From: Rathayibacter agropyri
Lineage (GTDB): Bacteria; Actinomycetota; Actinomycetes; Actinomycetales; Microbacteriaceae
Direction: 5' to 3'
Assembly (NCBI RefSeq): GCF_013249015.1
Contig: NZ_JABRPL010000007.1
Location: forward strand, 17,537-65,117
DNA: 47,581 nt
The notes beneath the pieces are model-generated. The model made no database searches. It was not told the DNA's origin and saw nothing but the letters and a program-made list of their open reading frames with translations. Made by a program: the position numbers and the translations under genes. Positions 1 to 47,581 of the stretch are shown here, one piece after another; positions within the stretch are counted from its first letter, which is position 1; every line of letters begins with the position of its first letter.

Positions 1-202
1 AACCCACCCACCCCACCAAGCCAACCGCGAGAGAGCGCGGCAAGGACGCGCTCTCCAAACAACACAGCGCACCGGGGAATCGCGTGCCAAGCGATTCCCC
101 GCAGCGAACGCAACACGCCCTCCACAACCCACCCACCCCACCAAGCCAACCGCGAGAGAGCGCGGCAAGGACGCGCTCTCCAAACAACACAGCGCACCGG
201 GG
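1..202. repeat. 77-bp direct repeat with hairpin modules
   Basis: The segment 1-77 recurs at 126-202 with no difference that I can see. Each copy carries a hairpin with arms GAGAGCGCG and CGCGCTCTC. Between the copies lies a second hairpin (about 74-102) with arms GGGGAATCG and CGATTCCCC. The array may extend past the window edge. There is no coding sequence here. A diverged relative with both modules is found at 31284-31406. The array lies downstream of rpsN, so a role at transcript 3' ends is possible but is inference. Confidence 0.85.
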
Positions 203-258
203 CGTGAATGGCTGAGGGCCCGTGATCCATTGGATCACGGGCCCTCAGCCATTCACGC
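202..258 (-). terminator. 27-bp perfect stem-loop after rpsN
   Basis: Arms 202-228 and 232-258 are perfectly complementary over 27 nt with a 3-nt loop (ATT). The structure starts 6 nt after the rpsN stop codon on the minus strand, as expected for a terminator of the rpmB-rpmG-rpsN transcript. It has no U-tract, which is common for actinobacterial terminators. Confidence 0.8.
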
Positions 259-263
259 AGCTT

Positions 264-569
264 CTACCAACTCGACTTGGTGATGCCGGGCAGCTCGCCC
301 CTGTGGGCCATGTCGCGGAAGCGGACACGCGAGATGCCGAACTTCGTGAGGTTGCCGCGGGGGCGGCCGTCGACGGCGTCGCGCGAGCGGACGCGGACGG
401 GCGAGGCGTTGCGGGGAAGCTTCTGCAGGCCGACGCGGGCGGCCTCGCGGGACTCGTCGGTCCCGGCCGGGTCGACAAGGGCCTTCTTCAGCTCGAGTCG
501 CTTGGCTGCGTAGCGGTCGACGACCACCTTGCGCTGTTCATTGCGGGCGATCTTGCTTTTCTTAGCCAT
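264..569 (-). CDS. rpsN: 30S ribosomal protein S14
   Basis: The 101-residue protein starts [14 protein letters not shown] and ends [11 protein letters not shown], which is the long S14 form. S14 sits in the head of the small ribosomal subunit and helps assemble the 3' domain of 16S rRNA. It has no CxxC pairs, so it is the zinc-free type, like its neighbours L33 and L28. It is the last gene of the three-gene operon rpmB-rpmG-rpsN and is followed by a very strong hairpin. In several actinobacteria zinc-free S14/L33/L28 sets are repressed by Zur. I see no Zur-like palindrome upstream here, so this may be the only, constitutive set. Confidence 0.97.
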
Positions 570-571
570 AT

Positions 572-739
572 TTAGCGCTCCTCGCGGAAGTCGACGTGCT
601 TGCGCACTACGGGGTCGTACTTCTTGAGCACGAGACGGTCGGGGTCGTTGCGGCGGTTCTTCTTGGTCACGTAGGTGTAACCGGTTCCGGCCGTCGAACG
701 GAGCTTGATGATGGGACGGACGTCCTGCTGCTTTGCCAT
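572..739 (-). CDS. rpmG: 50S ribosomal protein L33
   Basis: The 55-residue protein starts [10 protein letters not shown] and ends HVDFREER, the usual L33 length and sequence. It is a large-subunit protein near the exit site. It has no cysteines, so it is the zinc-free form. Its ATG overlaps the rpmB stop codon (TAATG), which suggests translational coupling, and rpsN follows two bases after its stop. The gene is short and is easily missed by length-filtered gene callers. Confidence 0.96.
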
Positions 740-975
740 TAGATCTTCACCCCACGAGCGAGAATGTCTTTGACGACGGACTCGATGCCACGGGCGTCGA
801 TGACCTTGATGCCCTTCGCCGAGAGAGTCAGGGTGACGTTACGGCGAAGCGACGGAACGTAGTACGTCTTCTTCTGCACGTTCGGGTCGAAGCGGCGCTT
901 GGTGCGCCGGTGCGAGTGCGAGATGGCGTGCCCGAAGCCGGGGACGGCTCCAGTCACCTGGCAGACTGCTGCCAT
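739..975 (-). CDS. rpmB: 50S ribosomal protein L28
   Basis: The 78-residue protein starts [15 protein letters not shown] and contains the conserved [13 protein letters not shown] block. I chose the ATG at 975 because GGAGG lies 5 nt upstream. An in-frame ATG at 987 overlaps that ribosome-binding site and would add four residues. Only one cysteine is present, so the protein cannot form the usual four-Cys zinc site. It is the first gene of the rpmB-rpmG-rpsN operon. No clear promoter could be picked in 976-1140. Confidence 0.96.
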
Positions 976-1178
976 GGTTTCCTCCATGTGTGGTTACCGT
1001 GGACCACGCGCGACACGAGGCCTCGCCCGACCCACCCAAGGTCACTTGTCGGCGTACCGCCCGCCGTTCGGCGTGAGCCATAGCTCCCGCCCCCGAGGGC
1101 AGCACGCAAGCGCATGCAGATGCACGCAACTTCGCTAGCTTAGGCGAGCGCCGCCACCCCCGCAACATCCCTTCCCCT

Positions 1179-1207
1179 CCGCGAGATGCCTCTGAGGCAT
1201 CTCGCGG
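1179..1207. repeat. CGCGAGATG-family inverted repeat
   Basis: Arms CCGCGAGATGCCTC (1179-1192) and GAGGCATCTCGCGG (1194-1207) are perfectly complementary around one central base. The right arm recurs exactly at 2844-2857, and the left arm at 14741-14754. It is one of several related intergenic repeats in this window. Confidence 0.8.
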
Positions 1208-1268
1208 GCGCTGGTCTCAGGCGCTGGTTTTGGGGGCGGGCGGGTTTTACGGTCGGAGCGTGTACTCG

Positions 1269-1859
1269 ATGCTCGCCGGCTTCGGCTTCGGTCTCTCGCT
1301 CATCATCGCGATCGGCGCGCAGAACGCGTTCGTCCTTCGCCAGGGCCTGCGTCGCGAGCACGTGGGAGCTGTCGTGGCGATCTGCGCGCTCGCCGACGCC
1401 GCGCTGATCGTCGTCGGCATCGCGGGGATCGGTGCCGTGCTGGAGTCGGCGCCCTGGCTGCTCGTGGTGATCCGCTGGGGCGGCATCGTCTTCCTCCTGG
1501 CCTACGCCGCTCTGGCTGCCCGGCGGGCGCTGCGACCGGGGACGCTCGACGGCGATCCCGCCGGCGCCTCCACCTCGCTCCGCACCGCGATCGGCACCTG
1601 CCTCGCGCTGACCCTGCTCAACCCGCACGTGTACCTCGACACCGTGGTGCTGCTGGGCTCGGTCGCGAACGCGCACGGGGGCGAGCGCTGGTGGTTCGGA
1701 GCGGGCGCGGTGCTCGGGAGCGTGCTGTGGTTCACCGTGCTCGGCTTCGGTGCCCGCGCGCTCCGGCCGCTGTTCCGGAGTCGGTCGGCCTGGCGCGTTC
1801 TCGACGCGGGAGTCGCGGTCGTGATGGTGGTGCTGGCGGTGTCGCTGGCGCTGTGGTGA
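1269..1859 (+). CDS. LysE/ArgO-family amino acid exporter
   Basis: This 196-residue, strongly hydrophobic protein has about six predicted membrane segments. It carries the family signatures IAIGAQNAFVLRQGL near the N-terminus and LLNPHVYLDTVVLLG near residue 130. The LysE family exports basic amino acids such as lysine and arginine across the cytoplasmic membrane; the actual substrate cannot be read from sequence. I chose the ATG at 1269 because GGAG lies 10 nt upstream; GTG at 1260 and an earlier start at 1230 are in frame. LysE/ArgO genes often sit next to a LysR regulator (LysG/ArgP), but the LysR gene at 2867 is more likely linked to putA. An inverted repeat lies just upstream. Confidence 0.88.
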   Translation: MLAGFGFGLSLIIAIGAQNAFVLRQGLRREHVGAVVAICALADAALIVVGIAGIGAVLESAPWLLVVIRWGGIVFLLAYAALAARRALRPGTLDGDPAGASTSLRTAIGTCLALTLLNPHVYLDTVVLLGSVANAHGGERWWFGAGAVLGSVLWFTVLGFGARALRPLFRSRSAWRVLDAGVAVVMVVLAVSLALW

Positions 1860-2023
1860 CGTGGCGGATCGGCGCCGAGAGCGGCGTCTGGCCGGGCGGC
1901 TTGCATGACTCCAGCGCCGGCGCAAGGGTCGGAGCGGGCGGGCGCGGTGTGATCGGATGAGGACAGCCGCCGCTCCCCTCCCGTGCCCCATCGCCGCGGC
2001 GCGGCCGATTCGACAGGACGCCC

Positions 2024-2818
2024 GTGTCCACGAGCCCCCTCCCCACCGTCTTCGCCCTGCCCGGACTCGGGCTCGACGGCCGCGCCTTCGACGCTCTCGG
2101 CCGGGAACTGGCCGACATCGCCGACGTCGTGGCACTCGATATGCCCGGCGGCTCCGAAACCTCGCTCGAGGCAATGACCACGTCGGTCATCCGCCGGATC
2201 CGCGCACACGGCGCCTCCCGCTGGCTGCTTCTCGGTCACAGCATGGGCGGCAAGATCGCCTCGCTCGTCGCCTCCCGCACGGTCGCCGGGCGTTCTGGCC
2301 TGTTCGGGCTCGAGGGCGTCGTGCTACTGGCCGGGTCGCCGCTCTCGCCGGAACCGATGGAGGAGGAGCGCCGCTCCGCCATGCTGGGCTGGGTCACGGA
2401 CGGCCCGCTCGACGTGGCGCAGGCGCGGGAATTCGTCGAGCAGAATGTCGGCGCACCGCTGCCTCCCGAGGTCGACGCCGAGGTCATGGCCGAGCTGCGC
2501 CGCTACTCCCCCACCACCTGGAGAGACTGGCTTGAGCACGGTAGCCGTGAGGACCGCACGGCCGAGGCCGCGCTCGGTTCCGTGCCGGCCCTCCTGATCG
2601 CGGGCGGCGAGGACGGCGACCTCGGCGCCGACGCACAGCGCCGCCTCAACGGCTCCCTCTACTCCCGAGGACGCCTGCTCACCCTCGCCGGAGCCGGCCA
2701 CCTGCTGCCGTTCGAGCGTCCGGCCGAGGTCGCCACCGCGATTCGCACGTTCTGGCAAGAGGAGGCAGGGACCACGCCGGTCGTGCCGGCCGATGTCACC
2801 ACGAGATACGACGTGTGA
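2024..2818 (+). CDS. alpha/beta hydrolase
   Basis: The 264-residue protein has an alpha/beta-hydrolase fold. It shows an oxyanion-hole segment LPGLGLDGRAF near residue 12, the nucleophile elbow GHSMGG near residue 70, a likely acid in AGGEDGD near residue 195, and the catalytic His in GAGHLLPFE near residue 230. There is no signal peptide, so it should act in the cytoplasm on an ester, amide or similar small substrate that I cannot name. It starts with GTG, with AGGA about 5 nt upstream. It stands alone between the exporter and the LysR gene, which lies on the opposite strand. Confidence 0.85.
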   Translation: MSTSPLPTVFALPGLGLDGRAFDALGRELADIADVVALDMPGGSETSLEAMTTSVIRRIRAHGASRWLLLGHSMGGKIASLVASRTVAGRSGLFGLEGVVLLAGSPLSPEPMEEERRSAMLGWVTDGPLDVAQAREFVEQNVGAPLPPEVDAEVMAELRRYSPTTWRDWLEHGSREDRTAEAALGSVPALLIAGGEDGDLGADAQRRLNGSLYSRGRLLTLAGAGHLLPFERPAEVATAIRTFWQEEAGTTPVVPADVTTRYDV

Positions 2819-2843
2819 CGCAACCCCTCGGCGTCGTTCATCA

Positions 2844-2857
2844 GAGGCATCTCGCGG
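2844..2857. repeat. half copy of CGCGAGATG repeat
   Basis: The 14-mer GAGGCATCTCGCGG is identical to the right arm of the inverted repeat at 1179-1207. It lies between the convergent ends of the hydrolase and the LysR gene. No matching left arm is seen nearby. Confidence 0.65.
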
Positions 2858-2866
2858 GGGACCGTG

Positions 2867-3757
2867 TCAGGCGTGGCTGGCCGCCACTTCGGCCAGGCAC
2901 TCGCGGAAGACGCGGACGGCGGGCGAGGCCCGGCCGGCCTCGCGCTGCGCGGTGAAGATCGTGCGGCGCGGAGTGCCCGGCAGGTCGAGGAGGCGGCAGT
3001 CGGGCTCGGCGCCCGCCCACACCAGGTCAGGCATCAGCGCGACCGCGTGGCCCGAGGCGACGAGGCGGATCTGCGCCTGGAGGTCGGCGGTCTCGAAGCG
3101 GACGTCGGGCTCGAAGCCCGCGACGCGGCAGGTCTGCTCGGCGAAGTGCCGGCTAGCCGTGCCGCGCGGCTCCATCACCCAGGCGCAGTCACGGGCCGAG
3201 GCGAGGTCGAGCACAGCGGAGTCGCGGCTCACCGCGAGACGGATCGCGTCGGTCGTGAGGTCGCTGCGCACCAGACCCGGGAGCCACGACGTGGAGTGCC
3301 CGGGGTACTGCTCGGCGACGACCAGGTCGAACGCCCGCGCCCACGACGTCTCGTGCAGCGCCCCGTCCGGCTCGCGCTGCACCATCTCGACGCGGACGTC
3401 GGGAAAGCGCTGGCCGACCGCGCGCAGCGCCCCCGGCATCAGCGCGAGGGCCGCCGATTGAAACACCGCCACGCGCACCCTGCCCGTTACCGACTCGCCC
3501 GACGCGGCGAGCGCCGCCTCCGCTCGCTCGAGCAGGGCCAGCACCTCGCCCGCTGCCTCGACCAGGATCTCGGCCTGCGGCGTCAGCTGCACCCGCCGCC
3601 CGGACTTGCGCAGTAGCTCGACGCCGGTCTCGCGTTCGAGCACCGCGAGCTGCTGCGAGACGGCGGAGGGACTGTAGGCGAGCGCCTCGGCGGCGGCGGC
3701 CAGGGTCCCGCGGATGGCGACCTCGCGCAGGAGGACCAGGCGGCGGACATCGAGCAC
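2867..3757 (-). CDS. LysR-family regulator, probably of putA
   Basis: The 296-residue protein has an N-terminal winged helix-turn-helix (LREVAIRGTLAAAAEALAYSPSAVSQQLAVLER, described here in part: LAYSPSAVSQQL) and a type-2 periplasmic-binding-like effector domain from about residue 90. That is the LysR plan and length. It is divergent from putA with about 117 bp between start codons. This is the classic position for a LysR protein that activates its neighbour, so a proline- or P5C-responsive activator of putA is likely. The sequence does not show the effector. Confidence 0.9.
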   Translation of the reverse strand: MLDVRRLVLLREVAIRGTLAAAAEALAYSPSAVSQQLAVLERETGVELLRKSGRRVQLTPQAEILVEAAGEVLALLERAEAALAASGESVTGRVRVAVFQSAALALMPGALRAVGQRFPDVRVEMVQREPDGALHETSWARAFDLVVAEQYPGHSTSWLPGLVRSDLTTDAIRLAVSRDSAVLDLASARDCAWVMEPRGTASRHFAEQTCRVAGFEPDVRFETADLQAQIRLVASGHAVALMPDLVWAGAEPDCRLLDLPGTPRRTIFTAQREAGRASPAVRVFRECLAEVAASHA

Positions 3758-3874
3758 GGCGGACCTCCGATTGTTCAGCTGAGCTGACCGGTATCGGTAA
3801 GGAACGGTCGCTTCTGCTCAACGGTACTCGGTCGAATACTGAGGGGAACGACCCTCAGAGCAGAAGGACCGCAC
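3758..3874. promoter_or_regulatory. LysR-putA divergent regulatory region
   Basis: This 117-bp region must hold both promoters. An inverted repeat with arms CTTCTGCTC (3811-3819) and GAGCAGAAG (3858-3866) spans most of it, and its right arm contains the putA ribosome-binding site (AGAAGGA). A smaller hairpin GAGGG/CCCTC (3841-3856) sits inside the larger one. The palindromic TTCAGCTGAGCTGA near 3775 could be a LysR site. The roles are inferred from position only. Confidence 0.4.
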
Positions 3875-6800
3875 ATGACGGATCTCGCCAGCCCCGCTCT
3901 CGCCACCGGCGGCCCCTCTCCCGACTCCGTCGACCCGCGCCTGGTCGAGGAGAGTGTGGCGCTCGTGCGCCGCTGGCTACATGAGGCGTCGGCGATCCCC
4001 ATTGACGCCTCCGGGGCGCAGTTGGCCGGCGTGCTGAAGGACCCGGCGGGCCTGGACTTCACCGTCGGGTTTGTGGACGGCGTCGTCCGCCCCGAGGACA
4101 CCCGCGTGGCCGCCGCCGCGCTGCGCTCGATCGCGGGCGGCGTGCCGACGTTCCTTCCCGGGCCGATGCGCGGTGCGGTCGCTCTCGGCGGGGTGATGGC
4201 GCCCCTCCTCCCGAACATCGTGGTGCCGATCGCGCGTCGAGTGCTGCGGCGAATGGTCGGCCACCTCATCATCGACGCGACGGACTCGCGCCTGGGGCCG
4301 GCGATCGCCGCGATCCGCCGCGACGGGGTCCGACTCAACATGAACCTGCTCGGGGAGGCGGTGCTTGGCCGCGCGGAGGCGCAGCGCCGGCTCGAGGGGA
4401 CGCACCGCCTCCTCGCCCGCGACGACGTGGAGTACGTCTCGATCAAGGTCTCCTCCAGCGTCGCCCCGCACAACCCGTGGGCGTTCGACGCCGCGGTCGA
4501 CGACATCGTCGAGGAGTTGGCGCCGCTGTTCGCACGCGCCGCCGCCTCCTCGCCGCAGAAGTTCATCAATCTCGATATGGAGGAGTACAAAGACCTCGAC
4601 CTCACCATCGCGGTCTTCACCCGGATCCTCGACCGGCCGGAGTTCGCCGACCTCGAGGCCGGCATCGTCCTCCAGGCCTACCTGCCAGACGCTCTCTCGG
4701 CGATGATCCGCCTCCAAGAGTGGAGCGCGGCCCGTCGCGCTCGCGGCGGGGCGGGCATCAAGGTCCGGCTGGTCAAGGGCGCGAACCTGCCGATGGAGCA
4801 GGTCGAAGCCTCCGTGCATGGCTGGCCACTGGCCACCTGGAGCACGAAGCAGGACTCGGACACCAACTACAAGCGCGTCATCGACTACGCGCTGCACCCC
4901 GAGCGGATCCGGAACGTGCGGGTCGGCGTCGCGGGGCACAACCTTTTCGACGTCGCCTACTCGTGGCTGCTCGCGGGTGCGCGCGGGGTCCGTGACGGGA
5001 TGGAGTACGAGATGCTGCTCGGCATGGCGCAGGGCCAGGCGGAGGCGGTGCGCCGCACGGTCGGCTCGCTCCTGCTCTACACGCCTGTCGTCGCGCCGGC
5101 CGAGTTCGATGTGGCAATCGCCTATCTGATCCGCCGGCTGGAGGAGGGCGCGTCGAGCCAGAACTTCATGTCGGCCGTCTTCGAGCTCGAGGCCAATCCG
5201 GCGCTGTTCGCCCGCGAGGAGGAGCGGTTCCGCGCCTCCGTCACCGCCCTCGACGGCGCCGTGCCTCCGGCCCACCGCGTGCCTGACCGCTTTGCCGCCT
5301 CCGGTCGCCCCGGCTTCGGCGAGTTCCGCAGCACCCCGGACACCGACCCGTCGGTGGCCGCGAACCGCGAGTGGGCGCAGGCGATCCTCGCGCGCGTTCC
5401 GGGGTCGCGAGCGGGCGTCGACTCGATCGAGGCGGCCACGATCGGCACCCGCGACGAGCTGGAGCAGGCCCTCGCGATCACCCGTGCCAGCGGCTGGAAC
5501 GACGTCCCGGCCGACGAGCGCGCGCGCATCCTGCACCGCGCGGGTGACGAGTTGGAAGCCCGCCGCGCCGAGCTCCTCGAGGTGATGGCGGCCGAGGGCG
5601 GCAAGACCCTCGACCAGAGCGACCCCGAGGTCTCGGAGGCGATCGACTTCGCGCACTACTACGCCGAGCGGGCCCGAGAGCTCGACACGATCGACGGCGC
5701 GCGCTTCCACCCGGCCGCGCTGACCCTGGTCACTCCGCCGTGGAACTTCCCGGTGGCGATCCCGGCCGGCGGCGTCCTCGCGGCACTGGCCGCCGGCTCC
5801 GCGGTGGTCCTCAAACCCGCAGGTCCGACCGCGCGCTGCGGAGCCGTCGTGGCCGAGGCGCTGTGGGCGGCGGGTGTGCCCCGTGAGTCGCTGCGGCTGC
5901 TCCGCCTGCCCGAGGAGGAGCTGGGCCGCGACCTGATCGCGTCCTCCGCGGTCGACCGCGTCATTCTCACGGGGGCCTATGAGACGGCGGAACTGTTCCG
6001 CTCGTTCCGCCACGACCTGCCGCTACTCGCCGAGACGAGTGGCAAGAACGCGATCATCGTGACCCCTTCGGCCGACCTCGACCTCGCGGTGAAGGACGTG
6101 GTCGCGAGCGCCTTTGGGCACGCCGGCCAGAAGTGCTCGGCCGCCTCGCTCGTGGTGCTGGTCGGCTCCGTCGCCCGCTCGAAGCGGTTCCGCGCGCAAC
6201 TGCTCGACGCGGTCGCCTCGCTGACGGTCGGCTACCCGAGCGACCCCGCGTCGCGGATGGGACCCGTGATCGAGCCCGCCGGCGGGAAGTTGCTGCGCGG
6301 GCTGACGGTACTCGGCGCCGGCGAGACGTGGCTGCTGGAGCCGCGTCGGCTCGACGACTCCGGCCGGCTGTGGAGTCCGGGTGTCCGCGACGGCGTGCGG
6401 CGCGGCTCCGATTTCCACCGCACCGAGTACTTCGGGCCGATCCTCGGGATCATGACCGCGCCGACCCTTGGCGAGGCGATCGCTGTGGTCAATGAGGTCG
6501 ACTACGGCCTCACGTCGGGACTGCACGCACTCGATCCTGCCGAGATCGGTACGTGGCTAGAGGGGATCCAGGCCGGCAATCTCTATGTGAACCGAGGGAT
6601 CACCGGCGCGATCGTGCAGCGGCAGCCGTTCGGCGGCTGGAAGAAGTCGGCCGTGGGCCCGGGTACCAAGGCGGGCGGGCCCGACTACCTGCTCGGGCTC
6701 GGCTCGTGGAGCCCGGTTCCGGCTATGGCGACCGCACCGGTCGCGCCGGCGGCCTCGCGGCTGGTCGCAGCGGCACTGGCCGAGCTGTCGGCCCAGGAGT

Positions 6801-7330
6801 CGGCCGGTGTTGAGCGCACCGCGCGCAGTTGCGCGGCCGCGTGGGCCGAGCACATCGGCGGCGCCCGCGACGTCACGGGGCTGGAGGCGGAGCGCAACGT
6901 GTTCCGGCACCGGCCCTACGACTCCGCAGTGCTGGTGCGCCTCGCCGCCGGGGAGCCGTGGGGTTCGCTCGTGCGCGTGGCCATCGCGGCGGCGACCGCG
7001 CAGGCGCGCGTGGTGCTCTCGAGTGCGTCGGCGCTACCTCCGCAACTCGCCGGGGCGCTCGGCGCGACGGCGACGACGGTCGTCGTGGAGGACGACACCG
7101 CCTGGGAGGCCCGGGTGCGCGCCCACGGGGCCGGCCGGATTCGGCTGCTGGGCGCCGAGGCCGCCTCCGTCACTGCCGCGACCGGCGGACGCCCCGACCT
7201 CGCGGTCTACGCCGGCGAGGCGACCGAAGCGGGCCGCCTGGAGCTGCTGCCGTTCGTGCGCGAGCAGGCCGTTTCGATCACGGCCCACCGCTTCGGCACG
7301 CCCGGCCACCTCACGGACGCCCTGCTCTGA
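3875..7330 (+). CDS. putA: bifunctional proline dehydrogenase / P5C dehydrogenase
   Basis: The 1151-residue protein oxidises proline to glutamate in two steps. Residues about 40-470 form the FAD-dependent proline dehydrogenase barrel (YVSIKVSS, FINLDMEEYKD, KVRLVKGANLP, GVAGHNLFDVAY, RRLEEGASSQNF). Residues about 500-960 form the NAD-dependent aldehyde dehydrogenase (TPPWNFPVAIPAGG, catalytic Cys754 in GQKCSAAS, FGGWKKSAVGPGTKAGG). A further C-terminal region of about 190 residues resembles the degenerate ALDH-like tail of long PutA proteins. There is no N-terminal DNA-binding domain, so it is not self-regulating like E. coli PutA. The divergent LysR gene fits regulation. Confidence 0.95.
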   Translation: MTDLASPALATGGPSPDSVDPRLVEESVALVRRWLHEASAIPIDASGAQLAGVLKDPAGLDFTVGFVDGVVRPEDTRVAAAALRSIAGGVPTFLPGPMRGAVALGGVMAPLLPNIVVPIARRVLRRMVGHLIIDATDSRLGPAIAAIRRDGVRLNMNLLGEAVLGRAEAQRRLEGTHRLLARDDVEYVSIKVSSSVAPHNPWAFDAAVDDIVEELAPLFARAAASSPQKFINLDMEEYKDLDLTIAVFTRILDRPEFADLEAGIVLQAYLPDALSAMIRLQEWSAARRARGGAGIKVRLVKGANLPMEQVEASVHGWPLATWSTKQDSDTNYKRVIDYALHPERIRNVRVGVAGHNLFDVAYSWLLAGARGVRDGMEYEMLLGMAQGQAEAVRRTVGSLLLYTPVVAPAEFDVAIAYLIRRLEEGASSQNFMSAVFELEANPALFAREEERFRASVTALDGAVPPAHRVPDRFAASGRPGFGEFRSTPDTDPSVAANREWAQAILARVPGSRAGVDSIEAATIGTRDELEQALAITRASGWNDVPADERARILHRAGDELEARRAELLEVMAAEGGKTLDQSDPEVSEAIDFAHYYAERARELDTIDGARFHPAALTLVTPPWNFPVAIPAGGVLAALAAGSAVVLKPAGPTARCGAVVAEALWAAGVPRESLRLLRLPEEELGRDLIASSAVDRVILTGAYETAELFRSFRHDLPLLAETSGKNAIIVTPSADLDLAVKDVVASAFGHAGQKCSAASLVVLVGSVARSKRFRAQLLDAVASLTVGYPSDPASRMGPVIEPAGGKLLRGLTVLGAGETWLLEPRRLDDSGRLWSPGVRDGVRRGSDFHRTEYFGPILGIMTAPTLGEAIAVVNEVDYGLTSGLHALDPAEIGTWLEGIQAGNLYVNRGITGAIVQRQPFGGWKKSAVGPGTKAGGPDYLLGLGSWSPVPAMATAPVAPAASRLVAAALAELSAQESAGVERTARSCAAAWAEHIGGARDVTGLEAERNVFRHRPYDSAVLVRLAAGEPWGSLVRVAIAAATAQARVVLSSASALPPQLAGALGATATTVVVEDDTAWEARVRAHGAGRIRLLGAEAASVTAATGGRPDLAVYAGEATEAGRLELLPFVREQAVSITAHRFGTPGHLTDALL

Positions 7331-7430
7331 GCCCCGCGAGAGGGGAGTGGGGAGGGGCCGGCACGGGGTGTCGTCCGTGTATGGGAAAAGGGCGACGCTG
7401 TGATAACACGGCGTGTTCTTCACTGGAGGC
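7331..7430 (+). promoter_or_regulatory. putative vanH promoter region
   Basis: This short region separates putA from vanH. It holds a 13-bp palindrome AACACGGCGTGTT (7405-7417) directly before the vanH start and a weak -10-like GATAAC at 7402-7407. A VanR-controlled promoter is expected here from the gene order, but I cannot identify a VanR box with confidence. Confidence 0.3.
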
Positions 7431-8420
7431 ATGTTCGACACGATTCACGCCGCGCCTCTCGTCGCCTTCTTCGGCTGCGATCCTGAGGAAGCGCGCGCGG
7501 TCACGGAGGCGGCACGGCGGCGGTCCCTGCGCTGCCTGGTCGAGCAGGTCGCGCTCAGCCCTGAGAGCGCCGCGCTCGCTGTCGGGATTCCCCGCGTCAG
7601 CGTCAACCACCTGACGCCGGTCACCGGAGAGACGCTGCACGCCCTCGCCGCGAACGGAGTGCGCACCGTCCTGACCCGGAGCATCGGCCTCGATCACGTC
7701 GATCTCGACGTCGCCGCAGAACTTGGCATCTCGGTCGCGAACATCGACTACGAACCCGACGGCGTCGCCGATCACACCGTGATGCTGATCCTCCTGGCCC
7801 TGCGAAACGCCGGAGCCACTCTCGCCGCGGTCGCCCGGCACGACTTCCGCGCCCCGGCAGCGCGCGGACGCGAGCTACGCAGCGTGACCGTGGGCGTGCT
7901 CGGCGGCGGACGCATCGGCCGAGCGGTCGCGGAGCGCCTACGCGCCTTCGGCTGCCGGATCCTGATGGTCAGCGGCTCCGGTGCCGATCTCCAGGGCGTC
8001 GAGCGGGTCCCACTCGCGCAGGCCCTGGCCGAGAGCGACGTCATCACTCTGCACCTCCCTCTGACCGACGGCACCCGCCACTGCATCTCGGCCGAGGGGA
8101 TCGCCCGCATGCGCCCCGGCGCGCTCCTGGTCAACACCGGGCGCGGCGGGCTGGTCGACACCGATGCGCTGGTTGACGCCCTCGAAGACGGTCGACTCGG
8201 CGGCGCCGCCCTGGATGTCCTCGAGGGCGAGGAGGGCTGCTTCTCCGTCGACCTGTCCGCTGGGCCGATCCCCCATCGCTCACTGGAGCGCCTGGTCGCG
8301 ATGCCGAACGTCATCATCACCCCGCACCTCGCCTACTTCACCACCCGCACCCTCCACCAGATCATCGAGGCGACGCTCTCGCGCTGCGTGGACCTCGAGA
8401 GGACGACCACCCATGTCTAA
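7431..8420 (+). CDS. vanH: D-lactate dehydrogenase VanH
   Basis: The 329-residue NAD-dependent D-2-hydroxyacid dehydrogenase reduces pyruvate to D-lactate, the substrate that the next gene product joins to D-alanine. Recognisable features are TRSIGLDHVDL, the Rossmann motif GVLGGGRIGRAV, and the stretches VNTGRGGLVDT, GGAALDVLEGEEG and MPNVIITPHLAYFT, which closely match enterococcal VanH as I remember it. The start is uncertain. ATG 7431 gives the family length, but its GGAGG is only 1 nt away; GTG 7413 is an in-frame alternative. The gene ends 8 bp inside vanA, so the two are translationally coupled. Confidence 0.95.
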   Translation: MFDTIHAAPLVAFFGCDPEEARAVTEAARRRSLRCLVEQVALSPESAALAVGIPRVSVNHLTPVTGETLHALAANGVRTVLTRSIGLDHVDLDVAAELGISVANIDYEPDGVADHTVMLILLALRNAGATLAAVARHDFRAPAARGRELRSVTVGVLGGGRIGRAVAERLRAFGCRILMVSGSGADLQGVERVPLAQALAESDVITLHLPLTDGTRHCISAEGIARMRPGALLVNTGRGGLVDTDALVDALEDGRLGGAALDVLEGEEGCFSVDLSAGPIPHRSLERLVAMPNVIITPHLAYFTTRTLHQIIEATLSRCVDLERTTTHV

Positions 8421-9444
8421 AACGACCATTGCCATCCTGTTCGGCGGCTGCTCAGAGGAGCACGACGTCTCTATCAAGTCCGCGCTCGAGATCGCCGCGG
8501 CCCTCGATCCTGAGGCGTACGACGCGCTGTGGATCGGGATCACGCGCTCCGGCGAGTGGCGGCTCTGCGAGCGTCCGAGCCTCGACTGGGAGTCGTTGCC
8601 CGGCCGGGCCGCCGTGATCTCGCCGGATCGCTCGACGCACGGCCTCCTGGTCGAGGACGCCGGCACGTTCCGGCGCGTCCCGGTCGACGTCGTCCTGCCC
8701 GTCCTGCACGGCACGGGAGGCGAGGACGGCTCCATCCAGGGTCTCCTCGAACTCTCCGGTCTCCCCTACGTCGGCTGCGACATCCAGGGCTCGGTCGTGT
8801 GCATGGACAAGTCGCTCGCCTACACCGTCGCTGCGCAGGCCGGGATCTCCGTGCCGGCATTCACCGTCGTGCATCCGGGCGACACGGTCGACGCGAGCCT
8901 TCTGGCGTACCCCGTCTTCGTGAAGCCGGCGCGCTCGGGCTCCTCGTTCGGAGTCACGAAGGTCGAGTCCCCCGACGGACTCGAGGACGCGATCGCCCTC
9001 GCCAACCGCTACGACCAGAAGGTGCTGATCGAGGAGCAGGTACTCGGCTCGGAGGTCGGCTGCGCGGTCCTCGGCGACGGAGCGGACCTCGTCGTCGGCG
9101 AGGTCGACCGGATCCGCCTGCAGCACGGGCTCTTCCGCATCCACCAGGAGGCGGAGCCGGAGAAGGGCTCGACCAACTCCTCGATCACCGTCCCGGCCGA
9201 TCTCCCCGAGGCGCAGCGGGCGTCGATCCAGGAGCGGGCGAAGGCCCTTTACCGGGCGCTCGGCTGCCGGGGACTGGCCCGCGTCGACATGTTCCTGCTC
9301 GACGACGGCCGGATCGTGCTCAACGAGGTCAACACCCTGCCCGGGTTCACCTCCTACAGCCGGTACCCGCGGATGATGGCCGCCGCCGGTCTCAGCGTCG
9401 CCGACCTGGTCGACCGCAGTGTCCAGCTGGCGGTGAGCCGATGA
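8413..9444 (+). CDS. vanA: D-alanine--(R)-lactate ligase VanA
   Basis: The 343-residue ATP-grasp ligase has the same length as enterococcal VanA. It makes D-Ala-D-Lac, which replaces D-Ala-D-Ala at the end of the peptidoglycan precursor and lowers vancomycin binding. It shows ILFGGCSEEHDVS, HGTGGEDGSIQG, FVKPARSGSSFGV, FRIHQEAEPEKGS and NEVNTLPGFTSYSRYP. The His in FRIHQE is residue 244 by codon count. That is the position that gives VanA its preference for lactate over D-Ala, so a housekeeping Ddl or a D-Ser ligase is unlikely. It overlaps vanH upstream and vanX downstream (ATGA). Confidence 0.96.
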   Translation: MSKTTIAILFGGCSEEHDVSIKSALEIAAALDPEAYDALWIGITRSGEWRLCERPSLDWESLPGRAAVISPDRSTHGLLVEDAGTFRRVPVDVVLPVLHGTGGEDGSIQGLLELSGLPYVGCDIQGSVVCMDKSLAYTVAAQAGISVPAFTVVHPGDTVDASLLAYPVFVKPARSGSSFGVTKVESPDGLEDAIALANRYDQKVLIEEQVLGSEVGCAVLGDGADLVVGEVDRIRLQHGLFRIHQEAEPEKGSTNSSITVPADLPEAQRASIQERAKALYRALGCRGLARVDMFLLDDGRIVLNEVNTLPGFTSYSRYPRMMAAAGLSVADLVDRSVQLAVSR

Positions 9445-10049
9445 GCCCGGGCTTCGTCTACCTCGATGAGGCTGCCGAGGACATCCACTGGGACGCGAAG
9501 TATGCGACTTCGGACAACTTCACCGGCGGCCCCGTCGACGGGTACGCGGCCAACCGGATCGTGACGGCCGCAGCCGTGGCAGCCGCACTGCGCGTCGCAC
9601 AGGCCCGGGCCTCCGAGCGCGGGCTGGGGCTCCTCGTCTGGGACGCCTACCGCCCGCAGCGTGCCGTCGACCACTTCGTCCGCTGGGCGCGGGAACCGGA
9701 GTGCCCGCGCGTGAAGAGCATCTTCCATCCGAGGATCAGCCGGGCGGCGATGTTCGAGCAGGGCTACATCGCCTGCTCCTCCGGGCACACCCGCGGCGGC
9801 TCTCTCGACCTGACGCTCGTTGACTCGGCGAGCAGACGCCTGCTCGACATGGGTGGTCGGCACGACCTGATGGACGTCACCTCGCATCACGGGGCGGAGG
9901 GAGTCGCTCCCTCCGCGGCCGCGAACAGGCGGATCCTGTGCGACATCATGATCGACAGCGGTTTCCGTCCGTATCCGCAGGAGTGGTGGCACTACACGCT
10001 CGAGCGGGAGCCGTTCCCCGATCGCTACTTCGACTTCCCGATCGAGTGA
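9441..10049 (+). CDS. vanX: D-Ala-D-Ala dipeptidase VanX
   Basis: The 202-residue zinc dipeptidase destroys D-Ala-D-Ala so that only the depsipeptide is used for the cell wall. The zinc ligands and catalytic base fall exactly on the standard VanX numbering: His116 and Asp123 in SSGHTRGGSLDLTL, Glu181 and His184 in EWWHY. The start WDAKYATSDNFTGGPVDGY and the end YFDFPIE also match VanX. There is no signal peptide, as expected for a cytoplasmic enzyme. The start codon overlaps the vanA stop as ATGA. Confidence 0.96.
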   Translation: MSPGFVYLDEAAEDIHWDAKYATSDNFTGGPVDGYAANRIVTAAAVAAALRVAQARASERGLGLLVWDAYRPQRAVDHFVRWAREPECPRVKSIFHPRISRAAMFEQGYIACSSGHTRGGSLDLTLVDSASRRLLDMGGRHDLMDVTSHHGAEGVAPSAAANRRILCDIMIDSGFRPYPQEWWHYTLEREPFPDRYFDFPIE

Positions 10050-10055
10050 TGACCT

Positions 10056-10181
10056 GTGTGTGGTGCTGACCTGCTCGGGGCGGACCTCGGCGCCGACATG
10101 CTTGGTGCCAACCCGCTCGGTGCACCCAGGACGCGACAGCCCAGGCACGGGGTGCGCCCCAGCTGCCCGGGCGACGCGTAG
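10056..10181 (+). CDS. possible 41-aa mini-ORF with pentapeptide-like repeats
   Basis: Between vanX and vanR a GTG-started ORF encodes 41 residues. Residues 3-23 read as near-perfect pentads (GADLL-GADLG-ADMLG-ANPLG), like the A(D/N)LxG repeat of pentapeptide-repeat proteins. The remaining 18 residues are Arg/Pro-rich and unrelated. There is no good ribosome-binding site. It could be a real small protein coupled to vanX, a relic of a longer gene, or chance in GC-rich sequence. The repeat pattern is visible; any function is unknown. Confidence 0.25.
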   Translation: MCGADLLGADLGADMLGANPLGAPRTRQPRHGVRPSCPGDA

Positions 10182-10199
10182 GCGGAATACAGTTCACGG

Positions 10200-10886
10200 A
10201 TGCGGGTCCTGATCGTCGAAGACGAGCCGTACCTCTCCCGCTCCATCGGCGACGGGCTCCGGCTGGAGGCGATCGCCTCCGACATCGCCGCGGACGGCCA
10301 CCAGGCGCTCGCCCTGCTCGAAGTCACCGCGTACGACGTCGCGATCCTCGACCGTGACGTCCCCGGCCCGACCGGGGACGATGTCGCCCGTGCCATCGTC
10401 GCCTCCGGCTCAGGGACCCCGATCATCATGCTGACCGCGGCCGACCGCCTCCTCGACAAGGAGAGCGGCTTCGAGATCGGCGCCGACGACTACCTGACGA
10501 AGCCCTTCGACCTCCGCGAACTCGTCCTCCGAGTGCGCGCCCTCGCCAGGCGCCGCACGCAGGCCCGCCCCCCGGTGTACGACAGGGACGGCCTGCGGAT
10601 CGACCCGTTCCGTCGCGAGGTCTTCCTCGACGGGCGCTTCGTCGCTCTCACCCGCAAGCAGTTCGCCGTACTCCACGTCCTCGCCGAAGCCGACGGCGGA
10701 GTGGTCAGCGCGGAGGAACTGCTTGAGCGCGCCTGGGACGAGAACGCCGATCCGTTCACCAACGCGATCAGGATCACGATCTCCGGTCTACGCAAGCGGC
10801 TCCCGGACGCCACGCTGATCGCGACGGTGCCCGGTTCGGGATACCGCATCGCCCCGCGCGCACCCTCCGCCGCCGGCCAGGCCTGA
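10200..10886 (+). CDS. vanR: response regulator VanR
   Basis: The 228-residue OmpR/PhoB-type regulator has a receiver domain (residues 1-115; phosphoacceptor Asp51 in ILDRDVPGPTG, conserved Lys in YLTKPF) and a C-terminal winged helix (LTRKQFAVLHVL, SAEELLERAWDENADPFTNAIRITISGLRKRL). The sequence resembles Streptomyces coelicolor VanR closely as I recall it, much more than enterococcal VanR. It should activate vanHAX in response to VanS. It has its own upstream gap (10050-10199), so it may be transcribed separately. vanS follows 4 bp after its stop. Confidence 0.94.
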   Translation: MRVLIVEDEPYLSRSIGDGLRLEAIASDIAADGHQALALLEVTAYDVAILDRDVPGPTGDDVARAIVASGSGTPIIMLTAADRLLDKESGFEIGADDYLTKPFDLRELVLRVRALARRRTQARPPVYDRDGLRIDPFRREVFLDGRFVALTRKQFAVLHVLAEADGGVVSAEELLERAWDENADPFTNAIRITISGLRKRLPDATLIATVPGSGYRIAPRAPSAAGQA

Positions 10887-10890
10887 CGGG

Positions 10891-12018
10891 ATGACCACCG
10901 ATTCCCCCCGGCTCGCGCGCTGGGTCAGCATCCAAACCCGCCTCACACTCAGCTACGTGCTGCTGGTCGGGCTGGCGGTCACCGGGCTCCTGGGCGCCAT
11001 GTCGCTCTTTCTCCTGCGATACATCACGGACGAGTACTTCGTCGCGTACTCGCAGAAGACTGACGAGCAGATCTTCGTCCCCAACCGCACGGAACTGCTG
11101 AGGGCCTTCGTGCCGGTCGCCGTGGGAGTGATCGTGGTCCTCCTGCTCGCCGGGACGGTCGGAGGGTGGCTCCTAGCCAAGCGGATACTCGCTCCGCTGG
11201 ACGAACTCACCCGGGTGACCCGACTGGTCGCCTCCGACGGCTACTCCCACCGGGTTGTCAGCCGAGATTCGCGGGACGAATTCCAGGAACTCTCGGACGC
11301 GTTCAACGCCATGCTCGAGAAGATCGAGGCGCACGTCGGCGAGCAGGAGCGGTTCGCCGCGAACGCCTCGCACGAACTGCGGACACCGCTGGCGATCTCG
11401 AAGACGATCCTCGACGTCGCCCGGCAGGACAGCGATCCGGACATCGATGAGGTGCTCGCGAACCTCTCCGCCGTCACGACCCGCGCGATCGACCTCGTCG
11501 AGGCGCTCCTCCTGCTGAGCCGCGCCGAGCGGCCCGCGATCGAGAAGGCGCGCGTCGACCTGTCGCTCCTCGCCGAGGAGGCCCGCGACACCGTTCTGAC
11601 GCTCGCCGAGCGCGGCGGAATCACTCTCCAGCTCCACGCCGAATCGTGCTTCGCGGTCGGATCGACGTCGCTGCTGCTCCAGCTGCTGACGAACCTGCTC
11701 CACAACGCGATCGTGCACAACGTCCCGTCCGGCTTCGTCCTGCTGACGACGCAGAGGAGTCCGGAGGGCGCGGTCATCACGATCGAGAACAGCGGCGCGG
11801 TGCTGGAGACGTCGATCCTGCCGAGCTTGCTCGAGCCGTTCGAGCGGGGCGGGAACCGGGCGCGCCGGACGGACGGCGGACACGTCGGAGCGGGCCTCGG
11901 CCTGACGATTGTGGCCCGCATCGTCGCCGCGCATCGCGGCCGCCTCGCGCTGGCAGCCCGCGACGGGGGCGGCCTCCTCGTGACGGTCACCCTCCCCCAG
12001 CGCCCCTCCCTCAGGTAG
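10891..12018 (+). CDS. vanS: sensor histidine kinase VanS
   Basis: The 375-residue membrane kinase has two transmembrane segments (about 18-42 and 70-96) flanking a short extracellular loop of about 28 residues. A HAMP linker (KRILAPLDELTRVT) follows, then the H-box NASHELRTPLA with His161, an N-box (LLTNLLHNAIVHN) and the G-box (GAGLGLTIVARIVAAH). The short sensor loop and overall sequence match the Streptomyces VanS type, which senses glycopeptide directly. In the absence of drug VanS acts as a VanR phosphatase. It is the last gene of the van locus; a repeat element follows. Confidence 0.94.
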   Translation: MTTDSPRLARWVSIQTRLTLSYVLLVGLAVTGLLGAMSLFLLRYITDEYFVAYSQKTDEQIFVPNRTELLRAFVPVAVGVIVVLLLAGTVGGWLLAKRILAPLDELTRVTRLVASDGYSHRVVSRDSRDEFQELSDAFNAMLEKIEAHVGEQERFAANASHELRTPLAISKTILDVARQDSDPDIDEVLANLSAVTTRAIDLVEALLLLSRAERPAIEKARVDLSLLAEEARDTVLTLAERGGITLQLHAESCFAVGSTSLLLQLLTNLLHNAIVHNVPSGFVLLTTQRSPEGAVITIENSGAVLETSILPSLLEPFERGGNRARRTDGGHVGAGLGLTIVARIVAAHRGRLALAARDGGGLLVTVTLPQRPSLR

Positions 12019-12037
12019 CCCCGCCCTCTCTCCCCTT

Positions 12038-12098
12038 CGCGAGATCCAGTTGGGTACACGTTCATCGGCGTGTCGCGTACTCGACCGGCCTCTCGCGG
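12038..12098. repeat. CGCGAGAT...TCTCGCGG intergenic repeat
   Basis: The element begins CGCGAGATCC and ends CCTCTCGCGG, with an internal GTGTCGCG. The element at 14741-14803 has the same ends, the same internal GTGTCGCG and nearly the same length. It lies between the convergent 3' ends of vanS and prpD. Confidence 0.6.
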
Positions 12099-12122
12099 CG
12101 GGGAGGTGGGGGGTGGGTGGGG

Positions 12123-13646
12123 TTAGAAGAGGCCGCGGGGGGTGGCGACGGAGGCGAGGACGCCGGGGGCCGCGGTCACGGTGAGGTGGGCGACCTCGGC
12201 CGGGGTCAGCTCGGGCAGGCGCTGCGCGAGGTCGAGGAAGCGCTCGATCTCGGAATCCTCGAGGACGTCGGCCGCGAGGGTGCGGAACTTCGCGACGTAC
12301 TGCTCGCGGGTGAACGGGTGCGCGCCGAGCGGATGCGCATCCGCCACCGCGATCTCGTCGATGATCGTCGTGCCGTCGGTCAGCACAATCTCGACGCGGG
12401 CGCCGAACGCCTTGTCGGCCGGGTCCGTCGAGTGGTAGCGGCGCGTCCACTCCGCGTCCTCGAGCGTGCTCACCCGGTGCCACAGCGCGATGGTGTCGGC
12501 TCGGGCGGCGCGCTCGGGGGCATAGCTGCGAACGTGATGCCAGGCGCCGTCCTGCAGCGCGACCGTGAAGATGTAGGGCACGGAGTGGTCGAGCGTCTCG
12601 CGGGAGGCGGTCGGGTCGTACTTCTGCGGATCGTTCGCGCCCGAGCCGATCACCGTGTGCGTGTGGTGCGAGGTGTGCAGGACGATCCGGTCGACGCGCT
12701 CCGGGTCGGTGGCCTCAGGATGCGCGTGGTGGAGGCGGCGGGCGAGGTCGATCAGCGCCTGCGCCTGATACTCGGCCGAGTGCTCCTTCGTGTAGGTGTC
12801 GAGGATGGCGCGCTTGGCCTCGCCGCGATCGGGCAGCGGAACATTGTAGTTCGCGTCGCTCCCGTCGAGCAGCCAGGCGATGACGCCGTCCTCCCCCTCG
12901 TAGATCGGCGACGGGCTGGTCTCGCCGCGCATCGCCCGGTCGACCGCCTCGATTGCCATCTTGCCGGCGAACGCGGGGGCGTAGGCCTTCCAGCTTGAGA
13001 TCTCGCCCTTGCGCGACTGCCGCGTGGCGGTCGTCGTGTGCAGCGCCTGCGCGATCGCCTGCTCCGTCGTTGCCACGTCGAGGCCGAGCAGCGTCCCGAT
13101 GCCGGCGGCCACAGAGGGGCCGAGGTGCGCGACATGGTCGATCTTGTGCCGGTGCAGGCTGATCGCGCGCACGAGGTCGACCTGCACCTCGTAGCCGGTG
13201 ACGATTCCCCGCACCAGCTGGGCACCCGAAACTCCGGTGTGTTGGGCGACGGCGATCAGGGGTGGGATATTGTCCCCCGGATGCGAGTATTCCGCCGCGA
13301 GAAACGTGTCGTGGTAGTCGAGCTCGCGCACGGCGACTCCGTTGGCCCACGCGGCCCACTCAGGTGAAACACGACGTGCAGCGTCGACGCCGAGCACGGC
13401 TGAGCCCTGCCCGCCGATGGAAGCGGGGTGGGCGAGCGCTTGCGAGCGGGCGGCGACGACGGGGCGGCGGAGCAGGGAGGCGGTGGCCACCGCGGCGTTG
13501 TCTATCACCCGATTGACCACCATCTCGGTGACCTCGCCGTCGATCTCCACCGGATCGGCGGCGACCTCGGCAAGCGCATGGGCGAGCTGGCCGTGGCGCG
13601 GGAGTTCCTCCTCGCTGCGGTGGACGCGGACGTGGTGTTCGTGCAC
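12123..13646 (-). CDS. prpD: 2-methylcitrate dehydratase, PrpD/MmgE family
   Basis: The 507-residue protein has the MmgE/PrpD fold. Recognisable blocks include [17 protein letters not shown] near residue 45, [25 protein letters not shown] near residue 110 (read as two blocks: [14 protein letters not shown] and SHPGDNIPP), and [20 protein letters not shown] near residue 205. The family dehydrates 2-methylcitrate in the methylcitrate cycle that uses propionyl-CoA. The usual partners prpB and prpC are not in this window, so here the gene stands alone. The start at 13646 is an upstream candidate; the conserved region begins near residue 15. Confidence 0.92.
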
Positions 13647-13690
13647 GGGTGGCTCCTTCGGCTCTCCTCCCAGGCTATCCCCGGCCTTCG

Positions 13691-13774
13691 CCGCGAAATG
13701 TCGCGAGAGGTGGCCGTCCGGACGAGATGCACCGCCGGGGCATGCGATCTCGTCCGGATCAGGGCATCTCGCGA
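13691..13774. repeat. CCGCGAAATGTCGCGAGA-type repeat
   Basis: The left end CCGCGAAATGTCGCGAGA (13691-13708) is identical to the left end of the element at 24352-24464. The right end is CATCTCGCGAA. An inner inverted repeat pairs GGACGAGAT with ATCTCGTCC. It fills the divergent gap between prpD and the Ppx/GppA gene. Confidence 0.7.
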
Positions 13775-13798
13775 AGGGCGCGCGGGCAGAATGGCGGG

Positions 13799-14710
13799 AT
13801 GGCCTCTCCCACGCGCGTCGCGGCGTTCGACTGCGGCACCAATTCCCTCCGTCTGCTGATCGCCGATGTGGCGGACGGGAGGGTGGTCGACGTGCTGCGG
13901 CGCACCGAGCTCGTGCGCCTGGGCCGCGGCGTCGACCGCACCGGCCGCTTCGATCCGGTCGCGCTCCAGCGAACCCTCGCCGTCACTCGCGACTACGCGG
14001 CCGCCGCACGCGAGGCGGGCGCCGAGCGCCTCCGCTTCGTCGCGACCTCGGCCACCCGCGACGCCGCAGACCGCGATGACTTTCTCGCTGCCGTCCAGCG
14101 GATCCTCGGGGTCGCACCCGAGACGATCACGGGTGACGAGGAAGCGCGCCTGTCGTTCCGCGGCGCCGTCTCGGCCGTCGATCCCGAGCGCCCCGTCCTG
14201 GTCGTCGACCTCGGCGGGGGCTCGACTGAACTGGTCCTCGGCGGCGCGGAACCGGAACAGGCGCACTCCATGAACGTCGGCAGCGTCCGCCTCACCGAGC
14301 GCCATCGCCGAGCCGCCGCCCCCACCGATGACGAGCGCGCCGCAATCCGGGCCGACATCTGCGAGGCGCTGGACGCCTCCCCCGTCGACCTGTCCCGCGC
14401 GCGGAGCGTCGTCGGCGTCGCCGCCACGGTGCTGACGATCACCGCGCACGTTCTGCGCAGCACCGACCGCACGGCGCTCGAGGCGACCCTCCCGCTCGCC
14501 GACGTCGTCGCCGCCTGCGACGAGCTCGCCGCCCTCGCGCCGGCCGAGATCGCTGCGCTGCCGTGGGTCCGCGCCGGACGCGAGGATGTGCTGGCGGCCG
14601 GCGCCCTCATCTGGGGCGAGGTCCTCCGCGCGGTGCAGGAGGCGTCCCCCGCCGTCACCGAGGTCGGCTCGACCGTGCACGACCTCCTCGACGGCCTGGC
14701 CCTGGCGTGA
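13799..14710 (+). CDS. Ppx/GppA-family phosphatase
   Basis: The 303-residue protein belongs to the exopolyphosphatase / pppGpp phosphatase family of the actin-like ATPase fold. Motifs visible are [18 protein letters not shown] (phosphate 1), [10 protein letters not shown], the [14 protein letters not shown] block, and [14 protein letters not shown] (phosphate 2). Length matches the short actinobacterial Ppx form. It should hydrolyse polyphosphate or pppGpp in the cytoplasm; sequence alone does not decide between them. I chose ATG 13799 because the conserved [11 protein letters not shown] starts six residues later. Confidence 0.9.
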
Positions 14711-14740
14711 CCCCGTCGTCCCCGCCCGCCCCTCCCCTCT

Positions 14741-14803
14741 CCGCGAGATGCCTCGTGAGTACGGCTCTCCCGGAGTGTCGCGTTTCCAAGAGACGTCTCG
14801 CGG
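14741..14803. repeat. CGCGAGATG-family repeat
   Basis: The left end CCGCGAGATGCCTC equals the left arm of the repeat at 1179-1192, and the right end is GTCTCGCGG. An internal GTGTCGCG matches the element at 12038-12098. It lies in the gap after the Ppx/GppA gene. Confidence 0.65.
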
Positions 14804-14848
14804 ATGGGGAGACGGGAGGGCGGGTGGGGCGGCGGGTAGCGTTGAGGG

Positions 14849-15166
14849 ATGGCAGGTGCAGGGGAGATCAGGACTGTTCAGCTTCGGCGTTATGAGTTGG
14901 AGGACGGGGTGATGGACGACTTCCTCGCGTGGTTCTCGGCGCGGATCGTGCCTGCCCGTGAGGCGCACGGATTTCGGGTCGAGTTCGCCTACGCCGACCG
15001 CGAGGTGAACGAATTCATCTGGGCCGTCAGTACGCCTGGCGATGCGGAGTCGTTCGCTGCGGTCGAGCAGGTGTACCTCGCGTCACCGGAACGCGACGCC
15101 GCGTTCTCGGGCGAGCCGAAACGCGTCGCGGTGCAGCACGTCCGACTGATCGACCGGATCGTCTGA
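14849..15166 (+). CDS. NIPSNAP-like small protein
   Basis: The 105-residue soluble protein reads as a dimeric alpha/beta-barrel (ferredoxin-like) domain of the NIPSNAP type. It begins with RTVQLRRYELEDGVMDDFLAWF, seen in shorter pieces as IRTVQLRRYELEDG and DFLAWFSARIVP, followed by FIWAVSTPGDAESF and a C-terminal VQHVRLIDRIV strand. Proteins of this family are often uncharacterised. No catalytic residues can be assigned and no operon partner is obvious. Confidence 0.75.
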   Translation: MAGAGEIRTVQLRRYELEDGVMDDFLAWFSARIVPAREAHGFRVEFAYADREVNEFIWAVSTPGDAESFAAVEQVYLASPERDAAFSGEPKRVAVQHVRLIDRIV

Positions 15167-15187
15167 CCAAGGCCTCGACCCGCGGCG

Positions 15188-15787
15188 TTAGCTCCGCGCG
15201 CGATGCCCCGCCGTCAGCAGGGCGCGCACGGCGAGACAAACCGCGGCGATCGAGCCGACGGTACCGAGCAGGCGTGGCCAGACGTGCTTCGGAGTGTCGA
15301 GCCCCGCACGGTCCTGTGCGGAAGGGACCGCGGCCGGCGCCAACGTACGTCCGGCGGCCCCTGCCTCGGCCATGTGCGCGAGTCGTCGCAGGGTTTCGAT
15401 GTTGCGCAGCCAGAGAACGGCATGCAGTAGCGGCTTAGGGACGAGGGTGCCTGGCCCCTTCACCGCGGCCTCGTGGATCCGCACCCTCGCGCCTCGCGGG
15501 TGCGGCTCGACCTCAAGACGCACCCGCGCCTCGCCCATCGGCCAGCCTGCCGCCTGGATGATCATGCGCCGCGGCGGATCCCACTCGAGCACCGTAGTGC
15601 GGTCGTCGATCACCAGCGGCCAGAGCCCGAACGAATGGTGCAGTTGCGCACCCACGTGCGGGAAGTCGGCATCGACCCGGCGCATCCGCGAGGCACCGAC
15701 GACCCAGCCCGGAAACAGCCATCCGGAGGCGAGCACCGCGAAGACGGACTCAGGCGGGCAGTGGAAGACGCGAGTGTTGCGGGACAT
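15188..15787 (-). CDS. SRPBCC-family protein with C-terminal hydrophobic segment
   Basis: The 199-residue protein has a START/Bet v1-like (SRPBCC) domain over residues 1-140, with the typical opening VFHCPPESVFAVLASGWLFPGWV and HPRGARVRIHEAAVKGPG (both given in part). A hydrophobic stretch near residues 170-190 (LLGTVGSIAAVCLAVRALL) could anchor it in the membrane. SRPBCC domains bind hydrophobic ligands. It is the last gene of an apparent operon with the FAD oxidoreductase and SDR upstream, so it may bind or carry a lipid or isoprenoid handled by those enzymes (inference). ATG 15787 was chosen over an Arg-rich upstream extension. Confidence 0.8.
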   Translation of the reverse strand: MSRNTRVFHCPPESVFAVLASGWLFPGWVVGASRMRRVDADFPHVGAQLHHSFGLWPLVIDDRTTVLEWDPPRRMIIQAAGWPMGEARVRLEVEPHPRGARVRIHEAAVKGPGTLVPKPLLHAVLWLRNIETLRRLAHMAEAGAAGRTLAPAAVPSAQDRAGLDTPKHVWPRLLGTVGSIAAVCLAVRALLTAGHRARS

Positions 15788-15869
15788 CGCAGGCTCTTTC
15801 AGGTCGAGTGGCGGCAGGTGACGGCGGCGACGCCTCCACACTGCCAGAAGGCGAGGGTGATGGAGTGGC

Positions 15870-17327
15870 TCACACCGGGGGCGTATCCGGTGACAGATCG
15901 GGCGCGTCGCGCACCCCGAATTCGTGCCGGAGGGCGCTGCGGGCGGCGTGCCAGCCGGCCATCCCGTGCACGCCAGGGCCCGGCGGAGTGGACGACGAAC
16001 AGAGGTAGAGGCCCTTCGCGGGAGTCCGCCACGGATCCCTCGTGGGCACGGGTCGCGCGAGAAGCTGCACCACGCTGGCCGCGCCGGCCGCGATATCGCC
16101 GCCGAGATAATTGGGGTTGTAGGCCTGCATATCCCGCGCTGTCATCGAGGAGGCAGCGAGAATGCGGTCGCGGAAGCCGGGCGCAAAGCGCTCGATCTGG
16201 CGGGTGATCGCCTCGCGCTGGTCGGCGGGAGAATGCCGTGGAACGTGCGTATAGGCCCAGAGGACGTGCTTGCCCTCTGGCGCGCGTCCCGGGTCGGCGA
16301 TCGACGGCTGCGCGACGAGGACGTACGGACTGCGGCTGTGCCGGCCCCGGACCACGTCGCGTTCGGCCGCGGCGATCTCGGCCCGCGTTCCTCCGACATG
16401 CAGGGTCCCGGCGTGGGCCAACTCGGGATTCGTCCACGGCACCGGCCCGTCGAGCGCGAAGTCGACTTTCGCCACGGCATTGCCGTAGCGGAACCGCTGA
16501 AGCGCAGCCACGTAAGCGGTGGGGAGACGCTCGCCGGCCAGCGCGAGGAGCGCGGTAGGCGTGCCGTCGATGAGCACCGCACGGGCGGGAGGAAGCTCTG
16601 CGAGCGAGGTGACCTCGACGCCCGTCTCGATACGGCCGCCGTGCGCGCGCAGATCGTCGGCGAGCGCGTCGACGATGGCCTGGCTCCCTCCGATCGGCAC
16701 CGGCCAGCCACGGGCGTGCGCGTAGGCACCGAGCGCGAGTGCCGCCGCGGCGGTCGACGGGCTGGGCATCGGCCGGATCGAGTGCGCTGCCAGTCCGGAG
16801 AACATCGCGGGGGCCACGTCACCGGCGAAGCGGAGGTTCCACACCGGGGTGCCCTGTTCGAGCACGCGCAGGCCGAACCGCACCAGCACGCCGGGATCGG
16901 TGGGGATCCGTAGCAGCGCATCGTTCGTGAAGCCGGCCACACGGTCGGCCCGCTCGGCCAGCGGACCCATCAGTGCCCGCCACGCGGGACCGTCGCGGCC
17001 GAGCCGCTCGACGGTCCGCTCGAGGTCCCGGTAGGCGATCCCCGCCCGGCCGGCATCGAGCGGATGCGCGTATGAGATCTCGGGGACGACCAGCTCGATG
17101 CGCCGATCCAGCGCGAACGCGCGGAAGAACCCGGAGGCCAGCGCCATCGGGTGCACGGCCGAGCAGACGTCGTGGTGGAAGCCGGGCAGCGTCAACTCGG
17201 CCGTGCGCGCACCGCCGCCGATCGTCTCGTTTCGCTCGAGGACCACGACCGAGAGTCCAGCCCGCGCGAGCGTGACGGCGGCCGCGAGCCCGTTGGGGCC
17301 CGCGCCGATGACGACCGCGTCGACCAT
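15870..17327 (-). CDS. CrtI-like NAD(P)/FAD-dependent oxidoreductase
   Basis: The 485-residue flavoprotein begins with the dinucleotide-binding motif [20 protein letters not shown] and continues [18 protein letters not shown]. The C-terminal FAD signature reads [20 protein letters not shown]. This is the layout of the phytoene desaturase / amine oxidase superfamily. The substrate is unknown; no other carotenoid gene is in the window. I chose ATG 17327 because GGAGG lies 5 nt upstream, inside the end of the SDR gene. The two genes are only 2 bp apart and probably co-translated. Confidence 0.87.
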
Positions 17328-17329
17328 GC

Positions 17330-18325
17330 TCACCTCCTCCGCAGGGCGGAGACCACGCCGACGGCACCGGCCGCGACGGCGGCGGCCCCCGCGTAGCTGA
17401 GGGCACGGTGGCGGATCATCCAGATCTGGGGAGTCATCGTGCGCGCGCGGTCGCTGAAGAGCCCGCGGGCCCCGTGGTCGCCGGGCACCGGCTCGTACAC
17501 GTTGTTCGGGAGCATCGGCTCCTTCTTGTCGGGAGCCTGCTGACCGTCGAAGGCGCTACGGGCGAGGTACCAGTCCATGAAGGCCCCGGCGAAGCGGTCG
17601 CCCAGGATGGTGCCCGCGGTCGGCTCGCCGACCCAGGTGCGTCGGCGCGGCTTGTCGGCGACGTCGGCAATCGCGATCGCCCCCACCTCAGGCTCGTAGA
17701 TCGGAGGGACGGGCTGCGGATGGTGTGGCAGCTGCGACTTCACCCAGTTGAACTGGATCGTGTTGAGCGCGGGCATGTCGACCTCTGACAGCCTGACCTT
17801 GCTTCTCCCGTGGATCAGCTCGGCGGTGACTGCCTCGGTGAAGCCGTGCGCGCCGAACTTGGAGGCGCAGTACGCCGCCTGGAGGGGGATGCCCCGGTGC
17901 GCGAGCGCGGAGCCCACCTGGATCACATGGCCCCGGTCGCGCGGAGTCATCCGCGAGAGCGCGGCCCTGGTGCCGTTGACGAAGCCAAAGAAGTTGACCG
18001 CGACCGCGCGTTCGAAATCGGCCGGTTCGGTAGAGAGGAACTCGCCGAACACGCCGACCATCGCGTCGTTGACCCACAGCTCGATCGGACCGAGCTCGGC
18101 CTCGACGCGATCGGCGGCCGACTCGACCGCCTCGCGATCGGCGACATCGGTGGGGATACCCAGCCCGCGCCGGCCTGCCTGCTCGATCTCGACGACGGTG
18201 GCGGCCAGGCCGTCCTCGCCACGCGCCAATACAGCGATATCCCAGCCGCGGGACGCCAGCTCGCGGACGGTGGCTCGACCAAGCCCGGCCGTACCGCCCG
18301 TGACGACGGCAACGCCGCGGCTCAT
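17330..18325 (-). CDS. SDR-family oxidoreductase with C-terminal membrane anchor
   Basis: The 331-residue protein starts with the Rossmann motif [20 protein letters not shown] and has the active-site block [11 protein letters not shown] with an upstream Ser in [10 protein letters not shown]. The usual NNAG motif is replaced by NDAM. Residues about 305-325 ([20 protein letters not shown]) form a likely C-terminal membrane segment. It is the first gene of the SDR-FAD oxidoreductase-SRPBCC operon. I chose ATG 18325, just before the Rossmann fold. The gap 18326-18595 to the divergent esterase holds no gene and should contain both promoters. Confidence 0.87.
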
Positions 18326-18595
18326 GCGCGAGCCCCGCGGAGAGCGGTGGCGGTGCGATGGTTCTGCGTCATGGGGCGGGCTCCTTTGTGAGGGCGCGGG
18401 ATGCGTCGAGAATTCCACGGTAGGCGGCAGCGCAGCGCAGCGCGCGGGGTTGCGCGATGTGTGGAGAGGTCGCCGGATCCGCGCCTGGGGAGGAGCATCG
18501 CACGGAGCGCCTCCAGGCTTCCTCCAGAGATACGCGCCAGAATGACGCCAGCCCGACGATCTCCAAACCGGGACGACCTCCGACCGGATCGAAGC

Positions 18596-19921
18596 ATGAC
18601 TTTCCTCCTCGACCTGAGCGTCGTCTCCGGACCCGCCGTCGTCGCTGTCTACCTTCTCACCGCCGTCGCCCTCGTCCTCCTGCTCACAGCCTTCGCCCGT
18701 ACACGCCCCACCGACCGCGTGCGTCGGCTGGCCGTCGCCGTTGTGGTCCTGCTCCTCGGCCTGATGGGCGGAGTCGGCCTGGCCGCCTTCGTCGACGGAC
18801 CCGACGGTCCGTTCGGCATCGACTTCACCCCGGTCACCCGCGCCTGGATCGGCCTGGGCTTCGGCGGTGTCGCCGTCGCGCTACTCGTCCTCGTGCACGC
18901 GCTCGGGCATCAGCGCCTTCGCCGGGCGCTCGCCTCCCTCGGTGTCACCGTGCTCGTCGTCACGACCGCCGCGATGAGCATCAACATGGACTTCGGGCAG
19001 TACCCGACCGTGCGCAGCGTGCTGGGCATCAGCGCCTACTCTGACGGGCCGCCTCCGGTGACCGCCGCGAGCGGCCCGCACGCGGATCTCGCGACCTGGA
19101 CCGCACCGCCCGGGATGCCTAGCGCCGGGACCGTGTCGCCCGTGACGATCCCGGCGACCGCCTCCGGATTCCCTGCCCGCGAGGCCGTGGTCTACCTCCC
19201 TCCCGCCGCCCTTACCCCCACGCCGCCGCTTCTCCCCGTGATGGTGATGCTGTCGGGCCAGCCGGGCTCCCCCTCCGACCCGCTCTCGACCGAGAGGTTG
19301 GAGGAGGCCCTCGACGCCTACGCGGCCGAGCACGCCGGGCTCGCACCGATCGTCGTCTCGCCGGACCAGCTCGGCGACCCGACGATCAACCCCATGTGCA
19401 TCAACTCGCCGCTTGGCAACTCCGCCACATACCTCACGGTCGACGTGCCGAACTGGATCCGCGCCAATCTTCCCGTCCTCGGCGACGCGCAGCACTGGGC
19501 GATCGGCGGGCTCTCGCAAGGGGGCACCTGTGCGATCCAGCTCGGCGCCGGCTACCCGTCACTCTTCGGCAACATCGTGGACGCCTCGGGTGAGATCGCA
19601 CCGAATCGCGGCTCTGAGGCCGCGACCATCGCCGATGGCTTCGGCGGCAACGCGGCTGCATACGAGGCCGCGAAACCGCTCAACCTCCTGGCGAAGCACG
19701 CGCCCTACACCGGCACCTTCGCGCTCTTCGGAGTCGGCGCCAACGACGCCGCTTTCCGCCCCGGGATGAGAACCCTGTACACCGCGGCACTCGCCGCGGG
19801 GATGGACGCCACCTACCTTGAGGTGCCGGGCGCGGCCCACGATGTCACCGCCTGGTCGGCCACCTTCCACCGCGGACTCGAGCTACTCGCCGCACGCTGG
19901 AAGCTCGTACCCGCCTCCTGA
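18596..19921 (+). CDS. membrane-anchored esterase of the alpha/beta-hydrolase fold
   Basis: The 441-residue protein has four predicted N-terminal transmembrane segments (roughly residues 5-30, 40-62, 78-100, 108-128) and then an extracytoplasmic esterase domain of the antigen-85 / esterase D type. The nucleophile elbow is GGLSQGGT near residue 305, the acid is likely in GVGANDAAF, and the His in PGAAHDVTAW. Cysteines in PMCINSP and GGTCAIQ may form a disulfide outside the cell. Such proteins act on cell-envelope esters; the substrate is unknown. Nothing suggests an operon. Confidence 0.82.
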   Translation: MTFLLDLSVVSGPAVVAVYLLTAVALVLLLTAFARTRPTDRVRRLAVAVVVLLLGLMGGVGLAAFVDGPDGPFGIDFTPVTRAWIGLGFGGVAVALLVLVHALGHQRLRRALASLGVTVLVVTTAAMSINMDFGQYPTVRSVLGISAYSDGPPPVTAASGPHADLATWTAPPGMPSAGTVSPVTIPATASGFPAREAVVYLPPAALTPTPPLLPVMVMLSGQPGSPSDPLSTERLEEALDAYAAEHAGLAPIVVSPDQLGDPTINPMCINSPLGNSATYLTVDVPNWIRANLPVLGDAQHWAIGGLSQGGTCAIQLGAGYPSLFGNIVDASGEIAPNRGSEAATIADGFGGNAAAYEAAKPLNLLAKHAPYTGTFALFGVGANDAAFRPGMRTLYTAALAAGMDATYLEVPGAAHDVTAWSATFHRGLELLAARWKLVPAS

Positions 19922-20036
19922 TGGGCGCTCGGTACGCCGACATCCTCGCCGCCACCTCGCCCTCCGCATCAGGAGGGGCGCGGCGCCGGATCGAGGAGCT
20001 GCTCGCACCGCGGCTCACCGAGGCCGCGCCGCACAA

Positions 20037-20094
20037 CGTCGGCTGAGAGCGCTCCTCATCCACGATCGTGGATGAGGAGGCATCTCAGCTGACG
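20037..20094. repeat. large inverted repeat, CGTCAGCTGAGA family
   Basis: Two 29-nt arms meet at 20065/20066 with four mismatches. The inner 28 bp (20052-20079) are a perfect palindrome. The outer end CGTCAGCTGAGA and the inner CCTCATCCAC recur at 27804-27861 and 30004-30061. It separates the convergent esterase and DoxX genes and could act as a bidirectional terminator. Confidence 0.8.
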
Positions 20095-20115
20095 ATGCGT
20101 CGTGCCGCCGTCACA

Positions 20116-20526
20116 TCAGCCGCGCGGCCGACGCGTCGACCAGAGCGCCCACGCCACCAGCACCGGCTGAAACGCCAGGCGGACGGCGCGCTTGCGGTCG
20201 GTGTCGAGGCCGAAGGCGCTTGTGCGCGTCCGCCACTGCGAGATGTTGCCGGGGAAGATCGCGGTGAAGAAGGCGGCGGCTGCGGCTCCGACCAGCGGTG
20301 CCCTGCGGCGCGCCAGAATCAGCGAGGTGCCGAGGCTGATTTCGACCACTCCCGAGGCGAGCACGACCGCGTCGGTGTCCAGCGGCACCCAGTCCGGAAC
20401 CTGCGCCTGGAACTCCTCCCGCTTTCGGGTGAGGTGGCTCACCCCCGCAACAACGAGAACGGAGCCGAGAAGCACCTTGGCGCCGGCGCGGAGGAGGGAG
20501 AGGGAGGAGGTTCGCATGCGCTCCAT
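20116..20526 (-). CDS. DoxX-family membrane protein
   Basis: The 136-residue protein has four predicted membrane helices: about 10-28 (AGAKVLLGSVLVVAGVSHL), 55-72, 78-95 and 115-130. The motif GVSHLTRKREEFQAQVP after the first helix is typical of DoxX-like proteins. The molecular function is unclear; in mycobacteria DoxX has been linked to a redox complex. An in-frame ATG at 20517 is an alternative start. Confidence 0.8.
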   Translation of the reverse strand: MERMRTSSLSLLRAGAKVLLGSVLVVAGVSHLTRKREEFQAQVPDWVPLDTDAVVLASGVVEISLGTSLILARRRAPLVGAAAAAFFTAIFPGNISQWRTRTSAFGLDTDRKRAVRLAFQPVLVAWALWSTRRPRG

Positions 20527-20618
20527 CGTTCCCGATCACGCGCACTCGGGACGCCTCCTTGCGCCACAGCGCGCGAACGTGCTCGGGGGGTGTTGGAGGC
20601 GGCACCTAGTCTGGTCGG

Positions 20619-21104
20619 GTGACTGACCGCATCCTCGTCCTCACCACCGGCGGCACCGTCGACAAGCAGTACTCGCTCGCGGGCGAACTCGAGATCGGCG
20701 CCCCGATGGTGCCGCGCCTGCTCGCTCCGGTGCTCACCACCCTCGAGTTCCGCATCGAGTCGATTCTCACGAAGGACAGCCTCGACCTCGACGACGACGA
20801 CCGCGCGCTCATCCGCGAGCGGGTGCTCTCGGCCGAGGAGGACCGCATCGTCCTGACCCACGGAACGGACACGATGACCGCGACGGCCGAGGCCCTCGGC
20901 GTGGTCCACGACCGCGTGGTCGTGCTGACCGGTGCCATGCAGCCCGCGCGGATGCTCGAGAGCGACGCCGCGTTCAATCTGGGCACCGCGGTGTCTGCCG
21001 TGCAGCTCCTGCCCCCGGGCGTGTACCTCGCGATGAGCGGACGCGTGCTGCCGGCGGGCACCGTGGTGAAGGACCGGTCGATCGGCGTATTCCTGCCCGC
21101 GTGA
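20619..21104 (+). CDS. short asparaginase-domain protein
   Basis: The 161-residue protein matches only the N-terminal domain of L-asparaginase. It has the first catalytic motif TTGGTVDK at residue 9 and the second, THGTDTM, near residue 88. Normal bacterial asparaginases have about 330 residues with a C-terminal domain that completes the active site. The ORF ends cleanly, and short asparaginase-domain proteins of this size occur in other bacteria, so this is probably not a truncation. It starts with GTG 20619. The reaction is not certain. Confidence 0.8.
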   Translation: MTDRILVLTTGGTVDKQYSLAGELEIGAPMVPRLLAPVLTTLEFRIESILTKDSLDLDDDDRALIRERVLSAEEDRIVLTHGTDTMTATAEALGVVHDRVVVLTGAMQPARMLESDAAFNLGTAVSAVQLLPPGVYLAMSGRVLPAGTVVKDRSIGVFLPA

Positions 21105-21172
21105 GCGCCGCGCACGCGGACCGCACGTCGGATCGGCGCATCGAGCGTGCCCGCGGGCAACGGCCGTGCGCG

Positions 21173-21574
21173 TTAGCCCTCGGCCAGCTCCACTGTGCAG
21201 GCCGCGCACCGTCCGAACACGTCCACCACGTGGTGCGCATCCGTGAATCCGTTCTGCGCCGCGACCGAGTGCGCCCAGGTCTCGACCGCGTCGGCCGCGA
21301 TCTCGACGGTCAGCCCGCAGCGCCGACAGATCAGGTGGTGGTGGTGGGTACCGGGCGTGCAGGCACGGTAGAGGCTCTCGCCCTCGGGTGACTGGAGCGA
21401 GTCGGCCTCGCCCTCGACCGCGAGGTCGGACAGGGCGCGGTACACCGTCGCGAGCCCGATCGGCGATCCGGAGGCGTGCAGCGCGCTGTGCAGGCCCTGC
21501 GCGCTCACGAAGTCCTCGCGGCGGGTCAGCGCCTCCCGCACCGCCTCCCGCTGCCACGTGTTCCGCTTGACCAC
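21173..21574 (-). CDS. zur: zinc-uptake regulator Zur (Fur family)
   Basis: The 133-residue Fur-family repressor has an N-terminal winged helix (QREAVREALTRREDFVSAQ, ATVYRALSDLA), a regulatory His-rich segment (TPGTHHHHLICRRCG) and a second CxxC (FGRCAACTVEL). The two CxxC pairs form the structural zinc site. I chose GTG 21574 because GGAGG lies 7 nt upstream; the longer reading adds a low-complexity Gly/Ser tail. It is the last gene of the znuA-znuC-znuB-zur operon, which strongly supports Zur rather than Fur. It should repress the operon through the palindrome at 24310-24326. Confidence 0.92.
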   Translation of the reverse strand: MVKRNTWQREAVREALTRREDFVSAQGLHSALHASGSPIGLATVYRALSDLAVEGEADSLQSPEGESLYRACTPGTHHHHLICRRCGLTVEIAADAVETWAHSVAAQNGFTDAHHVVDVFGRCAACTVELAEG

Positions 21575-21608
21575 AGACCCACCTCCACTCCGCACGACCC
21601 GGGCCACG

Positions 21609-22475
21609 CTACCGCCCCCCGCCGACGGCGACCCGGGAGCGCCGGACACCGCCCCGTCCGATGACCCGGGAGACCGCATAGATCGCGAACGAGATCGTCG
21701 TGACGTAGGGGCTGATCGGGATGGACCCGCCGAGCGCGAGCAGGATGCCGCCGACCAGCGCGCCGACCGCGAAGAGCACGCTCAGCACCGGCACCACAAT
21801 CGGGGAGGCGGACAGGCGCAACGCAGCCGCCGCCGGCGTCACCAGAATGGCTAGCACCAGGAGCGAGCCGACGATCTGCACCGAGACGGCGACGGCCAAG
21901 CCGAGCAGAAGCATGAACGCGATCGAGAGCGCCCGGGTCGGGATGCCGCGCGCAGCCGCCACGTCGGCGTCGACGCTCGCGAAGGTGAGCGGCCGCCAGA
22001 TCAGCGCGAGCCCGATCACCACGACCACCGAGATGGCGATCAGCCAGCCGAGCTGCGGGTCATCGACGGCCACAATCTGCCCGGTGAGCAGTCCGAACTT
22101 GTTCGCGCTGCGCCCCGGATACAGCGCCAGGCAGAGGATGCCGAGACCGAGGCCAAAGGGCATGAGGACGGCGATGATCGAGTTGCGGTCGCGGGCGCGC
22201 GAGCCGAGCAGACCGATCAGGACGGCCGCGATCAGTGAGCCGACGATCGATCCCTCCACAACGCCCACCCCGAGCAGCAGGCCCGCCGAGGCCCCCGCGA
22301 ACGAGAGCTCGCTGATCCCGTGCACCGCGAACGCCATGTCGCGCGACATCACGAAAACGCCGATCAGCCCGCCGACCACTCCCAGCACCGCGCCTGCGAT
22401 GACCGAATTGATTAGCAGGGCGAGCAACTCCCCGTACTCCGAGAAGTTGAAGATCTGCGACCAGACGTCGGTCAC
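21609..22475 (-). CDS. znuB: zinc ABC transporter permease
   Basis: The 288-residue integral membrane protein of the ABC-3 family has about eight hydrophobic helices. Recognisable family blocks are LGVVGGLIGVFVMSRDMAF near residue 35 (the start of the conserved domain), ELSFAGASAGLLLG and VGSLLVLAILVTPAAAAL near residue 205. It forms the membrane channel of the zinc importer. It starts with GTG, overlapping the znuC stop (GTGA). zur follows after 34 bp. Confidence 0.93.
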   Translation of the reverse strand: MTDVWSQIFNFSEYGELLALLINSVIAGAVLGVVGGLIGVFVMSRDMAFAVHGISELSFAGASAGLLLGVGVVEGSIVGSLIAAVLIGLLGSRARDRNSIIAVLMPFGLGLGILCLALYPGRSANKFGLLTGQIVAVDDPQLGWLIAISVVVVIGLALIWRPLTFASVDADVAAARGIPTRALSIAFMLLLGLAVAVSVQIVGSLLVLAILVTPAAAALRLSASPIVVPVLSVLFAVGALVGGILLALGGSIPISPYVTTISFAIYAVSRVIGRGGVRRSRVAVGGGR

Positions 22476-23257
22476 GAGTGTGCCTCCTCATGCACGTGCG
22501 AGTGGTCGGGGGCGCCGACCACGATGACGCGCCCCCGCGCGCGAATCACGTCGACCGGCGCAGCGTAAAGCTCGCTCAGCACCTCCGAGCGCAGCACCTC
22601 ATCGGGCGTGCCGATCCGGAACCGGCCGCCGGCGAGATAGAGCACCCGGTCGACCATCCCGAGCACCGGATTCACGTCGTGGGTAACGAAGAGGACGCCG
22701 AGGTTCCGCTCGCGACGGTGCCGGTCGATCAGCTCGCTCACGGCCCGCTGGTGCGCGAGGTCGAGCGCGATCAGCGGCTCGTCGCAGAGCAGGAGCGCCG
22801 GATCGCCGGCGAGGGCCTGGCCGACGCGGACTCGCTGCTGCTCGCCTCCGGAGAGGCTGCCGATGGGAGCGTCGGCGAAGGAGGTGGCGCCGACCGCCTC
22901 GAGCAGAGCGTCGATGGCCGCGCGACGCGAGCGCGAGGGCAGCGGCAGGCCGAAGCGGTGGCCGTCGATCCCGAGCCCGAGCAGGTCCCGGGCGCGCAGC
23001 GGAGTCCCCTCGTCGGCCAGCTTCTGCTGCGGGATGTAGCCGATGCGCCGGTTGCCGCGGTGCACCGGGGCGCCAAGCACGTGCAGCTCCCCCGCACTGA
23101 GCGGCTGCTGGCCGAGCACCGCGCGCAGGAGGCTGGTCTTGCCGGAGCCGTTCGCGCCCAGCACCGCGACGAACTCCCCCGCCTGCACGTCGAGGTCGAC
23201 GCCGCTCCACAGCTCGCGGTCGCCGAAGCGCAGGCCGGCGCCGCGCAGACACAACAC
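22472..23257 (-). CDS. znuC: zinc ABC transporter ATP-binding protein
   Basis: The 261-residue ATPase has Walker A GANGSGKTSLL, Q-loop IPQQK, signature LSGGEQQRV, Walker B ALLLCDEPLIALD and switch His THD. It energises zinc uptake with ZnuA and ZnuB. The C-terminal tail contains a small His cluster (APDHSHVHEEAHS), a possible zinc-sensing tail. It begins with GTG, 47 bp after znuA, and overlaps znuB by 4 bp. Confidence 0.93.
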   Translation of the reverse strand: MLCLRGAGLRFGDRELWSGVDLDVQAGEFVAVLGANGSGKTSLLRAVLGQQPLSAGELHVLGAPVHRGNRRIGYIPQQKLADEGTPLRARDLLGLGIDGHRFGLPLPSRSRRAAIDALLEAVGATSFADAPIGSLSGGEQQRVRVGQALAGDPALLLCDEPLIALDLAHQRAVSELIDRHRRERNLGVLFVTHDVNPVLGMVDRVLYLAGGRFRIGTPDEVLRSEVLSELYAAPVDVIRARGRVIVVGAPDHSHVHEEAHS

Positions 23258-23304
23258 CGAAGGGCCCGCCTCCGAGGAGACGGGCCGGATCGTGGAATCG
23301 ATGG

Positions 23305-24258
23305 TTACGACGAGAGGGCTCCCTCGATCGCGTTCAGGTTGGCGGTCATCCAGCCCGTGTAGTCGTTACCGTCCGGCAGCGTCTCAGTGACTCCGACCGT
23401 CGGGATGCCGGCCGCCTTCGCGGACTCGAGCACGGCATCCGTTTGGGCGCCCTCCGTCTGCTCGTTGTAGATCAGTGCGCCGACCGTCTTGCCGCTGAAG
23501 AGGGCGAGCGTCTCCTGCAGCGTCGTGGCGGGGACGTCGGTGCCCTCCTCGACCGCCTCGCTGAACGCCTCAGGAGTCGCGTTCGTCAGGCCGAGCGCGT
23601 CGGTCAGGTAGAGCGGGACGGGCTCAGTGATGGCGATCGAGCGGCCCGCGAGCGTGCCCTTCACCTCGCCCTCCCGGGTGACCAGCGCGGCGAGCTCGCC
23701 GTCGAGAGTGGCGACGTTAGCGGAGTAGGTAGACGCGTTGCCGGGGTCGACAGTGGAGAGCTCGTCGCCGATTCGCGCGACGACCTGGCGGACGGCCGAG
23801 AGGTCGTACCAGACGTGCTCGTTGAATTCGGCGTGCTCGTGGCCGTCGTCGCCGGCGGTGTGCTCATCGTGATCGTGGCCGTCCTCGAGCCCGGCGACGA
23901 CGGTCGCCGTGACGACAGGGGCCGTGGAGGAGGCCGCATCGAGCATCCTGTCGATGAAAGCGTCGTAGCCGCCGCCGTTCTCGACGATCAGCGCCGCGCC
24001 CGACACCGCCAACTGATCGCGCGCCGTGGCCTCGTACTCGTGAGGGTCCTTGTCCGGGCTGTCAATGATGCTCGTGACGTCGACCAGGTCGCCGCCGACG
24101 CTGCGGACTAGGTCACCGTAGACATTGGTCGAGGCGACAACCTTCACCGTTCCGCCGGCAGACGCCGCGCCCGAGGCGCCCTCCGACCCGGAGCAGCCGC
24201 TCATCATGAGCGCGGTCCCCCCGAGGAGGGCGAGGAGAGCGGGTAAGCGGTTCTTCAC
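23305..24258 (-). CDS. znuA: zinc ABC transporter substrate-binding lipoprotein
   Basis: The 317-residue cluster A-I binding protein starts with a lipoprotein signal peptide (MKNRLPALLALLGG then MMSGC, lipidated Cys22). A His/Asp-rich loop (DGHDHDEHTAGDDGHEHAEF) is the classic zinc-acquisition loop and argues for Zn rather than Mn. NEHVWYDLSAVRQV follows as a metal-site segment. It catches zinc outside the membrane for ZnuBC. It is the first gene of the operon, and its promoter is overlapped by a Zur-type palindrome. Confidence 0.94.
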   Translation of the reverse strand: MKNRLPALLALLGGTALMMSGCSGSEGASGAASAGGTVKVVASTNVYGDLVRSVGGDLVDVTSIIDSPDKDPHEYEATARDQLAVSGAALIVENGGGYDAFIDRMLDAASSTAPVVTATVVAGLEDGHDHDEHTAGDDGHEHAEFNEHVWYDLSAVRQVVARIGDELSTVDPGNASTYSANVATLDGELAALVTREGEVKGTLAGRSIAITEPVPLYLTDALGLTNATPEAFSEAVEEGTDVPATTLQETLALFSGKTVGALIYNEQTEGAQTDAVLESAKAAGIPTVGVTETLPDGNDYTGWMTANLNAIEGALSS

Positions 24259-24296
24259 AGTGAGTCCATCTGAGTCAGGTTCCGGGTAACCCCCGT

Positions 24297-24326
24297 ACCG
24301 TACCCACTATTGATAACGATTGTCAA
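24297..24326 (-). promoter_or_regulatory. znuA promoter with Zur box
   Basis: On the minus strand the -35 TTGACA (24326-24321) and the -10 TACGGT (24302-24297) are 18 bp apart. The 17-bp partial palindrome TTGATAACGATTGTCAA (24310-24326) covers the -35 and most of the spacer. It resembles the AT-rich Fur/Zur-type operators. Bound Zur would block polymerase, so the operon should be switched on when zinc is scarce. Confidence 0.7.
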
Positions 24327-24351
24327 ACTCTCCCTCGACCCCTCTGCCTCT

Positions 24352-24464
24352 CCGCGAAATGTCGCGAGATTCCCCCGGGCGGACGAGATCGCCTGCCGCG
24401 GCGGCCCATCTCGACCGCGCCGTCGCATCTCGACCGCGGGCGCACATCTCGCGACATTTCGCGG
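24352..24464. repeat. 113-bp element with perfect 19-bp terminal inverted repeats
   Basis: The left end CCGCGAAATGTCGCGAGAT (24352-24370) and the right end ATCTCGCGACATTTCGCGG (24446-24464) are exact reverse complements. The interior has three further CATCTCG or GAGATCG copies. The left end is shared with 13691-13708. It lies between the Zur box and the LacI gene. It looks like a non-coding mobile or structural element; no transposase is nearby. Confidence 0.75.
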
Positions 24465-24516
24465 CAGGACGTCGGCGAACCATCGGGGTAGCGTGAGGGC
24501 CGAGCGGAGGAGGATC

Positions 24517-25521
24517 GTGGCCGTCACGCTGCACGACGTCGCCCGGGCTGCCGACGTCTCGATCAAGACCGTCTCGAACGTCATCCACGACTACCCGTAC
24601 GTACGGCCCGAGACGCGGGCGCGCGTCCAGGCGGCCATCGCGCAGCTCGGCTACCGCCCAAATTTGACGGCGCGGAGCCTGCGCCGAGGCCGCACTGCTG
24701 TAATCGGCCTCGCCCTGCCCGAGCTGAGCCTCCCCTACTTCGCCGAACTGGCCGACAGCGTGATGCGCGCCGCCGATGACCGCGGTCTCACCGTCCTCAT
24801 CGAGCAGACCGGCGGCGACCCCGAGCGCGAGCGCAACGTCCTCGACAGCGAGCGCCGCCAACTCACCGACGGCCTGCTGTTCAGCCCGCTCGGCCTGGCC
24901 GACGAGACGGCCCTCGCGGTCGATTTCCCTCTGGTCCTGCTCGGCGAACGGATCTTCACGGGGCTGGTCGACCACGTCACGATGCAGAACGCGGCGGCAG
25001 CGCGGGCAGCGACCGTTCATCTGCTCTCCCTGGGGCGTCGCCGCATCGTCGCGCTCGGCACGCACCCCGACGCCGCGGTCAGTTCGGCGTCACTCCGCCT
25101 CGAGGGCTACCGTGCGGCGCTCTCGGAGGCGGGGATCCCCTTCGACGAGCGGCTGATCGGAGTCTCGGGGCCGTGGCGGCGCTCCGCTGGCGCCGAGGCG
25201 ATGCGGCGGATGCTCGCCTCCGGGCTCGACTTCGACGCCGTCTTCGCCCTCAACGACACTCTCGCGCTCGGCGCGGTCCGGGCGCTGCAGGAGGCCGGCG
25301 TGCGGGTGCCGGAAGACGTCGCGGTGATCGGGTTCGACGACATCGACGAGGCACGCTATTCCTCGCCGAGCCTCTCCAGCGTCGACTCCGGCCGCGACGA
25401 GATCGCCCGGACGGCGGTCGAACTTCTGCAGGCCCGGATCGAGGGCTCACGCACCGGACCCGGCACACTCAAGGAGGCCGCATTCACGGTGGTGCCGCGG
25501 GAGTCGACCGGCGCGGCCTAG
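24517..25521 (+). CDS. LacI-family transcriptional regulator
   Basis: The 334-residue repressor begins with the LacI helix-turn-helix (VTLHDVARAADVSIKTVSNV) and hinge helix (RPNLTARSLRRGRT), followed by a sugar-binding domain that ends with VAVIGFDDIDEARYSSPSLSSV. I chose GTG 24517 because GGAGGAGG lies just upstream and the HTH starts at residue 2. The GH51 arabinofuranosidase at 26137 with duplicated AACGTT-centred sites before it is its likely target. The inducer is then expected to be an arabinose-derived sugar (inference). Confidence 0.92.
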   Translation: MAVTLHDVARAADVSIKTVSNVIHDYPYVRPETRARVQAAIAQLGYRPNLTARSLRRGRTAVIGLALPELSLPYFAELADSVMRAADDRGLTVLIEQTGGDPERERNVLDSERRQLTDGLLFSPLGLADETALAVDFPLVLLGERIFTGLVDHVTMQNAAAARAATVHLLSLGRRRIVALGTHPDAAVSSASLRLEGYRAALSEAGIPFDERLIGVSGPWRRSAGAEAMRRMLASGLDFDAVFALNDTLALGAVRALQEAGVRVPEDVAVIGFDDIDEARYSSPSLSSVDSGRDEIARTAVELLQARIEGSRTGPGTLKEAAFTVVPRESTGAA

Positions 25522-25943
25522 CCGCAGATCTCGCAGCGGATCCACGCGCCCGCCTCGGCGACGGAGAGTTCGCCTCGGCGCAGGAGCCGACTCCACTCGA
25601 TCGCCCGCGTTGTCAGGCGGTCATCGGCCGAGCCGGGCTCGTCGCCGCCGAGCGTTCGGAGGAAAACGTGCGCGACCGGGCCACCGAGGAGGAGCGTGGC
25701 GCCCGCAACTCCGGCGAAGTGGCGGGCCTGGCCGCGGGTGCCGTCGTCGTACCGACGGCGGAAGCCCCGTCCGCGGACGCGGTTAGCACCACCGCGGGCG
25801 AGGTCGAGCACTCCGACCGGGGCACTGCGGATGCCCGCGGCCTCCTGCGCGAGGGCGGCGATCAGCGCCCGGGGTGCCGGAGCGGAGGCGGCGAGGGCGT
25901 CGGCGCGCTCGGCGAGCTCGGCGCAGGCATCGGAGGAGGGCAT
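25518..25943 (-). CDS. hypothetical protein
   Basis: The 141-residue reading has a helical N-terminal half (ACAELAERADALAASAP, ALIAALAQEAAGI), a central basic stretch (GGANRVRGRGFRRRYDDGTRGQ), a hydrophobic segment (FAGVAGATLLLGGPVAHVFL) and a C-terminal WIRCEICG. I do not recognise the family. It is convergent with the LacI gene, sharing 4 bp at the stops. Start uncertain: the ORF is open upstream to 26039, and ATG 25943 has no good ribosome-binding site. Confidence 0.55.
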   Translation of the reverse strand: MPSSDACAELAERADALAASAPAPRALIAALAQEAAGIRSAPVGVLDLARGGANRVRGRGFRRRYDDGTRGQARHFAGVAGATLLLGGPVAHVFLRTLGGDEPGSADDRLTTRAIEWSRLLRRGELSVAEAGAWIRCEICG

Positions 25944-26020
25944 CCGCCCAGTCGAGCACAGGACCGTAGAGCAGGAGAGAAGAGGAGCACGCCCTTGACA
26001 GCGACGGAGAAAGGAGCGGA

Positions 26021-26075
26021 GCATCTCGGTACAACGCATCGCTGTACAACGTTAGGCATCTCTGTACAACGTTAG
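26021..26075. promoter_or_regulatory. 20-bp tandem repeats, putative LacI operators
   Basis: Units GCATCGCTGTACAACGTTAG (26036-26055) and GCATCTCTGTACAACGTTAG (26056-26075) are adjacent and differ at one base. A partial unit (26021-26035) precedes them. Each full unit has an AACGTT centre, typical of LacI-family sites, spaced exactly 20 bp apart, so both face the same side of the helix. A TTGACA lies at 25995-26000, and the GH51 start is 61 bp downstream. Confidence 0.55.
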
Positions 26076-26136
26076 AAAGACCCGCTCACCGACGAGCACC
26101 CTCCCTCCGCGGAAGCCGACGCCCCGAAAGGCCCCC

Positions 26137-27663
26137 ATGACCGACGCCACCGCGCGCATCATCCTCGACCCGTCTGCGGTCGTCGCCCCCGTGACTCCGC
26201 GGCTCTTCGGCTCGTTTGTCGAGCACCTGGGCCGTTGCGTCTACAACGGAATCTACGAACCCGGCCACCCCACCGCCAACGCGGACGGCTTCCGACTCGA
26301 CGTGGTCGAGCTGGTCAAGGAGTTGGGCGCCACCACGATCCGCTACCCGGGCGGCAACTTCGTCTCGGGCTACCGCTGGGAGGATGGCGTCGGCCCGCGC
26401 TCCGAGCGCCCCCGCCGGCGCGACCTGGCCTGGCACTCGCTCGAAACCAACGAGGTCGGCCTCGACGACTTTGCGAAGTGGGCAAAACTGACCGGCAGCG
26501 AGATCATGTACGCCGTGAACCTCGGTACCCGCGGCGTGCTCGAGGCGCTCGATGTGCTGGAGTACGCCAACGGCTCAGCCGGAACCACCCTGGCCGATCA
26601 GCGCATCGCCAACGGCTCGCCCGAACCGCACAACATCCGGATGTGGTGCCTCGGCAACGAGATGGACGGCCCCTGGCAGGTCGGCCACATGGCTGCGGAG
26701 GACTACGGGAAGCTCGCCTCCCGCACCGCGAAGGCGCTCAAGATCGCCGACCCGTCGCTCGAACTCGTCGTCTGCGGCTCATCGGGCTCGTCCATGCCCA
26801 CCTTCGGCGAGTGGGAGCGCGTGGTCCTCGAGCACACCTACGACGACGTCGAGTACATCTCCTGCCATGCCTACTACCAGGAGTACGACGGCGACCTCGG
26901 CTCCTTCCTCGCCTCCTCCCTCGACATGGAGTACTTCATCGCGACGGTCGCCGCGACCGTCGACCACGTGAAGTTCAAGCTCAAGAAGACAAAAGACATC
27001 ACGCTCTCGTTCGACGAGTGGAACGTCTGGTACCTCGCCGAGTGGACCGCGAAGGAGAAGGCCGACGCGGAGGGAGACCAGAGCACCCGCGAATGGTCCT
27101 ACGCCCCGCGCCTGCTGGAGGACGTCTACTCCGTCGCCGACGCTGTCGTGCTCGGCAACCTGATGATCACGCTGCTGAAGAACTCCGACCGGGTCACCTC
27201 AGCCTCCCTCGCGCAGCTCGTCAACGTGATCGCACCGATTATGACCGAGCCGGGCGGAGCGGCGTGGCGCCAGACCACCTTCTTCCCGTTCTCGACAACC
27301 GCGCGCCTGGCCTCCGGCTCGGTGCTGCGGCCGCGGATGGACGTGGGCACTTACTCGACGGCCCGCCACGGCGACGCTCCGCTGGTCGACTCCGTTGCCA
27401 CGTTCGATGACGGGCGCGCGGCCGTGTTCCTGGTGAACCGCTCGCAGACGGAGGCGATGGAGGTGACGGTCGACGTGAGCGGTCTCGGCGTCTCGACGGT
27501 CGAGGAGGCGGTGGCCCTGTTTGACGAGGACCCGTACGCGACAAACACCCACGAGGATCAGAATCGCGTGCGGCTGCGGGAAGCGCCGGCAACGCTGGCC
27601 GGCGGGGTGCTGATGCTCACGCTGCCGCCCGTGTCGTGGACGGCGGTCGCGCTCACGGCGTAG
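26137..27663 (+). CDS. alpha-L-arabinofuranosidase, GH51
   Basis: The 508-residue enzyme removes terminal arabinofuranose from plant polysaccharides or their oligosaccharides. The catalytic barrel shows TPRLFGSFVEHLGRCVYNGI (early), IRYPGGNFVSGYRWEDGVGP, the acid/base Glu175 in CLGNEMDGPW and the nucleophile Glu294 in SFDEWNVWY. The C-terminal beta domain runs from about residue 400. There is no signal peptide, so it acts on imported oligosaccharides. The ribosome-binding site GAAAGG is 6 nt before the ATG. The repeated operators upstream and the nearby LacI gene suggest sugar-dependent induction. Confidence 0.94.
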   Translation: MTDATARIILDPSAVVAPVTPRLFGSFVEHLGRCVYNGIYEPGHPTANADGFRLDVVELVKELGATTIRYPGGNFVSGYRWEDGVGPRSERPRRRDLAWHSLETNEVGLDDFAKWAKLTGSEIMYAVNLGTRGVLEALDVLEYANGSAGTTLADQRIANGSPEPHNIRMWCLGNEMDGPWQVGHMAAEDYGKLASRTAKALKIADPSLELVVCGSSGSSMPTFGEWERVVLEHTYDDVEYISCHAYYQEYDGDLGSFLASSLDMEYFIATVAATVDHVKFKLKKTKDITLSFDEWNVWYLAEWTAKEKADAEGDQSTREWSYAPRLLEDVYSVADAVVLGNLMITLLKNSDRVTSASLAQLVNVIAPIMTEPGGAAWRQTTFFPFSTTARLASGSVLRPRMDVGTYSTARHGDAPLVDSVATFDDGRAAVFLVNRSQTEAMEVTVDVSGLGVSTVEEAVALFDEDPYATNTHEDQNRVRLREAPATLAGGVLMLTLPPVSWTAVALTA

Positions 27664-27730
27664 CGGGGCGATGGGATGACCTCGCGGCGCCGCGCGCCGC
27701 TGCGGCGTGGACGACGACCCGAGCCGATGG

Positions 27731-28053
27731 ATGCGGTCGGTCAGCGTCCCCGCACTTCGAGCGTCTCGGGCGATGTCCACGTCATGAACCGCGCCCGCCG
27801 CAACGTCAGCTGAGACGCCCCCTCATCCACCATGACGTCTGAACCCTCGTCTCAGCTGACGCCGCGTCGCGTCCTGTCTTCGCTCCTGCGCCCCACTAAA
27901 GGAAGTTGGAGCCCGGTGGCACGTCCGTTGGAACGCTCCACAACACTCCGCCGGATCCGCCGCGGGATGATCCGCCGCTCCAGTGGACCGTCCTCGTCCC
28001 GGTGGGACCAGCCTCGGCGTCCGTACTCGTCGCGGACAATCGTGCGCCGGAGC
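27731..28053. repeat. 323-bp direct repeat, copy 1
   Basis: This segment matches 29931-30253 at a constant offset of 2,200 bp, with only two differences that I can find (27779 and 27898) and no indels. Weaker similarity continues upstream to about 27705. It contains the last 67 codons of the hypothetical gene 30052-31152 plus its downstream hairpin (arms 27804-27817 and 27848-27861). Identity stops sharply after 28053. Confidence 0.92.
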
Positions 28054-28178
28054 GGACGACTACGGTAGGAACGTCCCGCGGAGTAGAGAACCACCGAGTT
28101 CTCCTCCGCGGGCACATTCCGGCATCCTTTCAAACCCACACGCCGCCGCTCGCGCGACCGCTGCACCGTCCGGGTCAT
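27852..28178 (-). CDS. chimeric 108-aa ORF
   Basis: The last 67 residues (from RRTIVRDEYGRRGW to RTRRGVS) duplicate the C-terminus of the hypothetical protein at 30052-31152. The first 41 are unrelated (MTRTVQRSRERRRVGLKG). Its ATG overlaps the stop of the membrane gene upstream as ATGA, so it could be translated by coupling. It may equally be a by-product of the duplication. The function is unknown. Confidence 0.4.
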   Translation of the reverse strand: MTRTVQRSRERRRVGLKGCRNVPAEENSVVLYSAGRSYRSRPLRRTIVRDEYGRRGWSHRDEDGPLERRIIPRRIRRSVVERSNGRATGLQLPLVGRRSEDRTRRGVS

Positions 28179-29607
28179 TTATCGACGAGGATGGTCAGTA
28201 CACGCTTGACTGTCCCCGGTCTGCGATATCTCCTTGCCGCGCCCGACAATCGGATGAGTTCTGCCTCCTTCCAGAGAAGATTCAGAAGACCGTCGCGTAC
28301 ATCTTCATAAATTTTAGCGACGACCTTCGTTGCTCGCGCATTCAGCGCTTGGACCCCATCTGCATTCTCTTGGAAATCATCGTTGACATACTTGTCGGTA
28401 ATCCACTGGTGGTGACGCAGCTCATCTTCAATACGTTTCTGGAAATTTTCCGGGTCGAGGAGCCAATATTGCTCCCAAAGAGCACACCGTCCTCCCGACC
28501 AGTATCCGACTTCAAAGAGGGTGCTCCGTGTAAACAACGGAGTTATCTTACTTACCTCCCAGAAATGCCCCTCTTTTCGCACCTCGTGGAAGATTTTATC
28601 CAGGCTATCGAGAGCTTGACGAAGGTTCGCAAGATAGCTTGGATACTCCAATGAAATCTTCCACTGACTTTCTTGACGCAGCATCATGGGCAGGGCGTAA
28701 TACCTCGACGGTTTAACCAGGTGAACACAGTTCTCCTCGCTATTCCATCGGCCTTCACCTGCCGTGATCGTCTTGGCGAGATAGGGCAACGTTTTCCGAC
28801 GAAGATAGTCGTCGAGTTCGTCGACGGCTCCGGTGAGCGGGGTATACGCACGACCGGCCATGAGAGCGATCCTGTCCAGGTGACCGTGAGCAGAACCCAG
28901 TCGCGAGGCACGCCAGGCTGCTTGCGCTCGAATCCCCGGGGTCGCGACATACGCGAGCACCAAAACCAGGACAGCGAGAACCGTGGTGAACTGTTGGTCG
29001 TTGAGGTAGCCGTACGTGACTTCGATCATGCCTGGGATAGGCGCCCAGAATGTGTCGAGTGGCCGAAATGCCACCCACGCGGCTGCGGCCAGCATCAATA
29101 GAACGAACCAGGAGCGCACCAACGAGAGCACGACACGAACGAGAGAAAAAGGTACGGTGGGAAGGCGTAAGAGCAAGCGTCCAAGCTGCTGCCGTCGCGC
29201 CGCGCGCCTACCACGAATTCCTGCGTCGAATTTCCCGGACCGCTTGTCCACCGAGTAGCCTGAGCGCGAAAACCACCAGGAGACTTGCTCCAAAAACTTA
29301 CAAGTGAAAAAGACCGGGCAACCACCTTTCGTGCCGCATCGACACGCGCCGACCTGATCACCGCGGGAACGATCCATATTTCCAGGAGCCGTGCGATCCA
29401 ACGCAGAAAACCGCCGACGGTGAAAGCGGCTACGGCCCAGAAGACACCAATCTCTAGTGTCGCATTGAGAAAGACCGAAAGCGGGTCTCGTTCGACTCGG
29501 CCTAAAAGCGAAGCGATCCAGAACATGGCCGTCGCTGGGAATGCGAAGACATCAAGGACAGCGGCTATGACGTTTGCGGCCCAACCTAAGACCTCTGCCA
29601 ACGTCAC
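28175..29607 (-). pseudogene. frame-disrupted membrane protein gene
   Basis: Reading starts well at GTG 29607, with AGGAGG 8 nt upstream, and encodes two membrane segments (VIAAVLDVFAFPATAMFWIASLL, TLEIGVFWAVAAFTVGGFL, each given in part). Around 29240-29315 this frame loses coding character. The sense continues in another frame: two more membrane helices (SLVRSWFVLLMLAAAAWVAF, TTVLAVLVLVLAYVA) and about 250 soluble residues ending RVLTILVDK. A T-run near 29309 is a possible slip site. Base composition is clearly lower in GC than the neighbours. I do not recognise the family. Alternatives are two overlapping genes (to 29095 and from about 29401), programmed frameshifting or a sequencing error. 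Confidence 0.6.
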
Positions 29608-29930
29608 GATGGGTACCTCCTGAGGGGGTGTCGTGGGCAAGCGCTTCACTGACTTTGCTGATTGAGAGAATCATTGGACCATTCTGACACACACCACCGA
29701 CACGAACCCTCTGTGGCCTATTCAGAATAGCAAGAAACCTACGCCAGTAACACGCGCGGGCTAACTAAAAATGACGGTTTTTCTGGGTAAATTGATTTAC
29801 CAGAATCGACTACCCGAGAGAACCATTACCGATGTTACGTGCAACTATCCGCCTTCGATGAAGGCGATTCAAAACGCTTGACCGATTAAATGCTTGCGGC
29901 ACCGCGTTGGACGATGGCTCGGGCCGGTGG
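29608..29930. other. AT-rich non-coding stretch
   Basis: No gene is visible. The stretch is unusually AT-rich for this window (for example the TAACTAAAAATGACGG area near 29762). It holds short inverted repeats such as TGGGTAAATTGATTTACCAG (29779-29798) and CCTTCGATGAAGG (29851-29863). It should contain the promoter of the frame-disrupted membrane gene. Confidence 0.6.
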
Positions 29931-30253
29931 ATGCGGTCGGTCAGCGTCCCCGCACTTCGAGCGTCTCGGGCGATGTCCGCGTCATGAACCGCGCCCGCCG
30001 CAACGTCAGCTGAGACGCCCCCTCATCCACCATGACGTCTGAACCCTCGTCTCAGCTGACGCCGCGTCGCGTCCTGTCTTCGCTCCTGCGCCCCACTGAA
30101 GGAAGTTGGAGCCCGGTGGCACGTCCGTTGGAACGCTCCACAACACTCCGCCGGATCCGCCGCGGGATGATCCGCCGCTCCAGTGGACCGTCCTCGTCCC
30201 GGTGGGACCAGCCTCGGCGTCCGTACTCGTCGCGGACAATCGTGCGCCGGAGC
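29931..30253. repeat. 323-bp direct repeat, copy 2
   Basis: This copy is contiguous with the full-length hypothetical gene 30052-31152 and includes its last 67 codons, its stop and the downstream hairpin (arms 30004-30017 and 30048-30061, perfect 14-nt CGTCAGCTGAGACG pairs). It is therefore probably the parental location or the restored end of the gene. Confidence 0.92.
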
Positions 30254-31152
30254 TGGTGCACGATCCATCCCGCGGCCAGCTCGGCGAGGGTGCCAGGGTG
30301 CGCGCTGCTACCGCGAACGGTCAGCTCTCGAACGGGATCGTGTCCGTACCAGTCGGTCACCGGGCCGCGATCTCCCCAGGACCCTTCGAGCACAGGACTT
30401 CCGTCGATGTCCTTCCAGCACTTCACCCAGAGGACTGTCCTCGGACCGGAGAGTCCCGGAATGGCCACCCCGACCAGGACAGGATCGGCGGTCTCCTCGT
30501 GCCAGGTGTCAACCGGTCGGACGTCGGTGTCCCATTTCTCGGCACACTTCCGCAGGCGCGCGACGAACACCTCCCCGAACGGTGTGAGGGTCAGGTCGTC
30601 CCCGGCGAAGAACTGCGGTTGCGCGAGGTGCTGCTGGGAGGAGGGCGCGGCGCCGGGTTCCGACGCCCGGAGGAACTCCTGAGCCATCTGGCGGGCGCGG
30701 GCCTCTACGTCGCGACAGACCACGGACCGGTCGTATTCCATCCTGTCGAGGTCGTAGTCGAGTTTGACGAGCGGCAACGCGAACGCCGGACCCGAGTACC
30801 CGACGTGCACGTCCGCGACGCGGGCGAGCGAGTGGATGTCGAGCGCACCGATGAGGAACAGTCGTGCGACCGCACGGAGCGCGTTGACGGCGATCTCGTC
30901 GGGATCCTTTGGCAGCTGTCCGATCTCGTCGAGGGCCGCGTCGATCGCGGTCTCGATCTCCGTCCTTCTGGCGTCGGCGTACAGGGAGGCGAGGCCGACC
31001 ATGCCCGGGCCGTCCTGCCCGTCGGCGACGCACCGGCTCGCCGCTGCGAGGACGTGCCGGCCGCCGATCAGCCCATGAATATAGGCGGCGCCGACTTCTC
31101 GGAGCTGCACTCCGGCGCGCTCGATATCCTCCGCCATCTGCACGCCACCCAT
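30052..31152 (-). CDS. hypothetical protein, 366 aa
   Basis: I do not recognise this soluble protein. It has a helical N-terminal region (residues 1-110, rich in Ala, Glu and Arg), a central part with DVHVGYSGPAFALPLVKLDYDL (in part: HVGYSGPAFALPL), a mixed domain with VLWVKCWKDIDGSP near 275, and an Arg-rich C-terminal tail (RRIIPRRIRRSVVERS). The tail of 67 residues is duplicated at 27852-28053. An alternative start is ATG 31137. It is transcribed away from the dehydrogenase operon neighbour and is followed by a strong hairpin. Confidence 0.7.
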   Translation of the reverse strand: MGGVQMAEDIERAGVQLREVGAAYIHGLIGGRHVLAAASRCVADGQDGPGMVGLASLYADARRTEIETAIDAALDEIGQLPKDPDEIAVNALRAVARLFLIGALDIHSLARVADVHVGYSGPAFALPLVKLDYDLDRMEYDRSVVCRDVEARARQMAQEFLRASEPGAAPSSQQHLAQPQFFAGDDLTLTPFGEVFVARLRKCAEKWDTDVRPVDTWHEETADPVLVGVAIPGLSGPRTVLWVKCWKDIDGSPVLEGSWGDRGPVTDWYGHDPVRELTVRGSSAHPGTLAELAAGWIVHQLRRTIVRDEYGRRGWSHRDEDGPLERRIIPRRIRRSVVERSNGRATGLQLPSVGRRSEDRTRRGVS

Positions 31153-31223
31153 TCTGACCCCGCCCGCACCGTCCTGCCGACCGCCGGCGCACCGACTGCC
31201 CCTTGACGCCCCTCCCGAGACCC

Positions 31224-31406
31224 GCTCGCCCGCAGGGCCGAGCCCCCCTCCCTAGACATGCTCGCCCGAAGGGCCGAGCTCACCGCCGAATCGCGTTCCA
31301 GCGATTCGCCGTAGCGATACGCACCCCGCTCTGCGAAACGCCACCACCTCCCTCAGCCAACCGCGGAGCGGACGACGACGAAGGAGGAGTCCGCTCAATC
31401 CACCAC
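31224..31406. repeat. intergenic hairpin cluster related to 1-202
   Basis: Two copies of a GCTCGCCCG(C/A)AGGGCCGAGC hairpin (31224-31243, 31260-31279) are followed by a GAATCG/CGATTC hairpin (31284-31309). An AGCCAACCGCG block (31355-31365) comes next, with arms GAGCGGAC and GTCCGCTC. The last two modules match both modules of the array at 1-202 in order of sequence, with changed but still paired stems. No coding sequence is seen. The cluster lies just downstream of bkdC. Confidence 0.7.
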
Positions 31407-31414
31407 AGCCACGC

Positions 31415-32746
31415 TCAATCCAATAACAGCGCCGGTTCCTCCAGCACGCTGGCGACGTCCGCGACAAAGCGGCTGACGACGTCGCCGTCGACAACGCGGT
31501 GATCGAACGATCCGCCGACCGTGGTGACGAAGCGGGGGCGGACCTCGCCGTCAACGACCCACGGCTTCTGTTTGATCGTGCCGAGGGCGATGATCGCCAC
31601 CTCGCCGGGGTTGAGGATCGGGGTGCCGGTGTCCATCCCGAAGACGCCGATGTTGGTGATGGTGATGGTGCCGTTCTGCATGTCGGCGCTGGTGGTCTTG
31701 CCGTCGCGGGCGTCGAGGGTGAGCTTTTCGAGGGCCTGGGCGAGCTCGAGGAGGCTCATTGATTGGGCGTCCTTGACGTTGGGCACGAGTAGGCCGCGCG
31801 GAGTGGCCGCGGCGATACCGAGATTGACGTAGTGGCGCACGATGATCTCAGTGTCGGTCCAGGCGGAGTTGACCGTCGGGTTGCGACGGACGGCCCAGAT
31901 GATCGCCTTGGCCATGATGAGCAGTGGCGAGACCTTGACCCCGGCGAAGTCGGGCGAGTTCTTGAGGCGCTTCACGAACTCCATCGTGCGGGTCGCGTCG
32001 ACATCAACGAAGACGCTGACGTGCGGCGCGGTGAAGGCGCTGGTCGACATCGCGGCCGCGATCGCCTTGCGGACGCCGCGGACCGGAATCCGCTCCTCGC
32101 GGTCGTCACCCCAGGCGGGGGTCTGAATGTTGCGGAAGACGCTGGCCTGGGAGGCGTGGCGGATGACATCGTCGCGGGTGACCTCGCCGGCGAGGCCGGT
32201 GGCCTGCACCTCGAGGAGGTTCACGTCGAGGTCCTTCGCGAGCTTGCGGATCGGCGGCTTCGCGATGACGGGGAGCGCTGCGGCGGCGGGGACTGACGTG
32301 GGACGCACCGGCGCTTCCGGCCGGGTCGGTGCCGGCGACGCGGCTCCTGGACGGCGGCGGCGCGTCGCCACGTGACCGCCTGCGGCGCCGTAGCCCACGA
32401 GCGCTGCTCCAGAGCCCTCGCCCGGCTCGGTGGTGGACGGGGCGGGCGGGGTGGCCGCCTGAGCGGGGTGCGCAGGGATGGCTGGCACCTCGGAGCCGAC
32501 GACTCCGGCTCCGGACCGGACGGAGATGATCGCGGTGCCGACGTCGACCGTCTGACCCTCGTCGACGAGCACGTCGACCACTGTGCCGCTGAACGGCGAC
32601 GGCAATTCGACCAACGACTTCGCGGTCTCGATCTCGACGAGGACCTGGTTGACGGCGACCTCGTCGCCGACCTTGACTTTCCACGCCACGATCTCGGCCT
32701 CGGTGAGGCCCTCGCCCACGTCGGGAAGGAGGAACTGTTCGGTCAT
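31415..32746 (-). CDS. bkdC: 2-oxoacid dehydrogenase E2 (dihydrolipoamide acyltransferase)
   Basis: The 443-residue acyltransferase has one N-terminal lipoyl domain (lipoylated Lys43 in [10 protein letters not shown]) and an Ala/Pro-rich linker. A peripheral subunit-binding domain lies near residues 155-195 ([19 protein letters not shown]), and a catalytic core carries the active-site His in [10 protein letters not shown]. It transfers the acyl group from E1 to CoA. It is the last gene of the aminotransferase-E1 alpha-E1 beta-E2 operon. E3 (lipoamide dehydrogenase) is not present. The single lipoyl domain and gene order fit the branched-chain type. Confidence 0.93.
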
Positions 32747-32788
32747 CGGGGAGTCTCCTGTGGGCTCGTGCAGGGAAGGTCGCGCGCG

Positions 32789-33814
32789 TCAGTACGCGAG
32801 CGAGCGGTCGACGGCCTCAAGCACGCGGTCGACATCGGGGAGGAAAAGCTTCTCGACCTTGGCGGGCGGGAAGGGAGTGTCGAAGCCGGCCACGCGCAGG
32901 ACGGGGGCCTCCAGGGAGTAGAAGGCGCGCTCCGTGACAGTCGCGGCGATCTCGGAGCCGAGGCTCACATTCGCGGACGCCTCCTGAGCGACGACGAGTC
33001 GGCCCGTCTTGCGGACGGAGGCGAGCAACGGCTCCCAGTCGATGGGCGAGAGGGAGCGCAGGTCGACGACCTCGACGCTCGTCCCCTCCTCGCCCGCGAG
33101 TTCGGCGGCCTGGAGCAGCACGGCGACCATCGGACCCCAGCCGACCAGCGTGACCTCTGTGCCCTGGCGGACGACGCGGCTCGCGTGCAGCGGCGCGGCA
33201 GGGCCGCTCAGGTCGACGTCGCCCTTGGGCCAGTAGCGGCTCTTGGGCTCGAAGAACATCACCGGGTCGTCCGATGCGATGGCCTCCTGAATCATCCAGT
33301 AGGCGTCGTTGGGGGTGGACGGACTGACCACACGGAGGCCGGCGGTGTGCGCGAAGTACGCCTCGTTGCTCTCCTGGTGGTGCTCGACGGCTCCGATGTG
33401 CCCGCCGTAGGGGACGCGGATCACGACGGGCATCGTGAGCGAGCCCTCGTGCCGGTTCGTGATCTTGGCGAGCTGCGAGGTGATCTGGTCGAACGCCGGG
33501 TAGATGAAACCGTCGAACTGGATCTCGCACACCGGCCGGAACCCGCGCATCGCGAGCCCGATCGCGGTACCGACGATGCCCGACTCCGCGAGCGGGGTGT
33601 CGAGCACGCGGGTCGCGCCGAACTCGGCGTGCAGGCCCTCGGTGATGCGGAAGACGCCGCCGAGCGGACCGATGTCCTCGCCCATCAGCAGGACACGGTC
33701 GTCCTGCGTCATCGCGCGGCGGAGGCCGGCATTGAGCGCCTTGGCCATGGACATCGACTCGAGTTGCGTCCCGGTGCGGGGCGGCTGCAGGGCCGTGGTG
33801 GTGTCGATCGTCAT
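32789..33814 (-). CDS. bkdB: 2-oxoacid dehydrogenase E1 beta subunit
   Basis: The 341-residue transketolase-like beta subunit shows VLLMGEDIGPLGGVFRITEG, LDTPLAESGIVGTAIGLAMRG, VIRVPYGGHIGAVEHHQES and the C-terminal FDTPFPPAKVEKLFLPD. It forms the heterotetrameric thiamine-diphosphate E1 with the alpha subunit and decarboxylates 2-oxoacids. I chose ATG 33814, which overlaps the stop of the alpha gene (ATGA). bkdC follows after about 40 bp. Confidence 0.93.
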   Translation of the reverse strand: MTIDTTTALQPPRTGTQLESMSMAKALNAGLRRAMTQDDRVLLMGEDIGPLGGVFRITEGLHAEFGATRVLDTPLAESGIVGTAIGLAMRGFRPVCEIQFDGFIYPAFDQITSQLAKITNRHEGSLTMPVVIRVPYGGHIGAVEHHQESNEAYFAHTAGLRVVSPSTPNDAYWMIQEAIASDDPVMFFEPKSRYWPKGDVDLSGPAAPLHASRVVRQGTEVTLVGWGPMVAVLLQAAELAGEEGTSVEVVDLRSLSPIDWEPLLASVRKTGRLVVAQEASANVSLGSEIAATVTERAFYSLEAPVLRVAGFDTPFPPAKVEKLFLPDVDRVLEAVDRSLAY

Positions 33815-34941
33815 TGCTCGCCTCCGAACGATTCTTCGTAGCGCTGGAGCCACGCCTTCTGCTCCTCTACGAGCGCGTGCGGCTCGGAGTAGACATTGTC
33901 GAACATGACCCCGGTCGGTGGCGCCTCGAGGGCGAGCAGGCGGCGGCGGATGTCGGCGGCGAAATCCCTCGCCTCCTCGTCGACCTCGTCGAAGAAGGAT
34001 TGCGGTGCGCCGTTGCCGCGCAGGAAGGCGGCGAAGCGGGTGATCGGATCCTTCGCGACCCACGAGGCGAGCTCGTCGTCGGTGCGGTACTTCGTGGGAT
34101 CGTCGCTCGAGGTGTGTGCGCCGATGCGGTAGGTCAGCGCCTCGATGAACTGGGGGCCACCGCCGGAGCGCGCGTCCTGGAGGTGCTTGGCGGTGACGGC
34201 GTAGCTCGCGAGCACGTCATTGCCATCAACCTGAACACCGGGAATGCCGAAGCCAGACGAGCGGAGATAGAGCGGGCTGCGCGACTGCGTAGCGACCGGG
34301 ACCGAGATCGCGTAGTGGTTGTTCTGGAGAAAGAAGACCGTGGGTGCCTGATAGCTCGCGGCGAAGACCATCGCCTCACTGACGTCGCCCTGGCTGGAGG
34401 CGCCATCGCCAAAGTAGGCGATGACCGCTGCATCCTTCTCGGCGTCCCCCGTGCCGGTGGCTCCGTCGAGGGTGAGGCCCATCGCGTAGCCGGTGGCGTG
34501 CAGCGCCTGCGAGCCGAGCACCAGCGTGTAGAGGTGGAAGTTGCCGTTCGTCGGGTCGCTCGGGTCCCAGCCCCCGTGCGTGGTGCCGCGCAGCAGGGCG
34601 AGGACGCCGAGCAGGTCGATGCCACGGATCTTGCCCACGACATGCTCGCGGTAGGAGGGGAAGACGTGGTCTTGTGGGCGCATCGCGAACGCGGAGCCGA
34701 CCTGTGCCGCCTCCTGCCCGTGGCTCGGGACCCACAGGCCGAGCTGACCCTGCCGCTGAAGGTTGGCGGCCTCGATGTCGAACTGGCGGACCACCGCCAT
34801 CTCGCGGTAGAAGGAGCGGTGCTGGGCCTCACCGACCCCGTCGAGAAAGGCGGTGTACTGCTCGGCGGCAGGAGTGGGCGAGAACCGACCGTCCGCGGAG
34901 AGGAACTGGACCGTCGGCGACTCCGTAGTGGTGGTTACCAT
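33811..34941 (-). CDS. bkdA: 2-oxoacid dehydrogenase E1 alpha subunit
   Basis: The 376-residue alpha subunit carries the thiamine-diphosphate motif GDGASSQGDVSEAMVFAASY with the following QNNHYAISVP. Phosphorylation-loop-like YRIGAHTSSDDPTKYR lies near residue 270. LGLWVPSHGQEAAQVGSAFA near residue 70 is the usual N-terminal block. These match branched-chain 2-oxoacid or acetoin/pyruvate E1 alpha; the operon context with an aminotransferase favours branched-chain or aromatic 2-oxoacids. It begins 4 bp after the aminotransferase stop codon. Confidence 0.92.
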   Translation of the reverse strand: MVTTTTESPTVQFLSADGRFSPTPAAEQYTAFLDGVGEAQHRSFYREMAVVRQFDIEAANLQRQGQLGLWVPSHGQEAAQVGSAFAMRPQDHVFPSYREHVVGKIRGIDLLGVLALLRGTTHGGWDPSDPTNGNFHLYTLVLGSQALHATGYAMGLTLDGATGTGDAEKDAAVIAYFGDGASSQGDVSEAMVFAASYQAPTVFFLQNNHYAISVPVATQSRSPLYLRSSGFGIPGVQVDGNDVLASYAVTAKHLQDARSGGGPQFIEALTYRIGAHTSSDDPTKYRTDDELASWVAKDPITRFAAFLRGNGAPQSFFDEVDEEARDFAADIRRRLLALEAPPTGVMFDNVYSEPHALVEEQKAWLQRYEESFGGEQ

Positions 34942-34945
34942 CCGA

Positions 34946-36061
34946 CTAACTTATCCGTCTCGCGGGGTGCCCCTCGGGGAGGGATCGCACAATCTCGTCC
35001 GCCGCACTGAGGAGCTTGTCGACAGAGCTCGCATCGCCGATGGAGACCCGGATGCCCTCCGGAGGGAACGCGCGAACGACCACGCCGGCACGCTCGAAGA
35101 CCTCGGTCGCCCGCGCGGTGTCGTCGCGGGTATCGAACCAGAGAAAGTTCGCCTGCGACTCCGGGATCGTCCAGCCCTGGTCGAGTAACGCCCGCCAGAG
35201 ATCGTCGCGCAGGCGCACGATGCGGTTCACGCGCTCGAGCAGCTCCTCGCTGTGCTCGAGGGAGGCGACGGCGGCGGTCTCGGCGAAGCGGGTCACCGAG
35301 AGCGGGATCGCGGTCGAGCGGGCGGCGTCGAGGATGCGCCGGTGGCCGATTGCGTACCCGACGCGTAAGCCGGCAAGGCCGTAAGCCTTCGAGAAGGTGC
35401 GCGCCAGCACGAGGTTCGGGTGCTCGGCCAGGAGGCGAGTGCCGTCGACCGCGCGTTCGTCGCCGACGAACTCGGCGTACGCCTCATCAAGGAGAACGAG
35501 GACGTCGCGCGGCACCTGCCTCAGAAAGGACTCGACATCGTCGGCCGTGGCGACGGTGCCCGTGGGGTTGTTCGGACTACAGACGATGACGATCCGAGTG
35601 CGCTCGGTGACGGCCTGGGCCATCGCGTCGAGGTCGTGGGTGTCGTCGGGGCGCAGCGGCACGCGAACGCTGGTCGCGCCGGCGGTGGTGACGAGTGACG
35701 GGTACGCCTCGAACGAGCGCCAGGCGTAGACGACCTCGTCGCCCGGACCGGCGGCGGCGCTGATCAGCTGGGCGATGACCGCGACGGATCCGGCTCCGAC
35801 GATCACCTCGTCAATGCCCACCCCGTATCGGGCGGCGAGCGCGGAGCGGAGGGCAGTCGCGGCGGCGTCCGGGTATCGGTTGAAGTCGTCGACCTCACGG
35901 ACCTTCGCGAGCACGGAGGGCAGCGGGTCGAACGGGTTCTCGTTGGAGGAGAGCTTGAAGGCGTCGGCCGGCGCCGCGCGGCCCTGCTTGTACGCGGGGA
36001 GCGCCAGGATCTCGGGTCGGAGGCGGACGGGAGGCTCCTGCGGGTCGGTCACCCGCCCCAT
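34946..36061 (-). CDS. HisC-like (aromatic/histidinol-phosphate) aminotransferase
   Basis: The 371-residue PLP enzyme of fold type I has the motifs KLSSNENPFDPLP, CSPNNPTGTV, LLDEAYAEFVGD and the PLP Lys in ARTFSKAYGLAGLRVGYAIG. The sequence is typical of the actinobacterial HisC/Pat group, which works on histidinol phosphate or aromatic amino acids. Being first in an operon with a 2-oxoacid dehydrogenase suggests it makes the 2-oxoacid from an amino acid rather than histidine. The start is uncertain: ATG 36061 or GTG 36052; neither has a good ribosome-binding site. Confidence 0.88.
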   Translation of the reverse strand: MGRVTDPQEPPVRLRPEILALPAYKQGRAAPADAFKLSSNENPFDPLPSVLAKVREVDDFNRYPDAAATALRSALAARYGVGIDEVIVGAGSVAVIAQLISAAAGPGDEVVYAWRSFEAYPSLVTTAGATSVRVPLRPDDTHDLDAMAQAVTERTRIVIVCSPNNPTGTVATADDVESFLRQVPRDVLVLLDEAYAEFVGDERAVDGTRLLAEHPNLVLARTFSKAYGLAGLRVGYAIGHRRILDAARSTAIPLSVTRFAETAAVASLEHSEELLERVNRIVRLRDDLWRALLDQGWTIPESQANFLWFDTRDDTARATEVFERAGVVVRAFPPEGIRVSIGDASSVDKLLSAADEIVRSLPEGHPARRIS

Positions 36062-36380
36062 GCTAGGGGGAGGGGCCGACGCCGCCCGTGCACCGCCGCT
36101 CGGCTCACATCGCACGGAGGCCTGAGCGTGCCGCCTCAAGGGTCGACCGCAGATACGTCCCCCGATTAGGGTGCAGAGATGCGGAGTCGAGGGCGGTCCG
36201 AGCGGCGCGGGTGTGCGTGGTCGCTCGTCCGCGGCATCTCGGCGGCGCTCGGGCGGGATCGACAGGAGCCGCCACCCGTCGTGGTCGCGCGCGGCGCCGG
36301 ACGCAACGACCCGGCCGGACGCGACGACACGGCCTGAGGACCGACTCGCGATGCTCGGCGGCGCCGGGGATAGTGGAAGC

Positions 36381-36779
36381 ATGCGCAGACTCCTCCTCGG
36401 CCTCCTCACTAACGCCGTCGCGATCTGGCTCACGACCCTCGTTGTGGCGGGGGTGCGCGTCGACCCGTTTGACGACGGGGCGGCCGCGGCGATCCTCACG
36501 TATCTCCTCGTGGCGGTGATCTTCGGAGTCGTCAACGCTGTGGTCGGCGGGGTCGTGAGGGTGATCGCGTTCCCCCTGTATCTGATCACGCTGGGGCTGA
36601 TCTCGTTCGTCGTCAACGGGCTCCTCCTGCTGCTTACCGCGTGGATCAGCGGTCTCTTCGGGTTCGGCCTCGTCGTAGATGGCTTCTGGTGGGGCGTGCT
36701 GGGCGCCCTCGTCCTCGCGCTCGTGAACTGGTTCATCGGTCTCCTCCTGCGCCCCTTCCTCCGCCGCCATCAGGACTGA
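36381..36779 (+). CDS. holin-4-superfamily (phage holin family) membrane protein
   Basis: The 132-residue protein has four hydrophobic helices (about 4-24, 36-60, 65-88, 97-120), with the conserved ILTYLLVAVIFGVVNAVVG and LYLITLGLISFVVNGLLLLL blocks of this widespread family. The name is historical; nothing around it is phage-like. I chose ATG 36381 because it directly precedes the first helix. Function unknown. Confidence 0.82.
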   Translation: MRRLLLGLLTNAVAIWLTTLVVAGVRVDPFDDGAAAAILTYLLVAVIFGVVNAVVGGVVRVIAFPLYLITLGLISFVVNGLLLLLTAWISGLFGFGLVVDGFWWGVLGALVLALVNWFIGLLLRPFLRRHQD

Positions 36780-36884
36780 GGCGGTGCCTGTGGGACCAGT
36801 CTGCGCGGGTCCTCTCGCGCCCACTGCGGCGTTCCCGGGAACTGTGGAGAGCGTCCGAGATCGACCTGCTGTGGAGGAGCCTTC

Positions 36885-37469
36885 GTGCGCCATGATGGGC
36901 GGGTGACCCCTGACTCCCCCGCGCCCTCGGCCTTCGCCGTGTGCTTCGTCTGCACCGGCAACATCTGCCGATCGCCGATGGCCGAGGTGGTGCTGCGGTC
37001 CCTGGCGGAGCAGGCGGGGCTCGGCTCCGCGATCCAGATCAGCTCGGCCGGTACCGGCGAGTGGCACCTCGGCGAGCACGCCGACCGCCGTGCCCTCGAC
37101 GCGCTCCAGCGGCGCGGACTCGACGGCGGGCGCCACCGCGCGCAGTTGTTCGACCCGTCCCGATTCGCCGAATTCGACCTCGTCGTCGCCCTCGACCACG
37201 GGCACGAGCGGGCACTTCGCTCCTGGGCGCGCACCGAGGTCGACCGGCAGAAGATCCGCCGCCTGCTCGCCTTCGAGCCGGCCCTCTCCCCGCAGGGCGA
37301 CGTCCCCGACCCCTACTATTCCGATGCAGCGGCGTTCGACTCGGTGCTCGCGCTCATCGAGCGTGCCTGCCGAGCGCTCTTCGCCCAGATCGAACCCGGA
37401 CTGCGCGGCAACCGCTCGGTCCAAGCCGACCCCGCCGAGGCACGCGCCGTCCTCGCGCAGGACACCTGA
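36885..37469 (+). CDS. low-molecular-weight protein-tyrosine-phosphatase
   Basis: The 194-residue enzyme has the P-loop VCFVCTGNICRSPMAE with catalytic Cys and Arg (C-x5-R) and the general acid Asp in DVPDPYYSD. These are the hallmarks of the LMW-PTP family. It dephosphorylates tyrosine residues or a related substrate in the cytoplasm. I chose GTG 36885 because GGAGGAG lies 5 nt upstream; GTG 36903 is in frame but lacks this. purB follows 20 bp after the stop. Confidence 0.92.
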   Translation: MRHDGRVTPDSPAPSAFAVCFVCTGNICRSPMAEVVLRSLAEQAGLGSAIQISSAGTGEWHLGEHADRRALDALQRRGLDGGRHRAQLFDPSRFAEFDLVVALDHGHERALRSWARTEVDRQKIRRLLAFEPALSPQGDVPDPYYSDAAAFDSVLALIERACRALFAQIEPGLRGNRSVQADPAEARAVLAQDT

Positions 37470-37489
37470 GAACCGGAAGGCACCACCGC

Positions 37490-38869
37490 ATGACGCTCCC
37501 CACCCAGCCGCTGAGTCCTCTCGACGGCCGCTACAGCGGCGCCGTCTCGTCTCTCGGCGAATACCTCTCGGAGGCGGGGCTGAACCGCGCGCGCGTGCAC
37601 GTCGAGGTTGAGTGGCTGCTGGCCCTGACCGACCGCCGCATCTTCGGCTCCGAACCCATCGACGCCGTGACCGCCGAGGAGCTGCGCCGCCGCGCCCGCG
37701 ACTTCGGCCAGCCCGAGATCGACACGCTGGCGGCCCTCGAGGCGCGCACCCGCCACGACGTGAAGGCCGTCGAGTACCTCGTGCGCCACTGGCTCGAGGA
37801 GTTGGGCCTGGAGCGGATCGCCGAGCTCACCCACTTCGCCGCGACCAGCGAAGACATCAATAATCTCTCCTACGCGATCGTCGTCCGCCAGGCGGTGGGC
37901 GAGATCTGGCTGCCGAAACTGCGCTCCGTCGTCGACTCCCTGCGCGGGCTCGCGGTCCGCTACCGCGACGAAGCGATGCTGAGCCGCACCCACGGCCAGC
38001 CCGCGACTCCGACCACAATGGGCAAGGAGTTCGCGGTCTACGCGTACCGGCTCGGGCGCGTCATCACGCACATTGAGGCCACGGAGTACCTGGGCAAGTT
38101 CAGCGGAGCGACGGGCACCTTCGCCGCGCACCTCGCCGCCGACCCCGGCACCGACTGGCCGGCCCTCGCCGAACAGTTCGTCACCTCCCTCGGCCTCGCC
38201 TTCACTCCGCTGACCACTCAGATCGAGTCGCACGACTGGCAGGCCGAGCTCTACGGACGCGCCGCACACGCGAACCGGATCCTGCACAACGTCTGCACCG
38301 ACATCTGGACCTATATCTCGCTCGGCTACTTCCGGCAGATCCCGCAGGCCGGGGCGACCGGGTCCTCCACGATGCCGCACAAGATCAACCCGATCCGCTT
38401 CGAGAACGCCGAGGCGAACCTCGAACTCTCCAGCGCTCTGCTCGACTCGCTCGCGCAGACGCTGGTGACCTCGCGTCTACAGCGCGACCTCACCGACTCC
38501 ACCACGCAGCGCAACATCGGAGTCGCCTTCGGGCACTCGCTGCTCGCCCTCGACAACATCGCGCGGGGCCTGCTCGAGATCGACCTCGACCCGGCTGCGC
38601 TCGCGGCCGACCTTGACGGCAACTGGGAGGTGCTGGCGGAGGCGATCCAGACCGTGATCCGCGCGGAGGTGGCGGCGGGGCGCTCGGCGATCACCGATCC
38701 GTACGCGCTGCTCAAGGACCTCACCCGCGGCAAGCGGCTCAGTGCCGAGGACCTCGCGGTCTTCGTGCAGGGCCTGGACATCGGCGACGCGGCACGGGAG
38801 CGCCTGCTGGCGCTGACCCCGGCCGGGTACACGGGGCTCGCCTCCGCGCTGGTCGACCGCTTGCGCTGA
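37490..38869 (+). CDS. purB: adenylosuccinate lyase
   Basis: The 459-residue fumarase-superfamily enzyme catalyses two steps of purine synthesis: SAICAR to AICAR plus fumarate, and adenylosuccinate to AMP plus fumarate. It starts with PLSPLDGRYSG and has THFAATSEDINNLSYAI (conserved region 1), SRTHGQPATPTTMGKE and the signature loop GATGSSTMPHKINPIRFENAE (given in part as GSSTMPHKINP). It is the E. coli-type length. A cluster of hairpins follows. Confidence 0.96.
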   Translation: MTLPTQPLSPLDGRYSGAVSSLGEYLSEAGLNRARVHVEVEWLLALTDRRIFGSEPIDAVTAEELRRRARDFGQPEIDTLAALEARTRHDVKAVEYLVRHWLEELGLERIAELTHFAATSEDINNLSYAIVVRQAVGEIWLPKLRSVVDSLRGLAVRYRDEAMLSRTHGQPATPTTMGKEFAVYAYRLGRVITHIEATEYLGKFSGATGTFAAHLAADPGTDWPALAEQFVTSLGLAFTPLTTQIESHDWQAELYGRAAHANRILHNVCTDIWTYISLGYFRQIPQAGATGSSTMPHKINPIRFENAEANLELSSALLDSLAQTLVTSRLQRDLTDSTTQRNIGVAFGHSLLALDNIARGLLEIDLDPAALAADLDGNWEVLAEAIQTVIRAEVAAGRSAITDPYALLKDLTRGKRLSAEDLAVFVQGLDIGDAARERLLALTPAGYTGLASALVDRLR

Positions 38870-38920
38870 CGCGGGGCGCCCTGCGGCGAGTGCGGCGCTG
38901 CACTGCGTGGCCGGCGCCCC

Positions 38921-39118
38921 GAGTGTCCAAAAGTTGTCGCACTCGCGTTCGAGTGCGACAACTTCTGGACACTCGCGCGGCCGGGCCGCGGTCCAGCGCC
39001 GCGAGAAGCTAAAAGTTGTCGCACTCGGCGTCGAGTGCGACAACTTTTGGACAGTGGGAGCACCGCGGCAGGCGGCGGCACCTTTTGGACAGTGGGGGGG
39101 CACCGCGGCGGGCGGCGG
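38921..39118. repeat. GTTGTCGCACTCG hairpin repeats
   Basis: The first hairpin has 25-nt arms (38921-38945 and 38950-38974) with one mismatch and a 4-nt loop. The second has perfect 17-nt arms (39011-39027 and 39032-39048). Both arms contain AAAGTTGTCGCACTCG or its complement. From 39043 a unit of about 38-40 nt starting CTTTTGGACAGTGGG is repeated once in tandem. The block lies after purB and before a convergent gene. Confidence 0.85.
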
Positions 39119-39188
39119 CGCGGACGGCTCCCGCCAGGCAACGCGCTCGCAGGCAACGGCCTCGCAGGCAACGCCCTCGTCAGCGAAC

Positions 39189-39536
39189 TCAGTGCGCCGC
39201 GTCCTGCTCGTCGATGTCGGCTATCTCGGCCTCGTCGGGCTTGAAGGTGAGCGAGAACATCGCGATGGCTACGACCACGATGATGAACGTGACGCCAAAG
39301 GAGAGGAGGGCGACGACCAGTTCGCGAGTCGAGAGCAGCACGACGACGCCGACGAAAGCCGCCATCGCGGCGGAGAAGCCAATGAGCTCCAGCGGCCGGA
39401 GGCGGTCCTTGCGGGTGGGCTGGAAGGTCCGAGGAGCAAAGTCTGCAGGCTGGGAGGCGCGCTCGGACCCACCCTGAGACCCGCTCAGAGACCCGCCCTC
39501 GGCCCCGGGCTCGGGGTTCTGGCCTTCGACGGTCAT
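39189..39536 (-). CDS. small membrane protein, two helices
   Basis: The 115-residue protein has a disordered, Gly/Ser/Pro-rich N-terminus (residues 1-40), two membrane helices (about 50-68 LELIGFSAAMAAFVGVVVLL and 73-98) and a short acidic tail (DEAEIADIDEQDAAH). I do not recognise a family beyond small actinobacterial membrane proteins. Its ATG overlaps the stop of the upstream gene (ATGA), so both are in one operon. Confidence 0.7.
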   Translation of the reverse strand: MTVEGQNPEPGAEGGSLSGSQGGSERASQPADFAPRTFQPTRKDRLRPLELIGFSAAMAAFVGVVVLLSTRELVVALLSFGVTFIIVVVAIAMFSLTFKPDEAEIADIDEQDAAH

Positions 39537-40126
39537 CGGTCTCCTCCGGAGGTGGGTGTCGTGGGAGCGACGGGATCGTGTCCGGTGGCGGCGCCGGCGG
39601 CCCATTTGAGCGAGAACGCCGCGATGGCGAGGAACACGGCGACCATCACGGCGTACGCGCCGAGGAGACCGACCGTGACGACCGGGTGGGGCGGGAGCAG
39701 TCCGAAAGCGGCTCCGAGCAGCATCGTTCCGGCTCCCACGATCGCGGCGTCGCGGGCGGCGAGGCCGTGCCCACGGCGTCCGCTCGAGAACTCGAGGAAG
39801 CCGGAAAGGAGCGCCCACCCGGCGACCAGCGCGACGAAGGAGAGCAGGTGCGCGACGGGCAGCGCGATCAGCGCGGCGAGTCCGGCGACGAGGGTAAGCA
39901 CTGCGGAGCCGAGCGCGAGCGGACGCGAGCGCCCGGTCCACACGGGCAGGCCGAGGACGAGCGAGACTGCTCCGGTCGCCAGAGCGAAGCCGCCGAAGAC
40001 GGCGAGTCCGAAGGCAGGGCCGTGATCCGGTGAGAAGGTGATCACGCAGCCGGCGACCGCCGCGATCACGGCGCGCGCGAGGGGGAGGAACCACAGGCGG
40101 CGGTCGGAATCGGCGGCGTTGGCCAC
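39533..40126 (-). CDS. HdeD-like / DUF308 membrane protein
   Basis: The 197-residue protein has six predicted membrane helices with the repeated Gly/Ala-rich pattern of the HdeD/DUF308 family (for example ARAVIAAVAGCVITFSPDHG and VAGWALLSGFLEFSSGRRG). E. coli HdeD is linked to acid resistance, but actinobacterial members are uncharacterised. I chose GTG 40126 because AGAGAGG is 7 nt upstream; an in-frame ATG at 40219 adds a low-complexity leader. Confidence 0.72.
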   Translation of the reverse strand: MANAADSDRRLWFLPLARAVIAAVAGCVITFSPDHGPAFGLAVFGGFALATGAVSLVLGLPVWTGRSRPLALGSAVLTLVAGLAALIALPVAHLLSFVALVAGWALLSGFLEFSSGRRGHGLAARDAAIVGAGTMLLGAAFGLLPPHPVVTVGLLGAYAVMVAVFLAIAAFSLKWAAGAATGHDPVAPTTPTSGGDR

Positions 40127-40409
40127 GGTCGAGCCTCTCTGATGTGTGTCGGGGCGGGCTGTCGACACGGGCGGTCGACGCTGGGGTCCGGTCGACGCCG
40201 GGGTGTGGTGGACGCTCACGCTCGGGACGGTCGGCGGGCGAAGTCGTGCGACGGCACAGCGACGCGGACTCCAGCGATTTTACGCTCCCCGAGCGCCCCC
40301 CCCTGCGCCCGCCGATCGCCTACCAGGGGCGCACGCCCCGATCGCGGGCGATGCGGCAGTCCGCTGAGACAAGCCAACCCCTCGGTCGGTCGCGCCCAGC
40401 CGAACCCCC

Positions 40410-42542
40410 TCAGCCCAGCCACACCTCTTCGACGCGCGGGAAGACTGCGTCGGCGGAGTAGCGCTCGCGGAAGCGCGCGCCCGCGTTCGCGACCACGGCG
40501 GCGCGGGCCTCGGGGTCGGCGATGAGTTCGGTCATCGCGGCGGCGAGCGCATCGACGTCGCCGGGCGAGACGATCCGTCCGCAGCCGTCGCCGAGCACCT
40601 CCGGGATGCCGCCGACCGCGGTCGAGACGACGGCTGCGTCGCGGGCGAGGGCCTCGAGGATGAAGATCGGCATCGCCTCGTCGCGCGAGGGCAGGACCGC
40701 GATCGCGGCTTCGTCCAACAGCTCCAGGAGCCGCGCGTTCTCGAGCGAGCCGAGGAACTCGATCCCCGGGACGCTCCGGTCGACGACCTCGGGCTCGCGG
40801 ATCGGCCCGGCGATCAGCAGCCGCCAGCCCTCGGCTCCCTCGACCTTCGCCCACGCCTTCTGCAGCACGTCGACACCCTTGCGATGGCTGACGACGCCGC
40901 CGAAGACGACGGTGCGGGTCTTCTCGCGCGGCGTGCCCTGCTCGAGTGCGTTGGGGACCAGGTGCACGCGGGCAGCCGGGACGTAGCGGCGGCAGATCGC
41001 CGACGTCTCCTCCGAGAGCGTGATGATCTCGTCGGCACTGCGCAGCACGTCCCGCACGAGGCGCGGGTGCGCGACGGTGAAGGCCGCGAACTCGCTGCCG
41101 TGCAGGTGGGCGACAGTTCGCAGCCCGAGGCGGTGAGCGAGGCGGAGCAGCGAGCCCTCGCGGAGGAACGAGCCGCGCTCCGAGAGATGCACGACGACGA
41201 CGCTCCCGGGCTCGCGCCGCGAGAGCGCGACGATGCGAGCGGCGGCTCCGGCAGCCAGGCGGGCGCCGGCCACGTGCTCGCCGGGGGCAGTGCGGGAGGA
41301 GATCACCCGGACGTCCGAGCGCTCGAACGGCCAGCGCAGGTACCCGTTGACGACCTGGGTCATCCCTCCGGGGACCTCGCCGGCACGGCCGACGTGGTAG
41401 ACGCGGGTCGTCTGGCCGACCGAAGCGGCCGGACGCGAGCGCGGCGGCACGGCGAGCAGCGCCTGGATATCGTCGCGGACACCGCGCAGGCGTCCGCGCG
41501 CCACGAGGAGCTTCTCGAGCAGTTCGCTCCGTCGCGCAGCGACGGCGCTGATGGTCTCGAGACCGCGCTCCGGAGTCGTGCGCGACATGTCAACGGTGAC
41601 GTCGTGGATCCCAATCGTCTCGAAGTGGCGGGAGGCCTTGGTGGACGCGTCCATTTGCAGGCTCACCGGGGCCGCGCCCTCGGTGAACGCCATGATGATC
41701 ACGTGCAGGCGGTCGCTCATCGCGATGCGCGCCGTGCGGTACAGCTCGCGCAGCAGGATCTCGTGCTGATCGTGGGTGTGCGAGGGGTCCCAGTCGAGGA
41801 TGTCGGCGTCGAGGTCGGCGGCGAGGCGGCGCGAGCGCTCTGCGTCGACCGCGACCTGCGTGACGACGACGATGTCGAGGTCCTCGCGCTGGGCGAAGCC
41901 CTTGATCGCGGCCAGCCAGTCCGCGCCTGGGTAAGGGCGGGCGTCCACCTCGTGGTCCTCGCGGAGGGAGAGGACGAGGACGCGCCGCTCGGCGTCGGGC
42001 TGCGCGGCGAACGCCCGCAGCTCCTCGTCGCTTGCGCCCTCCCCGTAGCCGAGGTCGGGCATGGCGGTGCCGACCCGCATGTAGTCAGCGGTCTTGTCGT
42101 CGCGCCAGCGGGTGTAGCTCGAGAGCGCCATCGACGGCCACATGATCGCACGGGGCAGTGGAGCGAAGTTGCGCGTGCCGACTCCTGCGCGGATGACCTG
42201 GCCGCCGCCGAGGCGGACGAGCGCGATGCCGGGGAGCATCACCAGGTGCTCCTTCATCCCGATCAGCGTGAGCTGGATCTCACCGGGCTTGAACACCGAG
42301 TTCGCTCGTCCGGCCAGCGCCTCGCGGGCGAGCGCCGCGTACCAGCGCAGGAGCGAGCGGTAGACGCGGTCGTCCGGAGCCAGACGCAGGCCGTCGTCGT
42401 AGCCCCAGGGCGAGTTACCCACGTACACATGCAGCGGGCCCGACTCGCGCAGCCAATCGAGCAGCTGGCGGCGGAGGATGATGTCACCGATGTTCTCGTA
42501 CTGGCCGCGGCCGACGGCGAAGATCGATCGGGCAGGAGTCAC
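40410..42542 (-). CDS. polysaccharide pyruvyltransferase - glycosyltransferase fusion
   Basis: The 710-residue protein joins two enzyme domains. Residues about 1-345 are a polysaccharide pyruvyltransferase domain (FAVGRGQYENIGDIILRRQLLDWL in part, VLSLREDHEVDARPY, SDRLHVIIMAFTEGAAPV). Residues about 380-710 are a GT4-type glycosyltransferase (HLHGSEFAAF, VFGGVVSHRKGVDVL, IAVLPSRDEAMPIFILEALA with the E-x7-E pattern). It probably adds a sugar and a ketal pyruvate to a surface polysaccharide. It starts with GTG and GAAAGG 7 nt upstream. No other polysaccharide genes sit beside it, which is unusual. Confidence 0.87.
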   Translation of the reverse strand: MTPARSIFAVGRGQYENIGDIILRRQLLDWLRESGPLHVYVGNSPWGYDDGLRLAPDDRVYRSLLRWYAALAREALAGRANSVFKPGEIQLTLIGMKEHLVMLPGIALVRLGGGQVIRAGVGTRNFAPLPRAIMWPSMALSSYTRWRDDKTADYMRVGTAMPDLGYGEGASDEELRAFAAQPDAERRVLVLSLREDHEVDARPYPGADWLAAIKGFAQREDLDIVVVTQVAVDAERSRRLAADLDADILDWDPSHTHDQHEILLRELYRTARIAMSDRLHVIIMAFTEGAAPVSLQMDASTKASRHFETIGIHDVTVDMSRTTPERGLETISAVAARRSELLEKLLVARGRLRGVRDDIQALLAVPPRSRPAASVGQTTRVYHVGRAGEVPGGMTQVVNGYLRWPFERSDVRVISSRTAPGEHVAGARLAAGAAARIVALSRREPGSVVVVHLSERGSFLREGSLLRLAHRLGLRTVAHLHGSEFAAFTVAHPRLVRDVLRSADEIITLSEETSAICRRYVPAARVHLVPNALEQGTPREKTRTVVFGGVVSHRKGVDVLQKAWAKVEGAEGWRLLIAGPIREPEVVDRSVPGIEFLGSLENARLLELLDEAAIAVLPSRDEAMPIFILEALARDAAVVSTAVGGIPEVLGDGCGRIVSPGDVDALAAAMTELIADPEARAAVVANAGARFRERYSADAVFPRVEEVWLG

Positions 42543-42661
42543 GGGCGGGCCTTTCGGAGGGGTTCGCGGAGGGCGACACGAAATGCGCGGAAAGTGGCGC
42601 GGTTCCTCGGCAGACTAGCGCAGGCGAGGAAGGTGCCCCGCGTCCGTGCTGAGTCGGTGGG

Positions 42662-43285
42662 TCAGCAGGAGTTGGTCACGAAGAAGGCCTTCAGGAATCC
42701 GCCGGTCTGGTAGAAGTACTGGCCAATCAAGTAGTCGAGTCCCATCGGCTCGCCCGAGGGCACCATCGAGATCTCGCCGGAGTAGCACCGCTCGAGGATC
42801 ATCCGCGAGCGGGCGATGTGCGGTGCGTTCGTCAGCACGATGACGTGGTCCCAGCCGTTTTCCGCGGCCATGTCGCGCAGCTGCCGCGCCTCTCCCTGGG
42901 TGGTGAGGGGGTCGGCGGCGTAGCAGAGCACGTCGCCGCCCGGCTCGTTGCACTTTTTGTATTTCTTATCCTCCAGGGACGCGTTCATCTCCTCGGGGCC
43001 CACGGAGAGGACCATCGTGTCGGTCGCGCCGGAGGTGATGATCCGACGGGCGAACTCGACGCGCGCACGGGTCGACGGGCCGAGGACGAACACGGCGTCG
43101 GCCTGCTTCGGGATCGGATCGATCGGCGGCGTGACGTAGAGGGGAATGCCAGCGCCGAAGAGCGCGAGGACGACGAGGGGGATCAACAGCAGGCCGGCGA
43201 GGAGGTTTCGGAGGAGACGCCGAGGCCGCGGACGTTCGCCGCGGGACTGTGCGGTCCGGCGATCGCTGGTCGTCACCGTGTCCAT
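42662..43285 (-). CDS. YdcF/SanA-like DUF218 membrane protein
   Basis: The 207-residue protein has a single N-terminal membrane segment (LLRNLLAGLLLIPLVVLALF, residues about 22-45) and a DUF218 domain outside: ADAVFVLGPSTRARVEFARRI (given in part), TQGEARQLRDMAAENGW and VIVLTNAPHIARSRMILERCY. Members of this family act on the cell envelope (SanA, ElyC) but their reaction is not settled. Two or three Cys in the domain (KKCNEPGGDVLCYA) may form a disulfide. I chose ATG 43285 because AAGGGG lies 5 nt upstream. Confidence 0.85.
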   Translation of the reverse strand: MDTVTTSDRRTAQSRGERPRPRRLLRNLLAGLLLIPLVVLALFGAGIPLYVTPPIDPIPKQADAVFVLGPSTRARVEFARRIITSGATDTMVLSVGPEEMNASLEDKKYKKCNEPGGDVLCYAADPLTTQGEARQLRDMAAENGWDHVIVLTNAPHIARSRMILERCYSGEISMVPSGEPMGLDYLIGQYFYQTGGFLKAFFVTNSC

Positions 43286-43848
43286 CGCGTCCCCTTTGCC
43301 GTTCGGATTCCCGATCTTTCGCCGCGGCCTATCTAGAGCGTGATTGCCCAGGGAAAGCCCAACATCGCAGTGTTTCGGCACGACGACGGGGCTATGAACG
43401 GGCGATCAATTCTCGTCTGGCTGCGCCGACCCGACGACGATACCCCCTGCGCGGGGGGTACAGTCGCCGTTTGCCCGATCGTGAAGAACCGAGTCGTCTG
43501 ACCCGCGGATCGATCCGTCTCCCCCACGTCCTCCCGGAGTACTGGAATGCCTGCTCACCCCCTGGATTCGCAGCGTGCCATCACGAGCAGGCGACGCCCC
43601 GCTCTCCTCTCCGATGACCGGCCGTTGACCCTCGCCGACGAATGGCACGTGGAGCGCACTGCCGCGTCAGTGGCGCGGCGGATGGATTCTCGCCGCCCGA
43701 ATGGGGTACTAGGACGCGAATCACCCTCATTCAGGGGGTTGGGACGAGGCGTCTCTATAGCGTCGGTCAGACCTGCACGACCCCCCTAAATACCCCTGAA
43801 CTCTCCCTCCAGCACCACCCGACGCATCTTGAAGACCCGGAGCCGATC
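43286..43848. other. gene-free divergent region
   Basis: I see no convincing gene in this 560-bp gap. It contains a strong hairpin TACCCCC/GGGGGTA (43441-43447 and 43454-43460) and should hold the promoters of both flanking genes. A CT-rich run precedes the GTG at 43849. The short ORF 43547-43789 lacks coding features. Confidence 0.6.
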
Positions 43849-46014
43849 GTGACTACTCGAACGACGACACACCCGACCCACCGACCTAGACGCTTCTCTC
43901 TCGCCACCGCCCTGATCGCCGCTCTCGGCATCCTCGTCGCCCCGCTCACCGCTCCGGCCGCCTCGGCCGCCACCCTCGACCCCGGCGCCGGCCAGAGTGT
44001 CCGCATCGAGGAGACCAACTCTTCTCTCACCTACAGCGGCTCGTGGCGGACCATGACCGGCGGCGATAGCGGCGGCGGGATCAGGTTCCTCAACAGCACC
44101 GGCTCCGTCTCGTTCAGCTTCAGGGGCACCGGCTTCAGCTGGATCAGCCGCACCACCGCCTCCGCCGGCATCGCCACCGTGACCGTCGATGGAGCCAGCA
44201 CCTCGGTCGACCGCTACACGAACGTGACCGCTTACCAGGTCCCCGTCTTCTCGAAGAAGGGCCTTACCGACTCCGTCCACACGGTCACGATCGCGTGGTC
44301 CGGGCGGGCCAACAGCGCCGCCAGCGACAAGAACCTCGTCATCGACGCCATCGACGTCACCCGCTCCACCGGCGACCAGGACCAAGTAGTCGGCGGCTCC
44401 ACCGCACCCGTGCTCGATCCCTCTGGCGCAAGCAGCCTCACCGTCCAGGAGACCGATCCCGCGCTGACCTACACCGGCTCGTGGAAATCGATGTCTGGCG
44501 GAGACAGCGGCGGTTCGATTAAGTACCTGACGTCGGCTGGATCGGTGTCCTTCACTTTCGTCGGCACCTCGTGGCGCTGGATCAGCCGGAAGACCTCCTC
44601 CTCGGGTATTGCCGCGGTCTCGGTCGACGGCGGACCTGTCACGAAGGTCGACCGCTACAGCTCGACCGCCCAGTACCAGATGCCGGTCTACGAGACGACG
44701 GACCTCGCTGAGGGCCGACACACCGTGACGATCTCCTACACGGGAACGAAGAACTCCCAGTCGTCGGACAGAAACTTGATCATCGACGCGTTCGTCCTCG
44801 CCGACGACGGCCTCGCGGTCGACACGATCCAGCTCTCACCCCTGACCGACGGCTACACCGTGGCCTGGAACGCACCGTTCAGCTCGCGAGTCGTCTCGTA
44901 CGACGTCCACCGCTCGGCGCAGGACGGCTCAGGCGCGGTCGTGCTCGGCACTGTCTCCGACCCCGTACGCCAGTACCGCGATGAGACCGCCGCGGCCGGC
45001 AGTATCTTCACCTACTGGATCTCGGCGACGGATGACGCGGGCCACCACTCGCGCCTCAAGCAGACGGGGAGTATCTCCTCCGATCTGCTTGGCGCCCGCG
45101 CCTCCCTGGCCGCGGCCTTCGCCTGCCCCACCCCGACCACAACAGTGACGAACTCGACCGAGCTGGCTGCCGCCCTCGCAGCACCCCGCGCGGGAGACGT
45201 CATCCGCCTGGCCGACGGCTGGTACACCGGCAAGTTCACTCTGCGAGGCACCGCCGCCCTGACGGGCTCGATGTGGATCTGCGGCTCGCCCAACGCGGTG
45301 CTCTCCTCCGGCTCGATCTCGAGCGGCACCGCTCTGCTGATCAACAACGCAAAGAACCTGCACCTTGTCGGATTCTCGGTCCGCAGCTCCTTCCAGGGAA
45401 TCCAGGTGCTCTCAAGCACCGGCGTGCAGATGGCCGGACTCACCGTTACCGACATCGGCTATGAGGCGGTCCACTTCCGCAATCAGACGACCGATTCGTT
45501 GATCGTGGGCAGCACCATCCGCCGCACAGGACTTGTCACGACCAAGTTCGGCGAGGGCGTCTACATCGGCACCTCTGACCGCAACTGGTGCGAGTACAAC
45601 GGCTGCAACCCTGACCGGACGGCCAGGATCGCGGTGGTCGACAACATGATCAGCGACACAGGTGCCGAACCGATCGAGGCTAAAGAGGGGACTCTCGACG
45701 GGAAGATCCTCGGCAACACGGTCCTCGGAGGCTCGCGGCTGTCGAGCGAGGTCACATCGATGATCCTCGTGTCGGGCAACGGCTGGCTAGCCGCGGGGAA
45801 CTCCGCCTCGGGGACGACGACCTACGGCTACCAGGTCATCACCCGCGCCGACGGCTCGGGCAACAACAACACCGTCAGCGGCAACCTCGGACAGAAGACG
45901 ACGGACGAGACGGTGTACCTGCACCAGCCGTCGGGCTGGTCGACCAGCGGCAACACACTGCGCTGCTCCAACTCGGGGAAGGACGCGATCGGGAACGTGG
46001 CCTGCACCCCCTGA
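43849..46014 (+). CDS. secreted beta-helix protein with two CBM-like domains
   Basis: The 721-residue protein has a Sec signal peptide (cleavage after about residue 40, PAASA-A). Two homologous domains of about 120 residues follow, sharing LTYSGSW/LTYTGSW, GGDSGG, SWISR/RWISR and NLVIDAIDV/NLIIDAFVL; they look like galactose-binding-type carbohydrate modules. A fibronectin-III-like segment (residues 325-415) is next, then a right-handed beta-helix (residues about 430-720) of the pectate-lyase / chondroitinase-B type. It is likely an extracellular polysaccharide-degrading enzyme. I see no calcium-binding signature. It starts with GTG 43849 with GGAG 6 nt upstream. Confidence 0.85.
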   Translation: MTTRTTTHPTHRPRRFSLATALIAALGILVAPLTAPAASAATLDPGAGQSVRIEETNSSLTYSGSWRTMTGGDSGGGIRFLNSTGSVSFSFRGTGFSWISRTTASAGIATVTVDGASTSVDRYTNVTAYQVPVFSKKGLTDSVHTVTIAWSGRANSAASDKNLVIDAIDVTRSTGDQDQVVGGSTAPVLDPSGASSLTVQETDPALTYTGSWKSMSGGDSGGSIKYLTSAGSVSFTFVGTSWRWISRKTSSSGIAAVSVDGGPVTKVDRYSSTAQYQMPVYETTDLAEGRHTVTISYTGTKNSQSSDRNLIIDAFVLADDGLAVDTIQLSPLTDGYTVAWNAPFSSRVVSYDVHRSAQDGSGAVVLGTVSDPVRQYRDETAAAGSIFTYWISATDDAGHHSRLKQTGSISSDLLGARASLAAAFACPTPTTTVTNSTELAAALAAPRAGDVIRLADGWYTGKFTLRGTAALTGSMWICGSPNAVLSSGSISSGTALLINNAKNLHLVGFSVRSSFQGIQVLSSTGVQMAGLTVTDIGYEAVHFRNQTTDSLIVGSTIRRTGLVTTKFGEGVYIGTSDRNWCEYNGCNPDRTARIAVVDNMISDTGAEPIEAKEGTLDGKILGNTVLGGSRLSSEVTSMILVSGNGWLAAGNSASGTTTYGYQVITRADGSGNNNTVSGNLGQKTTDETVYLHQPSGWSTSGNTLRCSNSGKDAIGNVACTP

Positions 46015-46038
46015 GCCGCTCTGCGAGCATTCGCTCGA

Positions 46039-46073
46039 AGAAGCGCCGCCGTCCTTTCGACGGTGGCGCTTCT
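46039..46073 (+). terminator. hairpin terminator after the beta-helix gene
   Basis: Arms beginning AGAAGCGCCGCCGTC and ending GGCGCTTCT pair around a 4-nt loop, starting 25 nt after the stop codon. It is a strong stem without a long U-tract. Confidence 0.75.
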
Positions 46074-46296
46074 GCGTTCGCCCCTGGGGTGACGCGTCTG
46101 GGCCTCTGTGCGATGTGCAGGAGTTCTGTACGGGATCCCTGGGTCACTCCAGATCCGGACAATAGGCTTTCGTGGGCGGTTCAGTGTCTCCCAGATGCGG
46201 ACTCAACCGCTCGCAAGAGCGCCGGCGGCTCCCTCACCACGCCTCGACTCCGTGGGAACGACCTGCAGTTGACACCGGAGTCGCCCTCAGACTAAG

Positions 46297-46325
46297 TTGT
46301 GAAAGTCGTATTCCTGATCTATTCT
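46297..46325 (+). promoter_or_regulatory. promoter of the Sec-type secreted protein gene
   Basis: The -35 TTGTGA (46297-46302) and -10 TATTCT (46320-46325) are 17 bp apart, 48 bp before the TTG start. The preceding stretch 46075-46296 holds no gene. A second TTGACA occurs at 46269-46274. Confidence 0.6.
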
Positions 46326-46373
46326 CAGGAACGAAAAGGTGTTCGATATTGCTCAGTTGTCTGGAGGCTTACC

Positions 46374-46958
46374 TTGGGCCCAAACCGAAAAGCGCGCAAA
46401 CCGCGGTCACGTAAGCGTCGAGCGGGTGTCGCGTTAACCGTCGCTGCCGCTGTGGCATCGATAGGCGTCAGCGGCCTAGGTGTGGCATTCGCATCGAACG
46501 CGCAGTCACCGTCTTTGCTCAGTCCACCGCCATCACTTCCAGAGACAGCGATTCCACCTGAACTTGCCCCTCCTGCCACCCCGCCGCTGCCACCAGGGAC
46601 CAGCGTATTGCTGCCTCGCGACGACGGATCAGGTACTCCCGTCTACGACCGACTCAGCGATCCCACCAGTATTGTCTATCCAGCCACTTTCTCCAACGAC
46701 GAAGTCGCCAATGCGAAAACATGGGTGCAACAGAACATCATCATCGGACAGTGTATGGCTGATAAAGGCTTCGACTACACATTCAAACTGTGGTGGCAGC
46801 TTACTGACGCAATAAGGAAAGCCCCGGCGCCTTATCCGGTCGATTCACCAGGCGGTATAGCGCTCTGGGGTGACCCGCAAACCAGCGGATACGACTGGAA
46901 GATGGCCGGTTGTTCTGGATATGCAACGCATGTGACAGGCATGGACAACTCGAACTAA
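46374..46958 (+). CDS. secreted protein of unknown family, Sec leader
   Basis: The 194-residue protein starts with TTG 46374, with GGAGG exactly 6 nt upstream. A basic n-region (RKARKPRSRKRR), a hydrophobic segment (VALTVAAAVASIGVSGLG) and a likely cut after AFASNA form a Sec-type leader. A Pro-rich spacer (PPPSLPETAIPPELAPPA) follows. The C-terminal half (NAKTWVQQNIIIGQCMADKGF, FKLWWQLTD, WKMAGCSGY) is homologous to the next gene. Two cysteines probably form a disulfide. GC is lower than in the neighbours. I do not recognise the family. Confidence 0.75.
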   Translation: MGPNRKARKPRSRKRRAGVALTVAAAVASIGVSGLGVAFASNAQSPSLLSPPPSLPETAIPPELAPPATPPLPPGTSVLLPRDDGSGTPVYDRLSDPTSIVYPATFSNDEVANAKTWVQQNIIIGQCMADKGFDYTFKLWWQLTDAIRKAPAPYPVDSPGGIALWGDPQTSGYDWKMAGCSGYATHVTGMDNSN

Positions 46959-47040
46959 AGCAGTGGCTTATAAACTTTCATCTTGAGTCGCGGTAAGTGC
47001 GCGCCTCATCTACCATAGCGCTTTCCGCGAGAGAGGTACC

Positions 47041-47505
47041 ATCACCTTTTCACGACGCCAATTCTTTGTATCAACATCCGGCTTAACCCTCGGTGGTGTC
47101 GGCGCAACTACTTCCGCCTCGGCAGAGACGACGCATCCAGGCGATTCACAACGCGCCAAATTTGATCAGTTTGGAACGCGGATACTCACCGTCACCTCCG
47201 ACGCGGAGTCGGTCACGTTTCCCTCGTCTTTTACTCCAGCGGAGCTAAAAAACGCACGCGAGTGGGTTCAACAAAATTTCATGATTGCAGCCTACATGGC
47301 GAGTGAAGGCCAAAGACATGAATTCAAACTTTGGTGGGAGCGAAGCGAAGCGGATCATAAGACGATCGTTCCAGCGTTCTCCAGCGCACAGAACAAGACG
47401 ATGCTTATCGGCGACTCGCTTCAAGAGTCCCGCGAATATGAGTGGAGGTCGGCAGGCATAATTGGTCGCGTTATCCACGAAACAGGCAAAGACGAAGCAC
47501 ACTGA
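47041..47505 (+). CDS. paralogous secreted protein, Tat-type leader, apparent ATC start
   Basis: From 47041 the frame encodes a twin-arginine leader (TFSRRQFFVSTSGLTLGGVG, then SASA-E) and a mature part homologous to the previous gene (NAREWVQQNFMIAAYMASEG, FKLWWERSE, WRSAGIIG). Read upstream, this frame meets a TGA with no ATG, GTG, TTG or CTG in between. The codon at the expected start is ATC, 4 nt after AGAGAGG. It may use ATC, be a mutated start, or be silent. Both cysteines of the paralog are replaced here. The protein is 154 residues. Confidence 0.6.
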   Translation: MTFSRRQFFVSTSGLTLGGVGATTSASAETTHPGDSQRAKFDQFGTRILTVTSDAESVTFPSSFTPAELKNAREWVQQNFMIAAYMASEGQRHEFKLWWERSEADHKTIVPAFSSAQNKTMLIGDSLQESREYEWRSAGIIGRVIHETGKDEAH

Positions 47506-47581
47506 GAGCGTTATTCATAAGGTCTGATTCGGGTGTGTCGCTCAGAGGCATCGGCTTCCCGTTTGAGAGAATAGAAGTTCC

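What the first reader, a model, noticed from the sequence alone, without database searches (positions are those of the whole stretch)
7431..12018. Complete vanH-vanA-vanX with vanR-vanS in an apparently non-producing actinobacterium
All five core genes of high-level glycopeptide resistance are intact, overlapping and with canonical catalytic residues (ligase His244; VanX His116, Asp123, Glu181, His184; VanR Asp51; VanS His161). Codon and base use look like the neighbours, so the locus is probably old in this lineage. No glycopeptide biosynthesis genes are nearby. VanR and VanS resemble the Streptomyces type. This makes a candidate environmental resistance reservoir.
Basis: partly seen in the sequence, partly recalled or inferred. 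Interest (0 to 1): 0.75.

Follow-up and report, generated by a model that had tools for sequence, protein, structure and literature searches.

The report
Rewired vancomycin-resistance cluster in Rathayibacter
A bacterium related to the wheat-associated Rathayibacter iranicus carries a complete, apparently selected set of vancomycin-resistance genes of a known kind, but with the control genes turned round and, it seems, cut off from their usual self-control switch.

Summary
vanH (7431-8420), a D-Ala-D-Lac ligase (8413-9444), vanX (9441-10049), vanR (10200-10886) and vanS (10891-12018) are intact, co-directional and keep every residue named. The host is a Rathayibacter near R. iranicus (about 92% DNA identity). 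The cluster sits between putA and prpD here and in two other species; in 7 of 15 Rathayibacter genomes those genes adjoin without van genes. dN/dS of 0.035-0.305 indicates selection. In kind it is a known non-producer vanHAX-vanRS cluster; Rathayibacter ligases were noticed in print in 2024.

Two things I did not find in print. (1) vanRS lies downstream on the same strand only in Rathayibacter (2 of 52 census loci, plus the window); 49 of 52 have it on the opposite strand. (2) An operator-like 20-mer precedes vanH in 41 of 43 and vanR in 42 of 44 other loci. Rathayibacter keeps it at vanH (weakly in one species) and lacks it at vanR, so one switch seems to control the enzymes while vanRS has a basal promoter. 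It is a candidate for the DNA site of actinobacterial VanR, called unknown in 2021. Resistance, binding and promoter use are inferred.

The parts
3875..7330 (+). putA (proline dehydrogenase / aldehyde dehydrogenase), left flank of the island
   Evidence: Pfam PF01619, PF00171; 18-669 bp from prpD without van genes in 7 of 15 Rathayibacter genomes
7369..7388 (+). operator-like site in front of vanH, candidate VanR site (TGTCGTCCGTGTATGGGAAA), starting 62 bp before the vanH start
   Evidence: 25.7 bits with a matrix trained without Rathayibacter; best site in the window, next best 8.9; 0 of 5000 shuffles of the 100-bp gap reach it; same offset in R. iranicus and G003
7431..8420 (+). vanH, D-lactate dehydrogenase
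   Evidence: NCBIfam vanH_gen 341 bits, below its cut-off of 540; Pfam PF02826/PF00389
8413..9444 (+). VanA-type D-alanine--D-lactate ligase gene
   Evidence: NF000206 570.6 bits, over its cut-off of 550; aligns with 1e4e over 1-341; His244
9441..10049 (+). vanX, D-Ala-D-Ala dipeptidase
   Evidence: NF033115 299.2 bits, cut-off 320; aligns with 1r44 over 2-201; the four named residues kept
10188..10193 (+). TACAGT, -10-like box 12 bp before the vanR start (leaderless vanR promoter, inferred)
   Evidence: TACGGT at the same place in R. iranicus and G003; a TAnnnT box in 43 of 44 other O-type vanR upstreams, 41 of them at -12 or -13
10200..10886 (+). vanR, OmpR-type response regulator, VanR-O-like
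   Evidence: NCBIfam vanR-O 356.7 bits, cut-off 505; among actinobacterial VanR in the tree; Asp51
10891..12018 (+). vanS, sensor histidine kinase, VanS-O-like
   Evidence: NCBIfam HK_VanS_O 286.6 bits, cut-off 720; HAMP, HisKA, HATPase_c; His161
12123..13646 (-). prpD (MmgE/PrpD family), right flank of the island
   Evidence: Pfam PF03972, PF19305; empty-site comparison

Best explanation
This is a chromosomal, vancomycin-inducible D-Ala-D-Lac cell-wall remodelling cluster in a Rathayibacter that probably makes no glycopeptide. VanS senses a glycopeptide (inferred) and phosphorylates VanR. VanR binds one operator 62 bp before vanH and switches on vanHAX. VanH makes D-lactate, the ligase joins it to D-Ala, and VanX destroys D-Ala-D-Ala, so precursors end in D-Ala-D-Lac (roles from established knowledge of these families). 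In 49 of 52 census loci with this kind of regulator, vanRS lies on the other strand, and nearly all vanR upstreams tested carry their own copy of the operator. In Rathayibacter the vanRS pair lies head-to-tail behind vanX, has kept a leaderless -10-like box and lacks the operator. vanRS is therefore expressed at a basal level from its own promoter, perhaps topped up by read-through from vanH. The roughly 4.7-kb block was probably inserted once between putA and prpD in the ancestor of the R. iranicus-like clade and kept by selection. Shown by sequence: genes, residues, layout, operator-like site present at vanH and absent at vanR, empty sites, purifying selection. Inferred: resistance, induction, VanR binding, promoter use, direction of change.
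For: Families and residues. Host and synteny. Selection: dN/dS of the five van genes 0.035-0.215 against R. iranicus and 0.061-0.305 against G003. Layout census: of 52 loci counted with O-type regulators, 34 opposite-downstream, 15 opposite-upstream, 1 same-upstream, 2 same-downstream, both of the last being Rathayibacter (L172 repeats L073, so 51 distinct places; 5 loci with other regulators left out). Operator: motif learned from 43 vanH and 44 vanR upstreams without Rathayibacter, log-likelihood ratio 659 and 691 against 62 and 64 for shuffled sets; 15 bits or more in 41 of 43 and 42 of 44, and in 29 of 29 and 27 of 29 convergent loci (33 listed, 4 dropped for a missing gene or flank); 99 of 118 sites of at least 22 bits in 1,642,539 bases lie within 260 bp upstream of vanH or vanR. 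Rathayibacter: 25.7, 18.7 and 15.7 bits before vanH, below 0 before vanR in all three with both matrices on both strands. No terminator-like site between vanX and vanR.
Against: VanX, VanH, VanR and VanS fall below the curated NCBIfam cut-offs. Counts of operator sites in other loci use sequences that also trained the matrix. The sites in R. iranicus (18.7) and G003 (15.7) are weak: no shuffle of their own gaps reached them (maximum 9.0 and 13.7), but the best site in whole-window shuffles reached 20.3 in one set of 20 and 18.1 in one of 60 (median 7.2). The simple sigma-70 scan found no promoter-like site anywhere in 7250-12150. dS of the van genes against R. iranicus (0.12-0.23) is below that of the flanks (0.25-0.28), so their histories may not be identical; against G003 they are alike (0.34-0.60 and 0.44-0.45). 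The close relative G015 lacks a VanA-type ligase, so a single gain needs one loss there, unless its fragmented assembly hides the site. No binding, expression or resistance data were available.
Confidence: 0.8

Rival explanations
1. A five-gene operon with positive feedback: vanRS has no working promoter of its own and is transcribed only by read-through from the VanR-controlled vanH promoter.
For: Same strand for all five genes, no terminator-like site between vanX and vanR, the gap folds no better than shuffles (z -0.02), operator-like site only at vanH.
Against: A -10-like box is conserved 12 bp before vanR in three species, near where other O-type vanR genes have theirs; a 150-bp gap is long for a simple operon (inference).
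Confidence: 0.35
2. The cluster is expressed constitutively, or answers a signal other than glycopeptides, and mainly changes the cell wall for another purpose.
For: VanS is the least conserved of the five proteins (90% against R. iranicus, 74% against G003) and its outer loop differs from those of the other VanS proteins aligned.
Against: The named phosphotransfer residues and the vanH operator-like site are kept.
Confidence: 0.12
3. A decaying or silent cluster.
For: G015, a close relative, has no VanA-type ligase.
Against: All five genes are found full length or nearly so in three species and dN/dS is 0.035-0.305.
Confidence: 0.04

Closest known systems
Actinobacterial non-producer vanHAX-vanRS clusters (Streptomyces coelicolor vanSRJKHAX as described in PMC9739842, passages; Agromyces and other Microbacteriaceae loci fetched here)
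   Same: Same five gene families, H-A-X order, VanR-O/Streptomyces-type regulators, operator-like site before vanH.
   Different: vanRS is on the same strand downstream of vanX only in Rathayibacter among the census loci; no operator-like site before vanR; no vanJ or vanK identified among the neighbours scanned; ligase outside the 60-row, mainly actinobacterial clade in the 88-row quick tree.
Enterococcal VanA and VanB clusters
   Same: VanH-ligase-VanX with the D-Lac ligase; ligase 64% and 62% identical; ligase bit scores slightly higher to the 21 non-actinobacterial-type than to the 70 actinobacterial-type ligases compared (medians 455 and 440).
   Different: Regulators of another type: VanR was 36-37% identical in the four Bacillota-type loci where it was found, and the enterococcal VanR did not reach the score threshold; chromosomal site shared by three species; no VanY, VanZ, VanW or transposon genes recognised among the neighbours scanned.
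Rathayibacter toxicus vanHAX cassette (PMC7143919, passages read)
   Same: Same genus; vanHAX genes reported in all isolates.
   Different: Reported there as absent from R. iranicus and about 70% identical in DNA to other organisms; L001 shows that the record of R. iranicus NCPPB 2253 has a vanHAX-RS cluster. The two cassettes were not aligned here.
Rathayibacter spp. [quoted passage not shown]
   Same: Very probably the same ligase lineage (inference; their sequences were not seen).
   Different: The parts read do not describe the Rathayibacter regulators, layout, site or operator.

Membership tests
D-Ala-D-Lac (vanHAX) glycopeptide-resistance cluster | ligase of the D-alanine--(R)-lactate equivalog | tested here: met
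   NF000206 570.6 bits against 550
D-Ala-D-Lac (vanHAX) glycopeptide-resistance cluster | VanX dipeptidase | tested here: inconclusive
   299.2 bits against a cut-off of 320, but alignment with 1r44 over 2-201 and all four named residues kept
D-Ala-D-Lac (vanHAX) glycopeptide-resistance cluster | VanH D-lactate dehydrogenase next to the ligase | tested here: inconclusive
   best model is vanH_gen, 341 bits, under its cut-off of 540; gene overlaps the ligase gene
D-Ala-D-Lac (vanHAX) glycopeptide-resistance cluster | resistance and precursors ending in D-Lac | not testable with these tools
   needs culture and mass spectrometry
Named ligase alleles VanA, VanB, VanD, VanF, VanI, VanM, VanO, VanA-Sc | score over the allele model's cut-off | tested here: not met
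   best of the named alleles VanD 529.3 against 700; VanA 514.9 against 775
VanRS of the VanO/Streptomyces kind | best match and tree position among actinobacterial VanR | tested here: met
   the allele-level vanR-O cut-off (505) is not met (356.7)
VanRS of the VanO/Streptomyces kind | operator-like site before both vanH and vanR (a feature found here, not a published criterion) | tested here: not met
   present at vanH, absent at vanR in 3 of 3 Rathayibacter
Glycopeptide producer self-resistance | glycopeptide NRPS cluster in the genome | tested here: inconclusive
   none among the 35 window proteins scanned; the window's genome is not held; 2 and 5 condensation-domain matches in G001 and G003, not analysed further
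Mobile van element (Tn1546-like) | transposase or integrase beside the genes | tested here: not met
   no such Pfam domain in the 35 proteins scanned, 33 of 40 picked genes plus 2 ORFs; same site in three species

The most novel reading that the evidence does not exclude
The Rathayibacter cluster is a surviving intermediate: its ligase branches off at the stem of the lineage that gave the clinical VanA/VanB clusters, while it still carries the actinobacterial VanR/VanS that the Bacillota later replaced. Its single remaining operator also exposes the general DNA site of actinobacterial VanR, two TATCG-like half-sites 11 bp apart.
Probability: 0.2. Interest if true: 0.7.

Novelty: new variant of a known kind. 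Interest (0 to 1): 0.42.

Why it matters
It would show how a standard antibiotic-sensing circuit can be rewired by turning its control genes round and dropping one operator, in a family where the usual and the changed states can be compared. The operator-like sequence found on the way is a testable answer to a stated gap: the 2021 structure paper on Streptomyces coelicolor VanR says that its DNA sequences are not yet known (PMC8329863, passage read). It also bears on the statement in print that R. iranicus lacks vanHAX (PMC7143919), which L001 contradicts.

Tried and rejected
Clinical source reading: rejected for lack of close identity (64%) and of mobile-element domains in what was scanned.

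Ligase mosaic: the 88-row quick tree puts the Rathayibacter ligase outside a 60-row, mainly actinobacterial clade (SH-aLRT 100). But a 56-row careful tree left the backbone open, its bootstrap had not settled, and a tree holding Rathayibacter with the actinobacteria was 2.38 log units better than the free tree (p-AU 0.53). With every placement on a backbone scored, the best place inside the actinobacteria is 29 log units worse for the ligase (KH 0.047, AU 0.099, SH 0.20) and 8 worse for VanH (AU 0.32). VanX prefers the actinobacteria by 12 over the stem and 17 over the other side (AU 0.13, 0.14). HAX joined: 17 worse inside the actinobacteria, AU 0.31. So the mosaic stays a lean, not a result; it is given as the novel case.

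Remnant in G015: its 62%-identical VanR-like regulator lies by MacB/HlyD-type genes, without vanHAX and without an operator-like site, so it was judged a different system.

Fold of the vanX-vanR gap: no better than shuffles. Promoter and terminator scan: no promoter-like site, one terminator-like site inside vanS. The Ppx query was out of frame by a slip of mine and is not used. The Ddl rows were partly on the wrong strand and were redone. VanH row L037 (84 residues) was dropped before the VanH tree; rows lacking a gene (8 of 56) were dropped from the joined alignment. No structure prediction was run.
Full report
WHAT IS THERE. Five open genes lie head to tail at 7431-12018: vanH, a D-Ala-D-Lac ligase gene, vanX, vanR and vanS. 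The ligase passes the NCBIfam equivalog cut-off for D-alanine--(R)-lactate ligase; the other four match van models best but under curated cut-offs. Their roles in catalysis and phosphotransfer are established knowledge, not tested here.

HOST. The window aligns with that 21-kb locus in four pieces within 2027-19587 at 85-92% DNA identity, 92% across 2867-12008. So it is a Rathayibacter near, but probably not of, that species. No whole genome is held for the window, and statements about the rest of its genome rest on relatives.

SITE AND HISTORY. Of 15 Rathayibacter genomes searched (unnamed apart from G001), 2 have a VanA-type ligase: G001 (R. iranicus, 95%) and G003 (87%). Every other match listed is 45% identical or less, taken as Ddl and other ATP-grasp ligases. 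In both, as in the window, vanHAXRS lies between putA and prpD. In 7 of 15 (G002, G005, G006, G008, G009, G012, G014) putA and prpD are 18-669 bp apart; none of these 7 has a VanA-type ligase. In 3 of 15 (G004, G007, G011) they are 26-31 kb apart around a block that is similar among those three. In 2 of 15 (G010, G013) they are on different contigs or some 720 kb apart. G015 has no prpD match and its putA runs off a contig end. A PutA+PrpD tree groups window+G001 with G003+G015 (100/99); the pattern of van genes needs two changes on it, for instance one gain and one loss in G015. dN/dS of the van genes is 0.035-0.215 against R. iranicus and 0.061-0.305 against G003. dS is 0.12-0.23 (flanks 0.25-0.28) and 0.34-0.60 (flanks 0.44-0.45). 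The genes are therefore under selection and have broadly shared the history of the site, with somewhat lower dS against R. iranicus unexplained.

HOW COMMON. In Microbacteriaceae, 15 of 398 genomes, drawn evenly from a larger group, have a ligase match at E <= 1e-100, G001 and G003 included. In one search, 257 relatives were confirmed and only the best 80 kept, so trees and censuses here see the nearest part of a larger family.

LAYOUT. Among fetched loci with a ligase and an O-type regulator (52 counted, L172 repeating L073; 5 loci with other regulators left out), vanRS is on the opposite strand downstream in 34, opposite upstream in 15, same strand upstream in 1 (L031) and same strand downstream in 2, both Rathayibacter. 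Of the 13 other Microbacteriaceae stretches, those with regulators found have the convergent form, L180 the divergent form, and L171, L176 and L181 showed none. Turning the vanRS block of the convergent form round would give the Rathayibacter form; the direction is inferred.

OPERATOR. A motif search on upstream regions of 43 vanH and 44 vanR genes, Rathayibacter left out, found one strong element, read in opposite directions before the two genes: TATCGtCGGCgTATCGAAAA before vanH and its near complement before vanR (log-likelihood ratios 659 and 691 against 62 and 64 in shuffled sets). It scores 15 bits or more in 41 of 43 and 42 of 44, and in 29 of 29 and 27 of 29 convergent loci that hold both genes. 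These counts are on the training sequences. Of 118 sites of 22 bits or more in 1,642,539 bases of 91 van loci, 99 are within 260 bp upstream of vanH or vanR; the other 19 were not annotated. Its two TATCG half-sites are 11 bp apart, which would fit head-to-tail binding by an OmpR-type regulator (inference). VanR binding is not shown. In the window the vanH gap has a 25.7-bit site at 7369-7388; R. iranicus has 18.7 and G003 15.7, all starting 62 bp before the start codon. None of 5000 shuffles of each gap reached these scores; whole-window shuffles had a best site of 7.2 bits at the median, with 18.1 and 20.3 as the largest seen. The vanR gap has no site in any of the three, with either matrix on either strand. 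A -10-like TACAGT/TACGGT box 12 bp before vanR remains; the sigma-70 pattern scan did not pick it up. I conclude that vanHAX is probably VanR-controlled and that vanRS has a basal, probably leaderless promoter no longer under VanR, with read-through as a rival or an addition.

PHYLOGENY. VanR lies among actinobacterial VanR proteins, far from the four Bacillota-type ones. VanS is deep-branching, and all VanS rows with which it was compared are of its own kind, so that tree cannot place it against other kinds. The enzymes are less clear: the ligase leans to the stem or the non-actinobacterial side, VanX to the actinobacterial side, VanH to neither, and for none is the best rival place rejected at 5% by AU. 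[quoted passage not shown] If that root is right, Rathayibacter joins the two. I keep this as the novel case only.

PRIOR WORK. R. toxicus vanHAX is published, with the statement that R. iranicus has none (PMC7143919, passages); L001 contradicts the second part for strain NCPPB 2253. The actinobacterial survey PMC8698665 (outline, passages and section 2.3) gives van-like genes in 15 of 1741 Micrococcales genomes and names vanHAXRS arrangements. Its Figure 7a and supplement were not seen, so it may already draw this layout. PMC8329863 (passages) says the sequences bound by S. coelicolor VanR are not yet known. I found no published site in searches, which cover open-licence papers only. Searches showed no paper on the layout of the Rathayibacter cluster, judged from the listings and the passages read.

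VERDICT. A real, probably working cluster of a known kind, with a rewired control module as the part not found in print.

Noticed in passing
vanH and vanR upstreams of about 44 fetched loci; other sites listed: An operator-like element precedes vanH and vanR in nearly all fetched loci with O-type regulators, and 19 further strong sites lie elsewhere in the fetched van loci (for example two in L053, Streptomyces toyocaensis), perhaps in front of other van-regulated genes.
   Followed up: partly
putA-prpD gap: L144-L149 (G004, G007, G011): The gap that holds the van island here holds a similar 26-31 kb block in three other Rathayibacter species and under 700 bp in seven, so it is a variable site.
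   Followed up: partly
Rathayibacter genomes; L136 left junction; window about 12038-12100: The palindromic, REP-like 15-mer CGCGAGATGCCACTT has 0 to 173 matches (both strands) per genome, in 13 of 15 Rathayibacter genomes, and sits in the putA-prpD gap of G003 and of the empty site in G009. By eye the window has a decayed copy to the right of vanS, but a search with up to 3 mismatches found none there and 5 elsewhere, within chance.
   Followed up: partly
window 28000-30000: GC drops to 0.565 here against about 0.70 in most of the window, and the three ORFs tried in 27983-31152 have no Pfam match.
   Followed up: no
L003 (MAG labelled Bauldia sp.): A MAG named as an alphaproteobacterium carries vanHAX with actinobacterial-type vanRS; its ligase and VanH are among the closest to Rathayibacter. 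It may be a misbinned contig.
   Followed up: no
L194 4962-5624 (G015): A VanR-O-like regulator (62% to the window's VanR) lies beside MacB/HlyD-type genes without vanHAX: a sister two-component system of unknown signal.
   Followed up: partly
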